The notes under the pieces: generated by a model
The model's input: only the letters and a program-made list of their open reading frames with translations
Database searches by the model: none
What the model was told of the DNA's origin: nothing
Source: Salinivirgaceae bacterium
GTDB taxonomy: Bacteria > Bacteroidota > Bacteroidia > Bacteroidales > Salinivirgaceae
NCBI GenBank assembly: GCA_002869335.1
Contig: PKTE01000072.1
Coordinates: 1 to 55,123 of the forward strand
DNA length: 55,123 nt
Direction: 5' to 3'
Made by a program: the position numbers and the translations under genes
Part shown: positions 1-55,123 of the stretch, piece by piece
Position numbering within the stretch: position 1 is the stretch's first letter
Layout: each line of letters opens with the position of its first letter

Positions 1-88
1 CTTAATACCTGTGATTGTCCTTGTAATAAAATGAAGGATAGTATAATTAATATGAAAAGTTTTTTTATCATCGATCCTAAATATAATA

Positions 89-3000
89 CTATTTCAGATT
101 ACCTGCAACTACGCAAGTTCGTTTATCATATCCCTGGTTTCCATTTTCATCAAACCACTCACTGTATAATATGTAAATTCCCACGGGCACTTTATGTTGG
201 CTGTCGTTCGTTCCATCCCAGGTTACGAAGCCTTCGAGTGAAACGGTTTCGTTGTTCAATAGGTTGCGTACCAATCGTCCATTATGATCAAGGATTTTAA
301 TGGATAACACATTTCCACCAGTTTTAAATTGATAATTAATACGCAAATAATCTTCAAAACCATCACCGTCAGGACTAAGCGTTTCTTTTTCAAGTGAAAT
401 GTTATTCTCAGTTATTTCGGCGTTATTGTATTGACTGTTCTCCCTTGTTGGCGTGGCAAAACCCACATCTGCGGCTGCTGAATGCCAGTTTGAGCGATTA
501 TCGGAAGGGCTGAATGGAGAAATTCTCTCCAATGAAACACCATCTTCATCGTCTAGCAGGCTGTGGTGCATATCAGCCGAATATGTTACCTGATCAACAA
601 TATCACCTGAATAATTCATCAGTAAAATTGTTCCTTCATCATCGGGCATGGAAGGTAAATTGGTCAGGATCGATTTTTTAGGATCTACATTCCCATAGGC
701 CTCTTCCAAACATTCCGTTGATTCTGTGAGAATGTAATATTGATTAGGTGGTAAAATATAGGCATCTTCAGCTACTTCGTTAATTGTGTTTGGATAACCT
801 GATGCATCAAGGTTGGCTGAATATAATTTACTCAAAGCCAGGTAATTGTCTGTTAGATTAAACACTTCTACAAAGTCGTTGCAATTGGCTGGCGGGTTGA
901 ATAATATTTCGTTGATGATTAAATCGCCCGGTTCTGCTGAAACAGGTTTTTTAAATGAGAAATCTGTCGCCTCCATTTCATTCATATTGCAATCGGTAAA
1001 ACGGCTCAAACTGATATTGTAAAGGGTATTATCTTCTAATGGCTCTTTTAATTTTAGAATTAGATCTTCGCCTTTTGGATGAGGAATAAAAATCGAATCA
1101 AATTGCTGTGATGTAGCTATTAAACCATTACTCACATCTGGCCACATTGATTCATCGAATCTTATCATTAGACTTGTGTCTTCAGGTATTAAAATGAACT
1201 GAGCTGTTGGAATGGTTTCGTCTGGATTATCGCCTTTAAGGGTGTTTTCAGTACCTGGGGTTCCTCCTTGTGTTGCTGTACTTGTTCCCCAGTTATCGCC
1301 TTTGTCGCAGAAGCGATTATTATCAATTCGTTCTAATGAAAATCCTCCTAATGTTGCCAGCGAATTGGTATGCCAGGTATCATCATAATCTATCCATGTT
1401 ACCAGTTTGTTATTGTCATCCAACAATTGTAGCATAGTTCCACCATCAGTCAAATCAGACTCGTCGAAAATATATATCGCATTCTCAGGTGCATTGGGAA
1501 ACGATGCCATGTATTGTGGCAGAATTAAATAATAGCTTTGGGCAGGAATTGAACCAGTGGGTAGGTTAAGATCCCGACTTCCAACTTTAAGTGTCCAGTT
1601 CTCTATGCTTACCGGCAACGTATCATGGTTGTATAATTCCAAATATTCGTATTGAATACGTTCTTCATCGGCTGGTTTAGCCATTATTTCAGTGAAAATA
1701 ACTTGCTGAAAATAGGAGGGAACAATGTAGGTTGAGGCAAAATCAGCCTCAGTTGTATTACCACAATAATCTGTTAAATCTAAAACAACTACTTCAATGT
1801 AAGTTCTTTGAGGCAGTGAGTCTCTGGTGTAGATATGTAGCTTTTTTAAATCCTCTTCATCAACAGTCACAGAATCTAATCCAACTGAATAGTTAACTTG
1901 AATGTCTATTTCATAACTTGGTAAAGTTTCTGAAAATGTCAGGATTATCTCTTTTTCAGAAGCAATTGTCATTTCTACTATATAAGGAGCAATGGTGTCT
2001 GGATTTAAATCATCCACGGAATTAATTTCTCCAGGAGTTCCTCCCAGACTAGAGGTTGACGCTTTCCAGTTGTTAGCCTGGGCACAAAATGCATCGGGGT
2101 CAATTTGTTCAATACTCCAGCCACCATCTTCTTTTTCAGGATCATGGTACCATGTTTGGTTGTATGAGATAGTATGAATTGATTGCCCTGTGGTATCTTT
2201 TAATGTGATGAGTTTGCCATTATTGCTTAGTAATGATGTTGTAATTATATCAAGCGCATTTCCATATAAAGCATAAGCTTCAACAGCTGATGACGATGTA
2301 ACAATGAGGTATTCATTAGCTTCTAATGTATAATCGGGGAAAGTACGCGTGTCATCTCCTATTTCTATTGTCCAATTTTCGAGATTGATGTCAAAGCCTG
2401 AGCGGTTATATAATTCCAGATAATCATATTCTGGCAGCGCCACCACGGGACTATTGTCAAAAAATACCTCATTAATAACGATATCACCTTCCAGTGGAAT
2501 AAAATAAACGAACTGAACAGATGTGTCATTGATGATATTGCCTTCAAGATCTACAATCCCGCTAATGTTAAGCGTTTCAGTTTCTCGTAATGGAAAGTCG
2601 TTAGCAAATTGTAGTTGAATTTGTTTACCGGCTTCTGCCACTGTATATGCTGACGGGTTGCCGGTTAGGGTTGTTGAGAATTGTGTAAGTTCAAGTTGTA
2701 TTGTGTCTATGGGTTCAGTAAATGTGACTTGCAATTTATTGCTGCTGAGCGTTTTTATATCTTCCAGTGCAGGTGGAATGGTATCATAAATAATTTCACC
2801 TGCATAAATATCATCCATATAAACCACTCGTGTGTCAGAAGGGGTTGAAATATTTGTCACAAGACCAAAATAGTTGCCTGTTTGTATCTCATTGTCGGTG
2901 GAAGTACCACGTAATGTAACAGCTTGTTCATAAGCTCCTTCATCAATATATAATGACCAACCTTCTGCTGTGTCTCGCGTAATTCTTACCGAATATGGGA

Positions 3001-4489
3001 TAGAAGCACTACCATCAGTCCCAACGGGGTAGGTTGTGGTGATTATAGGAGTTGAAACCGTTCCTTTTTGTTTGTAAAGTACAAATGAATCATCTGAACT
3101 ACCATCGTATCGCAAATAGTAGCCGTAAAAATTTGGATTATCAGCTTTCAATAATGCAGGTTCATTTGTGTTGGCGGTAAGTATAACGTAATAATCGTTT
3201 GTGCCTGAAATATTCCATCCATTTCCATCTGCCACAGTGAAGCTCCATTGACCATAATTTCGGATGAGTTCGGTAGTAATGCATCTTGATTCTGTATTGA
3301 TTTTGCTTCTTAAGAGTGCGCCATCATTTTCATAGGTTGCACTAAATCCTCCATTGCCTTCTGTTGGTGGATTAATTATCTCAAAATCGGCTGTGTCACC
3401 TGTCCATTGGAGATTATTAATGAGATCAAGGTCGGTAAATGATTCGTTAATATTTTGGTTGAGGAGGTCTGAAACGGAAAATTGGATACTTGTATCAGTG
3501 ATGTTACCTAATAGGTCTTCAACTCCGTTAATTAATAGTGTATAAGCTGCTCCCGAAGTAAAGCTTTCTGCAAATGTAAGCTGAACTTCAGTTTTTGATT
3601 CAAAATAATATATGGCTTCGTTGGCGTTTCCGGGACCTTGAATATTATAATTTGATGCAGTATGAGACGATACGGAGTCTATTAATTCATCAAATGTTAG
3701 CTTGATGTTTCTTTCTCCATTTATCTGAATATCAGTGATTACTGGAGCGTATGTGTCTACGTATGGGGCACGAGTGATTATGTTGTCGATATAAGCAGTG
3801 CGAGCTGTTCCGGGGTTGGCTATATTTGTAGCAATTCCAAAAAATGATGAAGTTGTTACTTCATTATCTACTATTGTTCCTCGACTAGTAGTTGACTCCA
3901 GATAAAGTCCTTCATCGATAAATATTTCCCAGGTTCCATCATTTTCTCTGGTAATCTTAACGCTATAGGCCTCTGAAGTAGTTCCATCAGTACCGTCCGG
4001 GAAAGCCGCATCAATAAGAAGGGTTGTGGTTGTACCGCTTTGTTTGTTGAAAGTGAAGTTATCGCCATTGGCACCATCAAATCGGAGAAAATATCCGTTG
4101 AAGTTTTTTGTATCATCTTTCAGTAATGCAGGATCATCAGTATCACTCATTATTATGACGTAATAATCGTTAGAGCCTGAAATAGCCCATCCGCGTCCAT
4201 CTGCAATGCTAAATAACCACTCGCCGTATGCTCTTGAAGAGGCTGTTGTGAGCACTGCACTGGTGCTATCAGGTTTTGAACGCAACATGTGGGCATCTGG
4301 GCCCCATGAGATGTCAATACTTCCATCGCCTGAGTTTGGTGGATTGATAACCTCAAATTTATTGGTGTCGCCATTCCATTGAGGATTGTTTGTGAAATCT
4401 GAGTCGGAAAAGGTTTCGTTGATTTGGGCTTGAGAATATAGTCCAAAACTTAAAAATAGTACGGTAAATATTGCTGCGAATCTCATCAT
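89..4489 (-). CDS. Large secreted multidomain protein with lamin-tail-like and Ig-like repeats and a FlgD-like / gliding-type C-terminal domain
   Basis: 1466-aa ORF with signal peptide (MMRFAAIFTVLFLSFGLYSQAQ); repeated GDIVINEVFFDNS..DYLELYNRSG..LENWTIEIG blocks (LTD-like); C-terminus SPDGDGFEDYLRINYQF..ILDHNGRLVRNL..W DGTND..VPVGIYI. Confidence 0.75.
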   Translation of the reverse strand: MMRFAAIFTVLFLSFGLYSQAQINETFSDSDFTNNPQWNGDTNKFEVINPPNSGDGSIDISWGPDAHMLRSKPDSTSAVLTTASSRAYGEWLFSIADGRGWAISGSNDYYVIIMSDTDDPALLKDDTKNFNGYFLRFDGANGDNFTFNKQSGTTTTLLIDAAFPDGTDGTTSEAYSVKITRENDGTWEIFIDEGLYLESTTSRGTIVDNEVTTSSFFGIATNIANPGTARTAYIDNIITRAPYVDTYAPVITDIQINGERNIKLTFDELIDSVSSHTASNYNIQGPGNANEAIYYFESKTEVQLTFAESFTSGAAYTLLINGVEDLLGNITDTSIQFSVSDLLNQNINESFTDLDLINNLQWTGDTADFEIINPPTEGNGGFSATYENDGALLRSKINTESRCITTELIRNYGQWSFTVADGNGWNISGTNDYYVILTANTNEPALLKADNPNFYGYYLRYDGSSDDSFVLYKQKGTVSTPIITTTYPVGTDGSASIPYSVRITRDTAEGWSLYIDEGAYEQAVTLRGTSTDNEIQTGNYFGLVTNISTPSDTRVVYMDDIYAGEIIYDTIPPALEDIKTLSSNKLQVTFTEPIDTIQLELTQFSTTLTGNPSAYTVAEAGKQIQLQFANDFPLRETETLNISGIVDLEGNIINDTSVQFVYFIPLEGDIVINEVFFDNSPVVALPEYDYLELYNRSGFDINLENWTIEIGDDTRTFPDYTLEANEYLIVTSSSAVEAYALYGNALDIITTSLLSNNGKLITLKDTTGQSIHTISYNQTWYHDPEKEDGGWSIEQIDPDAFCAQANNWKASTSSLGGTPGEINSVDDLNPDTIAPYIVEMTIASEKEIILTFSETLPSYEIDIQVNYSVGLDSVTVDEEDLKKLHIYTRDSLPQRTYIEVVVLDLTDYCGNTTEADFASTYIVPSYFQQVIFTEIMAKPADEERIQYEYLELYNHDTLPVSIENWTLKVGSRDLNLPTGSIPAQSYYLILPQYMASFPNAPENAIYIFDESDLTDGGTMLQLLDDNNKLVTWIDYDDTWHTNSLATLGGFSLERIDNNRFCDKGDNWGTSTATQGGTPGTENTLKGDNPDETIPTAQFILIPEDTSLMIRFDESMWPDVSNGLIATSQQFDSIFIPHPKGEDLILKLKEPLEDNTLYNISLSRFTDCNMNEMEATDFSFKKPVSAEPGDLIINEILFNPPANCNDFVEVFNLTDNYLALSKLYSANLDASGYPNTINEVAEDAYILPPNQYYILTESTECLEEAYGNVDPKKSILTNLPSMPDDEGTILLMNYSGDIVDQVTYSADMHHSLLDDEDGVSLERISPFSPSDNRSNWHSAAADVGFATPTRENSQYNNAEITENNISLEKETLSPDGDGFEDYLRINYQFKTGGNVLSIKILDHNGRLVRNLLNNETVSLEGFVTWDGTNDSQHKVPVGIYILYSEWFDENGNQGYDKRTCVVAGNLK

Positions 4490-4627
4490 CTTTCTTATTT
4501 TTGTGCTCGCTATGGTATGTTTTCTCTTCTATAATTTATGAAGGGAAAATACAAATAAATATGAATGCTTACAATATAAGCTTTGTCATTTATAATTTAA
4601 TATTTTTTCATCACAAAAAATTATTTT

Positions 4628-5617
4628 ATGAAGTTAGCAATAGTAGGGGTTACAGGTCTTGTAGGTCGGAAAATGATGGAGATATTGGATGAATTTAATT
4701 TTCCGGTTGATGAATTGATACCCGTAGCATCGTCGCGTTCTGCCGGGCAATCTATTAAGTTTAGAAAACGAAAATACACCATAGTTGAGCCTGCTCAGGC
4801 CGTAAGTTTAAAGCCAGATATTGCAATATTCTCAGCAGGTGGTTCAGTGTCAAAAGAATGGGCGCCAAAGTTTGCTGAAGTAGGGTGCCGGGTAATTGAC
4901 AATAGCAGTGCATGGAGAATGGACCCAACCAAGAAACTGGTTGTGCCAGAGGTAAATGCACATGTGTTAGAGGCTACAGATATGATCATTGCCAACCCCA
5001 ATTGCAGTACAATACAAATGGTTGTGGCTTTGGCTCCTTTGCATAAAAAATATACCATGAAACGTATCGTAATTTCAACTTACCAATCCATTACTGGTAC
5101 TGGGAAAGACGCGGTTGATCAAATGGAAGCTGAACGCAAGGGTAAGAAAGAAATACCAATGGTTTATCCGCATCCTATTGACAGAAATTGTCTGCCACAT
5201 TGCGATGTATTTATGGATAATGGCTATACCAAAGAAGAAATGAAATTGGTGAATGAGACCCGTAAAATATTGTCAGACGATACTATTGGAATTACGGCCA
5301 CAGCGGTTCGAATTCCGGTTACAGGTGGTCACGGAGAATCTATTAATGTGACATTCGAAAAGAATTTCGATGTGCAGGAGATACGACAAATTTTAGATCA
5401 ATCAGAAGGTATAATTGTGTATGATGATCCTTCAAGCAATATTTACCCTATGCCACTAGTAAGTGCCGAACGCAATGAAGTATTTGTTGGGCGCATTCGT
5501 CGCGATGAATCTTGGCCAAATACTTTAAATATGTGGGTTGTAGCCGATAATTTGCGAAAAGGAGCTGCCACAAATGCGGTGCAGATTGCCGAGTATGTCA
5601 GAAAGAATTTTATGTAA
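4628..5617 (+). CDS. asd: Aspartate-semialdehyde dehydrogenase
   Basis: MKLAIVGVTGLVGRKMMEILDE, active-site NPNCSTIQMV, GHGESINV motifs; full length. Confidence 0.95.
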   Translation: MKLAIVGVTGLVGRKMMEILDEFNFPVDELIPVASSRSAGQSIKFRKRKYTIVEPAQAVSLKPDIAIFSAGGSVSKEWAPKFAEVGCRVIDNSSAWRMDPTKKLVVPEVNAHVLEATDMIIANPNCSTIQMVVALAPLHKKYTMKRIVISTYQSITGTGKDAVDQMEAERKGKKEIPMVYPHPIDRNCLPHCDVFMDNGYTKEEMKLVNETRKILSDDTIGITATAVRIPVTGGHGESINVTFEKNFDVQEIRQILDQSEGIIVYDDPSSNIYPMPLVSAERNEVFVGRIRRDESWPNTLNMWVVADNLRKGAATNAVQIAEYVRKNFM

Positions 5618-5625
5618 AATATACG

Positions 5626-5650
5626 AGCCGCCTGATGAGCGGCTTTTTTT
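5626..5650 (+). terminator. Intrinsic terminator after asd
   Basis: AGCCGC-ctgatga-GCGGCT followed by a T-run. Confidence 0.8.
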
Positions 5651-5690
5651 ATTCAAAATTTTTCTATAAAAATTTGTGGCTCACTTTATT

Positions 5691-5753
5691 TCTCAAGTCC
5701 TTTTGCCCTTATTAGCTCACCGTTCTTAGACCTCAGCTCTCCGCTCGTCGCAC
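5691..5753 (-). repeat. Short degenerate heptamer array (GAGCTAA-like, minus strand)
   Basis: Reverse complement reads gtgcgac gagcgga gagctga ggtctaa gaacggt gagctaa taagggc aaaagga cttgaga in 7-nt register. Confidence 0.55.
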
Positions 5754-5815
5754 TTATTTTCTTCATTGCATAACCCGCTGACTTAAACTATATTTGCAGT
5801 CTAAATATTTATACC

Positions 5816-6589
5816 ATGGAAAAGAGAAGATTTGATAAGCAAAAGGGTGAGGAGAACAGGGAAAAAAGAAACTATAGCGATAAAGAAATACGCTTGAATA
5901 GATATATAGCAAACAGTGGTGTTTGTACTCGCAGGGAGGCTGATAAGTTGATTGAGAAAGGATTGATCAGAGTGAATGGTGAGGTGGTTACTGAATTGGG
6001 ATTTAAAGTAAAATATTCTGATACAGTTCAGTATGAAGGGCGAAAACTAAAAGCTGAAAAGAAAGTGTTTGTGCTTTTGAATAAGCCTAAAGATACATTA
6101 ACAGATGTTTACGATCCTGAAGGTAAAAGAACTGTGATTGATTTGGTGAAAATGGCTACAAAAGAGCATGTGCATCCGGTTGATAAGTTAGATCGGAATG
6201 CTACTGGCGTGCTACTTTTTACAAATGATATTGACTTGGCTAAAAGGTTAACGGAGTCTGAAGCAGGAGTAAAGCAAATCTACCATGTGATTTTGGATAA
6301 GACTTTGGCAAAAACAGATTTTGAGGTCATTATGAAAGGCCTTGATTTAAAAGATGGTTTTGTGAAACCGGAAGTTATGAGCTATGTGGATGATGAAGAC
6401 AGGACGCAAATTGGAATTGAAATTTATAGTTGTAAAAATAAAATTGTGCAACGCATTTTTGAGCATCAGGGCTATAAAGTAGTGAAGCTTGATCGTACTT
6501 ATTTTGGAGGCTTGACTAAGAAAAATATTGGTCGGGGAAAGTGGCGTATTCTATCTGATAAAGAGGTGAATATGTTGAAGATGCTGTAG
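5816..6589 (+). CDS. RsuA/RluB-type rRNA pseudouridine synthase
   Basis: S4-like N-terminus (IRLNRYIANSGVCTRREADKLIEKGLIRVNG) and HPVDKLDRNATGVLLFTND catalytic motif. Confidence 0.92.
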   Translation: MEKRRFDKQKGEENREKRNYSDKEIRLNRYIANSGVCTRREADKLIEKGLIRVNGEVVTELGFKVKYSDTVQYEGRKLKAEKKVFVLLNKPKDTLTDVYDPEGKRTVIDLVKMATKEHVHPVDKLDRNATGVLLFTNDIDLAKRLTESEAGVKQIYHVILDKTLAKTDFEVIMKGLDLKDGFVKPEVMSYVDDEDRTQIGIEIYSCKNKIVQRIFEHQGYKVVKLDRTYFGGLTKKNIGRGKWRILSDKEVNMLKML

Positions 6590-6636
6590 TACTGAAGATA
6601 AAAGTAAAAAGGAAAAGAAAGAATAGCTTATACCGT

Positions 6637-7677
6637 ATGAAGTATCTCATTTTACAAAACCCCGGGCACAATCGCGTTTATTATAATCTGGCTGATCAGC
6701 TGGCACTTGCTGAACTTCAAATTGCTGCTGAAAAGATGCAGAGTGAAGTCAGTACCGTTGAGGTTGAATTGATAGAGGGCGTGCGCTATTTGTCTCTTGA
6801 AACCACTGAATTGCTAACTGATAGCGATTTGGAAATCGTGAGTCGGTTATCATTTGTATTTGCTATTTTTCAACAAGAAGAAGATTCGAATTGCCTGAAA
6901 CCAATTCGCAAGAATGAATACGAATTTGTGGATCAAAAAATTAGCTCACTTCTTAAATATCATGGTAAAACCAATGAGTTGTTTACCAAAATGATGGTCA
7001 ATGTGGGGTTGTTAGCCAGTGATTTCAACCATAATGAGACTATTACTCTTCTAGATCCGGTGGCAGGAAAAGGCACAACACTCTATGAAGCCTTAGTATA
7101 CGGCTTTGATGCCTATGGTATAGAGATGGAAACAGGAGCAGTGCATGAAGCGGCTACTTTTTTTAAGAAATATCTGGAAACAGAAAAGTTTAAACATAAC
7201 GCTGATGAGAGGAGAATAGCTGGAACAAATAAAAACAATGAGATTCAAATCAGAGATTTCGAATTTGCCAAAACAAAGGAAGCATTCAAATCAGGTGAAG
7301 GGATCAAACGCATTGGTATGATTACAGGAAATGCTGCTGAAGCATATACATATTTTAAAAAGCCTAAATTTAATCTCATCGTTGGAGATCTTCCTTATGG
7401 GATTTATCATGGTAATAAAAGCTTTGAAAGTCGTTCAGGTGCTACTCGAAATCCATCGGAACTGCTGGAAGAGTGTTTGCCTCAGTGGATGAAGGTTCTG
7501 AAAAAAGGAGGTACAATAGTTTTGGCCTGGAACTCATTTGTGGTTTCTCCTAAAAAACTATCTGAGATATTTGAATCCAACGGATTTTCAGTTTTAAAAG
7601 AAGGACCTTATACTAAATTTCAACATATGGTCGACAAATCGATTAAACGAGATATTATTGTAGCGAAAAAAGTTTAA
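6637..7677 (+). CDS. Putative TRM11/UPF0020-like RNA methyltransferase
   Basis: LLDPVAGKGTTLYEALVYGFDAYGIEM SAM-binding region and GDLPYG catalytic-type motif. Confidence 0.7.
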   Translation: MKYLILQNPGHNRVYYNLADQLALAELQIAAEKMQSEVSTVEVELIEGVRYLSLETTELLTDSDLEIVSRLSFVFAIFQQEEDSNCLKPIRKNEYEFVDQKISSLLKYHGKTNELFTKMMVNVGLLASDFNHNETITLLDPVAGKGTTLYEALVYGFDAYGIEMETGAVHEAATFFKKYLETEKFKHNADERRIAGTNKNNEIQIRDFEFAKTKEAFKSGEGIKRIGMITGNAAEAYTYFKKPKFNLIVGDLPYGIYHGNKSFESRSGATRNPSELLEECLPQWMKVLKKGGTIVLAWNSFVVSPKKLSEIFESNGFSVLKEGPYTKFQHMVDKSIKRDIIVAKKV

Positions 7678-7679
7678 TT

Positions 7680-10067
7680 ATGAATACAGCTTTGAGATTC
7701 TCTATTTTTTTGATTTTCCTTCTCAGCTTTCAATTTTCAAATGCCCAAATTTTGATTTCTGGGGTTATCCAGGACAATTACAACAGACCTGTCTCTTTTG
7801 CTTCTGTATCCGCTGGTAACAATCAGGGAACGGTCTCTGATTTGAGTGGTAAATTTCAACTAGAATTAAGTCAACCAGATTCTGTGACAATATATTTTCT
7901 TGGTTTTGAAACGTATTCATTTTTTGCTGACCAAAGCAAAGATTATCGTGTAAAACTAAAGCCAAAATCTTTTTTACTTGAAGAAGTTGTTGTCTTTCCA
8001 GGAGTGAATCCAGCCGATACAATAATGCAAAAAGTAATTGAAAGACGAGATGAACATAACCCTCAAAATTTACCCTCATATCGTTATACAAGCTATAATA
8101 AATTTGCCATTGAGGTTAATCGCGATACTCTAGAATATTATGCAAATAGGGCCAATGTACCACCACAGGTAAATGCACTTATAAAGTTTTCTAAGAAATC
8201 GAAACTGTTTGTTTCCGAGGCAATTACTGAAAGGTTTTACAAGAAGCCAGGCAAATTGAAAGAGCATGTGTTGACTACTAATATTTCAGGGTTTCGTGAT
8301 CCTGCATTTGCCATGCTAGGTGGGCAACTGCATTCGCTTTCTTGTTATGAAGATTTCTTTTCAATATTTAATTTAAAATATGTGAATCCGGTAAGTAAAA
8401 ATGCAGAGCGTAAATACTTGTTTTTATTGAAAGATACACTGAAAAATACTGAAACTGGTGATGTATTCGTAATAACATTTCGACCTAAGGCAGGGAAAAC
8501 ATTCAGTGGGATGTATGGTATGCTCTATGTGGACGCAAATGACTATGCAATAAAGAAAATGGTAGCTCAGCCTGCTACCCAGCCGTCTCAAGTAGGAATA
8601 GTAGTAAAGCAGGAGTATCAAAAACTCTTGGACAAGTATTGGTTTCCTAAGAGTTTTGAGTCTACTTTATTATTTTACAATAGAATACTTAAAGGACTTG
8701 ACCCATTGCCTCTAATGGTTGGCCTTGCTAAAATTGATGTTGTCAATCCGGAGATTGGGGTGGAAATTCCAAAACAGATTTTGAGAAATCAATTTCAGTT
8801 GAGCTATGCTGAAGATGCTGCAATTCCCAATGATTCACTGTTGGCAAAATATAGAACAGACTCATTGAAAGTAAGAGATTTAAAAGCGTTTGATTTTATG
8901 GACTCAGCCATGAATAAGCCAATCGTTAATTTCCTTACTAATTTTCCAAAGATAATTGCAAAGGGGGAGCTGCCAATTAGTATTTTTAATCTTAATTTAA
9001 ATGAGGTTTTAGGATTTAATTATCAGGAACGATGGCGCTATGGGGTTTCTCTAATGACAAATGATCGTGTGTTAAAATGGGCTAGTATTGGAGGTAAAGT
9101 AATTAACTCTGTTGAGGAAGATACTTTGTGGTATGCAGCCAGGTTTTATTTAAATCCATTAAAATCTGGGATTCTTAGGTTGAAATATCAATATCAGAGT
9201 GAGACTACCGAAAAAGGAGCTTTTCATAATTATAACCCATACAGGAGTGGTTTCTATAACTTAAGAAAGTTCGTATTTCGTGAGTTAAATTACGTGCAGG
9301 GACATGATGTGGCTCTGGAATTAGAATATCCTAAAAATGTAAATCTGCGTTTTATGGGTTATTCTCAGAATTACTATCTCAGTCATACGGCCATTGATAC
9401 ATTGTATGGCGATTTTTCTCGCAATGCTTTAAGATTTGATCTACGTTATGCTCCGGGAGAGAAGTTGACAAATATGGGTAATTATCGTATCCGAAGCGGA
9501 GCTGGTGGTCCTGTTTTCAATCTTGCATATGAACAAGGTATAAGGAGTCAAATGAATGATGTGACCTACAAAAAGATTTTTGGTGAAATAACCTATAACT
9601 ACAGTACGCGCTATTTGGGTACATTTAGACTAAGAGGAAGAGGAGGATATATGACAGGTGATGTCCCTTTGGAGTTATTATTTAATAGCAAGGGGTCTGG
9701 CAGAATGCCCATATATGAACCGGGTGTTTTCTATACTATGCCTGTACATCGTTACTTTAATACAGATTTTGTACAGGGTTTTGTGCAACATTATTGGCCC
9801 TTTTATTTAAATAGCCAAAATTTGATGCTTTCTTTCTCAAGTCAGCTTAACGTAATGTATGGAAAACTCAGTAATGAAAGGTTGAACGAGATTGTTAAAC
9901 CAACTGGAAAAGGATACTATGAAGCTGGGTTTTTAGGTGGAATAGCTGATCCGGATTTAGGACAAATTTCCATAGGTACTTTTTATACATTAGGATCGTA
10001 TGCCCGTCAAGATCAGATTAATAATTTCGCTTTTGTTATAGGCTTTACTACGTATATTGATTGGTAA
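7680..10067 (+). CDS. DUF5686 / carboxypeptidase-regulatory-like domain outer membrane protein
   Basis: Signal peptide, ISGVIQDNYNRPVSFASVSAGNNQGTVSDLSGKFQL (CarbopepD_reg-like), long beta-rich C-terminal region. Confidence 0.7.
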   Translation: MNTALRFSIFLIFLLSFQFSNAQILISGVIQDNYNRPVSFASVSAGNNQGTVSDLSGKFQLELSQPDSVTIYFLGFETYSFFADQSKDYRVKLKPKSFLLEEVVVFPGVNPADTIMQKVIERRDEHNPQNLPSYRYTSYNKFAIEVNRDTLEYYANRANVPPQVNALIKFSKKSKLFVSEAITERFYKKPGKLKEHVLTTNISGFRDPAFAMLGGQLHSLSCYEDFFSIFNLKYVNPVSKNAERKYLFLLKDTLKNTETGDVFVITFRPKAGKTFSGMYGMLYVDANDYAIKKMVAQPATQPSQVGIVVKQEYQKLLDKYWFPKSFESTLLFYNRILKGLDPLPLMVGLAKIDVVNPEIGVEIPKQILRNQFQLSYAEDAAIPNDSLLAKYRTDSLKVRDLKAFDFMDSAMNKPIVNFLTNFPKIIAKGELPISIFNLNLNEVLGFNYQERWRYGVSLMTNDRVLKWASIGGKVINSVEEDTLWYAARFYLNPLKSGILRLKYQYQSETTEKGAFHNYNPYRSGFYNLRKFVFRELNYVQGHDVALELEYPKNVNLRFMGYSQNYYLSHTAIDTLYGDFSRNALRFDLRYAPGEKLTNMGNYRIRSGAGGPVFNLAYEQGIRSQMNDVTYKKIFGEITYNYSTRYLGTFRLRGRGGYMTGDVPLELLFNSKGSGRMPIYEPGVFYTMPVHRYFNTDFVQGFVQHYWPFYLNSQNLMLSFSSQLNVMYGKLSNERLNEIVKPTGKGYYEAGFLGGIADPDLGQISIGTFYTLGSYARQDQINNFAFVIGFTTYIDW

Positions 10068-10212
10068 AACAAAAGGTTATTTTAAGTGCATTAAATTTCT
10101 TTGGCGTTCTTGTAAGGAATTTGTAATTTGCCGCATCATTTCCGGATCACATTATGAGCAAGACTCATATTCCGTTGAAATACAATTGATTTTCTAACTA
10201 AACTTTTGAATT

Positions 10213-12171
10213 ATGAAGAGGATTTTAATTCTTTTTACTGGTATTGTATTGTCTTTTCAGTTGTTTTCGCAAGGAACGCTTATGCTTGTAGGTGGTGGAA
10301 CTGAACGCACTGGAGAAGATGCATGGAATTTTGAGCCCTATCGAAAAGCAGTGGCATATTCCACTAATAAAAGAGTAGCCATTATTGCCTGGGGAGCAGA
10401 ATCAGATAGTTGGTTACGCGACTATTTTACTGGAACTTGTAATGCAAATACAGCCAAACATTTTGATTTTAGCATCATTGATCCTTCAGACTACAATACT
10501 ATGTATGATTCGCTCATGACTTATGATATGTATTTTTTCAAAGGAGGTGATCAAAATGATTATTACAGCAACTTTAAAAATACTGTTATTGCAGATGCGA
10601 TTACTGATAAATATAATGAGGGAGGAGTAATTTCAGGAACCTCTGCGGGTATGGCTATTTTATCTTCAGTGATGTACACTGCTTCCAACGGTACGGTTTA
10701 TCCCTATGAAGCTATCTAAAATTATGAGAATACATATATGACATTGGCTGACGATTTTGTAGACCTGGCCCCCGGATGGTTATTTGATACGCATTTTGCT
10801 GAGCGTGGTCGATTTCCGCGTTTGGTTGGACTCATTACAAACTGGTATTACAATCATACAGAGCAGTTAACTGGACTTGGTGTAGACGATGTCACGGCTA
10901 TGATTATTAGAAACGATTCTGTTTATGCATATGGAACTGGCGCCGGTAACTTTTTTGATATTCAAAATACCGTTTTTGATCAGAATGAAACCATGGTTGT
11001 GGCTGAAAATATAAAAGTTACCAATATTTTGAATGGTTGTACATATGATCTTTCAACAGGAAATATTGAAGGTTTAACACAAGTTTCAAGCCCGGCAATT
11101 ACAGAAGAAAATCACACTTATACACTACTTTTAGGTGGGGGCATTTATTCAACTTATCATTCACAAATGATGGAAACATTGGTAAACGAGTGTGGAAACA
11201 TTAGCGATAATGTTCTATTCATAACCGGTGCTTCTTCAACCAATGCAGCAGGACTTGTGAATTCTGTGGAATCAGCTTCTACAGGAACGGTTTATGAATT
11301 TGAAGGTATAGCTGCTAATGCTAATTCCAGTGAACTTGCAGATGCTATTGCCGCTGCTTCAAAATTCGTATTTGTAGATAATGAATATGACACTTTTATG
11401 GATTTTATGAATAATACTGCTAGCGGATATAGGTTATTGCTTAAAATGAAAGATCCGGCATCAACCAGTGCTTTTGTTGGAGATAATAGTCGGTTTGTTG
11501 GGGCAAGTGTTATCAATAATTATGAAACTGCTGCGGCCTCATATTATGCTGAGCTTACCTTTGATCCGGGTTTGTCTTTATTGGAAACAACTGTTGTAAT
11601 GCCTAAATCATTTATGAACAGTGATATGTATGAAAATTCTACAACAGGAGTACCTTATGCCATGCTACAGGATGGATTAACTTATGGTATATGGTTAAAT
11701 AAAAAGAACTATGCTAAGTATTTTGTGGATAATGATGGGGTAAAACTTATTCCTTTTGGCGATTCTCCAGTAATGATAATGAAAAACGAAGGAACCAATT
11801 ATGATTTTTCGGTTACAGGAAGTACCGCCAATCATGATCCAAGGATGGTTGCCGGATTCGAAGAGATGACATTAAATGTTTTAAATAGTACAAAAAGCTT
11901 TGTGATGGGTACAAATCCTGGTGTTGGAATCTCAGGCTATTTGAAAGATTCCGAATTTACAGTTTACCCAAATCCAGCATCAAATATTGTATATTGTGAG
12001 TCGGAAGAAAATTCTTTATTGGAAATTTACAGTATTGATGGTAAATTGCTTAAACGTTTTGGTGGACAAAAACGTTATGAGGTAAACATTGCTGATTTTG
12101 ATTCCGGTATTTATTTATTTAAATCAACAGTTAATTCAAATTCTGTGATACGAAAAGTAACGGTTCAATAA
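10213..12171 (+). pseudogene. Secreted cyanophycinase-like (peptidase S51) protein with T9SS sorting domain, interrupted by one in-frame TAA at 10717-10719
   Basis: ORFs 10213..10719 and 10738..12171 are in the same frame (offset 525 nt). First has signal peptide, VGGGTERTG and GGVISGTSAGMAIL; second continues with DLAPGWLFDTHFAERGRFPRLVGLI, a second S51-like domain lacking GTSAG, and a C-terminal FTVYPNPASNIVY...IYLFKSTVNSNSVIRKVTVQ sorting domain. Confidence 0.85.
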
Positions 12172-12182
12172 ATTATAATAAC

Positions 12183-13340
12183 ATGATGATACTGATTAAA
12201 AATGCCGAAATATATGCTCCAAAACCAATGGAAAAAAAGGATGTGTTGGTTGCAGGAGGTAAAATTATATCGATACAAGATAAAATAGATGTTGGAAACC
12301 TGGAATTAGAGGTGATAGATGGAAGTGGTTTGAAGCTTACACCCGGGTTTATTGATGCCCATGTGCATATTGCAGGTGCGGGCGGCGAAGGTGGTCCGGC
12401 AACACGTACACCCGAAATTCCTTTGTCGCAACTATTGGAAGCCGGGGTAACTACTGTAATAGGCTGTCTTGGAACTGATGGCATGACTCGCAGTGTGGAG
12501 AGCGTATTAATGAAAGTCAAAGCGCTCCGTGACGAGGGAATGTCGGCATGGATGTACAGCGGTTCTTATCAAGTACCCACACCAACCATTACGGGTGAGG
12601 TGGGTTCGGATGTGGCTATGATTGAGGAGGTTATTGGTATTGGAGAGATTGCATTGTCAGATCATCGTTCTTCAACACCAACAACTGCAGAGCTAATTCG
12701 CCTGGTTGAACATGCGCGGGTAGGAGGTATGTTAGGCGGAAAAGCAGGTATTGTGAATATTCATATGGGGGACGCTAAAAATCCTTTCCAACCAATTTAT
12801 GATGCATTGGCTCAAAGCGAATTGCCAATCAAACAATTCTATCCAACGCATTGTAATCGAAACAATTATATTTTTGAAGATGCAAAAGAATACGGCAAAA
12901 AGGGGTGGGTAGATATTACCACAAGTAGTTATCCTTATTTTAAGGAATATGAGATAAAACCTTCTAAAGCCCTGGCAGAGTTTTTAAAGGCCGGAGTTCC
13001 TGAAGATCATATCACTTTTACTTCAGATGCCAATGGTTCTTTACCTGGTTTTGATGAAACCGGAAATTTGGTGAAAGTTGAAAAAGGATTACCAATGGCA
13101 AATCTCACAGAGCTACGTGATGCTGTTTTGGTAGAAAAAGTACCTTTTGAAACTTCCCTAAAAGTGCTTACTTCTAACCCTGCTGCTGCATTGAAATTGA
13201 AGCAAAAGGGAAATATTTTTGAAGGAGCAGACGCTGATTTATTGTTAATGAACGACAACCTGGAAATTCAGCACGTAATTGCCAAAGGCAAGCAGGTTAT
13301 GAAAGATGGAAAGCTTTTGGTTAAGGGAAGCTATGAATAA
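12183..13340 (+). CDS. iadA: Beta-aspartyl (isoaspartyl) dipeptidase
   Basis: Amidohydrolase motifs TPGFIDAHVHIAGAGGEGGPATRTPE, GVTTVIGCLGTDGMTRS, GIGEIALSDHRSSTPT; very IadA-like. Confidence 0.9.
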   Translation: MMILIKNAEIYAPKPMEKKDVLVAGGKIISIQDKIDVGNLELEVIDGSGLKLTPGFIDAHVHIAGAGGEGGPATRTPEIPLSQLLEAGVTTVIGCLGTDGMTRSVESVLMKVKALRDEGMSAWMYSGSYQVPTPTITGEVGSDVAMIEEVIGIGEIALSDHRSSTPTTAELIRLVEHARVGGMLGGKAGIVNIHMGDAKNPFQPIYDALAQSELPIKQFYPTHCNRNNYIFEDAKEYGKKGWVDITTSSYPYFKEYEIKPSKALAEFLKAGVPEDHITFTSDANGSLPGFDETGNLVKVEKGLPMANLTELRDAVLVEKVPFETSLKVLTSNPAAALKLKQKGNIFEGADADLLLMNDNLEIQHVIAKGKQVMKDGKLLVKGSYE

Positions 13341-13365
13341 AATATTTAAATCATCAATAAAAAAC

Positions 13366-13390
13366 AAAGCCCGACAATTTGCCGGGCTTT
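13366..13390 (-). terminator. Intrinsic terminator downstream of the susD-like gene
   Basis: AAAGCCCG-acaatttgc-CGGGCTTT with T-run on the minus strand. Confidence 0.85.
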
Positions 13391-13411
13391 AACATATCTC
13401 TAAAAATTATT

Positions 13412-14782
13412 TTATTCTTCATCCCACCATACACGTGCTTGCATATTTACACCTGTTGATGGCACGTTTCCTCCATTCAGTTCCATTTCATTTTGTGGGT
13501 ATGGATATCTTCTTGGAATTTCACCGTTAGGATTTTGTGCTGAAGTTCCGTTAGGATTTGGTATTAAAGCCGGATAACCTGTTCTTCTGAAATCTGACCA
13601 CTGTTCAACTTGTCCAAACATGCTAATGTATTTTTGCATCATAATTGTTTCCAGGTCAGCTTCGTAATTTCCAGTTAGCGTTATATGGGAAACATAACTT
13701 GAAATACTATCAGTCGTTAACTGGTCGTCGAATGGAGCAACTTCAGTTAAGAAAGCCTCCACAGCTTCACGAAGAGCAGTTTGAATCAGCGGATCAGTAG
13801 TATTTGTTCTCAATCTGGCTTCTGCTTCAATAAACTTAACCTCCCAAGGGGTTACAAAATATGCTTTTGCATTTAAATCACTTAAATATGGCCCTGTGTC
13901 AGCCGAGCCTAACTGAGTTTTAGTGATTCCATCTTTTGATGGATGACTTGCAACAAGCGTTTTGAAATAATCATTGATGACTAAATCTGTATTGTTTTTA
14001 CCTATGTTATAAGGACTCTTATCGGCCTCGTCATAACCGTACTCGTAAGCCAATGGCATATCGGTGTAATCATAAGAGTTTTGAACTGCATTTAATGTTT
14101 GTTGTAACGGATCGAAGCCAACTTCTGCTGATTTATTTACCACATGCAAAGAGTAACGCGCTATAAGACCATAGGCAGCTTTTTTCCATAAGGTAACGTT
14201 TCCTCCATAAAGGATGTCGTAATCAGATGCATCCATGGTAGATTCTTTGTCAAGATTTGCTATTCCATCATTTAATAATTCAAAAATATCCTCATAAATG
14301 TCACTTTGAGCGTCATAAGTAGGAGTTAGTGCTAATGATCCTTGTAGTGCCGTTGAATATGGTACATCTCCCCAATTGTCGGTTACGGTACCCAATGTCC
14401 AGGCCATCATAATTTGTGCAATACCTGTGTAGTGATAAGCACCCGCTGATTCTGATTTTTCAATAATATCTTTAATTTGAACCAGAGCATTTACGTAGTA
14501 ATCATACCAAATGTCTTCCACATAAAAGCTATTATCTACAAAATATTCAGCATAGGGTGAATATTGTGTGTTATTGTTGGGTTCAAAATATTGAAGAAAA
14601 ATACCAACTGTTGCTGAATTTTCATTCATTAGTGCATTAGCCATAGAAGCTTGAGCTGGCGGTAGAAGTACTGTAACTGGAGCTTCTATTACTGCGTTTG
14701 GGTTCTCATTTACTTCCTGTAAATTACAGGAGAATGTAATAAGAAGTGTAATTATCGTAATTAGTTTTATAAAGTGTTTCAT
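13412..14782 (-). CDS. SusD/RagB-like outer membrane lipoprotein (SusD_2-type)
   Basis: Lipobox LITFSCN; NPNAVIEAPVTVLLPPAQASMANALM; C-terminal WSDFRRTGYPALIPNPNG..IPRRYPYPQNEMELN. Confidence 0.9.
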   Translation of the reverse strand: MKHFIKLITIITLLITFSCNLQEVNENPNAVIEAPVTVLLPPAQASMANALMNENSATVGIFLQYFEPNNNTQYSPYAEYFVDNSFYVEDIWYDYYVNALVQIKDIIEKSESAGAYHYTGIAQIMMAWTLGTVTDNWGDVPYSTALQGSLALTPTYDAQSDIYEDIFELLNDGIANLDKESTMDASDYDILYGGNVTLWKKAAYGLIARYSLHVVNKSAEVGFDPLQQTLNAVQNSYDYTDMPLAYEYGYDEADKSPYNIGKNNTDLVINDYFKTLVASHPSKDGITKTQLGSADTGPYLSDLNAKAYFVTPWEVKFIEAEARLRTNTTDPLIQTALREAVEAFLTEVAPFDDQLTTDSISSYVSHITLTGNYEADLETIMMQKYISMFGQVEQWSDFRRTGYPALIPNPNGTSAQNPNGEIPRRYPYPQNEMELNGGNVPSTGVNMQARVWWDEE

Positions 14783-14795
14783 AGTAGTTCCGTTT

Positions 14796-17700
14796 TTAGA
14801 AGTTCATTTTAATAGTAAATGAATATGACCTCACGCTTGGCATATTGAAATAATCACGTCCCATACTGTTTGAAACGCCCGAAAGGTTGGTTTCCGGATC
14901 AATACCTTTGTAGTTTGTAAAGAGTAAAAGATTATTTCCAGATACTCCAAGTGAAAGTCCTTTAATAGGCAACTTTTCAATTGTTTTAGCAGGGAAGTCA
15001 TATGTTAGACTAAGTGTGCGTAATCTAAGCCAGGAAGCATCTTCGATGGCATCTTCACTTACTCCTACAAGTCCATAGCTTTGGTAATAATCCCCCCATT
15101 TAACAGGAGTCGAGTTTTCAATCCATTCTTCATTTACATCGTCCCAAACAACACCATTGAATGTTACTTCTTCGTCTCTGTTTTCAGTATCGGCATGTGT
15201 TCCAAGGCTTCTCATCACATTTGCAGTACCGTTATACACATCGCCTTTATATTTTATATCGAATAAAAAGTCAAGCGTCCAGCCTTTGTAGGTAAAGGTA
15301 TTGGTAATACCCATTGTCCAATTTGGGTTGGGGTTACCGACAATTCCACTTACACTATCAACTTCTGGTAATCCATCGGCTCCTATCACTCTCCGTCCAT
15401 CTTCGGTTCTCATCCAACGTGTACCATATAAAATTCCGTATTCTTCACCTCCGATAAATACACTCTTTGTAGAGGCAACACCTGCATTATCAGCTACTTC
15501 AAGAAAATCTATATCTTTAACCACATTTTTGTTTTTTGCAAAATTTACTCCGACTTCCCATTTGAAATCATTTTTTTCTACAGGGGTTCCAGTTACAAGA
15601 AGCTCAATTCCGTTATTAATAACTTTTCCATCAATATTCTGAAGTAATTGAGCATATCCGGTAGAGTATGCAACTGTAGCTGGTACAATTTGGTCAGTAA
15701 CATTAAAATTATAATATGTGAAATCTACATTTAATCTACCTGTGAAGAAACGCAGATCTGTACCTATTTCAATTGACCTTGTATCTTCAGGTTTTATATT
15801 ATAATTACCCATATATGAATCAATATAGTAAGATGTTAAACCGTGCGTTGTTCCGCTTGGAGTATAATAATTATAAAGGTTATAAGCTGGAGCATCCATG
15901 GCTACATGTGCATAATTGGCTCTTAATTTACCGTATGACAAGTATTTATTCTTTTCCATGCCAAATGTTTCAGTAAAAATCCATGATGCATTAACTGATG
16001 GATAAAAGAATGAACTGTTTTCTTCACTCAAAGTTGATGACCAGTCATTTCTACCTGTTGTGCTCAGGTAAAGATAATTTTTGAAATTAATCTTAGCTTC
16101 ATAATATAACCCAACAATTCTTTTTCTAGAAGTGTAATCATATTGATTGTCTACCGTTTCTACATTTGATATGTTGTAGTAGTCAGGGATTATGAAATTT
16201 GTTCCTTCCATTGTAGTACTGTAATATCTTGTGGCTTTATAGTTATGACCTGCCAATACAACTATCTTCCAATCGTCGTTTAATTGTTTTTCATAATTAA
16301 ATAGTAAATCAGAGTTTATGATGCGTTCTTGAGATTGATCAACGTAAAGTACACCATCGCCATAAAAGTTTTTTGACCCATTTGACCAATATGTTAAGCC
16401 ATTATCAGTGAATTGATCGATACCTACTCGATATGTGGCTGTAAATCCATTGAATAGTTCTGCATTGAAATTTAAGCTACTCATAAAGCGGTCACTATTA
16501 AAATGAGCCTGATTTTTATTGATTGACCAGTATGGGTTGTCAGTGTCATTATACCAGGTTCGCTGTGAACCATCAGGGAACATATACGAAGCTGAATTAC
16601 CTACAGGGTCGCTCACATTGTTTGTAATGTCAAAAGAAACAGGAGATCTCATTAAACCAAACATCACGCCACTGGCATTTGAACCTCGGTTGAGTTTAAC
16701 GTTTGCAGTATTTGAATAGGACATGATTCCATTCATTTTTATTTTATCTGAGAGTTCTGTTCCTCCACTTATTTTAAATGTGGCGCGCTCAAATTCACTA
16801 TTTGGGATAATACCTTTATGATTTACGTATCCGCCTGAAGCCATATAATTTGCGACTTTTCCTGCACCACTAACGCTTACATAGTTATCTGTTTTTACAC
16901 CAGTATTGAAAAAATTAGAGACATTATCATAAGCATTTATTCTTTTTGCTCCGGCAGGAGCGTTTTCGGCAGTTACAATCGCACCATTAACATCATATGG
17001 GTTTTCAATAGATGGATCATAATAAAGCGTTGATAAAAGCGGTCCCCATGATGCTCTTTGTGCTTCTGGACCTTCATAAGTTGGAGTTCCATCAAGTGCC
17101 CAAAATCCTTGAGCATATTTATCCTGGCGTTCAGGTAGCTTATTTACATTCTCAAAAGTAACGGAAGATTTTATAGTTATATGTGTGCTTTTTTCTCCTG
17201 CTTTACCTTTTTTTGTTGTTATCATGAGTACGCCATTACCAGCTTCTATACCATATAAAGCAGAGGCAGAAGCTCCTTTTAACACACTGATTGATTCAAT
17301 ATCTTCAGGGTTTAGGTCTAAGCTTCGACTAGTTTGCCCAGTAAGCGAAGTGTTTGATGTTGAATTGCTTATGGGGATTCCGTCGACAACAATTAAAGGA
17401 TAGTTGCTACCTCTCAAAGATGAACGTCCTCGAATAGCAATGTTGGCAGCTGCACCAGGTTCACCAGAATTTTGTGTGATGCTTAATCCAGCTACACGCC
17501 CTGAAAGCTTGCTAACTAAATCTGACGATGTAGTTTTTTCTAGAGTGCTTTCATCTACATTTTGCGCAGCATAGCCAAGCTCTCGTTTTTCTCGTTTAAC
17601 ACCAATTGCCGTAACCACAACATCTTCTAACAATTGTGCATCATCAGCCATTGTAACGTTTATTGTGCTTCTGCCTTGAATTTGCTCTTCAACGGTCTTC

Positions 17701-17933
17701 ATACCTATAAAACTGAAGACCAAAACCTGGGCATCATCTTTAACCTGGATAGAATATTTACCATCAGGACCCGAAATTGTCCCTTTTGAAGGGTCCGATT
17801 TTACTATTACGGTTACTCCTGGAAGTGGCATATTAGAACCTTTTTCCGTTATTGTACCAGTAATAGTTTTTTGACTAAATGCATAGGCATTCAGTGCAAA
17901 AAATAAAATACTTAATAGTAATTTTTTGCTCAT
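14796..17933 (-). CDS. SusC/RagA-family TonB-linked outer membrane protein
   Basis: Carboxypeptidase-like domain (ITGTITEKGSNMPLPGVTVIVK), plug motif (IAIRGRSSLRGSNYPLIVVDGIPISN, SVLKGASASALYG), C-terminal VRSYSFTIKMNF. Confidence 0.95.
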   Translation of the reverse strand: MSKKLLLSILFFALNAYAFSQKTITGTITEKGSNMPLPGVTVIVKSDPSKGTISGPDGKYSIQVKDDAQVLVFSFIGMKTVEEQIQGRSTINVTMADDAQLLEDVVVTAIGVKREKRELGYAAQNVDESTLEKTTSSDLVSKLSGRVAGLSITQNSGEPGAAANIAIRGRSSLRGSNYPLIVVDGIPISNSTSNTSLTGQTSRSLDLNPEDIESISVLKGASASALYGIEAGNGVLMITTKKGKAGEKSTHITIKSSVTFENVNKLPERQDKYAQGFWALDGTPTYEGPEAQRASWGPLLSTLYYDPSIENPYDVNGAIVTAENAPAGAKRINAYDNVSNFFNTGVKTDNYVSVSGAGKVANYMASGGYVNHKGIIPNSEFERATFKISGGTELSDKIKMNGIMSYSNTANVKLNRGSNASGVMFGLMRSPVSFDITNNVSDPVGNSASYMFPDGSQRTWYNDTDNPYWSINKNQAHFNSDRFMSSLNFNAELFNGFTATYRVGIDQFTDNGLTYWSNGSKNFYGDGVLYVDQSQERIINSDLLFNYEKQLNDDWKIVVLAGHNYKATRYYSTTMEGTNFIIPDYYNISNVETVDNQYDYTSRKRIVGLYYEAKINFKNYLYLSTTGRNDWSSTLSEENSSFFYPSVNASWIFTETFGMEKNKYLSYGKLRANYAHVAMDAPAYNLYNYYTPSGTTHGLTSYYIDSYMGNYNIKPEDTRSIEIGTDLRFFTGRLNVDFTYYNFNVTDQIVPATVAYSTGYAQLLQNIDGKVINNGIELLVTGTPVEKNDFKWEVGVNFAKNKNVVKDIDFLEVADNAGVASTKSVFIGGEEYGILYGTRWMRTEDGRRVIGADGLPEVDSVSGIVGNPNPNWTMGITNTFTYKGWTLDFLFDIKYKGDVYNGTANVMRSLGTHADTENRDEEVTFNGVVWDDVNEEWIENSTPVKWGDYYQSYGLVGVSEDAIEDASWLRLRTLSLTYDFPAKTIEKLPIKGLSLGVSGNNLLLFTNYKGIDPETNLSGVSNSMGRDYFNMPSVRSYSFTIKMNF

Positions 17934-17973
17934 ACAAATAAATTTTGTGGTTGTGAAAAAGTATCAGAAAGCA

Positions 17974-18003
17974 TAAAGGTAAAGAAAATGTTAAAATTCC
18001 AAA
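17974..18003 (-). promoter_or_regulatory. Candidate Bacteroidetes-type promoter for susCD
   Basis: On the minus strand TTTG, 18-nt spacer, TACCTTTA (near TAnnTTTG), about 40 nt upstream of the susC start. Confidence 0.4.
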
Positions 18004-18140
18004 TAGTTTAGTTAAAAAATTAATGTGCACAAAAAAGGTTATAACGTTTTTTTGGTATATGAAAAAAATCTTTTTACCTTTCGTTATTATTTGCGAAAGC
18101 AAACGAAATCATTTTATTTTTTTAATTAAATTTTTGTCCT

Positions 18141-19004
18141 ATGAAGAAATCGATTTTTACAATTATCGGTCTCCTCGTTGTGTTCGTACTTAACGCACAG
18201 GTGACTAGTTATGAGCAGGATTTTGAAGTAAATCCTTTGTTAATGCCAACTGAAATCACATTGATAAATGTTGACGGAATGCAGCCAGATCCAACACAGA
18301 GTGCAGGTTATGCTGATAGTGCCTGGATTATTGGTACGAGTGCTACTTTTGGCTCTCAAATAGCTAAAGCAAATTCATGGCACGTAGATGAGGTTGGTGA
18401 TGCTGATGATTGGATGATGATGCCTACTTTTTCAATTACGTCTGATCAAGCTACTGTTTCATGGGATGCAATGTCATTGACATCTTCTGGAAACTATCCA
18501 GATGATTATATGGTAATTGCAGTTGAAGCTCCAGCTGAAGCGCCTGCTGATACTGTTGATTATGTATTGACAAATGGTACTATTTTGCAGCAAGTTACAG
18601 CTGAGGCTTATGAGGCTCCTGTACATTATGAAATTTTACTTTCAGATCATAGCTTTGCTGCTGGTCAGGATATTTGGGTAATTTTTCGTTTAACTACTCC
18701 TGCTCCGGGTGGAAGTGAATTGGGTATTGATAATATTATGCTTAGTAATGGTACTGGTATTAATACTTCTGTTGAGAGATTAACCGGTCTGTATCCCAAC
18801 CCTGTAACTGACGGATTTGTTACTATTGATGTTCCTGCCAATAAAGCTAAGGTTCATATCTTTGATTTAACTGGTAAATTAATTCAGGAAAGTGAATTGA
18901 ATGGTTCAAATGTATTGAATGTACAAGATGTAATTTCTGGAGCTTATATTGTGAAAGTAACTGCTCAGAATAAAGTTTACACCACAAGAATGATTGTTGA
19001 GTAA
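18141..19004 (+). CDS. Secreted choice-of-anchor-J-like protein with T9SS type A sorting domain
   Basis: Signal peptide; YEQDFEVNP...DDWMMMPTFSI...ELGIDNIML; C-term TGLYPNPVTDGFVTIDVPANKAKVHIFDLTGKLIQE..AYIVKVTAQNKVYTTRMIVE. Confidence 0.75.
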   Translation: MKKSIFTIIGLLVVFVLNAQVTSYEQDFEVNPLLMPTEITLINVDGMQPDPTQSAGYADSAWIIGTSATFGSQIAKANSWHVDEVGDADDWMMMPTFSITSDQATVSWDAMSLTSSGNYPDDYMVIAVEAPAEAPADTVDYVLTNGTILQQVTAEAYEAPVHYEILLSDHSFAAGQDIWVIFRLTTPAPGGSELGIDNIMLSNGTGINTSVERLTGLYPNPVTDGFVTIDVPANKAKVHIFDLTGKLIQESELNGSNVLNVQDVISGAYIVKVTAQNKVYTTRMIVE

Positions 19005-19030
19005 ATCAACTATTATATAATTAGTAATAA

Positions 19031-19057
19031 AAAACGGGGCCTAAACCCCGTTTTTTT
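19031..19057. terminator. Bidirectional intrinsic terminator
   Basis: AAAACGGGG-cctaaa-CCCCGTTTTTTT between convergent genes. Confidence 0.9.
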
Positions 19058-19931
19058 ATTTTACCATATTGTAAGTGTCACCTGGAAGTAGAATGCTTAG
19101 TTTTAAGTCATTTGCCCCAAGTAGCCCATTTTTGTTGACTTTGCTTCTTTCAGGGTTTTCTATTACAATAACCTGACTTTTACCATATACTGTAAAATTG
19201 TTGCTTTTGACGTAAATAGCCGTTGATTCATCAATACCAACTGCTATTTCTTCGGGGTTTTCAATAGCTACACTCATTAACCTGTTCATGCGCATTCTCC
19301 AAACAAAATGCTGGTCAACAATGAGTTTGTCAGTGAATCCCATTCCTTCTTTTATTTCGATATTTTCTGCTTCAATAGTGCGGAATTCTCCTGTATATTC
19401 AGGGTGTTTATATTCATTCCCAGTTATCATTTTTTTACTCATAATGGCCGCTCCGGCACTGGTTCCTGCAATAGTAGCTCCATTTATATAGGCGTAATGC
19501 ATCGCATCATAAATAGGTGTATTTTTAACAATTCCCATGAACTTATTCTGGTCACCCCCTGATACATATATCAAACGGGCATTTTTAATGGAGTCAATCT
19601 TATCCTGAGCTGGCTTTTCACCTTTTTCAAAGTTGAAATAAGTAACATTTGTAATATTTTGCTTTTTGAACTGTCTCATGGCCCACCATGCACTTGTATC
19701 TGGTTCTGAGCTGGACATGGGCAAAACAACTATATAACCACCTTTATCAACTTCACTAAGTTGAATAAGATCTTTTACTAGTGCAGGCGGTCTTTTTCCT
19801 CCTCCAATAATAAATAGAGCTCCTTTTGTTTCAATTTTAGTTGTGGTCTCTTTTTTCGATTCTTCTTTTAGGTTATCACACGAAGAAAAAACAATGGCCA
19901 AGACTATTAAGCCTGCTATTACTTTTTGCAT
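19056..19931 (-). CDS. Cyanophycinase-like peptidase S51 lipoprotein
   Basis: Lipobox IVFSSCD; IIGGGKRPP, VSGGDQNKFM, GATIAGTSAGAAIMS nucleophile motif, DKLIVDQHFVWRMRMNRLM. Confidence 0.85.
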   Translation of the reverse strand: MQKVIAGLIVLAIVFSSCDNLKEESKKETTTKIETKGALFIIGGGKRPPALVKDLIQLSEVDKGGYIVVLPMSSSEPDTSAWWAMRQFKKQNITNVTYFNFEKGEKPAQDKIDSIKNARLIYVSGGDQNKFMGIVKNTPIYDAMHYAYINGATIAGTSAGAAIMSKKMITGNEYKHPEYTGEFRTIEAENIEIKEGMGFTDKLIVDQHFVWRMRMNRLMSVAIENPEEIAVGIDESTAIYVKSNNFTVYGKSQVIVIENPERSKVNKNGLLGANDLKLSILLPGDTYNMVK

Positions 19932-20030
19932 AACAAATATTTTGAGAGTTTTAATACTTCGTCAAATATATAATAAACCAATGAGAACTAAAATCTATAA
20001 CGGTTAAGAGTTAGGCAAAAAAAAATAAAA

Positions 20031-20048
20031 GGCCGCATCGCTGCGGCC
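20031..20048 (-). terminator. Intrinsic terminator for the VOC/SDR gene pair
   Basis: GGCCGC-atcgct-GCGGCC with T-run on the minus strand. Confidence 0.8.
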
Positions 20049-20072
20049 TCTCCAATTAATTCTATGATGATT

Positions 20073-21140
20073 TTACACTTCATCAACCTTATTCATTCCC
20101 ATAGCGCTCAACATAAAGCGGGGAAGCGGTTTTTCAGGATTACGTTTTTGTAAATTCAGGTACCATTTCCATTTTTTTACTAAAGGCACTTTGTGTGTTT
20201 CTACAAATTCAATCAAAGTACCTTCAGGAGCCTGTATGTAAGAGAAGCTTCCTGCTGCTTCGCCCATGTCAAAGCTTGGATTGTCTCTTTGTGAATCAAC
20301 TGTAAATGGAAAACCTTTACTTTCACACTCTTTGCGCATGTCGTCCATTCCTTGTATATCGAAACATAAGTGAATAAATCCGGGATCTCCCCAGATACGG
20401 CCCTCAAAAATATCTTCAGGCTTGCGGGTTTTTACTTCGATGAGTTCAATCTCAGTTGGCCCAAACATAGGTGCAAAAGCGCCTTTTCTTTTACTGGTAT
20501 GACGCAGTAATACTCTGCGAACTTCTTCGTGTCCACCTGGTAAGGCTTTAAAATCTTCAAAATGTGCGGTAGTATCTGATGCTATCTGATCGTATTCTAA
20601 AATACCTTTGTAAACTTTTAGAGACTCTTCAATATTTTTAACGCCAATCACAGCACCATAAACGCCACCATTGGTGTTTCTTTTCTTGAAGTAGCTGTTT
20701 ACTTCAACTATTTCGAAGATATTTTCATAAGGATCTTTAACAAAAAAGTGTTTTTCTCCTGATGGGGTTGTGGATATTTTACCTAGTATTTCAACTTTAT
20801 TTTTTTTGAATTCGTTGAATTTTGTCTCAATATGTCGGGTTTTGAGTTTGGCGTAGTTAATTCCCAGATCACCTAGGCGCAAAGATTTTTCTTTCATAGC
20901 AGGCGTTTTGCCTGTGTGCTGCCAAATTTCAAATCCGCCGCCACCTTCCATATTGATGGCCAGTGCTGCAATTCGTTTACGTGTTTCACCATCGGTGTGA
21001 GGTAACATGAGTTCTGCAACTGCCTCTTCTTCAAACACTTTGATATTCATGTTGAAGTTTTTGATATACCAGTTAAATGCTTCCTTGAAGTTTGGTACAC
21101 CAACACCCATCTGTTGTATTCCTGAAATAATTTTACCCAT
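20073..21140 (-). CDS. VOC-family protein with two glyoxalase-like domains (4-hydroxyphenylpyruvate dioxygenase-like)
   Basis: IQQMGVGVPNFKEAFNWYIKNFNM, FFVKDPYENIFEIVEVN, then YGAVIGVKNIEESLKVYKGIL...YIQAPEGTLIEFVETHKVP. Confidence 0.7.
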   Translation of the reverse strand: MGKIISGIQQMGVGVPNFKEAFNWYIKNFNMNIKVFEEEAVAELMLPHTDGETRKRIAALAINMEGGGGFEIWQHTGKTPAMKEKSLRLGDLGINYAKLKTRHIETKFNEFKKNKVEILGKISTTPSGEKHFFVKDPYENIFEIVEVNSYFKKRNTNGGVYGAVIGVKNIEESLKVYKGILEYDQIASDTTAHFEDFKALPGGHEEVRRVLLRHTSKRKGAFAPMFGPTEIELIEVKTRKPEDIFEGRIWGDPGFIHLCFDIQGMDDMRKECESKGFPFTVDSQRDNPSFDMGEAAGSFSYIQAPEGTLIEFVETHKVPLVKKWKWYLNLQKRNPEKPLPRFMLSAMGMNKVDEV

Positions 21141-21148
21141 GATACATT

Positions 21149-21955
21149 TTATTTTGGATTTGTTTTTCTTGCTATTTTATAGAAAAGCGGTGGTAAATAT
21201 TTTTTGAAATAAACCATCAAAATCTCCTTCCCACCAATAAATACTTCTTTCTTGCCTTTTTCAATGGAACGACGCATTTTTTGAGCGCATTTTTCTGCGG
21301 GTATTCCATTTTCCTGTCCAGGATCCATTACACCTCGTGCTTTTCCTGATCCATCCAAAGAGCTTTTTGAAATGGGTGTGTTAACGCGTCCCGGACACAT
21401 GATTGTAACGGTCATGCCATCATCCCAATGCTCTAATCTGAGTGACTCAAAGAATCCGTGTAATGCAAATTTTGATGCGGCATATGCTGTACGCAATGGA
21501 AATCCAAATTTACCGCTAATGCTGCTGGTCACTCCAATTTTAGGCGTTTTGGATTTTATTAAGAGGGGTAATAACTGCTTGGTGAGCGTGATAGCTCCAA
21601 AGTAATTAATCTCCATTATCTTGCGATCAACTTCAATGCTGGATTCATCAGCACGGGCTCGTTGACTAATTCCACTCACATGCACAAGACGGTCGATATG
21701 ATCGTGTTTAGCTTTGATTTGATCGGTTAGATTTTGAATGGAAGCGGGCTCTAGTAAATTAAACTCAACTGCCATTGTCGTGGCGCCTTTTTCTTCGCAG
21801 GCTTTAGCCGTTTCTTCTAACTCTTCTTTTCCCAGAGCAGCTAATATCAAATGATAACCTTTCTCTGCATATTCCAGTGAAAGTGCCTTGCCAATACCGC
21901 TTGATGCTCCTGTTATTACAATTATTTTTTCCATAGATTCGTTTAAAGCAACCAC
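21149..21955 (-). CDS. SDR family oxidoreductase
   Basis: IVITGASSGIGKALSLEYAEKG; TSSISGKFGFPLRTAYAASKFALHGF (YxxxK); 8 nt from the VOC gene. Confidence 0.9.
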   Translation of the reverse strand: MVALNESMEKIIVITGASSGIGKALSLEYAEKGYHLILAALGKEELEETAKACEEKGATTMAVEFNLLEPASIQNLTDQIKAKHDHIDRLVHVSGISQRARADESSIEVDRKIMEINYFGAITLTKQLLPLLIKSKTPKIGVTSSISGKFGFPLRTAYAASKFALHGFFESLRLEHWDDGMTVTIMCPGRVNTPISKSSLDGSGKARGVMDPGQENGIPAEKCAQKMRRSIEKGKKEVFIGGKEILMVYFKKYLPPLFYKIARKTNPK

Positions 21956-21963
21956 AAAAGTAA

Positions 21964-22026
21964 CAAAATTCCAGAAACCATAATTTCAAATTCCAGAATA
22001 CAAATTACAGTAATTTAAATTCATAA
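21964..22026 (+). repeat. Degenerate heptamer array (TTCAAAT/TCCAGAA type)
   Basis: caaaatt ccagaaa ccataat ttcaaat tccagaa tacaaat tacagta atttaaa ttcataa in 7-nt register. Confidence 0.5.
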
Positions 22027-22087
22027 AAACATGAAATGTCAGAAAATAAAAAATCTTTGATTTTTGTATTTTCTACAACCTGTAACC

Positions 22088-24205
<2,118 letters not shown>

Positions 24206-24385
24206 CTATACATATCTAAAATATTTTATATATTCTTAATTGGTTGTAATATAGGTTAATAGGGTTCTTTTAATAGTGATCTAGGTGCATAAAGTATATG
24301 TTTTTGGAATTATATTTGTTTAATGTTTTTATGTAAAAGTTAAACAAAAAGTATTGTATAAAGTTTTACTATAAAATCATCAACT

Positions 24386-25297
24386 ATGGAAACTGTAAAG
24401 GAAAAAAGTAAAGAGATATTGCAACAGCAAATTAAAGATTTAAAAGAGCAGCTTGATTCTGCAAATAGTATGTTCGAAATGACTACTAATTACATGAATC
24501 AAATGCAGCAAGATTTGATGGAATCTGAATCAAATCTTAAAAAAGCCAATAAGCATTTGACTGATAGCATAAATTATGCACGTCATATTCAGAAAGCATT
24601 TATCACTGGTAATGAATCTCTACAACAAATTATTCCTCAGTCGTTTTTATTTTTCAGGCCAAAGGATATTTTGAGTGGAGACTTTTTATGGGTGCAGCAA
24701 GAAGGAGCTGATATTACTGTAGCAGTTGGTGATTGTACAGGCCATGGAGTTCCTGGTGCTATGCTTACAGTGTACATGATAAGTACATTAAATCAGATTT
24801 ATAGTGAAGTAGGCAATGATCCGGCATTGATACTTAAAAAATTAGATGAACATGCAAGTGGGAGTTTAAATAATGACAAAACTGGCGTAGCAGATAGTGC
24901 AGAGATTGCTTTGATTAATTATAATATTGAAACCGGTAGATTAGTATTTGCTGGTGCTAATCGTCCTCTTATACGAGTTAGAAACGGAGAAGCCAAAAAA
25001 ATAAAAGGTTCGAGGTATATTTTAGGTCGTCAAATTAGACGCAAAGAAGATATTGTAAATCAGGAGGTTGTTGTAGAGCCTGATGATATGGTATACCTTT
25101 TCTCAGATGGTTTTGTAGATCAGTTTGGTGGTCCTGAAAAACGTAAGTATTCTACTAAAAGATTAAAATCACTTTTAGAGAATGTTTCAAAATCATCACT
25201 TAATAATCAATTTAGAATGATATCAGCAGAGTATGATCAGTGGATGGGAGAAAACCAACAAACAGATGATACAATTATAATGGGATTAAGAATATAA
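24386..25297 (+). CDS. SpoIIE-type PP2C serine phosphatase with N-terminal coiled coil
   Basis: FFRPKDILSGDFLWVQQEG...VGDCTGHGVPGAMLTVYMI...YLFSDGFVDQFGGP. Confidence 0.88.
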   Translation: METVKEKSKEILQQQIKDLKEQLDSANSMFEMTTNYMNQMQQDLMESESNLKKANKHLTDSINYARHIQKAFITGNESLQQIIPQSFLFFRPKDILSGDFLWVQQEGADITVAVGDCTGHGVPGAMLTVYMISTLNQIYSEVGNDPALILKKLDEHASGSLNNDKTGVADSAEIALINYNIETGRLVFAGANRPLIRVRNGEAKKIKGSRYILGRQIRRKEDIVNQEVVVEPDDMVYLFSDGFVDQFGGPEKRKYSTKRLKSLLENVSKSSLNNQFRMISAEYDQWMGENQQTDDTIIMGLRI

Positions 25298-25325
25298 AAA
25301 TAAGTTAAACATAAAACATAATACT

Positions 25326-25781
25326 ATGACAACAACAGAAGTAATAAATGAGAAGAAAATCCAAAGTTCATTTAATGAAGTTTTTTCAAAAGAATATGGT
25401 TCACTTTATGTGATAGAGGATAAAAAAATCATGATTTGCGAAGCAAAACGTGAGTATTTAACAATAGAAGAATTTCAGGAAATGTTCAATGCAACTGTGC
25501 CTTTTATTGATGAATTTAAAATTGAGAAATTTATTTTTGATAAGCAGAATATGCGTGTATTCCACCAACCATCAATGGAGTGGTATTATGTACATTGGAA
25601 AAAAGCAATGTATGAAAAAGGATTAAAAGTTCACCGTAAAATTCTTCCTCAAAATCAACCACAATTTAATATGGCTGTGGAAGCAGGCAAAAATCAAATA
25701 CGCATGAAGCATCCTGATTTGGTTGTAGACAAGTTAGATATGCAATACCGAAATTCAGTTCAAGAAGCTATTGAAGATTAA
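25326..25781 (+). CDS. Hypothetical protein linked to a SpoIIE-type phosphatase (possibly STAS/SpoIIAA-like)
   Basis: 151-aa ORF 28 bp downstream of the phosphatase; LTIEEFQEMFNATVPFIDEFKIEKFIFDKQNMRVFHQPSMEWYY. Confidence 0.6.
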   Translation: MTTTEVINEKKIQSSFNEVFSKEYGSLYVIEDKKIMICEAKREYLTIEEFQEMFNATVPFIDEFKIEKFIFDKQNMRVFHQPSMEWYYVHWKKAMYEKGLKVHRKILPQNQPQFNMAVEAGKNQIRMKHPDLVVDKLDMQYRNSVQEAIED

Positions 25782-25912
25782 GTTTTAATCGCTTATTAAT
25801 AATAGTGTGTAATTATTTAAATTGAAAGAACAAAAGTAAGATCTTAAATGTTAATATATTGATATATATATACTAGTAAATAATAGTAAATGTAGTTTTA
25901 GTTAGTTAGTTT

Positions 25913-25956
25913 AAAAAGCTGTTTTGATGCCAATCAAAGCAGCTTTTTGTTTTTTG
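25913..25956 (+). terminator. Intrinsic terminator
   Basis: AAAAAGCTGttttgatgccaatcaaagCAGCTTTTTgttttttg. Confidence 0.75.
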
Positions 25957-25999
25957 ACATTTTAAATTCTTATTTTGCAAAGAATCATATTTACAGATT

Positions 26000-26140
26000 A
26001 TGAAAATACAATTCATTTTTGCCTGGTACGATCTCTGGATTGGTGCCTTTTGGGATAAAAAGAAGCGTTGGCTTTATATTTTGCCTTTGCCAATGATAGG
26101 AATTATTTTGAAGTTTGAAAAGAAGACTGACGAGAATTAA
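26000..26140 (+). CDS. Small hypothetical protein (46 aa), possible membrane-associated
   Basis: ATG at 26000, TAA at 26138-26140: MKIQFIFAWYDLWIGAFWDKKKRWLYILPLPMIGIILKFEKKTDEN; not in the supplied ORF track. Confidence 0.6.
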   Translation: MKIQFIFAWYDLWIGAFWDKKKRWLYILPLPMIGIILKFEKKTDEN

Positions 26141-26479
26141 TAGTCAAAAGCTAAGTGCCAAGAGCAAAGAGCTAAGAGCTAGGAGTCAAGGGTCAGGGGT
26201 CAATAGCTAAAAACTATTCACTCATTCTTAATTACTCTTAATTTCTTAATGGTTCAAAAAAAGTTAAAAGCTAAGTGCTAAGTGCCAAGAGTCATGGGCA
26301 AACAGCTACAAACTATTCACTCATTCTTAATTACTCTTAATTTCTTAAAGGTTTAATAAAAGCTAAAAGCTAAGAGCAAAGTGCTAGGAGCCAAGGGTCA
26401 GGGGTCAATAGCTACAAACTATTCACTCATTCTTAAATGCTCTTAATTTCTTAATGGTTCAAAAAAAGTCAAAAGCAAT
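26141..26479 (+). repeat. Composite array: runs of 10, 7, 8 and 2 heptamers separated by three copies of a 50-bp constant block
   Basis: Constant block aaactattcactcattcttaattactcttaatttcttaatggttcaaaaa at 26211, 26310 and 26416; heptamers such as gagctaa, gagtcaa, gggtcag, gtgccaa in exact register. Confidence 0.9.
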
Positions 26480-26608
26480 CTACCGACCACTAATAGCAAA
26501 AGAGATATAAAAATCTAGATATCAGGATAAATAGAATGGTTTCGCAGTAGTGCAATTATCTCCCGGATAAGCTATATATTTAGCGCGAAAAAAACTAAAT
26601 ACTGCGTC

Positions 26609-27358
26609 ATGAATGAAGAAAACCAATTTCACATTAGCTTTTTCAAACCTACAACTGAAAGGGCAAGAAGAAATCGAAATAAGGTCGTTGTCCTGGTTTC
26701 TATCTGGGCAATTGCCGTTTTTGGTTTCCATTTTTTATTGAAAGCCATTGAAAAACCTACACCTGAGCCTGTTTTACTAGAGTTTAATAAGGTTTGGGAT
26801 AAAGTGAAAGCTGATGAAGCTTCCACAGCCGAAATGCAGGTTTTTGCTAAAAGTGTATTGCAGGTTACAGGTAAGGTTTTTATTCAACCTAACCACAGAG
26901 CTGCATTCAATAATGGTTTAACCTGGGCTACATTTAAATTAGCTGATTCAGCTCAAAAAGTGGCTATCAAAGAGGCACTTGTGGATTTTGAGAAAGTAGC
27001 CAAAAATGTTGAGATGCTGACGGATGATAAATACCAAAGCGCAAAAAGTAAATTAGCTGCATTGGCGGCGGTTCCATTGGGATTAAACTCAAATGAATTG
27101 ATTGCTAAATTTTTGCCTTTGGAATTGAGGAGTAGCATGATGGATAGTTTTAGCGAAAAGCAAAAGGCTGTTGTGGCAGAAGCCATGCCTTTTTATACAA
27201 TCCATAATCAGTCGGTATTGACGGATACGAAATTTCTTGGATTTCCTTTCCATTATTTCTATACCGCTGTATTCTTGCTCATTCTTTTCATTGGGATTTG
27301 CTGGTTCTACAGTTATTCAACTGACCGTATCAACAAAAAATTGGGTATTTACGAATAA
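26609..27358 (+). CDS. DUF4212-like sodium/substrate symporter small subunit with large insertion
   Basis: TERARRNRNKVVVLVSIWAIAVFGFHFLLKAIE N-terminus and FLGFPFHYFYTAVFLLILFIGICWFYSYSTDRINKKLGIYE C-terminus flank roughly 150 inserted residues; followed by an SSS symporter. Confidence 0.7.
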   Translation: MNEENQFHISFFKPTTERARRNRNKVVVLVSIWAIAVFGFHFLLKAIEKPTPEPVLLEFNKVWDKVKADEASTAEMQVFAKSVLQVTGKVFIQPNHRAAFNNGLTWATFKLADSAQKVAIKEALVDFEKVAKNVEMLTDDKYQSAKSKLAALAAVPLGLNSNELIAKFLPLELRSSMMDSFSEKQKAVVAEAMPFYTIHNQSVLTDTKFLGFPFHYFYTAVFLLILFIGICWFYSYSTDRINKKLGIYE

Positions 27359-27379
27359 TTACTCCTCAAAATCGAAATT

Positions 27380-29050
27380 ATGAAGAAATTTATTATACCA
27401 CTTATCATATTATTGCTGCCAACATTAGCACAAGCTGCTGTTGGGGCAACACAACTTGAAGGAGGGTTCAAAGTGGGACCTTCAATTATCTTAATTGCTA
27501 TTTTAGTTACGTTTGTCTTGGTTGGAATATTTTTCCGCGCTAAAGACACTACAGACTTTTATGCTGCCGGACGAAGTATTTCAAAAGTAGGTTCCGGTAT
27601 GGCCATTGCATCTAACTGGATGAGTGCTGCTTCATTTTTAGGAATGGCTGCGCTTATGTATGGTTCTGGATATCATGGACTTGCTTATGTAGTGGGTTGG
27701 ACCGGAGGTTATGTGCTTTTACTTGTGCTGATGGCCGGACAAATCCGTAAATACGGAAAATATACAGCTGCCGACTTTATTGGTGATCGCTATTATTCGC
27801 AATCGATGCGTGCAGTGGGCGCTATTATTGCCATTCTGATCTCCATCTCATATTGTGTGGGACAGTTTGTAGGTATTGGGCTTATGTTTAAATGGATTAT
27901 GGGACTTGATTATCAATGGGCCGTTGTAATTGGTGGGTCTGTTGTATTGGCTTACACGTTAATATCAGGTATGTTAGGAGTAACTAAAAACATGCAGATT
28001 CAATATGTAATTATTATTATTTCATTCCTTATTCCACTATTTATTTTAATGTTCAAATTTGACTACTTCTGGGTATTACCGCAAATTGGTTATGGTTCAG
28101 TTGTAACAGACGTGGTTCAGGGGGTGCCAGTGAGCGATATTGCCGGTATGGTCAATTCCATGGGGCACGATTTTGCCATTGTGCCATCTCCTGAGTATGC
28201 TATGCCATGGGATCCATCAACTGGTAAAACATTCTTCCAGTGGATGGCTATTGCATTCTCACTAATGATTGGTACTGCAGGTTTACCTCACGTTTTACAA
28301 CGTTTTTATATTGTACCAAAAGCCAGTGATGCTCGTTGGTCTGTGGTTTGGGGATTGTTCTTTATTTGTATTTTATATTGGAGTGCTCCTGTGTATTCAG
28401 CATTGGGTAAAATATTATCAGCTAATCCAGAGGTTGGAAAGCTTGCCAAAGATGCCATTGTAGTGTATACGGCTCAATTGGGTGATGTAAATCCTCTGAT
28501 TGTGGGTCTGTTGGCTGCCGGAGGTGTTTCTGCAGCGTTTTCAACAGTTTCTGGACTATTGGTTGCCGGAGCATCTGCATTTAGCCACGATTTATATGTG
28601 AAAGTGATTAATCCAAAAGCTTCACCTAAATTACAGTTAACCATGGCACGTGCCGGAACTATTTTGATGGCTATCATCGTGATTCTAATTGCAATTCTTG
28701 AACTTGGATTAATTGGAGAGTTAGTTGCTGTGGCATTTTCATTGGCCGGATGTACTATTTTCCCATTATTCTTACTTGGAATTTGGTGGAGTGGATCAAA
28801 TCGTCAGGGCGCCATTGCCGGACTTATTGTTGGAGGATTGGTTTCATTGATTGCCATCTTGTACTTTATTGCCGGTAAACAAGGCATTGAATTACCATTT
28901 GCTGAGTTTATAGGATATTACTTACAAGCATGGTATTTTGCTTGGATTGGTGCTCCATTATCAATTTTGACTAACATTATTGTGTCGAAAATGACTGCTA
29001 AAACACCATTAGAAATCCGCAAATTCTTAGTTGAACAAGTACATAGTTAA
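27380..29050 (+). CDS. Sodium:solute symporter (cation/acetate symporter-like)
   Basis: FYAAGRSISKVGSGMAIASNWMSAASFLGMAALMYGSGYHGLAYVVGWTGGYVLLL; many TM segments. Confidence 0.9.
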   Translation: MKKFIIPLIILLLPTLAQAAVGATQLEGGFKVGPSIILIAILVTFVLVGIFFRAKDTTDFYAAGRSISKVGSGMAIASNWMSAASFLGMAALMYGSGYHGLAYVVGWTGGYVLLLVLMAGQIRKYGKYTAADFIGDRYYSQSMRAVGAIIAILISISYCVGQFVGIGLMFKWIMGLDYQWAVVIGGSVVLAYTLISGMLGVTKNMQIQYVIIIISFLIPLFILMFKFDYFWVLPQIGYGSVVTDVVQGVPVSDIAGMVNSMGHDFAIVPSPEYAMPWDPSTGKTFFQWMAIAFSLMIGTAGLPHVLQRFYIVPKASDARWSVVWGLFFICILYWSAPVYSALGKILSANPEVGKLAKDAIVVYTAQLGDVNPLIVGLLAAGGVSAAFSTVSGLLVAGASAFSHDLYVKVINPKASPKLQLTMARAGTILMAIIVILIAILELGLIGELVAVAFSLAGCTIFPLFLLGIWWSGSNRQGAIAGLIVGGLVSLIAILYFIAGKQGIELPFAEFIGYYLQAWYFAWIGAPLSILTNIIVSKMTAKTPLEIRKFLVEQVHS

Positions 29051-29065
29051 TAGATTAACTACCTT

Positions 29066-29842
29066 ATGATAAAATTAAACAGAAGAGCACTCATACTCGT
29101 TATGGGTGCTCTTGCACTTATTGCTTTTGGAATCGCTTCGGTTTACTACGGGATGGAAAATAAGAAAGTTGATCCGCGTGTAATAGAAGCTCGTCAGATT
29201 TATGATCGATTTGATATGTATGCATCAAATAGCGATTATAAGGGGGTATTTGCCATGCTTGACTCAGTCGAAAATATCTATAAGGCTATTCCACATTACC
29301 AAAACTCCTATGAATTGGGAGTGCTTGAAAATAACCGTGGAGCTGCATATCTTACCATGGCAATTCAGGATTCTGTTCAACCGTTTAGTTTTGATGGGGT
29401 TAATATACTTTCAAAGGATTCATTGCTTCATTTGAGCGAGCTGCATTTACAAAAAGCTATTGATATTTATGAGAATTGGAATGGCATTTATGCGGATAAA
29501 GACCAGGAGGCTATTAATTCTATAGTAAAACAGGATTTTTTTAATGGCTTAAATGAAAAAGATGCTGAAAAACGAAATGATTATTTTCTAAATAGGGTTG
29601 AGGAGATTGAGATGGCTAAGTTGGAAAACAAAAGGCGTTTATCGGTTGCTTTGACTAATTTAGGAATTGTCCAAAGGCATAAAGAGGATTATAAAAAGGC
29701 AATAGACCTTTATGGAAAAGCCTTAGAGCTTTGGAGTGAGAATTTGGCTGCAAAAAATAATCTCAATATTTTATTGGTCAAACCCATTGAAAAGCGTAAT
29801 TTCATTCAGAAAATGTTTCCACAGGAAAAAGATGAAGAATAG
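29066..29842 (+). CDS. TPR-repeat membrane-anchored protein
   Basis: N-terminal TM; LTNLGIVQRHKEDYKKAIDLYGKALELWSENLAAKNNLNILL. Confidence 0.7.
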   Translation: MIKLNRRALILVMGALALIAFGIASVYYGMENKKVDPRVIEARQIYDRFDMYASNSDYKGVFAMLDSVENIYKAIPHYQNSYELGVLENNRGAAYLTMAIQDSVQPFSFDGVNILSKDSLLHLSELHLQKAIDIYENWNGIYADKDQEAINSIVKQDFFNGLNEKDAEKRNDYFLNRVEEIEMAKLENKRRLSVALTNLGIVQRHKEDYKKAIDLYGKALELWSENLAAKNNLNILLVKPIEKRNFIQKMFPQEKDEE

Positions 29843-30586
29843 ATGCGAATAGCCTTATTATCAGATGTTCACGAAGATATAATTAATCTCCAACTAGCAC
29901 TGGACAAAATAAGTCGTTTGCAGTGTGATGAGGTTATTTGTTTGGGAGATATTTCTGGTTATAGCGCTACACATCATGATTATTTGACTTCCCGTAATGC
30001 GCGGGAATGTCTAAAATTGTTAAGGGAGCATTGTCAATTAATAATTCCGGGTAATCACGATTTACATGCCGTTTATAGAACTCCAAAGTTCAGTGGATTT
30101 GAATATCCTTCCAAATGGTACGATATGGATTACTGGCAACGTACCGAATTATCAAAGGGGCAGGTTTGGCTATATGAGCATGATGAGCTTGATCCGCTAT
30201 ATACGAATGAGGATAACGACTTCCTATTTCATTTACAAGAGATGTCTATAAAGAAATATGGGGAGAGAAACATATTATTTTCACACTATTTATATCCTAA
30301 CTTAACAGGTTCTGAGCAAGTGTTCTATCATAATCCAGCCGAATTTAATGGGCATCGCGGTTTTATGAATAGATTAGGCGCTCAAATTAGTTTTGCAGGT
30401 CACCGTCATTTTGGAGGCGTAATGATTAACTCTGGTAAATCTTTAGTAACCAAGGGCTTGGGTAAGGTAGTAGCTGTGAAAGATGGTGATATAATACATG
30501 TACCTGCCATAACCAGAGCTGCTTCAAATAGTGGTTTCATGATTTTTGATGATGAAATAATGACAGTGCAAGGTTATAAAATCTAA
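29843..30586 (+). CDS. Calcineurin-like metallophosphoesterase
   Basis: MRIALLSDVHEDIINLQLAL, CLGDISGYS, IPGNHDLH, FAGHRHFGG; starts directly after the TPR gene. Confidence 0.88.
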   Translation: MRIALLSDVHEDIINLQLALDKISRLQCDEVICLGDISGYSATHHDYLTSRNARECLKLLREHCQLIIPGNHDLHAVYRTPKFSGFEYPSKWYDMDYWQRTELSKGQVWLYEHDELDPLYTNEDNDFLFHLQEMSIKKYGERNILFSHYLYPNLTGSEQVFYHNPAEFNGHRGFMNRLGAQISFAGHRHFGGVMINSGKSLVTKGLGKVVAVKDGDIIHVPAITRAASNSGFMIFDDEIMTVQGYKI

Positions 30587-30631
30587 TTTCCAGTGCTACA
30601 TGATATTGTTCTTAAAGCAACGGAGGGAGTT

Positions 30632-30663
30632 GACTTTTGAGTCTTGAATTTTGAAAATTTGAA
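30632..30663 (-). repeat. Short heptamer run (TTCAAAA/TTCAAGA/CTCAAAA)
   Basis: Minus strand ...ttcaaaa ttcaaga ctcaaaa gtc; one neighbouring unit offset by 8 nt. Confidence 0.35.
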
Positions 30664-30754
30664 TTGTGTCTTCTGTTTCTTGCAATTGATATTCTAACTT
30701 TCTTTTGCCTAATTGATAGTAATCTGATATCTTTAAATATGAAATAAATAAACT

Positions 30755-33199
30755 ATGCCAGGTAAAGGTCTATATAAATTTTTTGTGAGTATTGTATTGC
30801 CATCTATACTCGCTATCTTGTTGTTTGTCATTACATTCTTTGTAGTTATTATACCGCAGTTTGAAAAGAATTTACTTAATGCTAAAAAAGAGACAATTAA
30901 GGAATTAACCCAATCTGCATGGAGTGTGTTGGACGAGCATAGGCAGGAGGTGGAAGATAGTCTGTTAACACTTGATGACGCCCAGCAAAAAGCTGCGCAT
31001 CAGATTGAGAAAATGCGTTATGGTAAAAATCGAAAAGACTATTTCTGGATTATTGATATGCGTCCATTCATGGTGATGCATCCATACCGTACGGAGTTGA
31101 TGGGGGATGATCTGTCAGAGTATAAAGATAATCATGGAAATAAGCTTTTTGTGGAGGCTGTTGAGGTTGTGAAAAATAAACAAGACGGCTTTGTAAACTA
31201 TTATTGGCAATGGAAAGATGATACCACCCGTATTGTTCCCAAATTATCATATGTAAAAGGGTTTGAACCCTGGGGATGGATTATTGGTACCGGTATTTAT
31301 CTGGAAGATGTACGCGCTGAAATAGCCCATCTGAAAAATCGATTATTGTTGATTTCTGTAGGTATTGTTTTCATTATCATATTGATTTGGTTTTATGTGA
31401 TTAGGCAAAGTTTACGTATTGAGAATAGTAGAAGAGGGGCAGAGCAAAATCTGCGACTGTCGCGGCAGAAATATAAATCCCTGGTAGAGGCCAGTACAGA
31501 TGGCACACTAATGATGGTTAATGACGAGATTATTTATCATAATCTGAAATTCAGAAAGCTTATTGAGAAATCTCAGGAGGATGGGTCAAATTTGGTTTTT
31601 GATGAATTATTTTCGCAGAAATGGGATAATATAAAGGCAAGTATAAAACAGCCTGATAAGTCACACAGTATTGAGTCTAAACTGATTGTTTCTCCTACAT
31701 GTGCCAAAGATGTAGTCCTTACTACTTCAAAGGTAGATTACTCAGGATCAGAAGGATACATTGTGATTGTGAAAGATGTTTCTACCGATAGACAGATAAG
31801 TAAAGAGTCGCAGGAGCTGGCGCGTGAGTTACAATTGCCTATGCTCAATATGAGTAAACCCATTGCCGGAAATGTGCAGCCTCTTTATACTGTAACATAT
31901 GAAACCTCTGTACACGAGGTGGCTAAACTGATGAAGAGATATGAGACATCTGCAGTGTTTGTAACTGCTGGTGGACAAATTGTAGGAATAATAACCGAAA
32001 AAAATATACCCAGTAGAATTGTAGCAGAAGGAAAGGAATTGACTACACCTGCTTCGGAAATAATGACTGCACCGGTACTTTCTATAGAAAATACTGCACC
32101 GCTGTATAAGGCTTTATTAATGAGTTGGAAGGATCAGGCTACGCATTTATTGGTGAAAAATGAAAATGATGAACCTATAGGTGTAGTGAGTAGAAGTGAG
32201 CTATTGGAATTTCAGCAAAATAGCTTAGGTTTTTTATCGAAAGAGATATATTCAGCTGAGACCATTGCAGAACTGGTTAAATTACACAAGCGTGTGCCGG
32301 TATTGGTAAAAGCGCTGCTAGATAGTGGAAGCAAATCGAGCAATATCACCTACGTAAATTCTTTTGTTGCCGATGCTATTCATCATCGGGTAATAGAATT
32401 AGCCATTGAGAAATTGGGTGAACCACCAGCAACGTTTTGTTTTATGGTAATGGGCAGTGAGGGACGCATGGAAGAGACTCTTTATACCGATCAGGATAAT
32501 GCTATTGTGTACGAAGATAATGTGGCCGATGTCAGTTATTTTAATCAGCTTTCTAAGCAAATAACGGAAGATCTACACAAAATAGGTTATAACCGATGCA
32601 AAGGCGATATAATGGCCAGTAATGCTAAATGGTGCAAATCACTTTCGGAATGGAAGCAATATTTTACAGATTGGACCCAATCACCCGATCCGCAAAATGT
32701 GTTGGATAGTAGTATTTTCTTTGACTTCAGATGTGTGTATGGTAATATGCAGCTTTCTGAAATGTTGAGGTTTCATTTGAAAAAATTGACTCCAAAAAAT
32801 GGCTTATTTTTTTATCATATGGCACAATCGCTGAACCGTTTTAAACCAGTGATCAATAGTGAAACGGTGGATCTTAAAAAAATACTTTTCCCACTGGTGG
32901 GGGCCATTCGGGTTTATAGCCTACACTATGGCTTTAGTACCACAAATACAATTACTCGATTGAAGCAACTCACCGAAAAACTCGAGCGTGTTGATGTCAA
33001 AGAGGTGCTCTATATATACGATTTTCTTACCCGGAAACGCCTCGAAATACAAACCAATGCTATTATGAATAATGAGCCACCCGATAATATGCTCGACATT
33101 ACTACGTTAACCATTGCTGAACGTAAATTACTGGATCATGCATTTGCCAAAATCAATGAGCTCTTAACGGGGTTGAATATGGATTTTGCAAGATCGTAA
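30755..33199 (+). CDS. Cache-domain sensor with PAS-like region, CBS pair and DUF294 (GlnD-like) nucleotidyltransferase
   Basis: YFWIIDMRPFMVMHPYRTELMGDDLSEYKD (Cache), CBS pair around VHEVAKLMKRYETSAVFVTAGGQIVGIITEKNI, NTase motif MGSEGRMEETLYTDQDNAIVYED. Confidence 0.85.
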   Translation: MPGKGLYKFFVSIVLPSILAILLFVITFFVVIIPQFEKNLLNAKKETIKELTQSAWSVLDEHRQEVEDSLLTLDDAQQKAAHQIEKMRYGKNRKDYFWIIDMRPFMVMHPYRTELMGDDLSEYKDNHGNKLFVEAVEVVKNKQDGFVNYYWQWKDDTTRIVPKLSYVKGFEPWGWIIGTGIYLEDVRAEIAHLKNRLLLISVGIVFIIILIWFYVIRQSLRIENSRRGAEQNLRLSRQKYKSLVEASTDGTLMMVNDEIIYHNLKFRKLIEKSQEDGSNLVFDELFSQKWDNIKASIKQPDKSHSIESKLIVSPTCAKDVVLTTSKVDYSGSEGYIVIVKDVSTDRQISKESQELARELQLPMLNMSKPIAGNVQPLYTVTYETSVHEVAKLMKRYETSAVFVTAGGQIVGIITEKNIPSRIVAEGKELTTPASEIMTAPVLSIENTAPLYKALLMSWKDQATHLLVKNENDEPIGVVSRSELLEFQQNSLGFLSKEIYSAETIAELVKLHKRVPVLVKALLDSGSKSSNITYVNSFVADAIHHRVIELAIEKLGEPPATFCFMVMGSEGRMEETLYTDQDNAIVYEDNVADVSYFNQLSKQITEDLHKIGYNRCKGDIMASNAKWCKSLSEWKQYFTDWTQSPDPQNVLDSSIFFDFRCVYGNMQLSEMLRFHLKKLTPKNGLFFYHMAQSLNRFKPVINSETVDLKKILFPLVGAIRVYSLHYGFSTTNTITRLKQLTEKLERVDVKEVLYIYDFLTRKRLEIQTNAIMNNEPPDNMLDITTLTIAERKLLDHAFAKINELLTGLNMDFARS

Positions 33200-33359
33200 G
33201 TAAAAGCAGCCACAATAAACCTTCTATATTTTGTAGACATGTAAGTTTTTTCATCGCAATTAATGGCTTCTAAGTTTTAGTAAATGATGAAAAATTTATG
33301 TGAAATTTAGTTAGAATTTACTAAGTAACTTTTAGTAACTTACTTTTAGTAACTTACCT

Positions 33360-33397
33360 TTTGTAATTTAACTTATTTGTTATACTTTTGAAGTATA
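33360..33397 (+). promoter_or_regulatory. Promoter with overlapping palindrome upstream of the ATPase gene
   Basis: TTTG (33360-33363), N19, TACTTTTG (33383-33390); palindrome TATACTT-ttg-AAGTATA 33381-33397 covers the -7 box. Confidence 0.65.
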
Positions 33398-33410
33398 AAA
33401 TATTTTTACG

Positions 33411-34541
33411 ATGGTTGCAATAAATAGAAATCCTTTTCCGGTTAGTGCTTATCAGGGAGCTGAATACTTTTGCGATAGGGAGGAAGAGTTGCAGTTTATT
33501 ACCAATGCAGTTTTGAATGGTGAATCTGTGACTTTGATGGCTATTAGGCGAATGGGTAAAACAGGTTTAATTCATCACTTCAAAGCGAATAAACCGAATG
33601 GAGTTGAGGTAATTTATGTAGATATTTTAGACACAGAAAATATGTCTGATTTTCTGAATAAGTTATCATCTGCAATATTATCGCAGTTTAAGGAGAGTTC
33701 AGGCATTGGTACCAAAATTTGGAAATTCATTAAAACATTGCGTCCTACATTAACTTTTGATCCCTTAACCGGAAGTCCTCAGGCTTCTTTCTCTGCCGTA
33801 CCTGACGATGTTTTCAGTAATATCGAATCTGTTTTACAGTTTCTTGAACAACAACAAGTTACAATAGTAATTGCCATAGATGAGTTTCAACAAATATTAC
33901 AATATCAGGAGCAAAATGTAGATGCCTGGCTGCGCACAAAAGTGCAGACGCTTAAAAATATTCGTTTTATTTTTTCAGGTAGTCAACAGCATCTAATGAC
34001 AGAGCTTTTTGCAAATCCTGCACGTCCGTTTTACCGAAGTACAGCATTTTTAAGGCTTCAGAAAATAAATAAGGATACTTATAGCAAATTCATACGTGCA
34101 CAATTCTCGAAACATAATCGGAAAATATCTAAAAAAATTACAGATGAGATTTTAGATTGGACAGAAGCCCATACTTATTATGTACAGCAATTGTGTAACA
34201 GAATTTATGCTTCAGGGATAAAAGGAATTACAGAAAAAGAATGGAGGCAACAAGCTGCAAATTTGCTCAATGAACAAGAGATGTTATTTTTTTCTTTTAG
34301 AAATATGTTGGCAAAAAACCAATGGAATTTATTAAAAGCAATTTCTAAAGAAGGCATTGTATATCAGCCCACATCATCAGCTTTTATAAAGAAATATAAT
34401 TTGAGTTCTTCTGCCAGTGTACTAAAAGCTATAAAAAGAATTGTTGAAATTGGACTTGTTTATAAAAATTTTGATACTGAAGGCAGAGAATATTATAGCA
34501 TGTATGATGTGTTTTTTAAACGATGGAGTGAGTTGAAATAG
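33411..34541 (+). CDS. ATP-binding protein (AAA / ATPase_2-like)
   Basis: Walker A-like MAIRRMGKTGLIHHF, Walker B-like VIAIDEFQQI, RFIFSGSQ sensor region. Confidence 0.8.
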   Translation: MVAINRNPFPVSAYQGAEYFCDREEELQFITNAVLNGESVTLMAIRRMGKTGLIHHFKANKPNGVEVIYVDILDTENMSDFLNKLSSAILSQFKESSGIGTKIWKFIKTLRPTLTFDPLTGSPQASFSAVPDDVFSNIESVLQFLEQQQVTIVIAIDEFQQILQYQEQNVDAWLRTKVQTLKNIRFIFSGSQQHLMTELFANPARPFYRSTAFLRLQKINKDTYSKFIRAQFSKHNRKISKKITDEILDWTEAHTYYVQQLCNRIYASGIKGITEKEWRQQAANLLNEQEMLFFSFRNMLAKNQWNLLKAISKEGIVYQPTSSAFIKKYNLSSSASVLKAIKRIVEIGLVYKNFDTEGREYYSMYDVFFKRWSELK

Positions 34542-34644
34542 TTTTTTGCGTAAAGCATTAATTCCCATTGACTTTTATCGTTAATATCTGACAAAAGAAT
34601 TCGTGTTTTCCTAACTTTACTATTGAATCTAAAAATATTGCATT

Positions 34645-35745
34645 ATGAAGAATATGATAATTAAATTACTTGCAATCATTGTGTTAAGCTTTTCTTTATT
34701 TAGTTGTAATGAACCTACGCAAGAACTAAAAGCAAAGAATGATCTGCAATATGATAAGGTGATTGTATCGTATAATGTGGCTGCTGAGGAATGGCCTGAA
34801 GAGTTGAGGAGTGAGGATTCCAGATGGCAAAACTGTATCCCTTTTTTATTGCCACAATCTGATATTGATTATAATGCATTTCTGGAAAAATACATCAGGG
34901 CTGCATTGAAGAAAGATGGAGTAATATATGATGAAACCATTGTTGATGAACCATATAAACCAATTACTGAGAAGTTATTATATCAACCAGGAGCGAAATG
35001 GCACTCTTACTTGTATGGGGTGGATAATGTGGATACAGTAAACCTGGAAGAGAATGTTAAATTGATTGATTTTGAGCGATATGTATCAGCAATTTTCTTT
35101 GAGGAGTGGTTTTTTAACGTTAAAAATCTTGAATTTGATAAGACTGTTTTGGGAGTGTCTCCAGTTTTTAGGTTTATACGAGATGATCAACTTATGAGAG
35201 GACGTTCCGGAATAGTTATGCCAGCGTTAAATATGGATGCATCAGCCTTGAAACAGTCTGATGAGCGTTTGGAGCGGGTTGGGAAATTGGTGTATGAATA
35301 TAAAATGTATCCGGCATCTTGTGCTGGAGAACAAGAGGGCTTTGCAGAAGAGCGAGTGAACTTCTATGCGCCAATGCTTAACAGTCATGGATTTATGCGA
35401 ATAATGGAAAAACTGATATTCAGCGCCATCAAAGGAGAACTAACTGTATATGATTTTTATGATAAAAGCAAGCAACTATCTAAAGATGAGGTGGCTGAGA
35501 GATGTAATTATCTTCCAGAGGAGGTTATGATGATCGATTATGATGGTAATGAGATTTTAAAAACAATAGAACCATATTTGGATGTGTATGAGATTGAATC
35601 GATGGTATTCGAAGAAGAGCTTTATATTGATTGGGAAACATTACGATTAACAAAGAAAGTTGTTAGTATAACTCCAGTACGAACATATTTCCATGAAAGC
35701 GGAGAGAGGCGGAAGAAGTTGATGGTGACTATAAAAATGCAGTAA
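34645..35745 (+). CDS. Hypothetical lipoprotein with two GldN/PorN-like motif copies
   Basis: Lipobox SLFSCN; FERYVSAIFFEEWFFN..KTVLGVSPVFRF and DVYEIESMVFEEELYID..KKVVSITPVRTY resemble GldN-type segments. Confidence 0.45.
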   Translation: MKNMIIKLLAIIVLSFSLFSCNEPTQELKAKNDLQYDKVIVSYNVAAEEWPEELRSEDSRWQNCIPFLLPQSDIDYNAFLEKYIRAALKKDGVIYDETIVDEPYKPITEKLLYQPGAKWHSYLYGVDNVDTVNLEENVKLIDFERYVSAIFFEEWFFNVKNLEFDKTVLGVSPVFRFIRDDQLMRGRSGIVMPALNMDASALKQSDERLERVGKLVYEYKMYPASCAGEQEGFAEERVNFYAPMLNSHGFMRIMEKLIFSAIKGELTVYDFYDKSKQLSKDEVAERCNYLPEEVMMIDYDGNEILKTIEPYLDVYEIESMVFEEELYIDWETLRLTKKVVSITPVRTYFHESGERRKKLMVTIKMQ

Positions 35746-35772
35746 TTTTAACTTTAATACATAATAAAATAT

Positions 35773-38700
35773 TTACATTCTAATTCCTATCAAAACTATA
35801 TCATCTACTTGTTCCTGATCGCCTTTCCAATTTTCAATTGTGAGATTTAATGATCTTTTTTGCTGATCCATAGTCTCCGGCTGTAACTCAAGTAGTAGGT
35901 TTTTAAATGGCTTTGACATAAATTTCCTGTTTTTTGGTCCGCCGATTTGGTCGGCATAACCGTCTGAAAACATATATATTGTGTCGTTTTCCAACAGGTC
36001 TAGTTCGACATTCGTAAATTTATCTTTTTCCTGTATATGAATACCAATAGGCATTTTGTCGGCTTTTACTTCATAAAGCGTATGGGTTTCATTTGAAACA
36101 GTTTTAATACCTTCTGTTAATTCCGGTGCTGGTTTGTTTGTGTCTCTTATTAAGAAGAGAGGATTATAGGCCCCGGCATATTGCAGCTTCCTCGTTTTCT
36201 TGTCTATAACGCAAAATGCGATATCCATTCCGTCTTTGGCTTCCCCCTCTTTACCTGTTTGGCGTAGCGAGGTTTTTACTTTATCGCGAAGCTGAGTTAA
36301 TATTCGACCAGCAGTAAGAACTCCTCCATTTTTTACGATTTCATTTAAGAAAGCCATGCCCAACATACTCATAAATGCTCCAGGCACACCATGCCCGGTA
36401 CAGTCTGCCGCAGTAATGAGAGTAAGGTCGCCTTCCTGTTTCATCCAGTAGAAATCACCACTAACCACATCTCGTGGTTTGAAAAGCACAAAGTGATTAG
36501 GTAACCTGGAAAATAGTAGCTCGTCAGGTGGTAGCAATGCTCGCTGAATACGTTTAGCATATTTGATACTGGCGGTAATCTCATCGTGTTGTTTTTCAAT
36601 CTGGTCTCTTTGGTGGCGAATCTCTGCTGTACGTTCTTTTACAACTCCTTCTAAATGCTCTTTATCTGCTTCTAACCTGCGAATATTTAACTTCACGATG
36701 ATATAAATGAGGATTACCAGTAAAATGAAATAACCGATGTATGCAAATATGGTTCTGTACCATGGTGGTTCAATTTTAAAAGAATAGGTGGCTATACTGC
36801 TTTCTGTGCCGTATATATTGCGTGCTTTAACCTTAAAAGTGTATGTTCCTTCTCGTAGGTTGGTATATTCCTTTTTTGTTTCTGTGCTCCATTTGGACCA
36901 TTCATTACTAGCTTCGTTAAAACCTTCTAGAAAGTAACTGAACTGATTTTCAGATTCCTCAATGTAGCTTGTGGCTGAGTAGTGGAAGGTAAGTCCATTG
37001 TGTTTATACTCCAATACAGGTACAATTTGCTTTTCGTTTACCAATCTATTGCCATGGTATAAAATGGAGTCTTCGCCAATGTACACCCTGCGTATCAGTG
37101 TGTTAAACGGGTCGTCATAACTCACTTTTGTTTTTGGATTGTATGTGAAAAGTCCTTCAGAAGTAGCAATCCATAAAACGCCTTCATCATCAGGATAAAT
37201 AGTATTAATTACGCACTCCGGTAGTCGACTGAACGGTGTGCTTAAGTCAGTGAAAGTTTGGTCTGGGTTTTTACGGATATGTTTTACTTCGTTGTATCCT
37301 TTTTTATTGGAAATAAGCCATAAATTATTTTTTTCCTTTTCGAATCCATCAATATAAACAATGTTTGCTTGAATTACACTATCTAATGTGTTAGATTCAA
37401 TAATTGAATCCATTTCTTGATTGTATTGGAATGTTTTGTATTTAGTTGAAAGAAATATGTTTTCATTCCATTTGAATGCATACAAACTTTCCGTTGTAGG
37501 AAGTCCTTTTTTATTATTATAAAAATTTATAAGAGTATCTTTTGCATTGAATTGTAATTTAATGAGTGCATTATTTCCCGTAGTTAACCAAATATTACCA
37601 TTATCATCTTCAATTATATCATATATTCGCTGTGTTATTCCTTTTATTTTATGATGTTTTATTAGTTGATTATTATTCAGAGAATAAACATACAATCCAT
37701 CACCTACGCCAACAAAAATCTTATCATGTGTTTTTGAGTATAATAGTTTGTATACCATATTGTCAGTTTCAAAAGTTTTTATGCTATTATTTTGAATGAT
37801 TGTAATATTATAAGCACCTCCAATTAATAGTTTATCATTAATCATTAAGAAACTCCAATATTCACCTTCTGTATTTTCAATAAGTTTAATTTTAGGCTTT
37901 TGACCTTTTATTTCATATTTGTAAACACCATTTAATGATGCAAAATACATCTCGTTTTTATATGAAATAATGTCTAAGATTTCATTTTCTAAACCAGTAT
38001 TTTTTTTGATTTTTCGAAAAGCAGAATTGAATTCAATTTTTGAAATTCCATTATTTAAAGCACACCATAATAATTGTCTGTTATCAGAGTTCTTCTCATG
38101 AAATGCTCCAAGTACTATTTCATCCTGAAGGCCACTTACTTTGTTATAAATTTCTTGAATTTTAAAACTTGAATCTATTTTAAGGATACCTCCATAAAGT
38201 GTATTTATTATATAACTGTTTTTATTTTTTAATCCTCCATATAGAATGTGGTCTTTTAAATAATTGTGTAATTCATTATAGTTGTCATTGACAGGTTGAA
38301 TTGATTTACCTGTTACCGTGTTATAGATAAATAATCCATTGATACGAGTACCAATTAAAACCTTATTTTTTTGATAAGGAAGTATTAAAAAAATATCTTT
38401 TCCTTTATAAAATTCTCCACCATTAGAGGGGATAAAGCTATTTCCTTTTAATTTCATTAACCCTTGAAAATATTCACCCATATAAAATTCATTACGAACT
38501 TTTAGTGAATAGAAGCCTCCTTTAGGAAGTTCAATTGATTTAAGTGTTCCTTTATGGTATTTAAAAATCTTTTTAAATGCACAAAATAAAATAGTACTAT
38601 CTGTAACATAAATTTTCTCAATTATTGAAAAGTCCTGCTCGCTTGAATTTAGGGAATCTGAAAGTGAATAGTAATGCATCCTACCTTGATTATCCGGACT

Positions 38701-39015
38701 AATATAACCAAACTCATTTTCGGCACCCACATATACAATTCCATTAGAGTCAATTGCGAGTGATCGCACCATCGCTGCTTTATTTATTTTAATTAAGTTC
38801 CAGTTAGTTCCATCAAATTGGATAACTCCAAGATTATTAGCAAAATACAATAGTCCTGATTGATCTTGAACTGTGGCCCAGTTTTGACTGTAGGCATCAT
38901 AATCTTTTATTGAGTAGTTTTTAATAAAAGGTTCTCCATAACGATTATATTGGGAGAATGAATAATGGAAGAACATCAGAAATGTAAATACTAATAAAAT
39001 GAGTTTCTGCATCAT
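35773..39015 (-). CDS. Reg_prop propeller / Y_Y_Y sensor with TM and cytoplasmic SpoIIE-type phosphatase domain
   Basis: Propeller-type repeats (GVLWIATSEGLFTYNPKTK), Y_Y_Y-like FKVKARNIYGTESSIATYSFKIEPPWYRT, TM, coiled coil, RDVVSGDFYWMKQEGDLTLITAADCTGHGVPGAFMSMLGM. Confidence 0.88.
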   Translation of the reverse strand: MMQKLILLVFTFLMFFHYSFSQYNRYGEPFIKNYSIKDYDAYSQNWATVQDQSGLLYFANNLGVIQFDGTNWNLIKINKAAMVRSLAIDSNGIVYVGAENEFGYISPDNQGRMHYYSLSDSLNSSEQDFSIIEKIYVTDSTILFCAFKKIFKYHKGTLKSIELPKGGFYSLKVRNEFYMGEYFQGLMKLKGNSFIPSNGGEFYKGKDIFLILPYQKNKVLIGTRINGLFIYNTVTGKSIQPVNDNYNELHNYLKDHILYGGLKNKNSYIINTLYGGILKIDSSFKIQEIYNKVSGLQDEIVLGAFHEKNSDNRQLLWCALNNGISKIEFNSAFRKIKKNTGLENEILDIISYKNEMYFASLNGVYKYEIKGQKPKIKLIENTEGEYWSFLMINDKLLIGGAYNITIIQNNSIKTFETDNMVYKLLYSKTHDKIFVGVGDGLYVYSLNNNQLIKHHKIKGITQRIYDIIEDDNGNIWLTTGNNALIKLQFNAKDTLINFYNNKKGLPTTESLYAFKWNENIFLSTKYKTFQYNQEMDSIIESNTLDSVIQANIVYIDGFEKEKNNLWLISNKKGYNEVKHIRKNPDQTFTDLSTPFSRLPECVINTIYPDDEGVLWIATSEGLFTYNPKTKVSYDDPFNTLIRRVYIGEDSILYHGNRLVNEKQIVPVLEYKHNGLTFHYSATSYIEESENQFSYFLEGFNEASNEWSKWSTETKKEYTNLREGTYTFKVKARNIYGTESSIATYSFKIEPPWYRTIFAYIGYFILLVILIYIIVKLNIRRLEADKEHLEGVVKERTAEIRHQRDQIEKQHDEITASIKYAKRIQRALLPPDELLFSRLPNHFVLFKPRDVVSGDFYWMKQEGDLTLITAADCTGHGVPGAFMSMLGMAFLNEIVKNGGVLTAGRILTQLRDKVKTSLRQTGKEGEAKDGMDIAFCVIDKKTRKLQYAGAYNPLFLIRDTNKPAPELTEGIKTVSNETHTLYEVKADKMPIGIHIQEKDKFTNVELDLLENDTIYMFSDGYADQIGGPKNRKFMSKPFKNLLLELQPETMDQQKRSLNLTIENWKGDQEQVDDIVLIGIRM

Positions 39016-39017
39016 AA

Positions 39018-41561
39018 CTATTTCTTTTGTTTACTGATATATTCTTCTATAATTTCAAGTCTGCGCCTTAATTCTTTTATCTCAGCATCCTTATTCTCAA
39101 TTTGCTGCTGCTGTTCTTTTACAGCTTCAGTAAGGATGGTGGTCATTTTGATGTAGTTGATAGATTTTACTCCTTCCTCGTTTTCTATAACAAGTTCAGG
39201 AAAGCTATCTTCGAGGTTCTGTGCAATAAAACCAATTTCTCGTTTTTCTGAAAAACCTTGCTCCGGAAATTCTTCATTTTTCCAATTATAATAAACTGCA
39301 TCAATGTTTTTCAGCTTATCGATCACATTACCAATTTTTTGGATATTCTTTTTATATTTTTTGTCAGATAGTTGAGTAATATTGCCCTGAAATGTCACAT
39401 TATTGCTATTGTATTTATAATAGAATACCTGGTAGTCAGAGCTGTTGTCTCTTCTAAAGTGCGTAATGTAATCAGTGGGTCCAACAAGTGTTGGTGTGCC
39501 ATCTCCATCGTAAACAAAACCTCCACCATAAGTAGGGCTTTGCCCTGCGTAAAACATACCAGAACCTTGAGATATACCGGTTGCATAAATTCTAGCTACA
39601 TCTAAATCGCTTCTTCTAACATGAAAGTCTTCCGCAGGCGTTTCAGTGCCAACACCTACTTTTAAACCCATAAATGCAAGAATTTCGGTACTGAAATCTC
39701 CATAAATTAGCGGATAATAATTGTTCCCTATTATCAATTTATTGGAACCTACAATATCTGCCTGATTTCCAATGATTATGTTATTGCTTCCAGTATTGTC
39801 GTTTCCAGCAGCAACTCCAATGAAAATATTATTACTTCCGGTATTGTGTTCACCCGAGTGCCCACCAATACATATATTAGCTAATCCTGTTTGATTGTCA
39901 TAACCAGCATTGTGACCTAAAAATATGTTATAGCTACCACTATTTATTGAATAACCAGTAGTTTTATATCCGGCATTATTGCCAATGAATACATTACGAC
40001 TACCTTTTGTTGCAGAATAACCAGCTTGATTCCCAATAAAAACATTATCATAACCGCCAGTAATTACCCTACCTGCTTCATAACCATAAACTGAGTTTTT
40101 TGTACCATAAATATATGGTGCAACATTATGACCTATTAAGTAGTTTTCCTTAGTTAAATCCACAAAATTTGTTGTAGCCTTTGACGTTCCTCTGCCACTT
40201 ACTACAAAAGCACCTCTTTTGTGACGATCTCCATCTTTTGTATCAGTGGGAACAATTACCTGAACGGCATCTGGATATACAACAAATACATTATTGCCAT
40301 CTTTGTCTTTCACAGCAAAAAGGGTGTCCCCGGTATTTGCATCAGCTCGAATAGATAGTTTTGCAGTTGGGGTTGTTGTCCCAATTCCAACCTTACGATT
40401 ATTTGCATCAATACGCATAACATTCACATCACTGTCACTTTCCGTAAAATCGATGATGGCATCACTAAAAATAGTTAATTGTTGACCACCTTCCACATCA
40501 TAGCCAATGCCATAAGTGTTTGTAGCATTGTCTCTTATGTAAAGGGTGTTGTCATTAATATCCAGATTACCACCTGCAATTTCAAGTCTGTTTGTTGGAT
40601 TAGTAGTTCCAATTCCGACATTTCCTCCGTGCTGAACAAATAAGGCATTATTTCCCAAGCTCACATGTCCTTCCTCTAAGTAGATTCGGAGAGGTCGTAA
40701 ATCATTCCAAATACCATCAGGATCACCTGCATTTGTTAGAAGCATATAAAAATTCAGGTTGTCGTTTCTGAATAAAGTACTATAACTGGCTTGCCTTATT
40801 CGGAAACCAGTTTTTTCGCGTGACGTTATTTCTCCATTTACATCGAATGTGTATGATGGTGTAATGCCTCCAACACCAACTTTCCCGTCCGTAGTCATAC
40901 TCATTGCTAATGTTGAGAAGGAAGTCGTTCCATCTGGAGAAGCATAAAAATTGAGTGAATAATTTGATGATGAATTACGACTGCTTATCGACCAACCATA
41001 GCGATTGTTATTCTTCATTACAAAATCTGTTGGGTCATCAGTTAAACTTTCCAGAGTGAAAGTTCCTCTGTTAGTTAGCTCTTTAATATGTAATCCAGAA
41101 AACCCCGGGTATGAGGATCCACTTGTTTCAATTGTAAGTTGACTAGTTGGAGAATTTGTCCCGATTCCAACTCGCCCTAAACTGTCTATCCAAATCCCCT
41201 CATCATCGCCATCATTACTGAGCCAATTGTTATTAAGAACTAGGTTTTGTGTGGCGGTATGGAAACCTAAATCACCTCCCAATAATCTCCATCCACTTTC
41301 GTAAATGTAAATGCCAGTTATATTGTCAGTCTGGTAAATTAAAAGTCCTTCTGCAGGAGTGGAGATGGCATCTCTTTGGGTTTGAGTTAAACGTGGGATA
41401 AGTAATCCTTTATTTGAAGAATTTATGTCTAACATAGCAGACGAATGAGCTATATTGGCATCATCGTCAGTAATAATTACATTTTGGCCTTTTGTACTAA
41501 GATGTAAGGACAGTAGTACTATAAAACTTAATAGTACATAACTATAATATTTGTATTTCAT
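39018..41561 (-). CDS. Fibre-like surface protein with VFIGxxAGY repeats and S74 (intramolecular chaperone-type) C-terminus, paralog 1
   Basis: Signal peptide; NVIITDDDANIAHSSAMLDINSSNKG; VGIGT repeats; NVFIGNQAGY repeats; SDKKYKKNIQKIGNVIDKLKNIDAVYYNWKN...GFIAQNLEDSFPELV; C-terminal coiled coil. Confidence 0.85.
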   Translation of the reverse strand: MKYKYYSYVLLSFIVLLSLHLSTKGQNVIITDDDANIAHSSAMLDINSSNKGLLIPRLTQTQRDAISTPAEGLLIYQTDNITGIYIYESGWRLLGGDLGFHTATQNLVLNNNWLSNDGDDEGIWIDSLGRVGIGTNSPTSQLTIETSGSSYPGFSGLHIKELTNRGTFTLESLTDDPTDFVMKNNNRYGWSISSRNSSSNYSLNFYASPDGTTSFSTLAMSMTTDGKVGVGGITPSYTFDVNGEITSREKTGFRIRQASYSTLFRNDNLNFYMLLTNAGDPDGIWNDLRPLRIYLEEGHVSLGNNALFVQHGGNVGIGTTNPTNRLEIAGGNLDINDNTLYIRDNATNTYGIGYDVEGGQQLTIFSDAIIDFTESDSDVNVMRIDANNRKVGIGTTTPTAKLSIRADANTGDTLFAVKDKDGNNVFVVYPDAVQVIVPTDTKDGDRHKRGAFVVSGRGTSKATTNFVDLTKENYLIGHNVAPYIYGTKNSVYGYEAGRVITGGYDNVFIGNQAGYSATKGSRNVFIGNNAGYKTTGYSINSGSYNIFLGHNAGYDNQTGLANICIGGHSGEHNTGSNNIFIGVAAGNDNTGSNNIIIGNQADIVGSNKLIIGNNYYPLIYGDFSTEILAFMGLKVGVGTETPAEDFHVRRSDLDVARIYATGISQGSGMFYAGQSPTYGGGFVYDGDGTPTLVGPTDYITHFRRDNSSDYQVFYYKYNSNNVTFQGNITQLSDKKYKKNIQKIGNVIDKLKNIDAVYYNWKNEEFPEQGFSEKREIGFIAQNLEDSFPELVIENEEGVKSINYIKMTTILTEAVKEQQQQIENKDAEIKELRRRLEIIEEYISKQKK

Positions 41562-41685
41562 AGGCCTAGAGATTAGTTTTAATAAACAATAGTTTCGAAA
41601 TTAATGATAGATGACGGTTTAGATTTTAGTCATTTATCTATGAGCTTTTCATATGCAAAAGTGCTTTTAGGCACATACCAACTTT

Positions 41686-41703
41686 TAAATTTACGGAAAT
41701 TGT
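41686..41703 (-). promoter_or_regulatory. Conserved upstream element, paralog 1
   Basis: taaatttacggaaattgt, 125 nt upstream of the start; matches elements at 44636 and 48065. Confidence 0.6.
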
Positions 41704-41761
41704 AATTTAAATTCCAAATTTCAAATCACAGACTACAATATCCCAATTTAAATACTCAATT
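41699..41761 (+). repeat. Degenerate heptamer array (TCCAAAT/TTCAAAT type)
   Basis: tccaaat ttcaaat cacagac tacaata tcccaat ttaaata ctcaatt in 7-nt register. Confidence 0.5.
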
Positions 41762-41800
41762 GATTAAAGTTTTTTATTTGATTTTTGATTGCACTATGTA

Positions 41801-44512
41801 TTATTTTCTATTTATTTTTTTTATAAGTAATTCTATGTCCTCTATTTTTTTGTTTAGTTCCTGAATAGCTTCTTTTAAATCTTTGTTTTCCTTATCTTTT
41901 GCTTCAATTTGTTGTTGCTGCTCTTTGATGGCCTCAACCAGCAATGCAGTAACAGGTGCGTATTGCATAGAATATATTTCTCCTTCAGTAACCACCTCAG
42001 GAATTACTTCGTTTGCTTCCTGTGCAATAAATCCCATTCGCGTTCCTTTTTCACGACCATCTTTCCATTTATAATTGACACCTCTAAGGCTGAGTACTTT
42101 TTCAAGCGAGTTTTGAATGGTTTGAATTTCCGTTTTTAGTCTTTTATCAGAATCGTTATTCCAGGCAGATGAGCCACCAGCTGATCCGTTTGAATAGAAC
42201 GTTCGGTTATTGGAATTATGAGAGCTATTCCCGTTTATTACTAATTTGTTATTGGCAAAGTCTCCCCACAATAGAGGTGTTGTTGTTGAGCTATTGTCAA
42301 TATAAAGTCTATTTGAATTTGTTTCATTAAACCCAGCTTGATATCCAATAAAAACGCTGTTGGAACTTGTTGAATTATAACCAGATGCAGTCCCAGCAAA
42401 AGTATTGTAACTTCCTGTTGAGTTTTCCCCTGCCCGTGATCCATAAAAAGCATTAAAGGTTCCTGAAACATTATTGGCACCACATATATAACCGAAATAT
42501 GAATTTAACATACCTGTTGAGTTTATCCCTGAACCATTCCCATAAAAAGAATTTGCACTACCATTACTGTTATAACCGGCATAATTGCCTACATAACAAT
42601 TCGCTCCTCCATCTGAATTACTGTAGCCTGCTCCATTTCCTATTAATACATTGAGTTCTCCAGTAGTTGTCGTGTACCCGGCTGAGTCTCCAATTATTAC
42701 ATTATTATCACCGCTAGTAAGAGAATAACCAGCGTTAAACCCAACAATTGAATTTCTTGTACCTGTAACATTTGGAGCAGCTTCATATCCCATAATAGAA
42801 TTTTCTTTTGTCATATCCATAAAATTGGTTTCTGAACCTTTTGATGTTCCCCTGCCACTCACCACAAATGCCCCTCTTTTGTGCCGTGTACCACCCTTTG
42901 TATCTGTAGGAACAATTACTTGCACTGCATCTGGGTAAACCACAAATACATTATTTCCGTCCTGATCTTTTACAGCAAAAAGGGTGTCGCCTGTGGCAGC
43001 ATCAGCTTTAATAGATAATTTGGCAGTTGGTTCAGTTGTTCCTATTCCTACCTTACCCGTTTCAAATATGGCACTCACATCTCCTAGATCTCTTACTTTT
43101 ACATGTAATCCAATTTCTTCAGATTCTGATGACCAACCAGTACCTCCTGGATTTGTTTCAATTTTAAGACCAGTTACTGTATGGTAGGCACTCATGCTCG
43201 ATTCTGCTATATTTACGTTTAGTCCGATTAGATTTTCATTGGATGAATTTGCGTAAAGTTTATTTACATCTAATAGAGCCGATGGTGTTGTTGTACCTAT
43301 CCCTGTATTGCCTTCGTGGTTGATATAAATTGTTTTTGCTAGTTCTACACGTCCCGATGACAGGTCAATTGTAAAGGGCCGGAAATCATTCCAACTTCCA
43401 TCAGGATCTTCTAAATCAGTTATTAAAAAATAGAAATTATTTTTATCGTTTCTAAGTATAGCACTGTAAGTACTTTGTCTAAGTCGAAATGCATTATAAG
43501 ATCTTGAGGTAATTTCTCCATTTACATCAAGCGAATAAAATGGATCAGTTAGTCCAATACCTATTTTTCCATCAGTAGCCATACTCATAGCCATTGTGGA
43601 ATAAGTAGTTCCCTCAGGAGCCGCATAAAAGTTCAATGAATAATCGTTGGTTGAGTCACGACTGCTTATAGACCAACTGTATCGATTATTGTTTTTCATT
43701 ACAAAATCCGTTGGGTCATTAGTTACACTTTCCAATGTAAGTGTACCTCGATCTGTTAATTCTTTAATATGTAAACCTGAAAAAACATTATAACCGGAAC
43801 CACTAGTTTGAATTGTAAGTTGACTAGTTGGTGCATCTGTTCCGATTCCAACATATCCACTACTGTTTTTTATCATCATTCTTTGATGCCATGAACTACC
43901 TCCAAAATCGTTAGTCCATAGAGTTAAATCTCCTGTTAAAGGTCTAAAGTCTATGGCGCCAACAGCATCATTTCCTAAGCTGCCATACAGGGCTGCAACT
44001 TTACTGGAGTCTTTACTTTTGATATGAACTAACCCATGGGATTTGGACTCGAAAATAGCAATGTCATTATCTTCACTTACAACATGGAGCTTAGCTTCAG
44101 GTGATAGCGTATCAATTCCTACTTTTCCGTCATCTGTAATTATAATGCCTTCATCATCACCATCATTACTTAACCAATTATTGTTGAGCATTAGATTTTG
44201 AGTTGCGGTATGCGTTCCTAAATCACTGCCTAATAATTTCCATCCAGCTTGGTAGATATAAATGCCTGGTGTATTATTGGTTTGATAAATTAATAATCCT
44301 TCTGCAGGAGTTGTAATTCCATCTCGTTGGGTTTCAGTAAGCTTTGGAATGAGAAATCCTTTGTTGAGGGATTTTACATGTAGCATTGCAGAACTGTGAG
44401 CCGAAAATGAATCGTCGTCGGTTATTATTACGTTTTGAGCATTTAAACTAAGGTTTGAAAAAAGCAATGCCATAGCACTTAGTAGCACATAGCTAAAGAT
44501 TTTTTTTATCAT
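41801..44512 (-). CDS. Fibre-like surface protein with S74-type C-terminus, paralog 2
   Basis: Same N-terminal block, VGIGT and VFIGYQAGF repeats; DSDKRLKTEIQTIQNSLEKVLSLRGVNYKWKDG..GFIAQEANEVIPEVV; coiled coil. Confidence 0.85.
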   Translation of the reverse strand: MIKKIFSYVLLSAMALLFSNLSLNAQNVIITDDDSFSAHSSAMLHVKSLNKGFLIPKLTETQRDGITTPAEGLLIYQTNNTPGIYIYQAGWKLLGSDLGTHTATQNLMLNNNWLSNDGDDEGIIITDDGKVGIDTLSPEAKLHVVSEDNDIAIFESKSHGLVHIKSKDSSKVAALYGSLGNDAVGAIDFRPLTGDLTLWTNDFGGSSWHQRMMIKNSSGYVGIGTDAPTSQLTIQTSGSGYNVFSGLHIKELTDRGTLTLESVTNDPTDFVMKNNNRYSWSISSRDSTNDYSLNFYAAPEGTTYSTMAMSMATDGKIGIGLTDPFYSLDVNGEITSRSYNAFRLRQSTYSAILRNDKNNFYFLITDLEDPDGSWNDFRPFTIDLSSGRVELAKTIYINHEGNTGIGTTTPSALLDVNKLYANSSNENLIGLNVNIAESSMSAYHTVTGLKIETNPGGTGWSSESEEIGLHVKVRDLGDVSAIFETGKVGIGTTEPTAKLSIKADAATGDTLFAVKDQDGNNVFVVYPDAVQVIVPTDTKGGTRHKRGAFVVSGRGTSKGSETNFMDMTKENSIMGYEAAPNVTGTRNSIVGFNAGYSLTSGDNNVIIGDSAGYTTTTGELNVLIGNGAGYSNSDGGANCYVGNYAGYNSNGSANSFYGNGSGINSTGMLNSYFGYICGANNVSGTFNAFYGSRAGENSTGSYNTFAGTASGYNSTSSNSVFIGYQAGFNETNSNRLYIDNSSTTTPLLWGDFANNKLVINGNSSHNSNNRTFYSNGSAGGSSAWNNDSDKRLKTEIQTIQNSLEKVLSLRGVNYKWKDGREKGTRMGFIAQEANEVIPEVVTEGEIYSMQYAPVTALLVEAIKEQQQQIEAKDKENKDLKEAIQELNKKIEDIELLIKKINRK

Positions 44513-44635
44513 TGGATCAAAAGTTATATTAAACGTACCGTTGTTGGAAAATAAGCGACAAATGATTAAAGCTTAATACTTGTCAATTATCCCTGAGCTT
44601 TAACAAAAATATGTGCATTTACACATAACAATCTA

Positions 44636-44653
44636 TAAATTTAAATAAATTGT
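44636..44653 (-). promoter_or_regulatory. Conserved upstream element, paralog 2
   Basis: taaatttaaataaattgt, 124 nt upstream of the start. Confidence 0.5.
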
Positions 44654-44801
44654 GTGTTAAATCCCAAAAAATGGATAAGAAGAATAAAGTATCTAAAAGT
44701 CTCATTGTGAATAAATAATTAACTGTATCACATTTGATTGAATGAATCAGAACCAATAAGCAAATTCAGGCCGAGAATCTTAATCTTATAACTATTTACT
44801 A

Positions 44802-47800
44802 TTAATTTTTATGTTTCAAATATTTTTCAATTGTTTCCATTCTTACAGTCAATTCCTGAATAGTTTTCTTTAATTCTTTGTTTTCTTTTGCTGTTATTTC
44901 AATCTCCATTTGCTGTTCCTGAATAGCTTTAGTTAATATTGGAACTATCGCACTTCTGTCAGTATAGTACTCATCAGTTTCTTTTTCATAAAAGGTAGAG
45001 CCTGGAATTAAATCCTTTATTTGTTTTCCGTTAAATCCAACAGTCTTGTTATTCAGTTCATTAGATGGGTGAAAATAAATAACATCGATTTTTTTCAATA
45101 TTGAAACTGCATTTTCTTTGTAAGAGGCGACATTTGATTTGTTCGGTGTAGCTGATTTTGTTCCATATGATACAACTCCGCCACTTGAAGTTATATAGCC
45201 TACAGGGCTATTATCCCCATCTGCAAAACGAACCATATAATTTGTGCCTGAATTATTGTCTGTTCCTGTTTGTATGCTAAGACCATATCGATAATTTGAA
45301 TTTCCATCATTTACAAAAATGCCGCAATAGTCAGCATAATTTGCAAAAACTCTAAAACGTCCGTTTATACTTAGGTAGTTTGAATTGAAATCACCATAAA
45401 TTAGTGGTGATGAAGTTGAGCTGTTGTCAATATAGAGTTTGTTTGAGTTTGTTTCATTAAAACCAGCATCATGTCCAATAAATACAGAATATGAAGAGGT
45501 TGAGTTGTATCCAGAAGCATTACCAATGAATACATTGCCAATGCCAGAATTTTTGTACCCAGAACCTTTACCAATAAAAACACATTCACCTGCTGAAGTT
45601 CCTGAATAACATACGTCAGATCCTATGAATACATTACTGCTATTTGTATTATTTAAACCCGCCCTGGTTCCAATATAAGTATTATTTCGAGCAGTCGTGT
45701 TTCGATATCCTGCATAATTTCCTAGAAAGACATTCATCGCTCCTCTTGAATTGTAATATCCACTATTTTCACCAACAAATACATTGTAGTTTCCACTAAA
45801 AGGATCTGTAGTTAAGTTTGTTGACCCAAGATTTGAATACCCCGAAAATTTACCGATAAAAACATTTCCTATTCCATTTTCTGTTAGGTATCCAGATCTG
45901 TAACCAATAAAAGTATTATTCATTCCGGTTGTCATAGTGTAACCAGATTCATATCCCATTATTTGGTTGTAGTTACCTGTTGAAACAGATTGACCAGCAT
46001 CATACCCTAAAAAATAGTTTTCCTTAGTCATATCCATAAAATTAGTTTGAGTAGCTTTTGATGTCCCCCGGCCACTCACCACAAATGCCCCTCTTTTGTG
46101 CCGTGTACCGCCCTTTGTATCTGTAGGAACAATTACTTGCACTGCATCTGGGTAAACCACAAATACATTGTTACCTTCCTTGTCTTTTACGGAGAATAGG
46201 GTATCTCCCGTGGATGCATCAGCTTGCACGGAGAGTTTTGCTGCAGGAGTTGTCGTTCCCACTCCAACATTTCCAGCAGAATTTAACACTAAAGGTAAAC
46301 TACTGTATGAATATATTAGATTGTAACCACTTTGCGCGGACATAATAATTCTTGCGGCACCACTTGACTGCATGCGAATATTACCATCTACGGTTAATCT
46401 TTCGAGTATGTTTGTGGTACCTATTCCAATTCCTAAGCTATTTACAATAAATTTATAAGCAGAGCCATCCTGACTTCGTACTCCAAAATTACCACTGGCA
46501 TCAACCCAAAATGATTTACTACCTACTGCGTATTCACGTAATCGCAAGTGCGTTCCTGCATCATCACCTTCTTGCTCAAAATACCAGGGTCTGTCAGTAT
46601 TAAATTCAAGTAACCGATCACCATCATTGCCTCCTGATACGGAAATTCCTGCATTCCCTCCAACAACTGTTAATTTATAGTCAGGATTTGTTGTTCCAAT
46701 TCCAACATTTCCGCCTGTTTCCTGCAGGGTTATTGGGCCAATATTATTGCCAATTGACATTCGATAATTCTCAGCGCTTGAACCATAATGTGTGATCCCG
46801 GCATAATCGCTACCTGAAGCATCTCCATCATACCCATTTATAAATAAAGTTACCGCATCTGCATCTGTAGTAGTGTTGCCAAAAACAAACTTCGACCAGC
46901 CTGTAGCATCGTACATTTTGAACACTGTTGCGTTATGTGCTCCATATATAGATCCATTTACTGTTAATGTTGATGTGGGATCGTTTGTCCCAATTCCTAC
47001 AGTACCACCATCTGGTATCATAATGACTTTACTCTCGGAATTTACATTTTTAGGAACTACACCAAATGCATAATCCCATCCCTGGTCCTGAGATTGTATG
47101 AAAAAACCGGCTCCATCAAATGTTGGATGAAGTGAAAGCTGTGAGTTATCTCCTGAGCCTAATTGCCCGAAATACCATGGGTGTCGTATGGCTAATTCCA
47201 ATACTCCAGGTTCTTCATTCCAGTTTCTCATTGAGTCTCCAATTATAGCATTACCTAAAACCTGAAGTTTTGCAGTAGGATTAACTACTCCAATTCCAAC
47301 ATATCCACCTCTTATAATTGTGAACTGCGTATTTCCTCCATTAATAATTCGAAAAGGTTGCCCTCCTAGGGTGGACCAACTATGTCTTAGTCCCCAAGAG
47401 CCAGCATCTTGTAAAGTATCATCCACGTAAAGTCTGACGTACGGTTGACGAGTTCCCCCCGAAATGCCAACTGCAATATCAGCGTAGCCACCTTCTGTTG
47501 TATCCATTACACTTAAATTGTGCACAGGATTATTTGTGCCTATTCCAACGTTTCCAATATCATTGATAAAAATCCCCTCATCATCACCATCATTGCTTAA
47601 CCAGTTATTATTAAGTGCCAGGTTTTGGGTAGCCATGTGATACCCAAGGTCTCCACCCAATAATTTCCACCCACTTTGGTAAATGTAAATACCTGATGTA
47701 TTATCGGTTTGGTAAATTATAAGACCTTCAGCAGGGGAGAGAATAGCATTGCGTTGTGCTTGGGTCAATCTTGGCATAAGGAATCCTTTGTTTAGGGATT

Positions 47801-47939
47801 GTACATCTAGCATTGCAGAAGTATGAGGAGTATTTGACTCATCATCAGTAATTATTACATTTTGAGCATTTGTACTAAGGTTTAATGAAAATAATGCTAT
47901 ACAACTTAGCAGCATATAGCTAACGTATTTATTTTTCAT
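44802..47939 (-). CDS. Fibre-like surface protein with divergent S74-like C-terminus, paralog 3
   Basis: Same N-terminal block and VFIGxxxGY repeats; C-terminus KSNVASYKENAVSILKKIDVIYFHPSNELNNKTVGFNGKQIKDLIPG retains the shape but not the SDxxxK start. Confidence 0.8.
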   Translation of the reverse strand: MKNKYVSYMLLSCIALFSLNLSTNAQNVIITDDESNTPHTSAMLDVQSLNKGFLMPRLTQAQRNAILSPAEGLIIYQTDNTSGIYIYQSGWKLLGGDLGYHMATQNLALNNNWLSNDGDDEGIFINDIGNVGIGTNNPVHNLSVMDTTEGGYADIAVGISGGTRQPYVRLYVDDTLQDAGSWGLRHSWSTLGGQPFRIINGGNTQFTIIRGGYVGIGVVNPTAKLQVLGNAIIGDSMRNWNEEPGVLELAIRHPWYFGQLGSGDNSQLSLHPTFDGAGFFIQSQDQGWDYAFGVVPKNVNSESKVIMIPDGGTVGIGTNDPTSTLTVNGSIYGAHNATVFKMYDATGWSKFVFGNTTTDADAVTLFINGYDGDASGSDYAGITHYGSSAENYRMSIGNNIGPITLQETGGNVGIGTTNPDYKLTVVGGNAGISVSGGNDGDRLLEFNTDRPWYFEQEGDDAGTHLRLREYAVGSKSFWVDASGNFGVRSQDGSAYKFIVNSLGIGIGTTNILERLTVDGNIRMQSSGAARIIMSAQSGYNLIYSYSSLPLVLNSAGNVGVGTTTPAAKLSVQADASTGDTLFSVKDKEGNNVFVVYPDAVQVIVPTDTKGGTRHKRGAFVVSGRGTSKATQTNFMDMTKENYFLGYDAGQSVSTGNYNQIMGYESGYTMTTGMNNTFIGYRSGYLTENGIGNVFIGKFSGYSNLGSTNLTTDPFSGNYNVFVGENSGYYNSRGAMNVFLGNYAGYRNTTARNNTYIGTRAGLNNTNSSNVFIGSDVCYSGTSAGECVFIGKGSGYKNSGIGNVFIGNASGYNSTSSYSVFIGHDAGFNETNSNKLYIDNSSTSSPLIYGDFNSNYLSINGRFRVFANYADYCGIFVNDGNSNYRYGLSIQTGTDNNSGTNYMVRFADGDNSPVGYITSSGGVVSYGTKSATPNKSNVASYKENAVSILKKIDVIYFHPSNELNNKTVGFNGKQIKDLIPGSTFYEKETDEYYTDRSAIVPILTKAIQEQQMEIEITAKENKELKKTIQELTVRMETIEKYLKHKN

Positions 47940-48064
47940 TGGCTCAGAAGTTATATTAGACCTACCGTTGTTTCGAAACTATTCAGAGAGAAATGTGAAT
48001 ATTGTACTAAGCTTTGCTTCCCAATATCATTTGCGTGAAGTACCTTTTCACATGCAATAATGAA

Positions 48065-48082
48065 TAAATTTACGGCAATTGT
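48065..48082 (-). promoter_or_regulatory. Conserved upstream element, paralog 3
   Basis: taaatttacggcaattgt, 126 nt upstream of the start. Confidence 0.6.
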
Positions 48083-48175
48083 TATAGAATTCCTAAAAAG
48101 AATTATTTAGTATATGTGCTTGTCTATTAAACTATTGAGCGGATTGTTTGCTGGCCGAGGGTTTCGAGAATAGAA

Positions 48176-48487
48176 TTATTTTTTCTTAAATAATTTTCGC
48201 ATTTTGCTTTTAATAATTAGCAAGAGTTCTTTGCCTAAAAAGAAAAGTGAGCCATAAAAAAGTACTTCCCCTGCTATGAAAACACCTAAAATAACTCCAC
48301 CGATTTGTGCTGTAGTCAAATCGAGTTGGTTTCCAATTACAGCACCAATAGCGGGAGAACCAACAATAAGAATATAGCTAATAATTTGCACCACAAACAT
48401 AGCCTTTTTGAATGGAGTATTTACCAGATCCTTAAGTGAGCGGGTTTTGGATTGTGATGTGTCAGCCTGGTCAGATGCTTTACTCAT
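48176..48487 (-). CDS. Small membrane protein, transporter-suffix-domain-like
   Basis: Two TM segments: FKKAMFVVQIISYILIVGSPAIGAVIGNQLDLTTAQIGGVILGVFIAGEVLFYGSLFFLGKELL. Confidence 0.6.
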   Translation of the reverse strand: MSKASDQADTSQSKTRSLKDLVNTPFKKAMFVVQIISYILIVGSPAIGAVIGNQLDLTTAQIGGVILGVFIAGEVLFYGSLFFLGKELLLIIKSKMRKLFKKK

Positions 48488-48619
48488 TGGATTTTTTGAA
48501 TAAATAGATAAAGTTTTATTGCATCTAGGACAATTACATGGGCCTATTGTTTTATACTATCAATAAAAAAACGAGTACCAAACTTGCGTCTGATACTCGC
48601 TCTCTCATTCCTGTCTCTG

Positions 48620-48693
48620 TGATTCCACCAGGACTCGAACCTGGAACCTACAGCTTAGAAGGCTGTTGCTCTATCCAGTTGAGCTATGGAACC
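48620..48693 (-). tRNA. tRNA-Arg(TCT)
   Basis: Reverse complement ggttccatagctcaactggatagagcaacagccttctaagctgtaggttccaggttcgagtcctggtggaatca; anticodon TCT, GGTTCGAGTCC T-loop; CCA not encoded. Confidence 0.95.
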
Positions 48694-48751
48694 ATCTATA
48701 ATTTCGGAGGGCAAAAGTATAAAAACTTTTGAATAATTCCTTCCTTTTTTG

Positions 48752-49402
48752 TCATTTTTTTAATTTTTGAAGTTTGCCATAGTGCTTACAAAAATCTTTT
48801 AATCCACATGGCTTGCACTTCGGCGTACGAGCCAGACACACATAGCGTCCGTGTAGAATTAACCAATGATGTGCGCGTGGAATTAATTCCTCAGGTATAT
48901 GTTTTACTAACTGTTTTTCGGTTTCTAAAGGTGTTTTCGCATTAAAGGTTAACCCAATACGTGCTGCCACACGAAATACATGCGTATCAACTGCCATTGC
49001 GGGCTTATTGTAGATAACCGAGGCAATTACATTGGCTGTTTTACGTCCTACACCTGGTAATTTCTGTAGTTCTGTAATATCTGCTGGCACTTCGCTGTTG
49101 AAATCAGCAACCAGCATTTTAGCCATTCCACTCAAATGCTTGGCTTTATTGTTAGGATACGAACAGGATTTAATATACTCAAAAATATTCTCTACACTTG
49201 CTTCAGCTAATTGTTCTGCGGTAGGATAAGTCGCAAAAAGTGGAGGTGTGATTTGATTCACTCTTTTGTCGGTGCACTGTGCTGATAAAATTACAGCCAC
49301 TAAAAGCTCATACGGATCTCTATGGTGCAGTTCAGTCTCAGCCACAGGCATCGCTTCTAGAAAATAATCAATTACCTTTTGAAATCGTTGTTCTTTGCGC
49401 AT
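48752..49402 (-). CDS. nth: Endonuclease III
   Basis: LLVAVILSAQCTDKRVNQ, LPGVGRKTANVI, VDTHVFRVAARIGL, FeS cysteines CLARTPKCKPCGLKDFC; start set to MRKEQRF, track ORF extends to 49477. Confidence 0.95.
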   Translation of the reverse strand: MRKEQRFQKVIDYFLEAMPVAETELHHRDPYELLVAVILSAQCTDKRVNQITPPLFATYPTAEQLAEASVENIFEYIKSCSYPNNKAKHLSGMAKMLVADFNSEVPADITELQKLPGVGRKTANVIASVIYNKPAMAVDTHVFRVAARIGLTFNAKTPLETEKQLVKHIPEELIPRAHHWLILHGRYVCLARTPKCKPCGLKDFCKHYGKLQKLKK

Positions 49403-49621
49403 TTGTCTATGTTTTTGGCAAAAATAATCATTTTGTTCCAAGTAACTCAGCCATAAACTTGAAATGCCGAAAGACAAGACAAATTAAAATTTATGTTTTT
49501 CGGGACGTTAACCCTAAAATGTTTTCTGTTCTTTTCCGAACATAAATTTATTACAATGGTTAAAATAATTGACTTTACGCAAATTTTAGCACATTTGTAT
49601 TTCATTTTTGTTATCAAAAAT

Positions 49622-52045
49622 ATGATCCGTATGAAAGCTTTATTATCAATATTTTTTGTAACTATTTTATTGGCAGGATATGCACAAGATATTTTAATTG
49701 TTGATGCTGAGAATAAAAGACCAGTTGCTGATGTGCTTATTTTTAATGAGCCATATACACACTCTGTCCTGACAAATAGATCGGGAAAGGCATCGCTTAA
49801 AGAATTTTATTCAAAGGATAGAATAATTATACAGCATCCAGCTTATCGTAATGTGGTAACTAGTATAGAAAAGATTGCTGCAAACGACTACAAAATTATG
49901 TTCGAACCATCTAATTTGGAGTTGGGTGAGGTTACTGTTTCTGCCAATAAGTGGGAACAGGATATTGAGGAAGTTCCAAATCAAATTGCAATTATTCCTA
50001 AAAGAGATGTGGAGTTTGGTAATCCTCAAACTTCTGCTGATTTGTTAAGTAATAGCGGACTAGTGTATGTTCAAAAAAGCCAGTTAGGTGGAGGAAGCCC
50101 TATGATTAGAGGTTTTGCAGCAAATGCTGTTTTGCTTGTTGTGGATGGTGTCCGTATGAACAATGCTATTTTCAGAAGTGGAAATTTGCAAAATGTAATC
50201 AATATCGATCCTAACTTTGTAGAGGATTCTGAGGTTATTTTCGGTCCCGGTTCTATTATTTATGGTTCTGATGCCCTGGGTGGTGTAATGGATTTTCATA
50301 CTTTGCGACCTGAGTTGTCAACTACAGATACGTTTAAAGTTTCAGGTTCTGCAATGATGCGTTATGCTACAGTAAATAATGAAAATACACTTCATTTGAA
50401 TGTGAATGGCGGAAGCAATAAATGGGCGTTTCGAACAGCAGCCACATATAGCAAATTTGGCGATTTGCGCATGGGTAGTAATGGAGGAGAGGATAGCTAT
50501 CAACGCAATTTTTATGTTGAACGAGTTAATGGAAAAGATTCCTTGTTTCGAAGTAATGATCCTTATTTGCAGGAGAAATCGGGTTATGAGCAAATGAACT
50601 TTATGCAGAAAGTACGCTTCCGTCCCGGTAAACATTTCGACATTACCTATGGTTTGCATGTGTCAACCACTTCAGATATTCCTCGTTACGATAGATTAAT
50701 AGAATTTGACAACGATGATAATATTGATGATACTTTGAAGTACTCAGATTGGTATTATGGGCCTCAGGAATGGATCATGAATAACGTGCAAATGAAATAT
50801 GCCAATGCAACTTCTATTTTCGATCAAGTTAAGTTGACTATGGCTCATCAGTTATTCAAGGAGAGTCGTCACAAACGTAAGTTCAATAGTACCTCAAAAG
50901 GGGAGCAATTCGAGAAGGTGAATGCTTACACTATTAATCTTGATGCAGAAAAACGTATAGATCGTCACGAACTCTTTTATGGTGCTGAGTATTTATTTAA
51001 TGATGTGCAAAGTACTGCTTTCGATAAGAATATTTTGGATATGAGCACAGTGCCTGACCAGACACGCTATCCTGATGGTACAAATTATTATCAGACTATG
51101 GCTTTATATGCCAGTTACAAGCATGTTTTAGGTAGGGAGTTCTATGGAACGGCAGGGGTCAGGTATTCGCATGTATTACTTTCATCAAATATTGAAAATA
51201 ATCTGCTCAATTTGCCTGAAACATCCTATTCCCTGAATACTGGAGCATTGACAGGTGCATTAGGATTGGTTAAAATGTTTCCGGCACAGCAATTTCGTAT
51301 TGCCGCTAATGTAAGCAGTGGATTTCGTGCACCTAATTTAGACGATATTGCTAAGGTATTCGATTCTGAACCTGGTTCTGTAATTGTACCCAATAATGAT
51401 TTGAATCCTGAGTATGCTTATAATGCTGATTTGACATTAACTAAAGAATTTGGTAATACCGCATTCATTAGGTTAACCGGATTTTATACCTTTTTAGATG
51501 ATGCAATTGTGCGCAGATCCTTTACAATTGACGGTCAGGATAGTATTATGTATGATGGAGTATTGAGTAGTGTGAAAGCCAATGTAAATGCCGGAAATGC
51601 CGTGATTTATGGTATGTCTGCCGACGCACAGGTAGCTCTATCACGAATTTTGAAACTAAAAGGTACCATAACCTGGACTGATGGAGAAGATGATGAGGGT
51701 GAACCTCTTCGCCATGCATCGCCTTTATTTGGGACTACTCATCTTATTTTTGAGAAAAGAGACTTGAAAGCTGATCTTTTTTTACGATTTAACGGAGAGG
51801 TTTCATACGAGAATTTAGCTCCTTCTGAACAGGATAAACCGCATATGTATGCATCAGATAGTAATGGAAATCCTTATAGCCCAGGCTGGCAAACAGTTAA
51901 TTTTAGGGTTAGTTATCAATTGAACGAGCATTTAATATTAAATGCAAGTGTTGAAAATATTTTCGATCAAATGTACAGATCTTATAGTAGCGGTATTGTG
52001 GCTCCGGGAAGAAATATTGTACTTTCAGGAAGGTATATGTTTTAA
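49622..52045 (+). CDS. TonB-dependent outer membrane receptor (heme/hemoglobin-receptor-like)
   Basis: Start MIRMKALLSIFFVTILLAGYAQ gives a signal peptide; plug SPMIRGFAANAVLLVVDGVRMNNAIFRSGNLQNV, EVIFGPGSIIYGSDALGGVMDF; C-terminal NIVLSGRYMF. Confidence 0.9.
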   Translation: MIRMKALLSIFFVTILLAGYAQDILIVDAENKRPVADVLIFNEPYTHSVLTNRSGKASLKEFYSKDRIIIQHPAYRNVVTSIEKIAANDYKIMFEPSNLELGEVTVSANKWEQDIEEVPNQIAIIPKRDVEFGNPQTSADLLSNSGLVYVQKSQLGGGSPMIRGFAANAVLLVVDGVRMNNAIFRSGNLQNVINIDPNFVEDSEVIFGPGSIIYGSDALGGVMDFHTLRPELSTTDTFKVSGSAMMRYATVNNENTLHLNVNGGSNKWAFRTAATYSKFGDLRMGSNGGEDSYQRNFYVERVNGKDSLFRSNDPYLQEKSGYEQMNFMQKVRFRPGKHFDITYGLHVSTTSDIPRYDRLIEFDNDDNIDDTLKYSDWYYGPQEWIMNNVQMKYANATSIFDQVKLTMAHQLFKESRHKRKFNSTSKGEQFEKVNAYTINLDAEKRIDRHELFYGAEYLFNDVQSTAFDKNILDMSTVPDQTRYPDGTNYYQTMALYASYKHVLGREFYGTAGVRYSHVLLSSNIENNLLNLPETSYSLNTGALTGALGLVKMFPAQQFRIAANVSSGFRAPNLDDIAKVFDSEPGSVIVPNNDLNPEYAYNADLTLTKEFGNTAFIRLTGFYTFLDDAIVRRSFTIDGQDSIMYDGVLSSVKANVNAGNAVIYGMSADAQVALSRILKLKGTITWTDGEDDEGEPLRHASPLFGTTHLIFEKRDLKADLFLRFNGEVSYENLAPSEQDKPHMYASDSNGNPYSPGWQTVNFRVSYQLNEHLILNASVENIFDQMYRSYSSGIVAPGRNIVLSGRYMF

Positions 52046-52124
52046 AGTTCCAAGTTTCAGTTTAATTTCAAACCTGAAACAAAAATTCGTATATTTATAC
52101 TATTAAACCAAAAACTAACACGTT

Positions 52125-52466
52125 ATGCCTTATTTTAAAGTAACAACAAATGTAGCCATTCAAGAGCCCAGAATGAGTAAGTTTTTAGAGGATATGCATC
52201 AGTTTGTGGTAGAGGAGCTTGGGAAACCAGAAAAGTATGTAATGACGGCTGTAGATGATCAAGTGGCTATGCGATTTGGAGGCAGTGATGCTCCATTGGC
52301 ATTTGTTGAGTTTAAAAGTATCGGGTTATCAGATACTAAAAAGCTCTCGACAGCTATTTGTGATCTTTTACGCTTAAAGCTAAATATTCCTGTTGATCGC
52401 ACTTACATTGAATTTGTAGATGAACCACGTGATAAATTTGGATATAACCGTACTACTTTTGAATAG
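52125..52466 (+). CDS. MIF/tautomerase-superfamily protein
   Basis: MPYFKVTTNVAI with Pro1; 113 aa; AFVEFKSIGLSDTKKLSTAICDLL; IEFVDEPRDKFGYNRTTFE. Confidence 0.85.
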   Translation: MPYFKVTTNVAIQEPRMSKFLEDMHQFVVEELGKPEKYVMTAVDDQVAMRFGGSDAPLAFVEFKSIGLSDTKKLSTAICDLLRLKLNIPVDRTYIEFVDEPRDKFGYNRTTFE

Positions 52467-52469
52467 AAG

Positions 52470-53726
52470 TTAAGCGGCAGGGTCAGGAAAATGACATTGA
52501 TTAAATTGTGGTATATCAGGCACTATTGCTTCAATTGGAGTGTTTAAGTAATTATCCAGTACAAGTCGTAGTAATTCATTACGACTAAACATGGCTCCAG
52601 TTTTCAGATTTTTTAGTATTACAATTGTTAGTTTTTCGTCTGGCACTCTAATTAACAGACTTTTAAATCCTTGCCACCAACCGGCATGGTATAGTACTTT
52701 TTGACCATTATAAGAAAAAATGCGCCATCCGTAACCATAATTATGCTTGAAGTGGGCTGGTTTACCCATAGGTTCAAAAGCAAGAGCCAGGGTATCAGTA
52801 TTTAAAATTTTACCCGAATAAAGTCCCTGATCCCATTTAAACATGTCTTCTGCAGTGGAGTATATTCCTTTATCTCCATATGTCCCGTTTAAATAAGCTT
52901 CTGTTACAATTTTCCAATGGTATTTATATCCTTCAGCAATATTGGGCACTGTATCATTTTTACCAGCTACATATACAAACGTATCATCCATTCCAAGTGG
53001 CTCGAATATATTTTTATGCATATATTCGGGATAAGACATTCCACTAACTTTTTCAATAATGGATGCTAAAAGCATATATCCTGAATTGCTATAGTCAAAT
53101 CTTCTACCAGGCGGATAATAGGGAATAGGTTTATATTCTTTCCACAATCTTATTATATCATTGTTAGTGTATGTTGTGCTTTTATCCTCAACTATCCGGT
53201 CAATGAAATAAATATAGTTTGATAGACCACTTCTGTGAACCAGCAATTGGTGGATAGTAAATCCCTGATACGGTAAATCAGGGAAAAACTTGGATATAGA
53301 ATCTTTTAAATTAAGTTTACCCTGTGCGTAGAGCTGTAAAATTGCAACTGCTGTAAATTGCTTACTTACAGAGCCTATCTGGAATTTTGTATGTTTATTT
53401 ATACTGTCTTTTTCTTTATAGTTTGCCCAGCCTTTATAACCTTCATAAATTAATTTATTATCCCAACCAACTAAGATAGTCCCGTTGAATCCAAACCTAC
53501 TTTTATTATTTAATGAATTGTCAAGATCATTGCGAAGATTTACATACCATGATGTGTCTTCAGGGTGAGAAAACTTTGTTTCAATGGGGCTGTTATTTCT
53601 TTTTTCCCAATCACTTGTGAAAACGATGTATAACAATATAGTGGTGAAAACCACTAGAAGTATTTCAGGTATTTTATAATTGCGACTGTGACTCATTTGC
53701 GTTTTTACTTTGTAATAGTCTAACAA
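52470..53726 (-). CDS. Serine hydrolase (beta-lactamase/PBP-like)
   Basis: SxxK in QIGSVSKQFTAVAILQL, YxN in FDYSNSGYMLLASIIEKVSG, N-terminal TM. Confidence 0.9.
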   Translation of the reverse strand: MLDYYKVKTQMSHSRNYKIPEILLVVFTTILLYIVFTSDWEKRNNSPIETKFSHPEDTSWYVNLRNDLDNSLNNKSRFGFNGTILVGWDNKLIYEGYKGWANYKEKDSINKHTKFQIGSVSKQFTAVAILQLYAQGKLNLKDSISKFFPDLPYQGFTIHQLLVHRSGLSNYIYFIDRIVEDKSTTYTNNDIIRLWKEYKPIPYYPPGRRFDYSNSGYMLLASIIEKVSGMSYPEYMHKNIFEPLGMDDTFVYVAGKNDTVPNIAEGYKYHWKIVTEAYLNGTYGDKGIYSTAEDMFKWDQGLYSGKILNTDTLALAFEPMGKPAHFKHNYGYGWRIFSYNGQKVLYHAGWWQGFKSLLIRVPDEKLTIVILKNLKTGAMFSRNELLRLVLDNYLNTPIEAIVPDIPQFNQCHFPDPAA

Positions 53727-53850
53727 CCTTATTAAAATATGGTTGCACCTTATGATAAATCAATGCAAAAGTAAATATTTTTCCGAAATCGCAATTTGCA
53801 GTTAGTAAATAATCTGTTGGTTTAGAAACTTGATCAAATATTGGGTAATA

Positions 53851-53889
53851 AAAAATGAGATTACTCCTTGCCAGGCAATCTCATTTTTT
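53851..53889 (-). terminator. Intrinsic terminator after ppa
   Basis: aaaaaTGAGATTactccttgccaggcAATCTCAtttttt. Confidence 0.8.
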
Positions 53890-53905
53890 GGAAATTTATA
53901 ATTAT

Positions 53906-54580
53906 TTATACTTTGTCAAGTACACTTTCCAAACTGTCGAATCTATGGTGATAATCTTCCAATGCAAATTCAATTACTTTAAATGCTTCTTCTGCACCGT
54001 AAGTGTGTGTTATTTCAGAAACACGATCATTATTTCCAGGTATATCTTTATAAGTTAAGAAGTAGTGTTTTAATCTTTCTAATACTGCTGAAGGTACATC
54101 ATCAATGTTTTTGTAGTGACCATAGCCAGCATCATTTTTTAGCACAGCAATAATTTTATCATCTGCCATATTACCATCAATCATTCTGAAGCCACCAATG
54201 GGAATTACATGTGCTAAAATATCACCATGTGAAATTGTACGCTCTGTTAAAACGCAAACGTCAAGTGGGTCGGCATCACCTTTGATTTGCTTTCGCTCGG
54301 TCATTTTTGAACAGTATTTACCAACTTTTTCGCCACAATAGCTTTGTGGGAAGAAACCATACAATGCTGGAATTACGTTGCTGTATTTTTGTGGGCGGTC
54401 AATTCGAAGATAACCACTGCTTTTATCAGCTTCATATTTAACAGTATCTGTAGGTACCATTTCAATATACGCAGTCATTAAATGTGGTGCATCCGGACCC
54501 GGGTCTATTCCGTGCCAGGGATGTGATTTATAGCGAAGACCCATTAATTTTCCAATGGGATCCATAATTTTATTTCTCAT
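53906..54580 (-). CDS. ppa: Inorganic pyrophosphatase, family I-like
   Basis: GDADPLDVCVLTERTISHGDIL, GGFRMIDGNMADDKIIAVL, MVPTDTVKYEADKSSGYLRIDRP. Confidence 0.9.
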   Translation of the reverse strand: MRNKIMDPIGKLMGLRYKSHPWHGIDPGPDAPHLMTAYIEMVPTDTVKYEADKSSGYLRIDRPQKYSNVIPALYGFFPQSYCGEKVGKYCSKMTERKQIKGDADPLDVCVLTERTISHGDILAHVIPIGGFRMIDGNMADDKIIAVLKNDAGYGHYKNIDDVPSAVLERLKHYFLTYKDIPGNNDRVSEITHTYGAEEAFKVIEFALEDYHHRFDSLESVLDKV

Positions 54581-54673
54581 CTCTTTTATATTTTAGGATT
54601 ATAATTTCTACTAAGTGATAACCAACAAGCTAAGTTACAATTTGTTTGGCATAAATTGGAGGATTTTGCTAAA

Positions 54674-55117
54674 TCAACTGAAAATGGCCTTGAAATAATA
54701 GAATACCATTACTGATGAAACAATAAGTTTCAGACCGGTTCCTAATAAAAATCCAATAAATGAGCCTAAACCACTTTTTAATGCTTTGTTGAAATCATCG
54801 TTATTAATCATTTCTCCAATTACTGCGCCGGCAAATGGCCCAATAATTATACCTAAAGGTGGAAAGAATATTAATCCGGCTATCAGACCTATCGTGCTAC
54901 CTATGACTCCTGCTTTTGTGCCTCCAAATTTTTTAGTTCCCCATATGGGAATAATAAAATCCAATGCTGTAACTGCAGCTGCTAAAACAAACATTAAAAT
55001 CAAAAATTCACCTGAAAAATCAACTGTTTCAGTTGCTTCCAGTACAAGTAGTCCCACAAAAGAGATTGGAGGGCCAGGAATAATGGGCAAAATACAGCCT
55101 ATTAATCCAATTAGCAA
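54674..55117 (-). CDS. DUF456-like membrane protein, probably truncated by the window edge
   Basis: GCILPIIPGPPISFVGLLVL, FGGTKAGVIGSTIGLIAGLIFFPPLGIIIGPFAGAVIGEM. Confidence 0.75.
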   Translation of the reverse strand: MLIGLIGCILPIIPGPPISFVGLLVLEATETVDFSGEFLILMFVLAAAVTALDFIIPIWGTKKFGGTKAGVIGSTIGLIAGLIFFPPLGIIIGPFAGAVIGEMINNDDFNKALKSGLGSFIGFLLGTGLKLIVSSVMVFYYFKAIFS

Positions 55118-55123
55118 TAGTAC

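Follow-up and report, generated by a model that had tools for sequence, protein, structure and literature searches.

The genes between positions 10213 and 19931 of contig PKTE01000072.1, from a Salinivirgaceae bacterium (assembly label G000), probably form a cyanophycin-scavenging locus of Salinivirga-type Bacteroidales in which the usual SusCD and surface protein have been replaced by another SusCD and a T9SS-sorted protein. Cyanophycin is a polymer in which cyanobacteria store nitrogen, and cyanobacterial mats hold much nitrogen in this form. The whole contig of 55,123 nucleotides was analysed and is called the window below; the genome belongs to the same genus as two others in the genome sample, G001 and G002. 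A sequence-only reading of this DNA had placed in the locus an isoaspartyl dipeptidase (IadA), a SusC/SusD pair, a T9SS-sorted protein and an S51 lipoprotein with the GTSAGA motif, and profile matches bear out all of these genes at the positions given in Table 1.

Table 1. Genes and terminator-like hairpins of the locus, in window coordinates
Feature	Position	Strand	Evidence and remarks
S51a, T9SS-sorted cyanophycinase-like S51 gene	10213-12171	+	Peptidase_S51 in near part, Por_Secre_tail in far part; in-frame TAA inside
IadA, isoaspartyl dipeptidase	12183-13340	+	TIGR01975, 488 bits (cut-off 331); phmmer against solved IadA 1onw, E=3e-102
Terminator-like hairpin, convergent IadA/SusD interval	13365-13391	-	12 pairs, prediction only
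SusD-like lipoprotein	13412-14782	-	PF12771
SusC, TonB-dependent outer-membrane transporter	14796-17933	-	TIGR04056, 651 bits
T9SS-sorted surface protein	18141-19004	+	Por_Secre_tail and choice-of-anchor-J domain; divergent from SusC
Terminator-like hairpin, convergent T9SS protein/S51b interval	19029-19056	+	11 pairs, prediction only
S51b, lipoprotein cyanophycinase	19056-19931	-	TIGR02069, 154 bits (cut-off 126.6); GTSAGA

The gene orientations, together with the hairpins, agree with the earlier statement that the locus is not a single operon. Since terminator-like hairpins lie between IadA and SusD and between the T9SS protein and S51b, both convergent pairs, four transcripts are expected, carrying S51a and IadA, SusC and SusD, the T9SS protein, and S51b. 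A promoter scan of the locus gave scores no better than those of shuffled sequence. The gap between S51a and IadA is 11 bases, inside the 5-kb limit used for clustering in PMC10206079; S51b, about 5.7 kb from IadA, lies beyond that pairwise limit, yet belongs to the same gene group. Cyanophycinase and isoaspartyl dipeptidase genes are usually clustered in genomes that lack cphA1 (PMC10206079). A search of G000 for cphA found no match at E<=1e-30, an absence that is not proof in an assembly that is 85% complete; on this result, the idea that the S51 pair serves a cyanophycin store of the organism's own was set aside. A transporter is represented by SusC and SusD, which may carry cyanophycin products. 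Cargo signals for the T9SS are found on the far part of S51a and on the choice-of-anchor-J protein, and a match to SprA_N of the T9SS translocon, cut by contig ends, occurs elsewhere in G000.

The earlier description of a T9SS-type secreted S51 cyanophycinase-like protein holds for the gene, which has both expected domains, but not for a single open frame. An in-frame TAA occupies positions 10717-10719 (+), between the GTSAG motif that supplies the Ser nucleophile and the DTHF motif that supplies the catalytic His. The near part (10213-10719) encodes 168 aa with a signal-peptide-like start and GTSAGM, and the far part (10720-12171) continues in the same frame for 483 codons without another stop and contains DTHF and the T9SS tail. 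Thus neither half would hold a complete active site, and if the stop is real, the locus is probably left with S51b as its sole active cyanophycinase. In the same-genus relatives G001 and G002, S51a is one uninterrupted frame. Changes in the gene are mostly silent (dN 0.38 and dS 2.3 in the comparison with G001, where dS is near saturation). The stop fits a recent lesion or an assembly base error alike.

It is quite possible, at slightly less than an even chance, that the stop stems from a wrong base in the draft assembly, S51a being intact in the organism. The TAA is the sole lesion in an otherwise open frame of 653 codons, and it falls at a residue that is variable among relatives. A second interrupted gene of the same assembly, a SusC-like gene with an in-frame TAA (G000:C354:23511-26447), bears on the same question and is compatible with error or with real lesions. 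There is, against this explanation, no direct sign of error, and the comparison is based on one draft genome of the species. With or without its stop, S51a scores below the TIGR02069 cyanophycinase cut-off, at 79.5 bits in the window and 74 bits in the intact form of G002.

IadA and S51b both pass their equivalog cut-offs (Table 1). IadA is presumably cytoplasmic, since no signal peptide is apparent. S51b contains a DQHF motif in addition to GTSAGA and matches the solved cyanophycinase 7uqv with a phmmer E of 9e-26; its Ser, His and acidic motifs are invariant across 12 orthologs.

The proposal that S51, IadA and SusCD act as a functional group on a cyanophycin-like polymer was set against 295 Bacteroidales genomes, and the neighbourhood is conserved among them; the absence of such conservation, which the earlier reading had named as a refutation, was therefore not observed. 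IadA is present in 48 of the 295 genomes and S51 in 65, and the two coincide in 43 (Fisher P=1e-29, with genomes treated as independent, which they are not). With a linkage threshold of 15 kb, IadA and S51 are linked in 27 of these 43, which rules out a chance grouping of the locus genes. Two further observations favour the functional grouping: the dedicated SusC clade described below, and an IadA that is common with cphA loci. The proposal fares less well in the window itself, where S51a is interrupted and the SusCD is not the pair usual in the locus.

The loci that were read fall into two kinds, those with a cyanophycin-synthetase-like gene (cphA) and those with SusCD. In the former, S51 and IadA lie beside cyanophycin-synthetase-like genes (G038, G057, G040, G161, G134 and contig VGGL01000098); in G031, IadA adjoins such a gene and S51 is absent from the stretch read. 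The SusCD kind (G002, G018, G025, G029, G037, G132, G150, G162, G176, G286, G123, G200, G220, G218, G274 and G080) has no cphA in the stretch read and usually includes a PKD/beta-propeller or choice-of-anchor-J protein. A DcuC-family carrier is frequent in these loci, and M28 and M14 peptidases are found beside some of them. The IadA sequences of the two kinds are intermixed in one tree, which points to a shared product, beta-Asp-Arg.

The idea that SusCD belongs to the cyanophycin pathway is supported most strongly by the linkage of what may be called the canonical SusC clade. The 18 SusC sequences taken from SusCD-type loci group together in a single clade, supported at 100%, relative to background SusCs that are the next-best matches and so the nearest outsiders of the clade. 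Searching the 295 genomes with one clade member identified 19 carriers, all of which have S51 and 17 of which have IadA (P=3e-14 and 3e-13, respectively, with genomes treated as independent though they are not). In 16 of the 19 the SusC gene is on the S51/IadA contig, within about 15 kb. The SusD of these pairs is of the PF07980/PF14322 type. No published statement of a SusC clade tied to S51 was found in the literature searched.

The window SusCD does not belong to this clade. In the same-genus genome G002, the corresponding interval from IadA to S51b, in a locus with identical outer neighbours (DUF5686 at one end, Glyox-SDR at the other), holds a canonical SusCD and a PKD protein, and so it does, on two contigs, in G001. 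The SusC proteins of the window and of G002 are 29% identical; that of the window falls in a separate, distant clade of the tree, and its SusD is PF12771, versus PF07980/PF14322 in canonical loci. The tree and the Pfam type of SusD rule out the idea that the window SusC is orthologous to that of G002 and has evolved rapidly. A canonical SusCD was not found elsewhere in G000, where the best match is 35%, and the window contains no remnants of a canonical SusD or PKD protein. Base composition was also considered as a sign of recent cassette arrival and gave no signal; the GC and GC3 of the SusCD genes are like those of their neighbours.

The clade to which the window SusC belongs has four members, the others being from G029, G142 and G040, and a class-level sample yielded no further member (best 43%). 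In G029 and G142, the SusCD of window type is a second SusCD, convergent to the canonical pair, and in G040 the module of SusCD and T9SS protein is situated away from S51. A homologous T9SS protein is divergent from SusC in the window, G040 and G142. One contig of G142 (L131:8158-19566, G142:C61) carries both SusCDs, window-type and canonical, in convergent orientation, and the window-type SusC there diverges from the homolog of the T9SS protein. The three sister genomes all have S51 and IadA (P=0.003, a value obtained with the clade already in view and with genomes treated as independent). A wider group of window-type SusCs (identity 38-42%) shows no enrichment among S51 genomes (4/16, P=0.48).

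These comparisons are suggestive of the canonical SusCD having been displaced in the window by another importer cassette that belongs to cyanophycin loci, a point that four members do not settle. As a tentative generalization, which we hold somewhat less probable than its opposite, the cyanophycin loci of Bacteroidales may draw on two unrelated SusCD systems, the canonical one and another that is closest to peptide-bound SusCDs and has a T9SS surface protein of its own. The two would stand side by side in G029 and G142 and be interchanged in the window, the hydrolases being kept when the importer cassette is exchanged. The same data could be read, though this seems unlikely, as the arrival in the locus of an unrelated uptake system, SusCD and T9SS protein together, that imports some other substrate while the cyanophycin function decays. 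Such an arrival would be consistent with the low identity to the G002 SusC, with the failure to find the canonical pair in G000 and with the occurrence of the module away from S51 in G040, and decay would be consistent with the interruption of S51a. It accords less well with the adjacency of sister and canonical SusCDs in G029 and G142, with the presence of S51 and IadA in all three sister genomes and with a base composition that is not foreign; nor would decay be expected to leave both IadA and S51b intact and conserved.

For the preferred reading, a cyanophycin-scavenging locus with a replaced importer, the sequences show the gene content, the linkage, the SusC clades, the failure to find cphA in the assembly and the stop, and from these we infer the substrate, the direction of transport, the compartments, and the handling of the same product by the replacement SusCD. 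The S51 enzymes, located outside the cell or at its surface or in the periplasm, would break cyanophycin down into beta-Asp-Arg dipeptides or short oligomers, and T9SS export would be available through SprA. The SusCD, with TonB, would take the fragments across the outer membrane. An inner-membrane carrier, encoded outside the locus in this genome, would then pass the dipeptide to the cytoplasm, where IadA would split it to Asp and Arg. In the course of evolution, the canonical SusCD and its PKD/beta-propeller surface protein would have given way to the second module of SusCD and T9SS protein, which in relatives adjoins the canonical pair.

No inner-membrane dipeptide carrier is present within the locus of the window; the genome has a DcuC-family carrier at G000:C236. 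Carriers of this family (PF03606) were observed in loci L045, L049, L101, L104, L105, L107, L110, L111, L112, L113 and L116. Since it recurs in cyanophycin loci, the family is a candidate for the inner-membrane importer of beta-Asp-Arg.

The solved SusC nearest to that of the window is BT2264 (5fq6 chain B; E=6e-119), which was solved in a peptide-bound complex (PMC7782687), and the window SusD also matches BT2263. This resemblance raises the question of whether the locus serves not the use of cyanophycin but a general salvage of peptides, isoaspartyl or acidic, that come from protein degradation. The S51 proteins would then act as dipeptidases or exopeptidases, the SusCD would be of peptide type, and IadA would clear isoaspartyl dipeptides. 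The promiscuity of IadA enzymes (PMC10206079), the score of S51a under the cyanophycinase cut-off and the M28 and M14 peptidases beside some loci are compatible with such a role. We consider it improbable, given that S51b is above the same cut-off, that close relatives of IadA adjoin cyanophycin synthetase, that the canonical SusC clade is limited to genomes with S51, and that the genus has been described as a scavenger of cyanobacteria. Compared with the peptide-binding systems BT2263/BT2264 and RagAB, the window pair, a candidate at most for peptide binding, differs in its coupling to S51 and IadA.

Other regions of the window contain features of separate interest. A 1466-aa secreted protein (89-4489, -) combines three lamin-tail domains with a bacterial Ig-like domain and shows a weak T9SS signal of the CHU_C type. 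At 26609-29050 (+), the gene for a DUF4212 protein precedes that for a sodium:solute symporter; with the Cache-CBS-DUF294 protein encoded at 30755-33199, they look like a pair for the uptake of acetate or carboxylates and the regulator of that pair. Two large neighbouring proteins (39018-41561 and 41801-44512, -) have Peptidase_S74 chaperone and Gp34-type trimerisation domains and are phage-tail-fibre-like, in a chromosomal setting. They are followed by a 1045-aa protein (44802-47939) with no Pfam or NCBIfam match.

The uptake of cyanophycin by Bacteroidales is not defined in the literature that was found. A SusC clade confined to genomes with cyanophycinase would allow cyanophycin consumers to be recognised by sequence, and would add a non-ribosomal isopeptide to the substrates of SusCD systems. 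With its swapped pair, the window lets two importers that serve one set of hydrolases be compared in nature.

A point of reference within the genus is Salinivirga cyanobacteriivorans, of which we take strain L21-Spi-D4 to be the type strain. In that strain Ben Hania et al. 2017 (doi 10.1111/1462-2920.13639), as reported in PMC10206079, described a "cyanophycin utilization locus" that comprises a transporter, iadA and cyanophycinases. Of the two S51 proteins of S. cyanobacteriivorans, one bears a Por tail (PMC6243061). The window, from the same genus, also has two S51 proteins of which one is Por-tailed. If G002 is that strain, the outer neighbours of the locus are conserved as well. The window differs in that its SusCD belongs to a separate clade and to a different Pfam type, a choice-of-anchor-J T9SS protein replaces the PKD protein, and S51a is interrupted. 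The cphA-cphB-iadA clusters of cyanophycin biosynthesis and recycling resemble the window in having S51 beside IadA, with 64-69% identity between their IadA and that of the window; the window differs from them in its lack of cphA and its SusCD and T9SS parts, and S51 identity is only 25-32%. Relative to the CphB/CphE cyanophycinases (3en0, 7uqv, 7uqw), S51b aligns over most of its length and has the GTSAGA, DQHF and GIDE motifs, but it carries a lipoprotein signal and its sequence is clearly diverged. The locus is thus read as being of a kind already known in the genus, and the window as a variant of it with a swapped importer.

Follow-up and report, generated by a model that had tools for sequence, protein, structure and literature searches.

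The intervening sequence of the Coxiella 23S rRNA gene has terminal inverted repeats and, ahead of its ORF, tandem heptamers (GACAGAT) whose copy number varies between strains, and it is suspected of being mobile (PMC4990558). According to the available part of the report on them, TAACTGA repeats form strict 7-bp direct arrays in intergenic regions of Beggiatoaceae, Cyanobacteria and Bacteroidetes (MacGregor 2015, PMC4679880); an earlier note on the DNA studied here had mentioned heptanucleotide repeats in cyanobacteria and had known of no described element with the present architecture in Bacteroidota, a phylum for which this publication already documents heptamer arrays. Dispersed four-heptamer elements of G. 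metallireducens (GGACCGG, 49 copies) are presented, in the accessible text, as a putative regulatory RNA (PMC2700814), and BrickBuilt of Porphyromonas gingivalis is outlined in the portion available as an intergenic MITE with a 23-nt minisatellite and IS5-like ends (PMC4596501). So far, such intergenic arrays, and palindromic repeats of short words, which are also common between bacterial genes, have been attributed to slippage or to a regulatory function. Here we analyse an array of heptamers and constant blocks in a 55,123-nucleotide stretch of Salinivirgaceae DNA (the window), which we consider likely to be a tandemly triplicated, gene-less hybrid made of solo arms of two small cassette classes.

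The heptamer and block array of the window

Positions 26141-26479 parse into 10, 7 and 8 degenerate heptamers alternating with three constant blocks and ending in two trailing heptamers (Table 1). The gapless parse and its coordinates, already given in the earlier note, are right, including the start of the array directly after the stop codon of a 46-aa ORF, and we agree that the array is non-coding. A Pfam search with the 46-aa ORF gave no match. In all 25 heptamers of arrays 1 to 3 (25/25), position 3 is G and position 6 is A. The blocks are spaced by 99 and 106 bp, which reproduces the earlier values, and share 93-95% identity across about 60 bp. Since arrays 1 and 3 have the same end units, the entire 99-106 bp unit was duplicated. 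The array also stands above chance: its lag-7 match of 41/56 is the top score of the whole 55-kb window, where none of 200 dinucleotide shuffles went beyond 35, and heptamer array 1 alone gave 43/63 matches, against at most 32 across 5000 shuffles.

Table 1. Features of the array and its surroundings, in window positions
Feature	Position	Strand	Remarks
46-aa ORF	26000..26140	+	stop codon immediately 5' of the array; outside the element; from sequence
Heptamer array 1, 10 units NNGYHAN, word type GAGCTAA/GAGTCAA	26141..26210	+	putative four-helix-bundle-type arm; shuffle statistics, C146 word
Constant block 1	26211..26260	+	holds the putative GxxExxY-type right arm, 26226-26262
Heptamer array 2, 7 units	26261..26309	+	from the parse
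Constant block 2	26310..26359	+	right-arm core 26325-26361
Heptamer array 3, 8 units	26360..26415	+	end units GGGTCAG GGGTCAA TAGCTA as in array 1
Constant block 3	26416..26465	+	right-arm core 26431-26467
Two trailing heptamers	26466..26479	+	from the parse
DUF4212 gene upstream region	26507..26608	+	kept in G002 without the array; outside the element

The locus lies outside any 23S rRNA gene, with protein genes on both sides; the DUF4212 gene downstream occupies 26609-27358. No inverted partner of the array was found within 25780-26620, so it has no terminal inverted repeats of the kind seen in a MITE. It is accompanied by neither a PF13366 gene nor an inverted left arm, and PF05635 was absent from the window contig among the matches listed. 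A scan of the array against Rfam gave no match at the gathering score, and among the known IS, MITE and Rfam families we found none that would explain it, in line with the earlier note. We considered a CRISPR and rejected it, as the sequence between the blocks is itself periodic and does not consist of unique spacers. Elsewhere in the window, nearly four 14-bp direct repeats (TTTTAGTAACTTAC) at 33317-33370 form an operator-like stretch upstream of the next gene.

Two cassette classes and their arms

Genes of the four-helix-bundle family PF05635 (23S-IVP) were present in 42 of 60 relatives, and we compared 80 named PF05635 loci that span Bacteroidota and numerous further phyla. Loci taken from metagenome bins, here and below, may be mislabelled; one labelled 'Limnohabitans' resembles Flavobacterium. 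A 7-bp periodicity was found in 36.7% of the flanks touching these genes, against 2.0% of distant and 10.3% of distant-intergenic segments, and an 8-bp periodicity in 10.8% of near flanks against 0.3% of distant ones; no other period gave anything comparable beside PF05635 genes. In a second set, drawn from the relatives of the window genome, the figures were 60% vs 2% for period 7 and 22% vs 1% for period 8. GxxExxY genes, treated below, had no comparable enrichment of the 7-bp signal (6.1% beside the gene vs 4.2% in the control), and therefore the heptamers belong with PF05635. In 56% of 77 loci one flank was an inverted copy of the other, a proportion that fell to 3.5% when partners were swapped; arms were undetectable at 31 of the 80 loci. 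Most of these genes (64/70) share the strand of both neighbours, and two are reversed.

The window genome, a draft that is 85% complete and in which ORFs were called mechanically, provides the link to the array. On its contig C146 a PF05635 gene is followed by TAGCTCA TAGCACT TTGCTCT AAGCACT and further units, which is the window word in reverse complement (score 23.4; control 99th percentile, 7.7). This gene has one clear arm, on a single side, and a contig end lies nearby. On these sequence comparisons, we describe the class A cassette as a PF05635 gene bracketed by two arrays of a 7- or 8-bp word in inverted orientation and read the window heptamers as such an arm. Solved structures related to the four-helix-bundle protein are 2gsc and 2rld, and we know of no catalytic site in this protein. 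The idea that the protein determines whether the period is 7 or 8 was discarded, as the two periods cluster little on the tree of the proteins, where the 18 minority rows require 15 changes. Two PF05635 genes from an Omnitrophota bin (L170) and an Atribacterota bin (L189) are 74% identical and have matching arms, a likeness that suggests either transfer between phyla or contamination of the bins.

The constant block leads to a different gene family. Its 3' 37 bases recur at 21 places of the genome at E<=0.001, the three of the window included, and at 44 at E<=10, so that the outcome of a block restricted to this locus, which the earlier note had named as a refutation, did not occur. The block forms the right arm of an inverted repeat, AACCATTAAG...CTTAATGGTT, that is scattered through the genome. 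In constant block 1 this arm reads CTTAAT-n4-CTTAAT-n2-CTTAATGGTTCAAAAAA; in the neighbourhoods inspected in the window genome, the usual form of the repeat is AACCATTAAGAAGTTAAGATTCATTAAGA ... TCTTAACTAATCTTAATGTCTTAATGGTT, located between genes and often starting from a stop codon. Within the genus this inverted repeat brackets GxxExxY (PF13366) genes: in G001 clusters of the repeat lie on either side of three such genes, and the window genome has a GxxExxY gene with block-type arms on contig C81. The word of the block, with its spaced copies and GGTT end, was also found beside GxxExxY genes in the window genome, G001 and G058.

PF13366 genes occurred in 29 of the 60 relatives and in none of 14 well-known control genomes (0/14). 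Other words (CACAAAG, CACAGAG, CGCAAAG, CGAATTA and CAGATTA) flank GxxExxY genes in the same layout, frequently with the GGTT end. At 29 of 40 GxxExxY loci the similarity between flanks exceeded the 99th percentile of distant segments, compared with 1.3% for swapped flanks; the other 11 lacked detectable arms. When two loci from different families (L240 and L050) were aligned, the match extended from (TTT)TAACCACAAAG to CTTTGTGGTTAAA or a near copy, and beyond these ends the loci were not clearly similar. These genes are co-directional with their neighbours in 24 vs 4 cases, a weaker orientation bias than that of PF05635. As judged from such comparisons, the class B cassette would be a GxxExxY gene between inverted arms, each with three spaced words of about 7 bp and with the ends AACC...GGTT, and the window block its right arm. 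As a separate observation, ATTAAG-arm clusters at one locus of G001 (L039) adjoin IS3-type transposase ORFs and genes that by eye resemble HipA/HipB and AbiEi/AbiEii, and palindromic repeats of the CTGAGCTTGTCGAAG type were seen within or next to ATTAAG arms at four loci of the window genome (L006, L007, L021 and L026).

The GxxExxY alignment has the invariant residues E34, D74, E84, K86, Q98 and Y102 (E..D..ExK..Q..Y). A PDB sequence search gave no real match. The AlphaFold model (pLDDT 95) retrieved with Foldseek, as its top match, SSO0001 (E 5e-3, probability 0.98), which we take to be a Cas4-family protein, followed by LHK-Exo and lambda exonuclease. GxxExxY is thus predicted to be a PD-(D/E)XK nuclease of the Cas4/RecB type, a call based on motif plus fold, as the E-values are modest.

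Signs of mobility of the cassettes and probable origin of the window copy

Genes and their arms recur jointly at unrelated sites. Among protein pairs at least 70% identical that are located at sites without shared context, arms were common to 83% in both families (6 pairs each); among more distant pairs the value was 2-5%, apart from a single GxxExxY bin with 10% among 21 pairs, and it was 0 for far control segments. The junction between fadB and fadA of Flavobacterium, compared with one genome per species, looks like an insertion hotspot. Three species have nothing inserted there, with fadB and fadA 3-5 bp apart; the junction carries a PF05635 cassette in five and gene-less inverted arms in about 17, and holds other inverted elements in three. 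Two PF05635 types were found there, each with its own word common to several species. The gene-less forms fold into hairpins (z -2.2 to -5.9) with two-sided compensating changes at 4 of 12 consensus pairs. The difference between empty and filled junctions could reflect deletion instead of gain, the two being indistinguishable there, and the many words at this one site could reflect turnover in place. The junction loci (L250, L253-L281) also include a CCCCCTAACCCCC...GGGGGTTAGGGGG form (L253, L270) and a GGTCGCTCCTACGGAGC type (L278). Taken together, both classes apparently act as mobile cassettes, of which derivatives without a gene also exist.

The earlier note had treated the array as a single undescribed element. 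This is unsupported, as heptamers and block belong to two element classes whose arms also occur separately. The window copy is most likely a tandemly duplicated relic in which gene and hairpin are absent, and it is probably inert. Its hybrid nature is not unique, since at another locus of the same genome (L025) an ATTAAG left arm is repeated together with heptamers of the AGCTGAG type; elsewhere in this genome the co-occurrence of heptamers and ATTAAG arms is weak (2/16 vs 1/171, p 0.02). At several loci PF05635 and GxxExxY genes lie a few kb apart, so their arms could mix. A single intergenic region (L018) has AGCTAAT heptamers, an ATTAAG arm, a CGCAAAG-type arm and ACTCNAA heptamers in series, as if cassettes had inserted into one another.

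How such arms might arise can be outlined tentatively. The product of the cassette gene would act on its own word and move or copy the cassette: the GxxExxY nuclease could cut the arms or the cruciforms, starting the copying, and the four-helix-bundle protein may bind the arms. The 23S intervening sequence is cut by RNase III (PMC4990558); by analogy, a hairpin formed at the arms in the transcript may render an intergenic insertion harmless. Solo arms could be left by deletion, or by the entry of one cassette into the arm of another, and tandem duplication would then spread them.

Other origins of the array were weighed against this one. Replication slippage could generate 7-bp runs anywhere and unequal crossing-over the 100-bp unit, the nearby genes being incidental. 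The unit is plainly tandem-duplicated, 7-bp arrays also occur in 10% of far-intergenic segments, and in many bacteria no long simple repeats are more frequent than heptamers, for which slippage has been proposed in the work reviewed in the accessible part of PMC4679880. Slippage, however, predicts neither the pairing with one protein family, nor the inverted symmetry, nor a common word for similar genes at unrelated sites; it is already disfavoured for the class as a whole, and we regard it as unlikely for the window array.

A regulatory array, in which proteins or RNAs would bind to control either the DUF4212/sodium-solute symporter operon downstream or the 46-aa gene, is quite improbable in our judgement. 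TAACTGA heptamers located shortly before start codons have been proposed, in the part of the report available, to bind a translational regulator (PMC4679880), and the window array is located between co-directional genes; yet the homologue in G002, of the same genus, keeps the upstream region with the array absent, the RNA fold of the array is no better than that of shuffles (z +0.68), and the same arms adjoin unrelated genes. Very improbable is a REP/BIME-like repeat moved by a Y1 (RAYT) transposase. The repeats are intergenic, palindromic and multicopy and the genome encodes three Y1 transposases, but the three Y1 genes that we inspected within the genus lack flanking 7- or 8-bp arrays, the pairing is with other proteins, and the arms are word arrays instead of a single 20-40 bp hairpin with a GTAG/CGTC tag.

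Beyond the hybrid of solo arms proposed for the window, a broader reading is about evenly balanced in our estimation: that the two classes are very widespread, so far unrecognised mini-elements whose protein reads its own word in the inverted arms, and that the ubiquitous intergenic heptamer and word repeats are their arms and remains.

Relation to known repeat systems

A limited literature search found no published gene-repeat pairing for either class, save the Coxiella intervening sequence. The TAACTGA arrays differ from the window array in their word, in their nearly invariant units and in having been interpreted as translational binding sites, and the available part of that report does not mention a link with a gene family (PMC4679880); neither TAACTGA doublets nor GGGACCG arrays were found beside the PF05635 genes examined. 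The G. metallireducens elements are dispersed heptamer arrays, as here, but a gene pairing is not described in the accessible text (PMC2700814). BrickBuilt, like the window array, is an intergenic element of Bacteroidota that mixes tandem repeats with inverted ends; its unit, in contrast, is 23 nt long, and the portion of the source at hand does not mention a pairing with PF05635 or PF13366 (PMC4596501). REP/RAYT systems and REPINs, as far as the available parts of the reports go, resemble the present cassettes in that a small gene goes with repeats located between genes and non-autonomous derivatives exist (PMC2817692, PMC3116915), whereas the cassettes use other protein families and periodic word arms that vary with the gene. 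Repeats of this kind linked to GxxExxY genes were not found in the partly accessible literature covered by our limited search, and an earlier report is possible.

The combination that defines class A, a PF05635 protein with terminal inverted repeats and heptamers, is already known from the Coxiella intervening sequence, and the 23S rRNA intervening sequences of Coxiella, Leptospira and Salmonella encode the same protein family (S23p/PF05635). The present loci differ from them in lying between protein genes, in their locus-specific words and in their many gene-less, arm-only forms; the window copy itself has neither gene nor inverted arms. Assigning one protein family to each repeat class would give heptamer and word repeats a likely source and makes the roles of two very common small proteins, the four-helix-bundle IVP and GxxExxY, testable. 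Furthermore, it would connect the long-standing puzzle of the 23S rRNA intervening sequences with a large set of similar insertions among protein genes.
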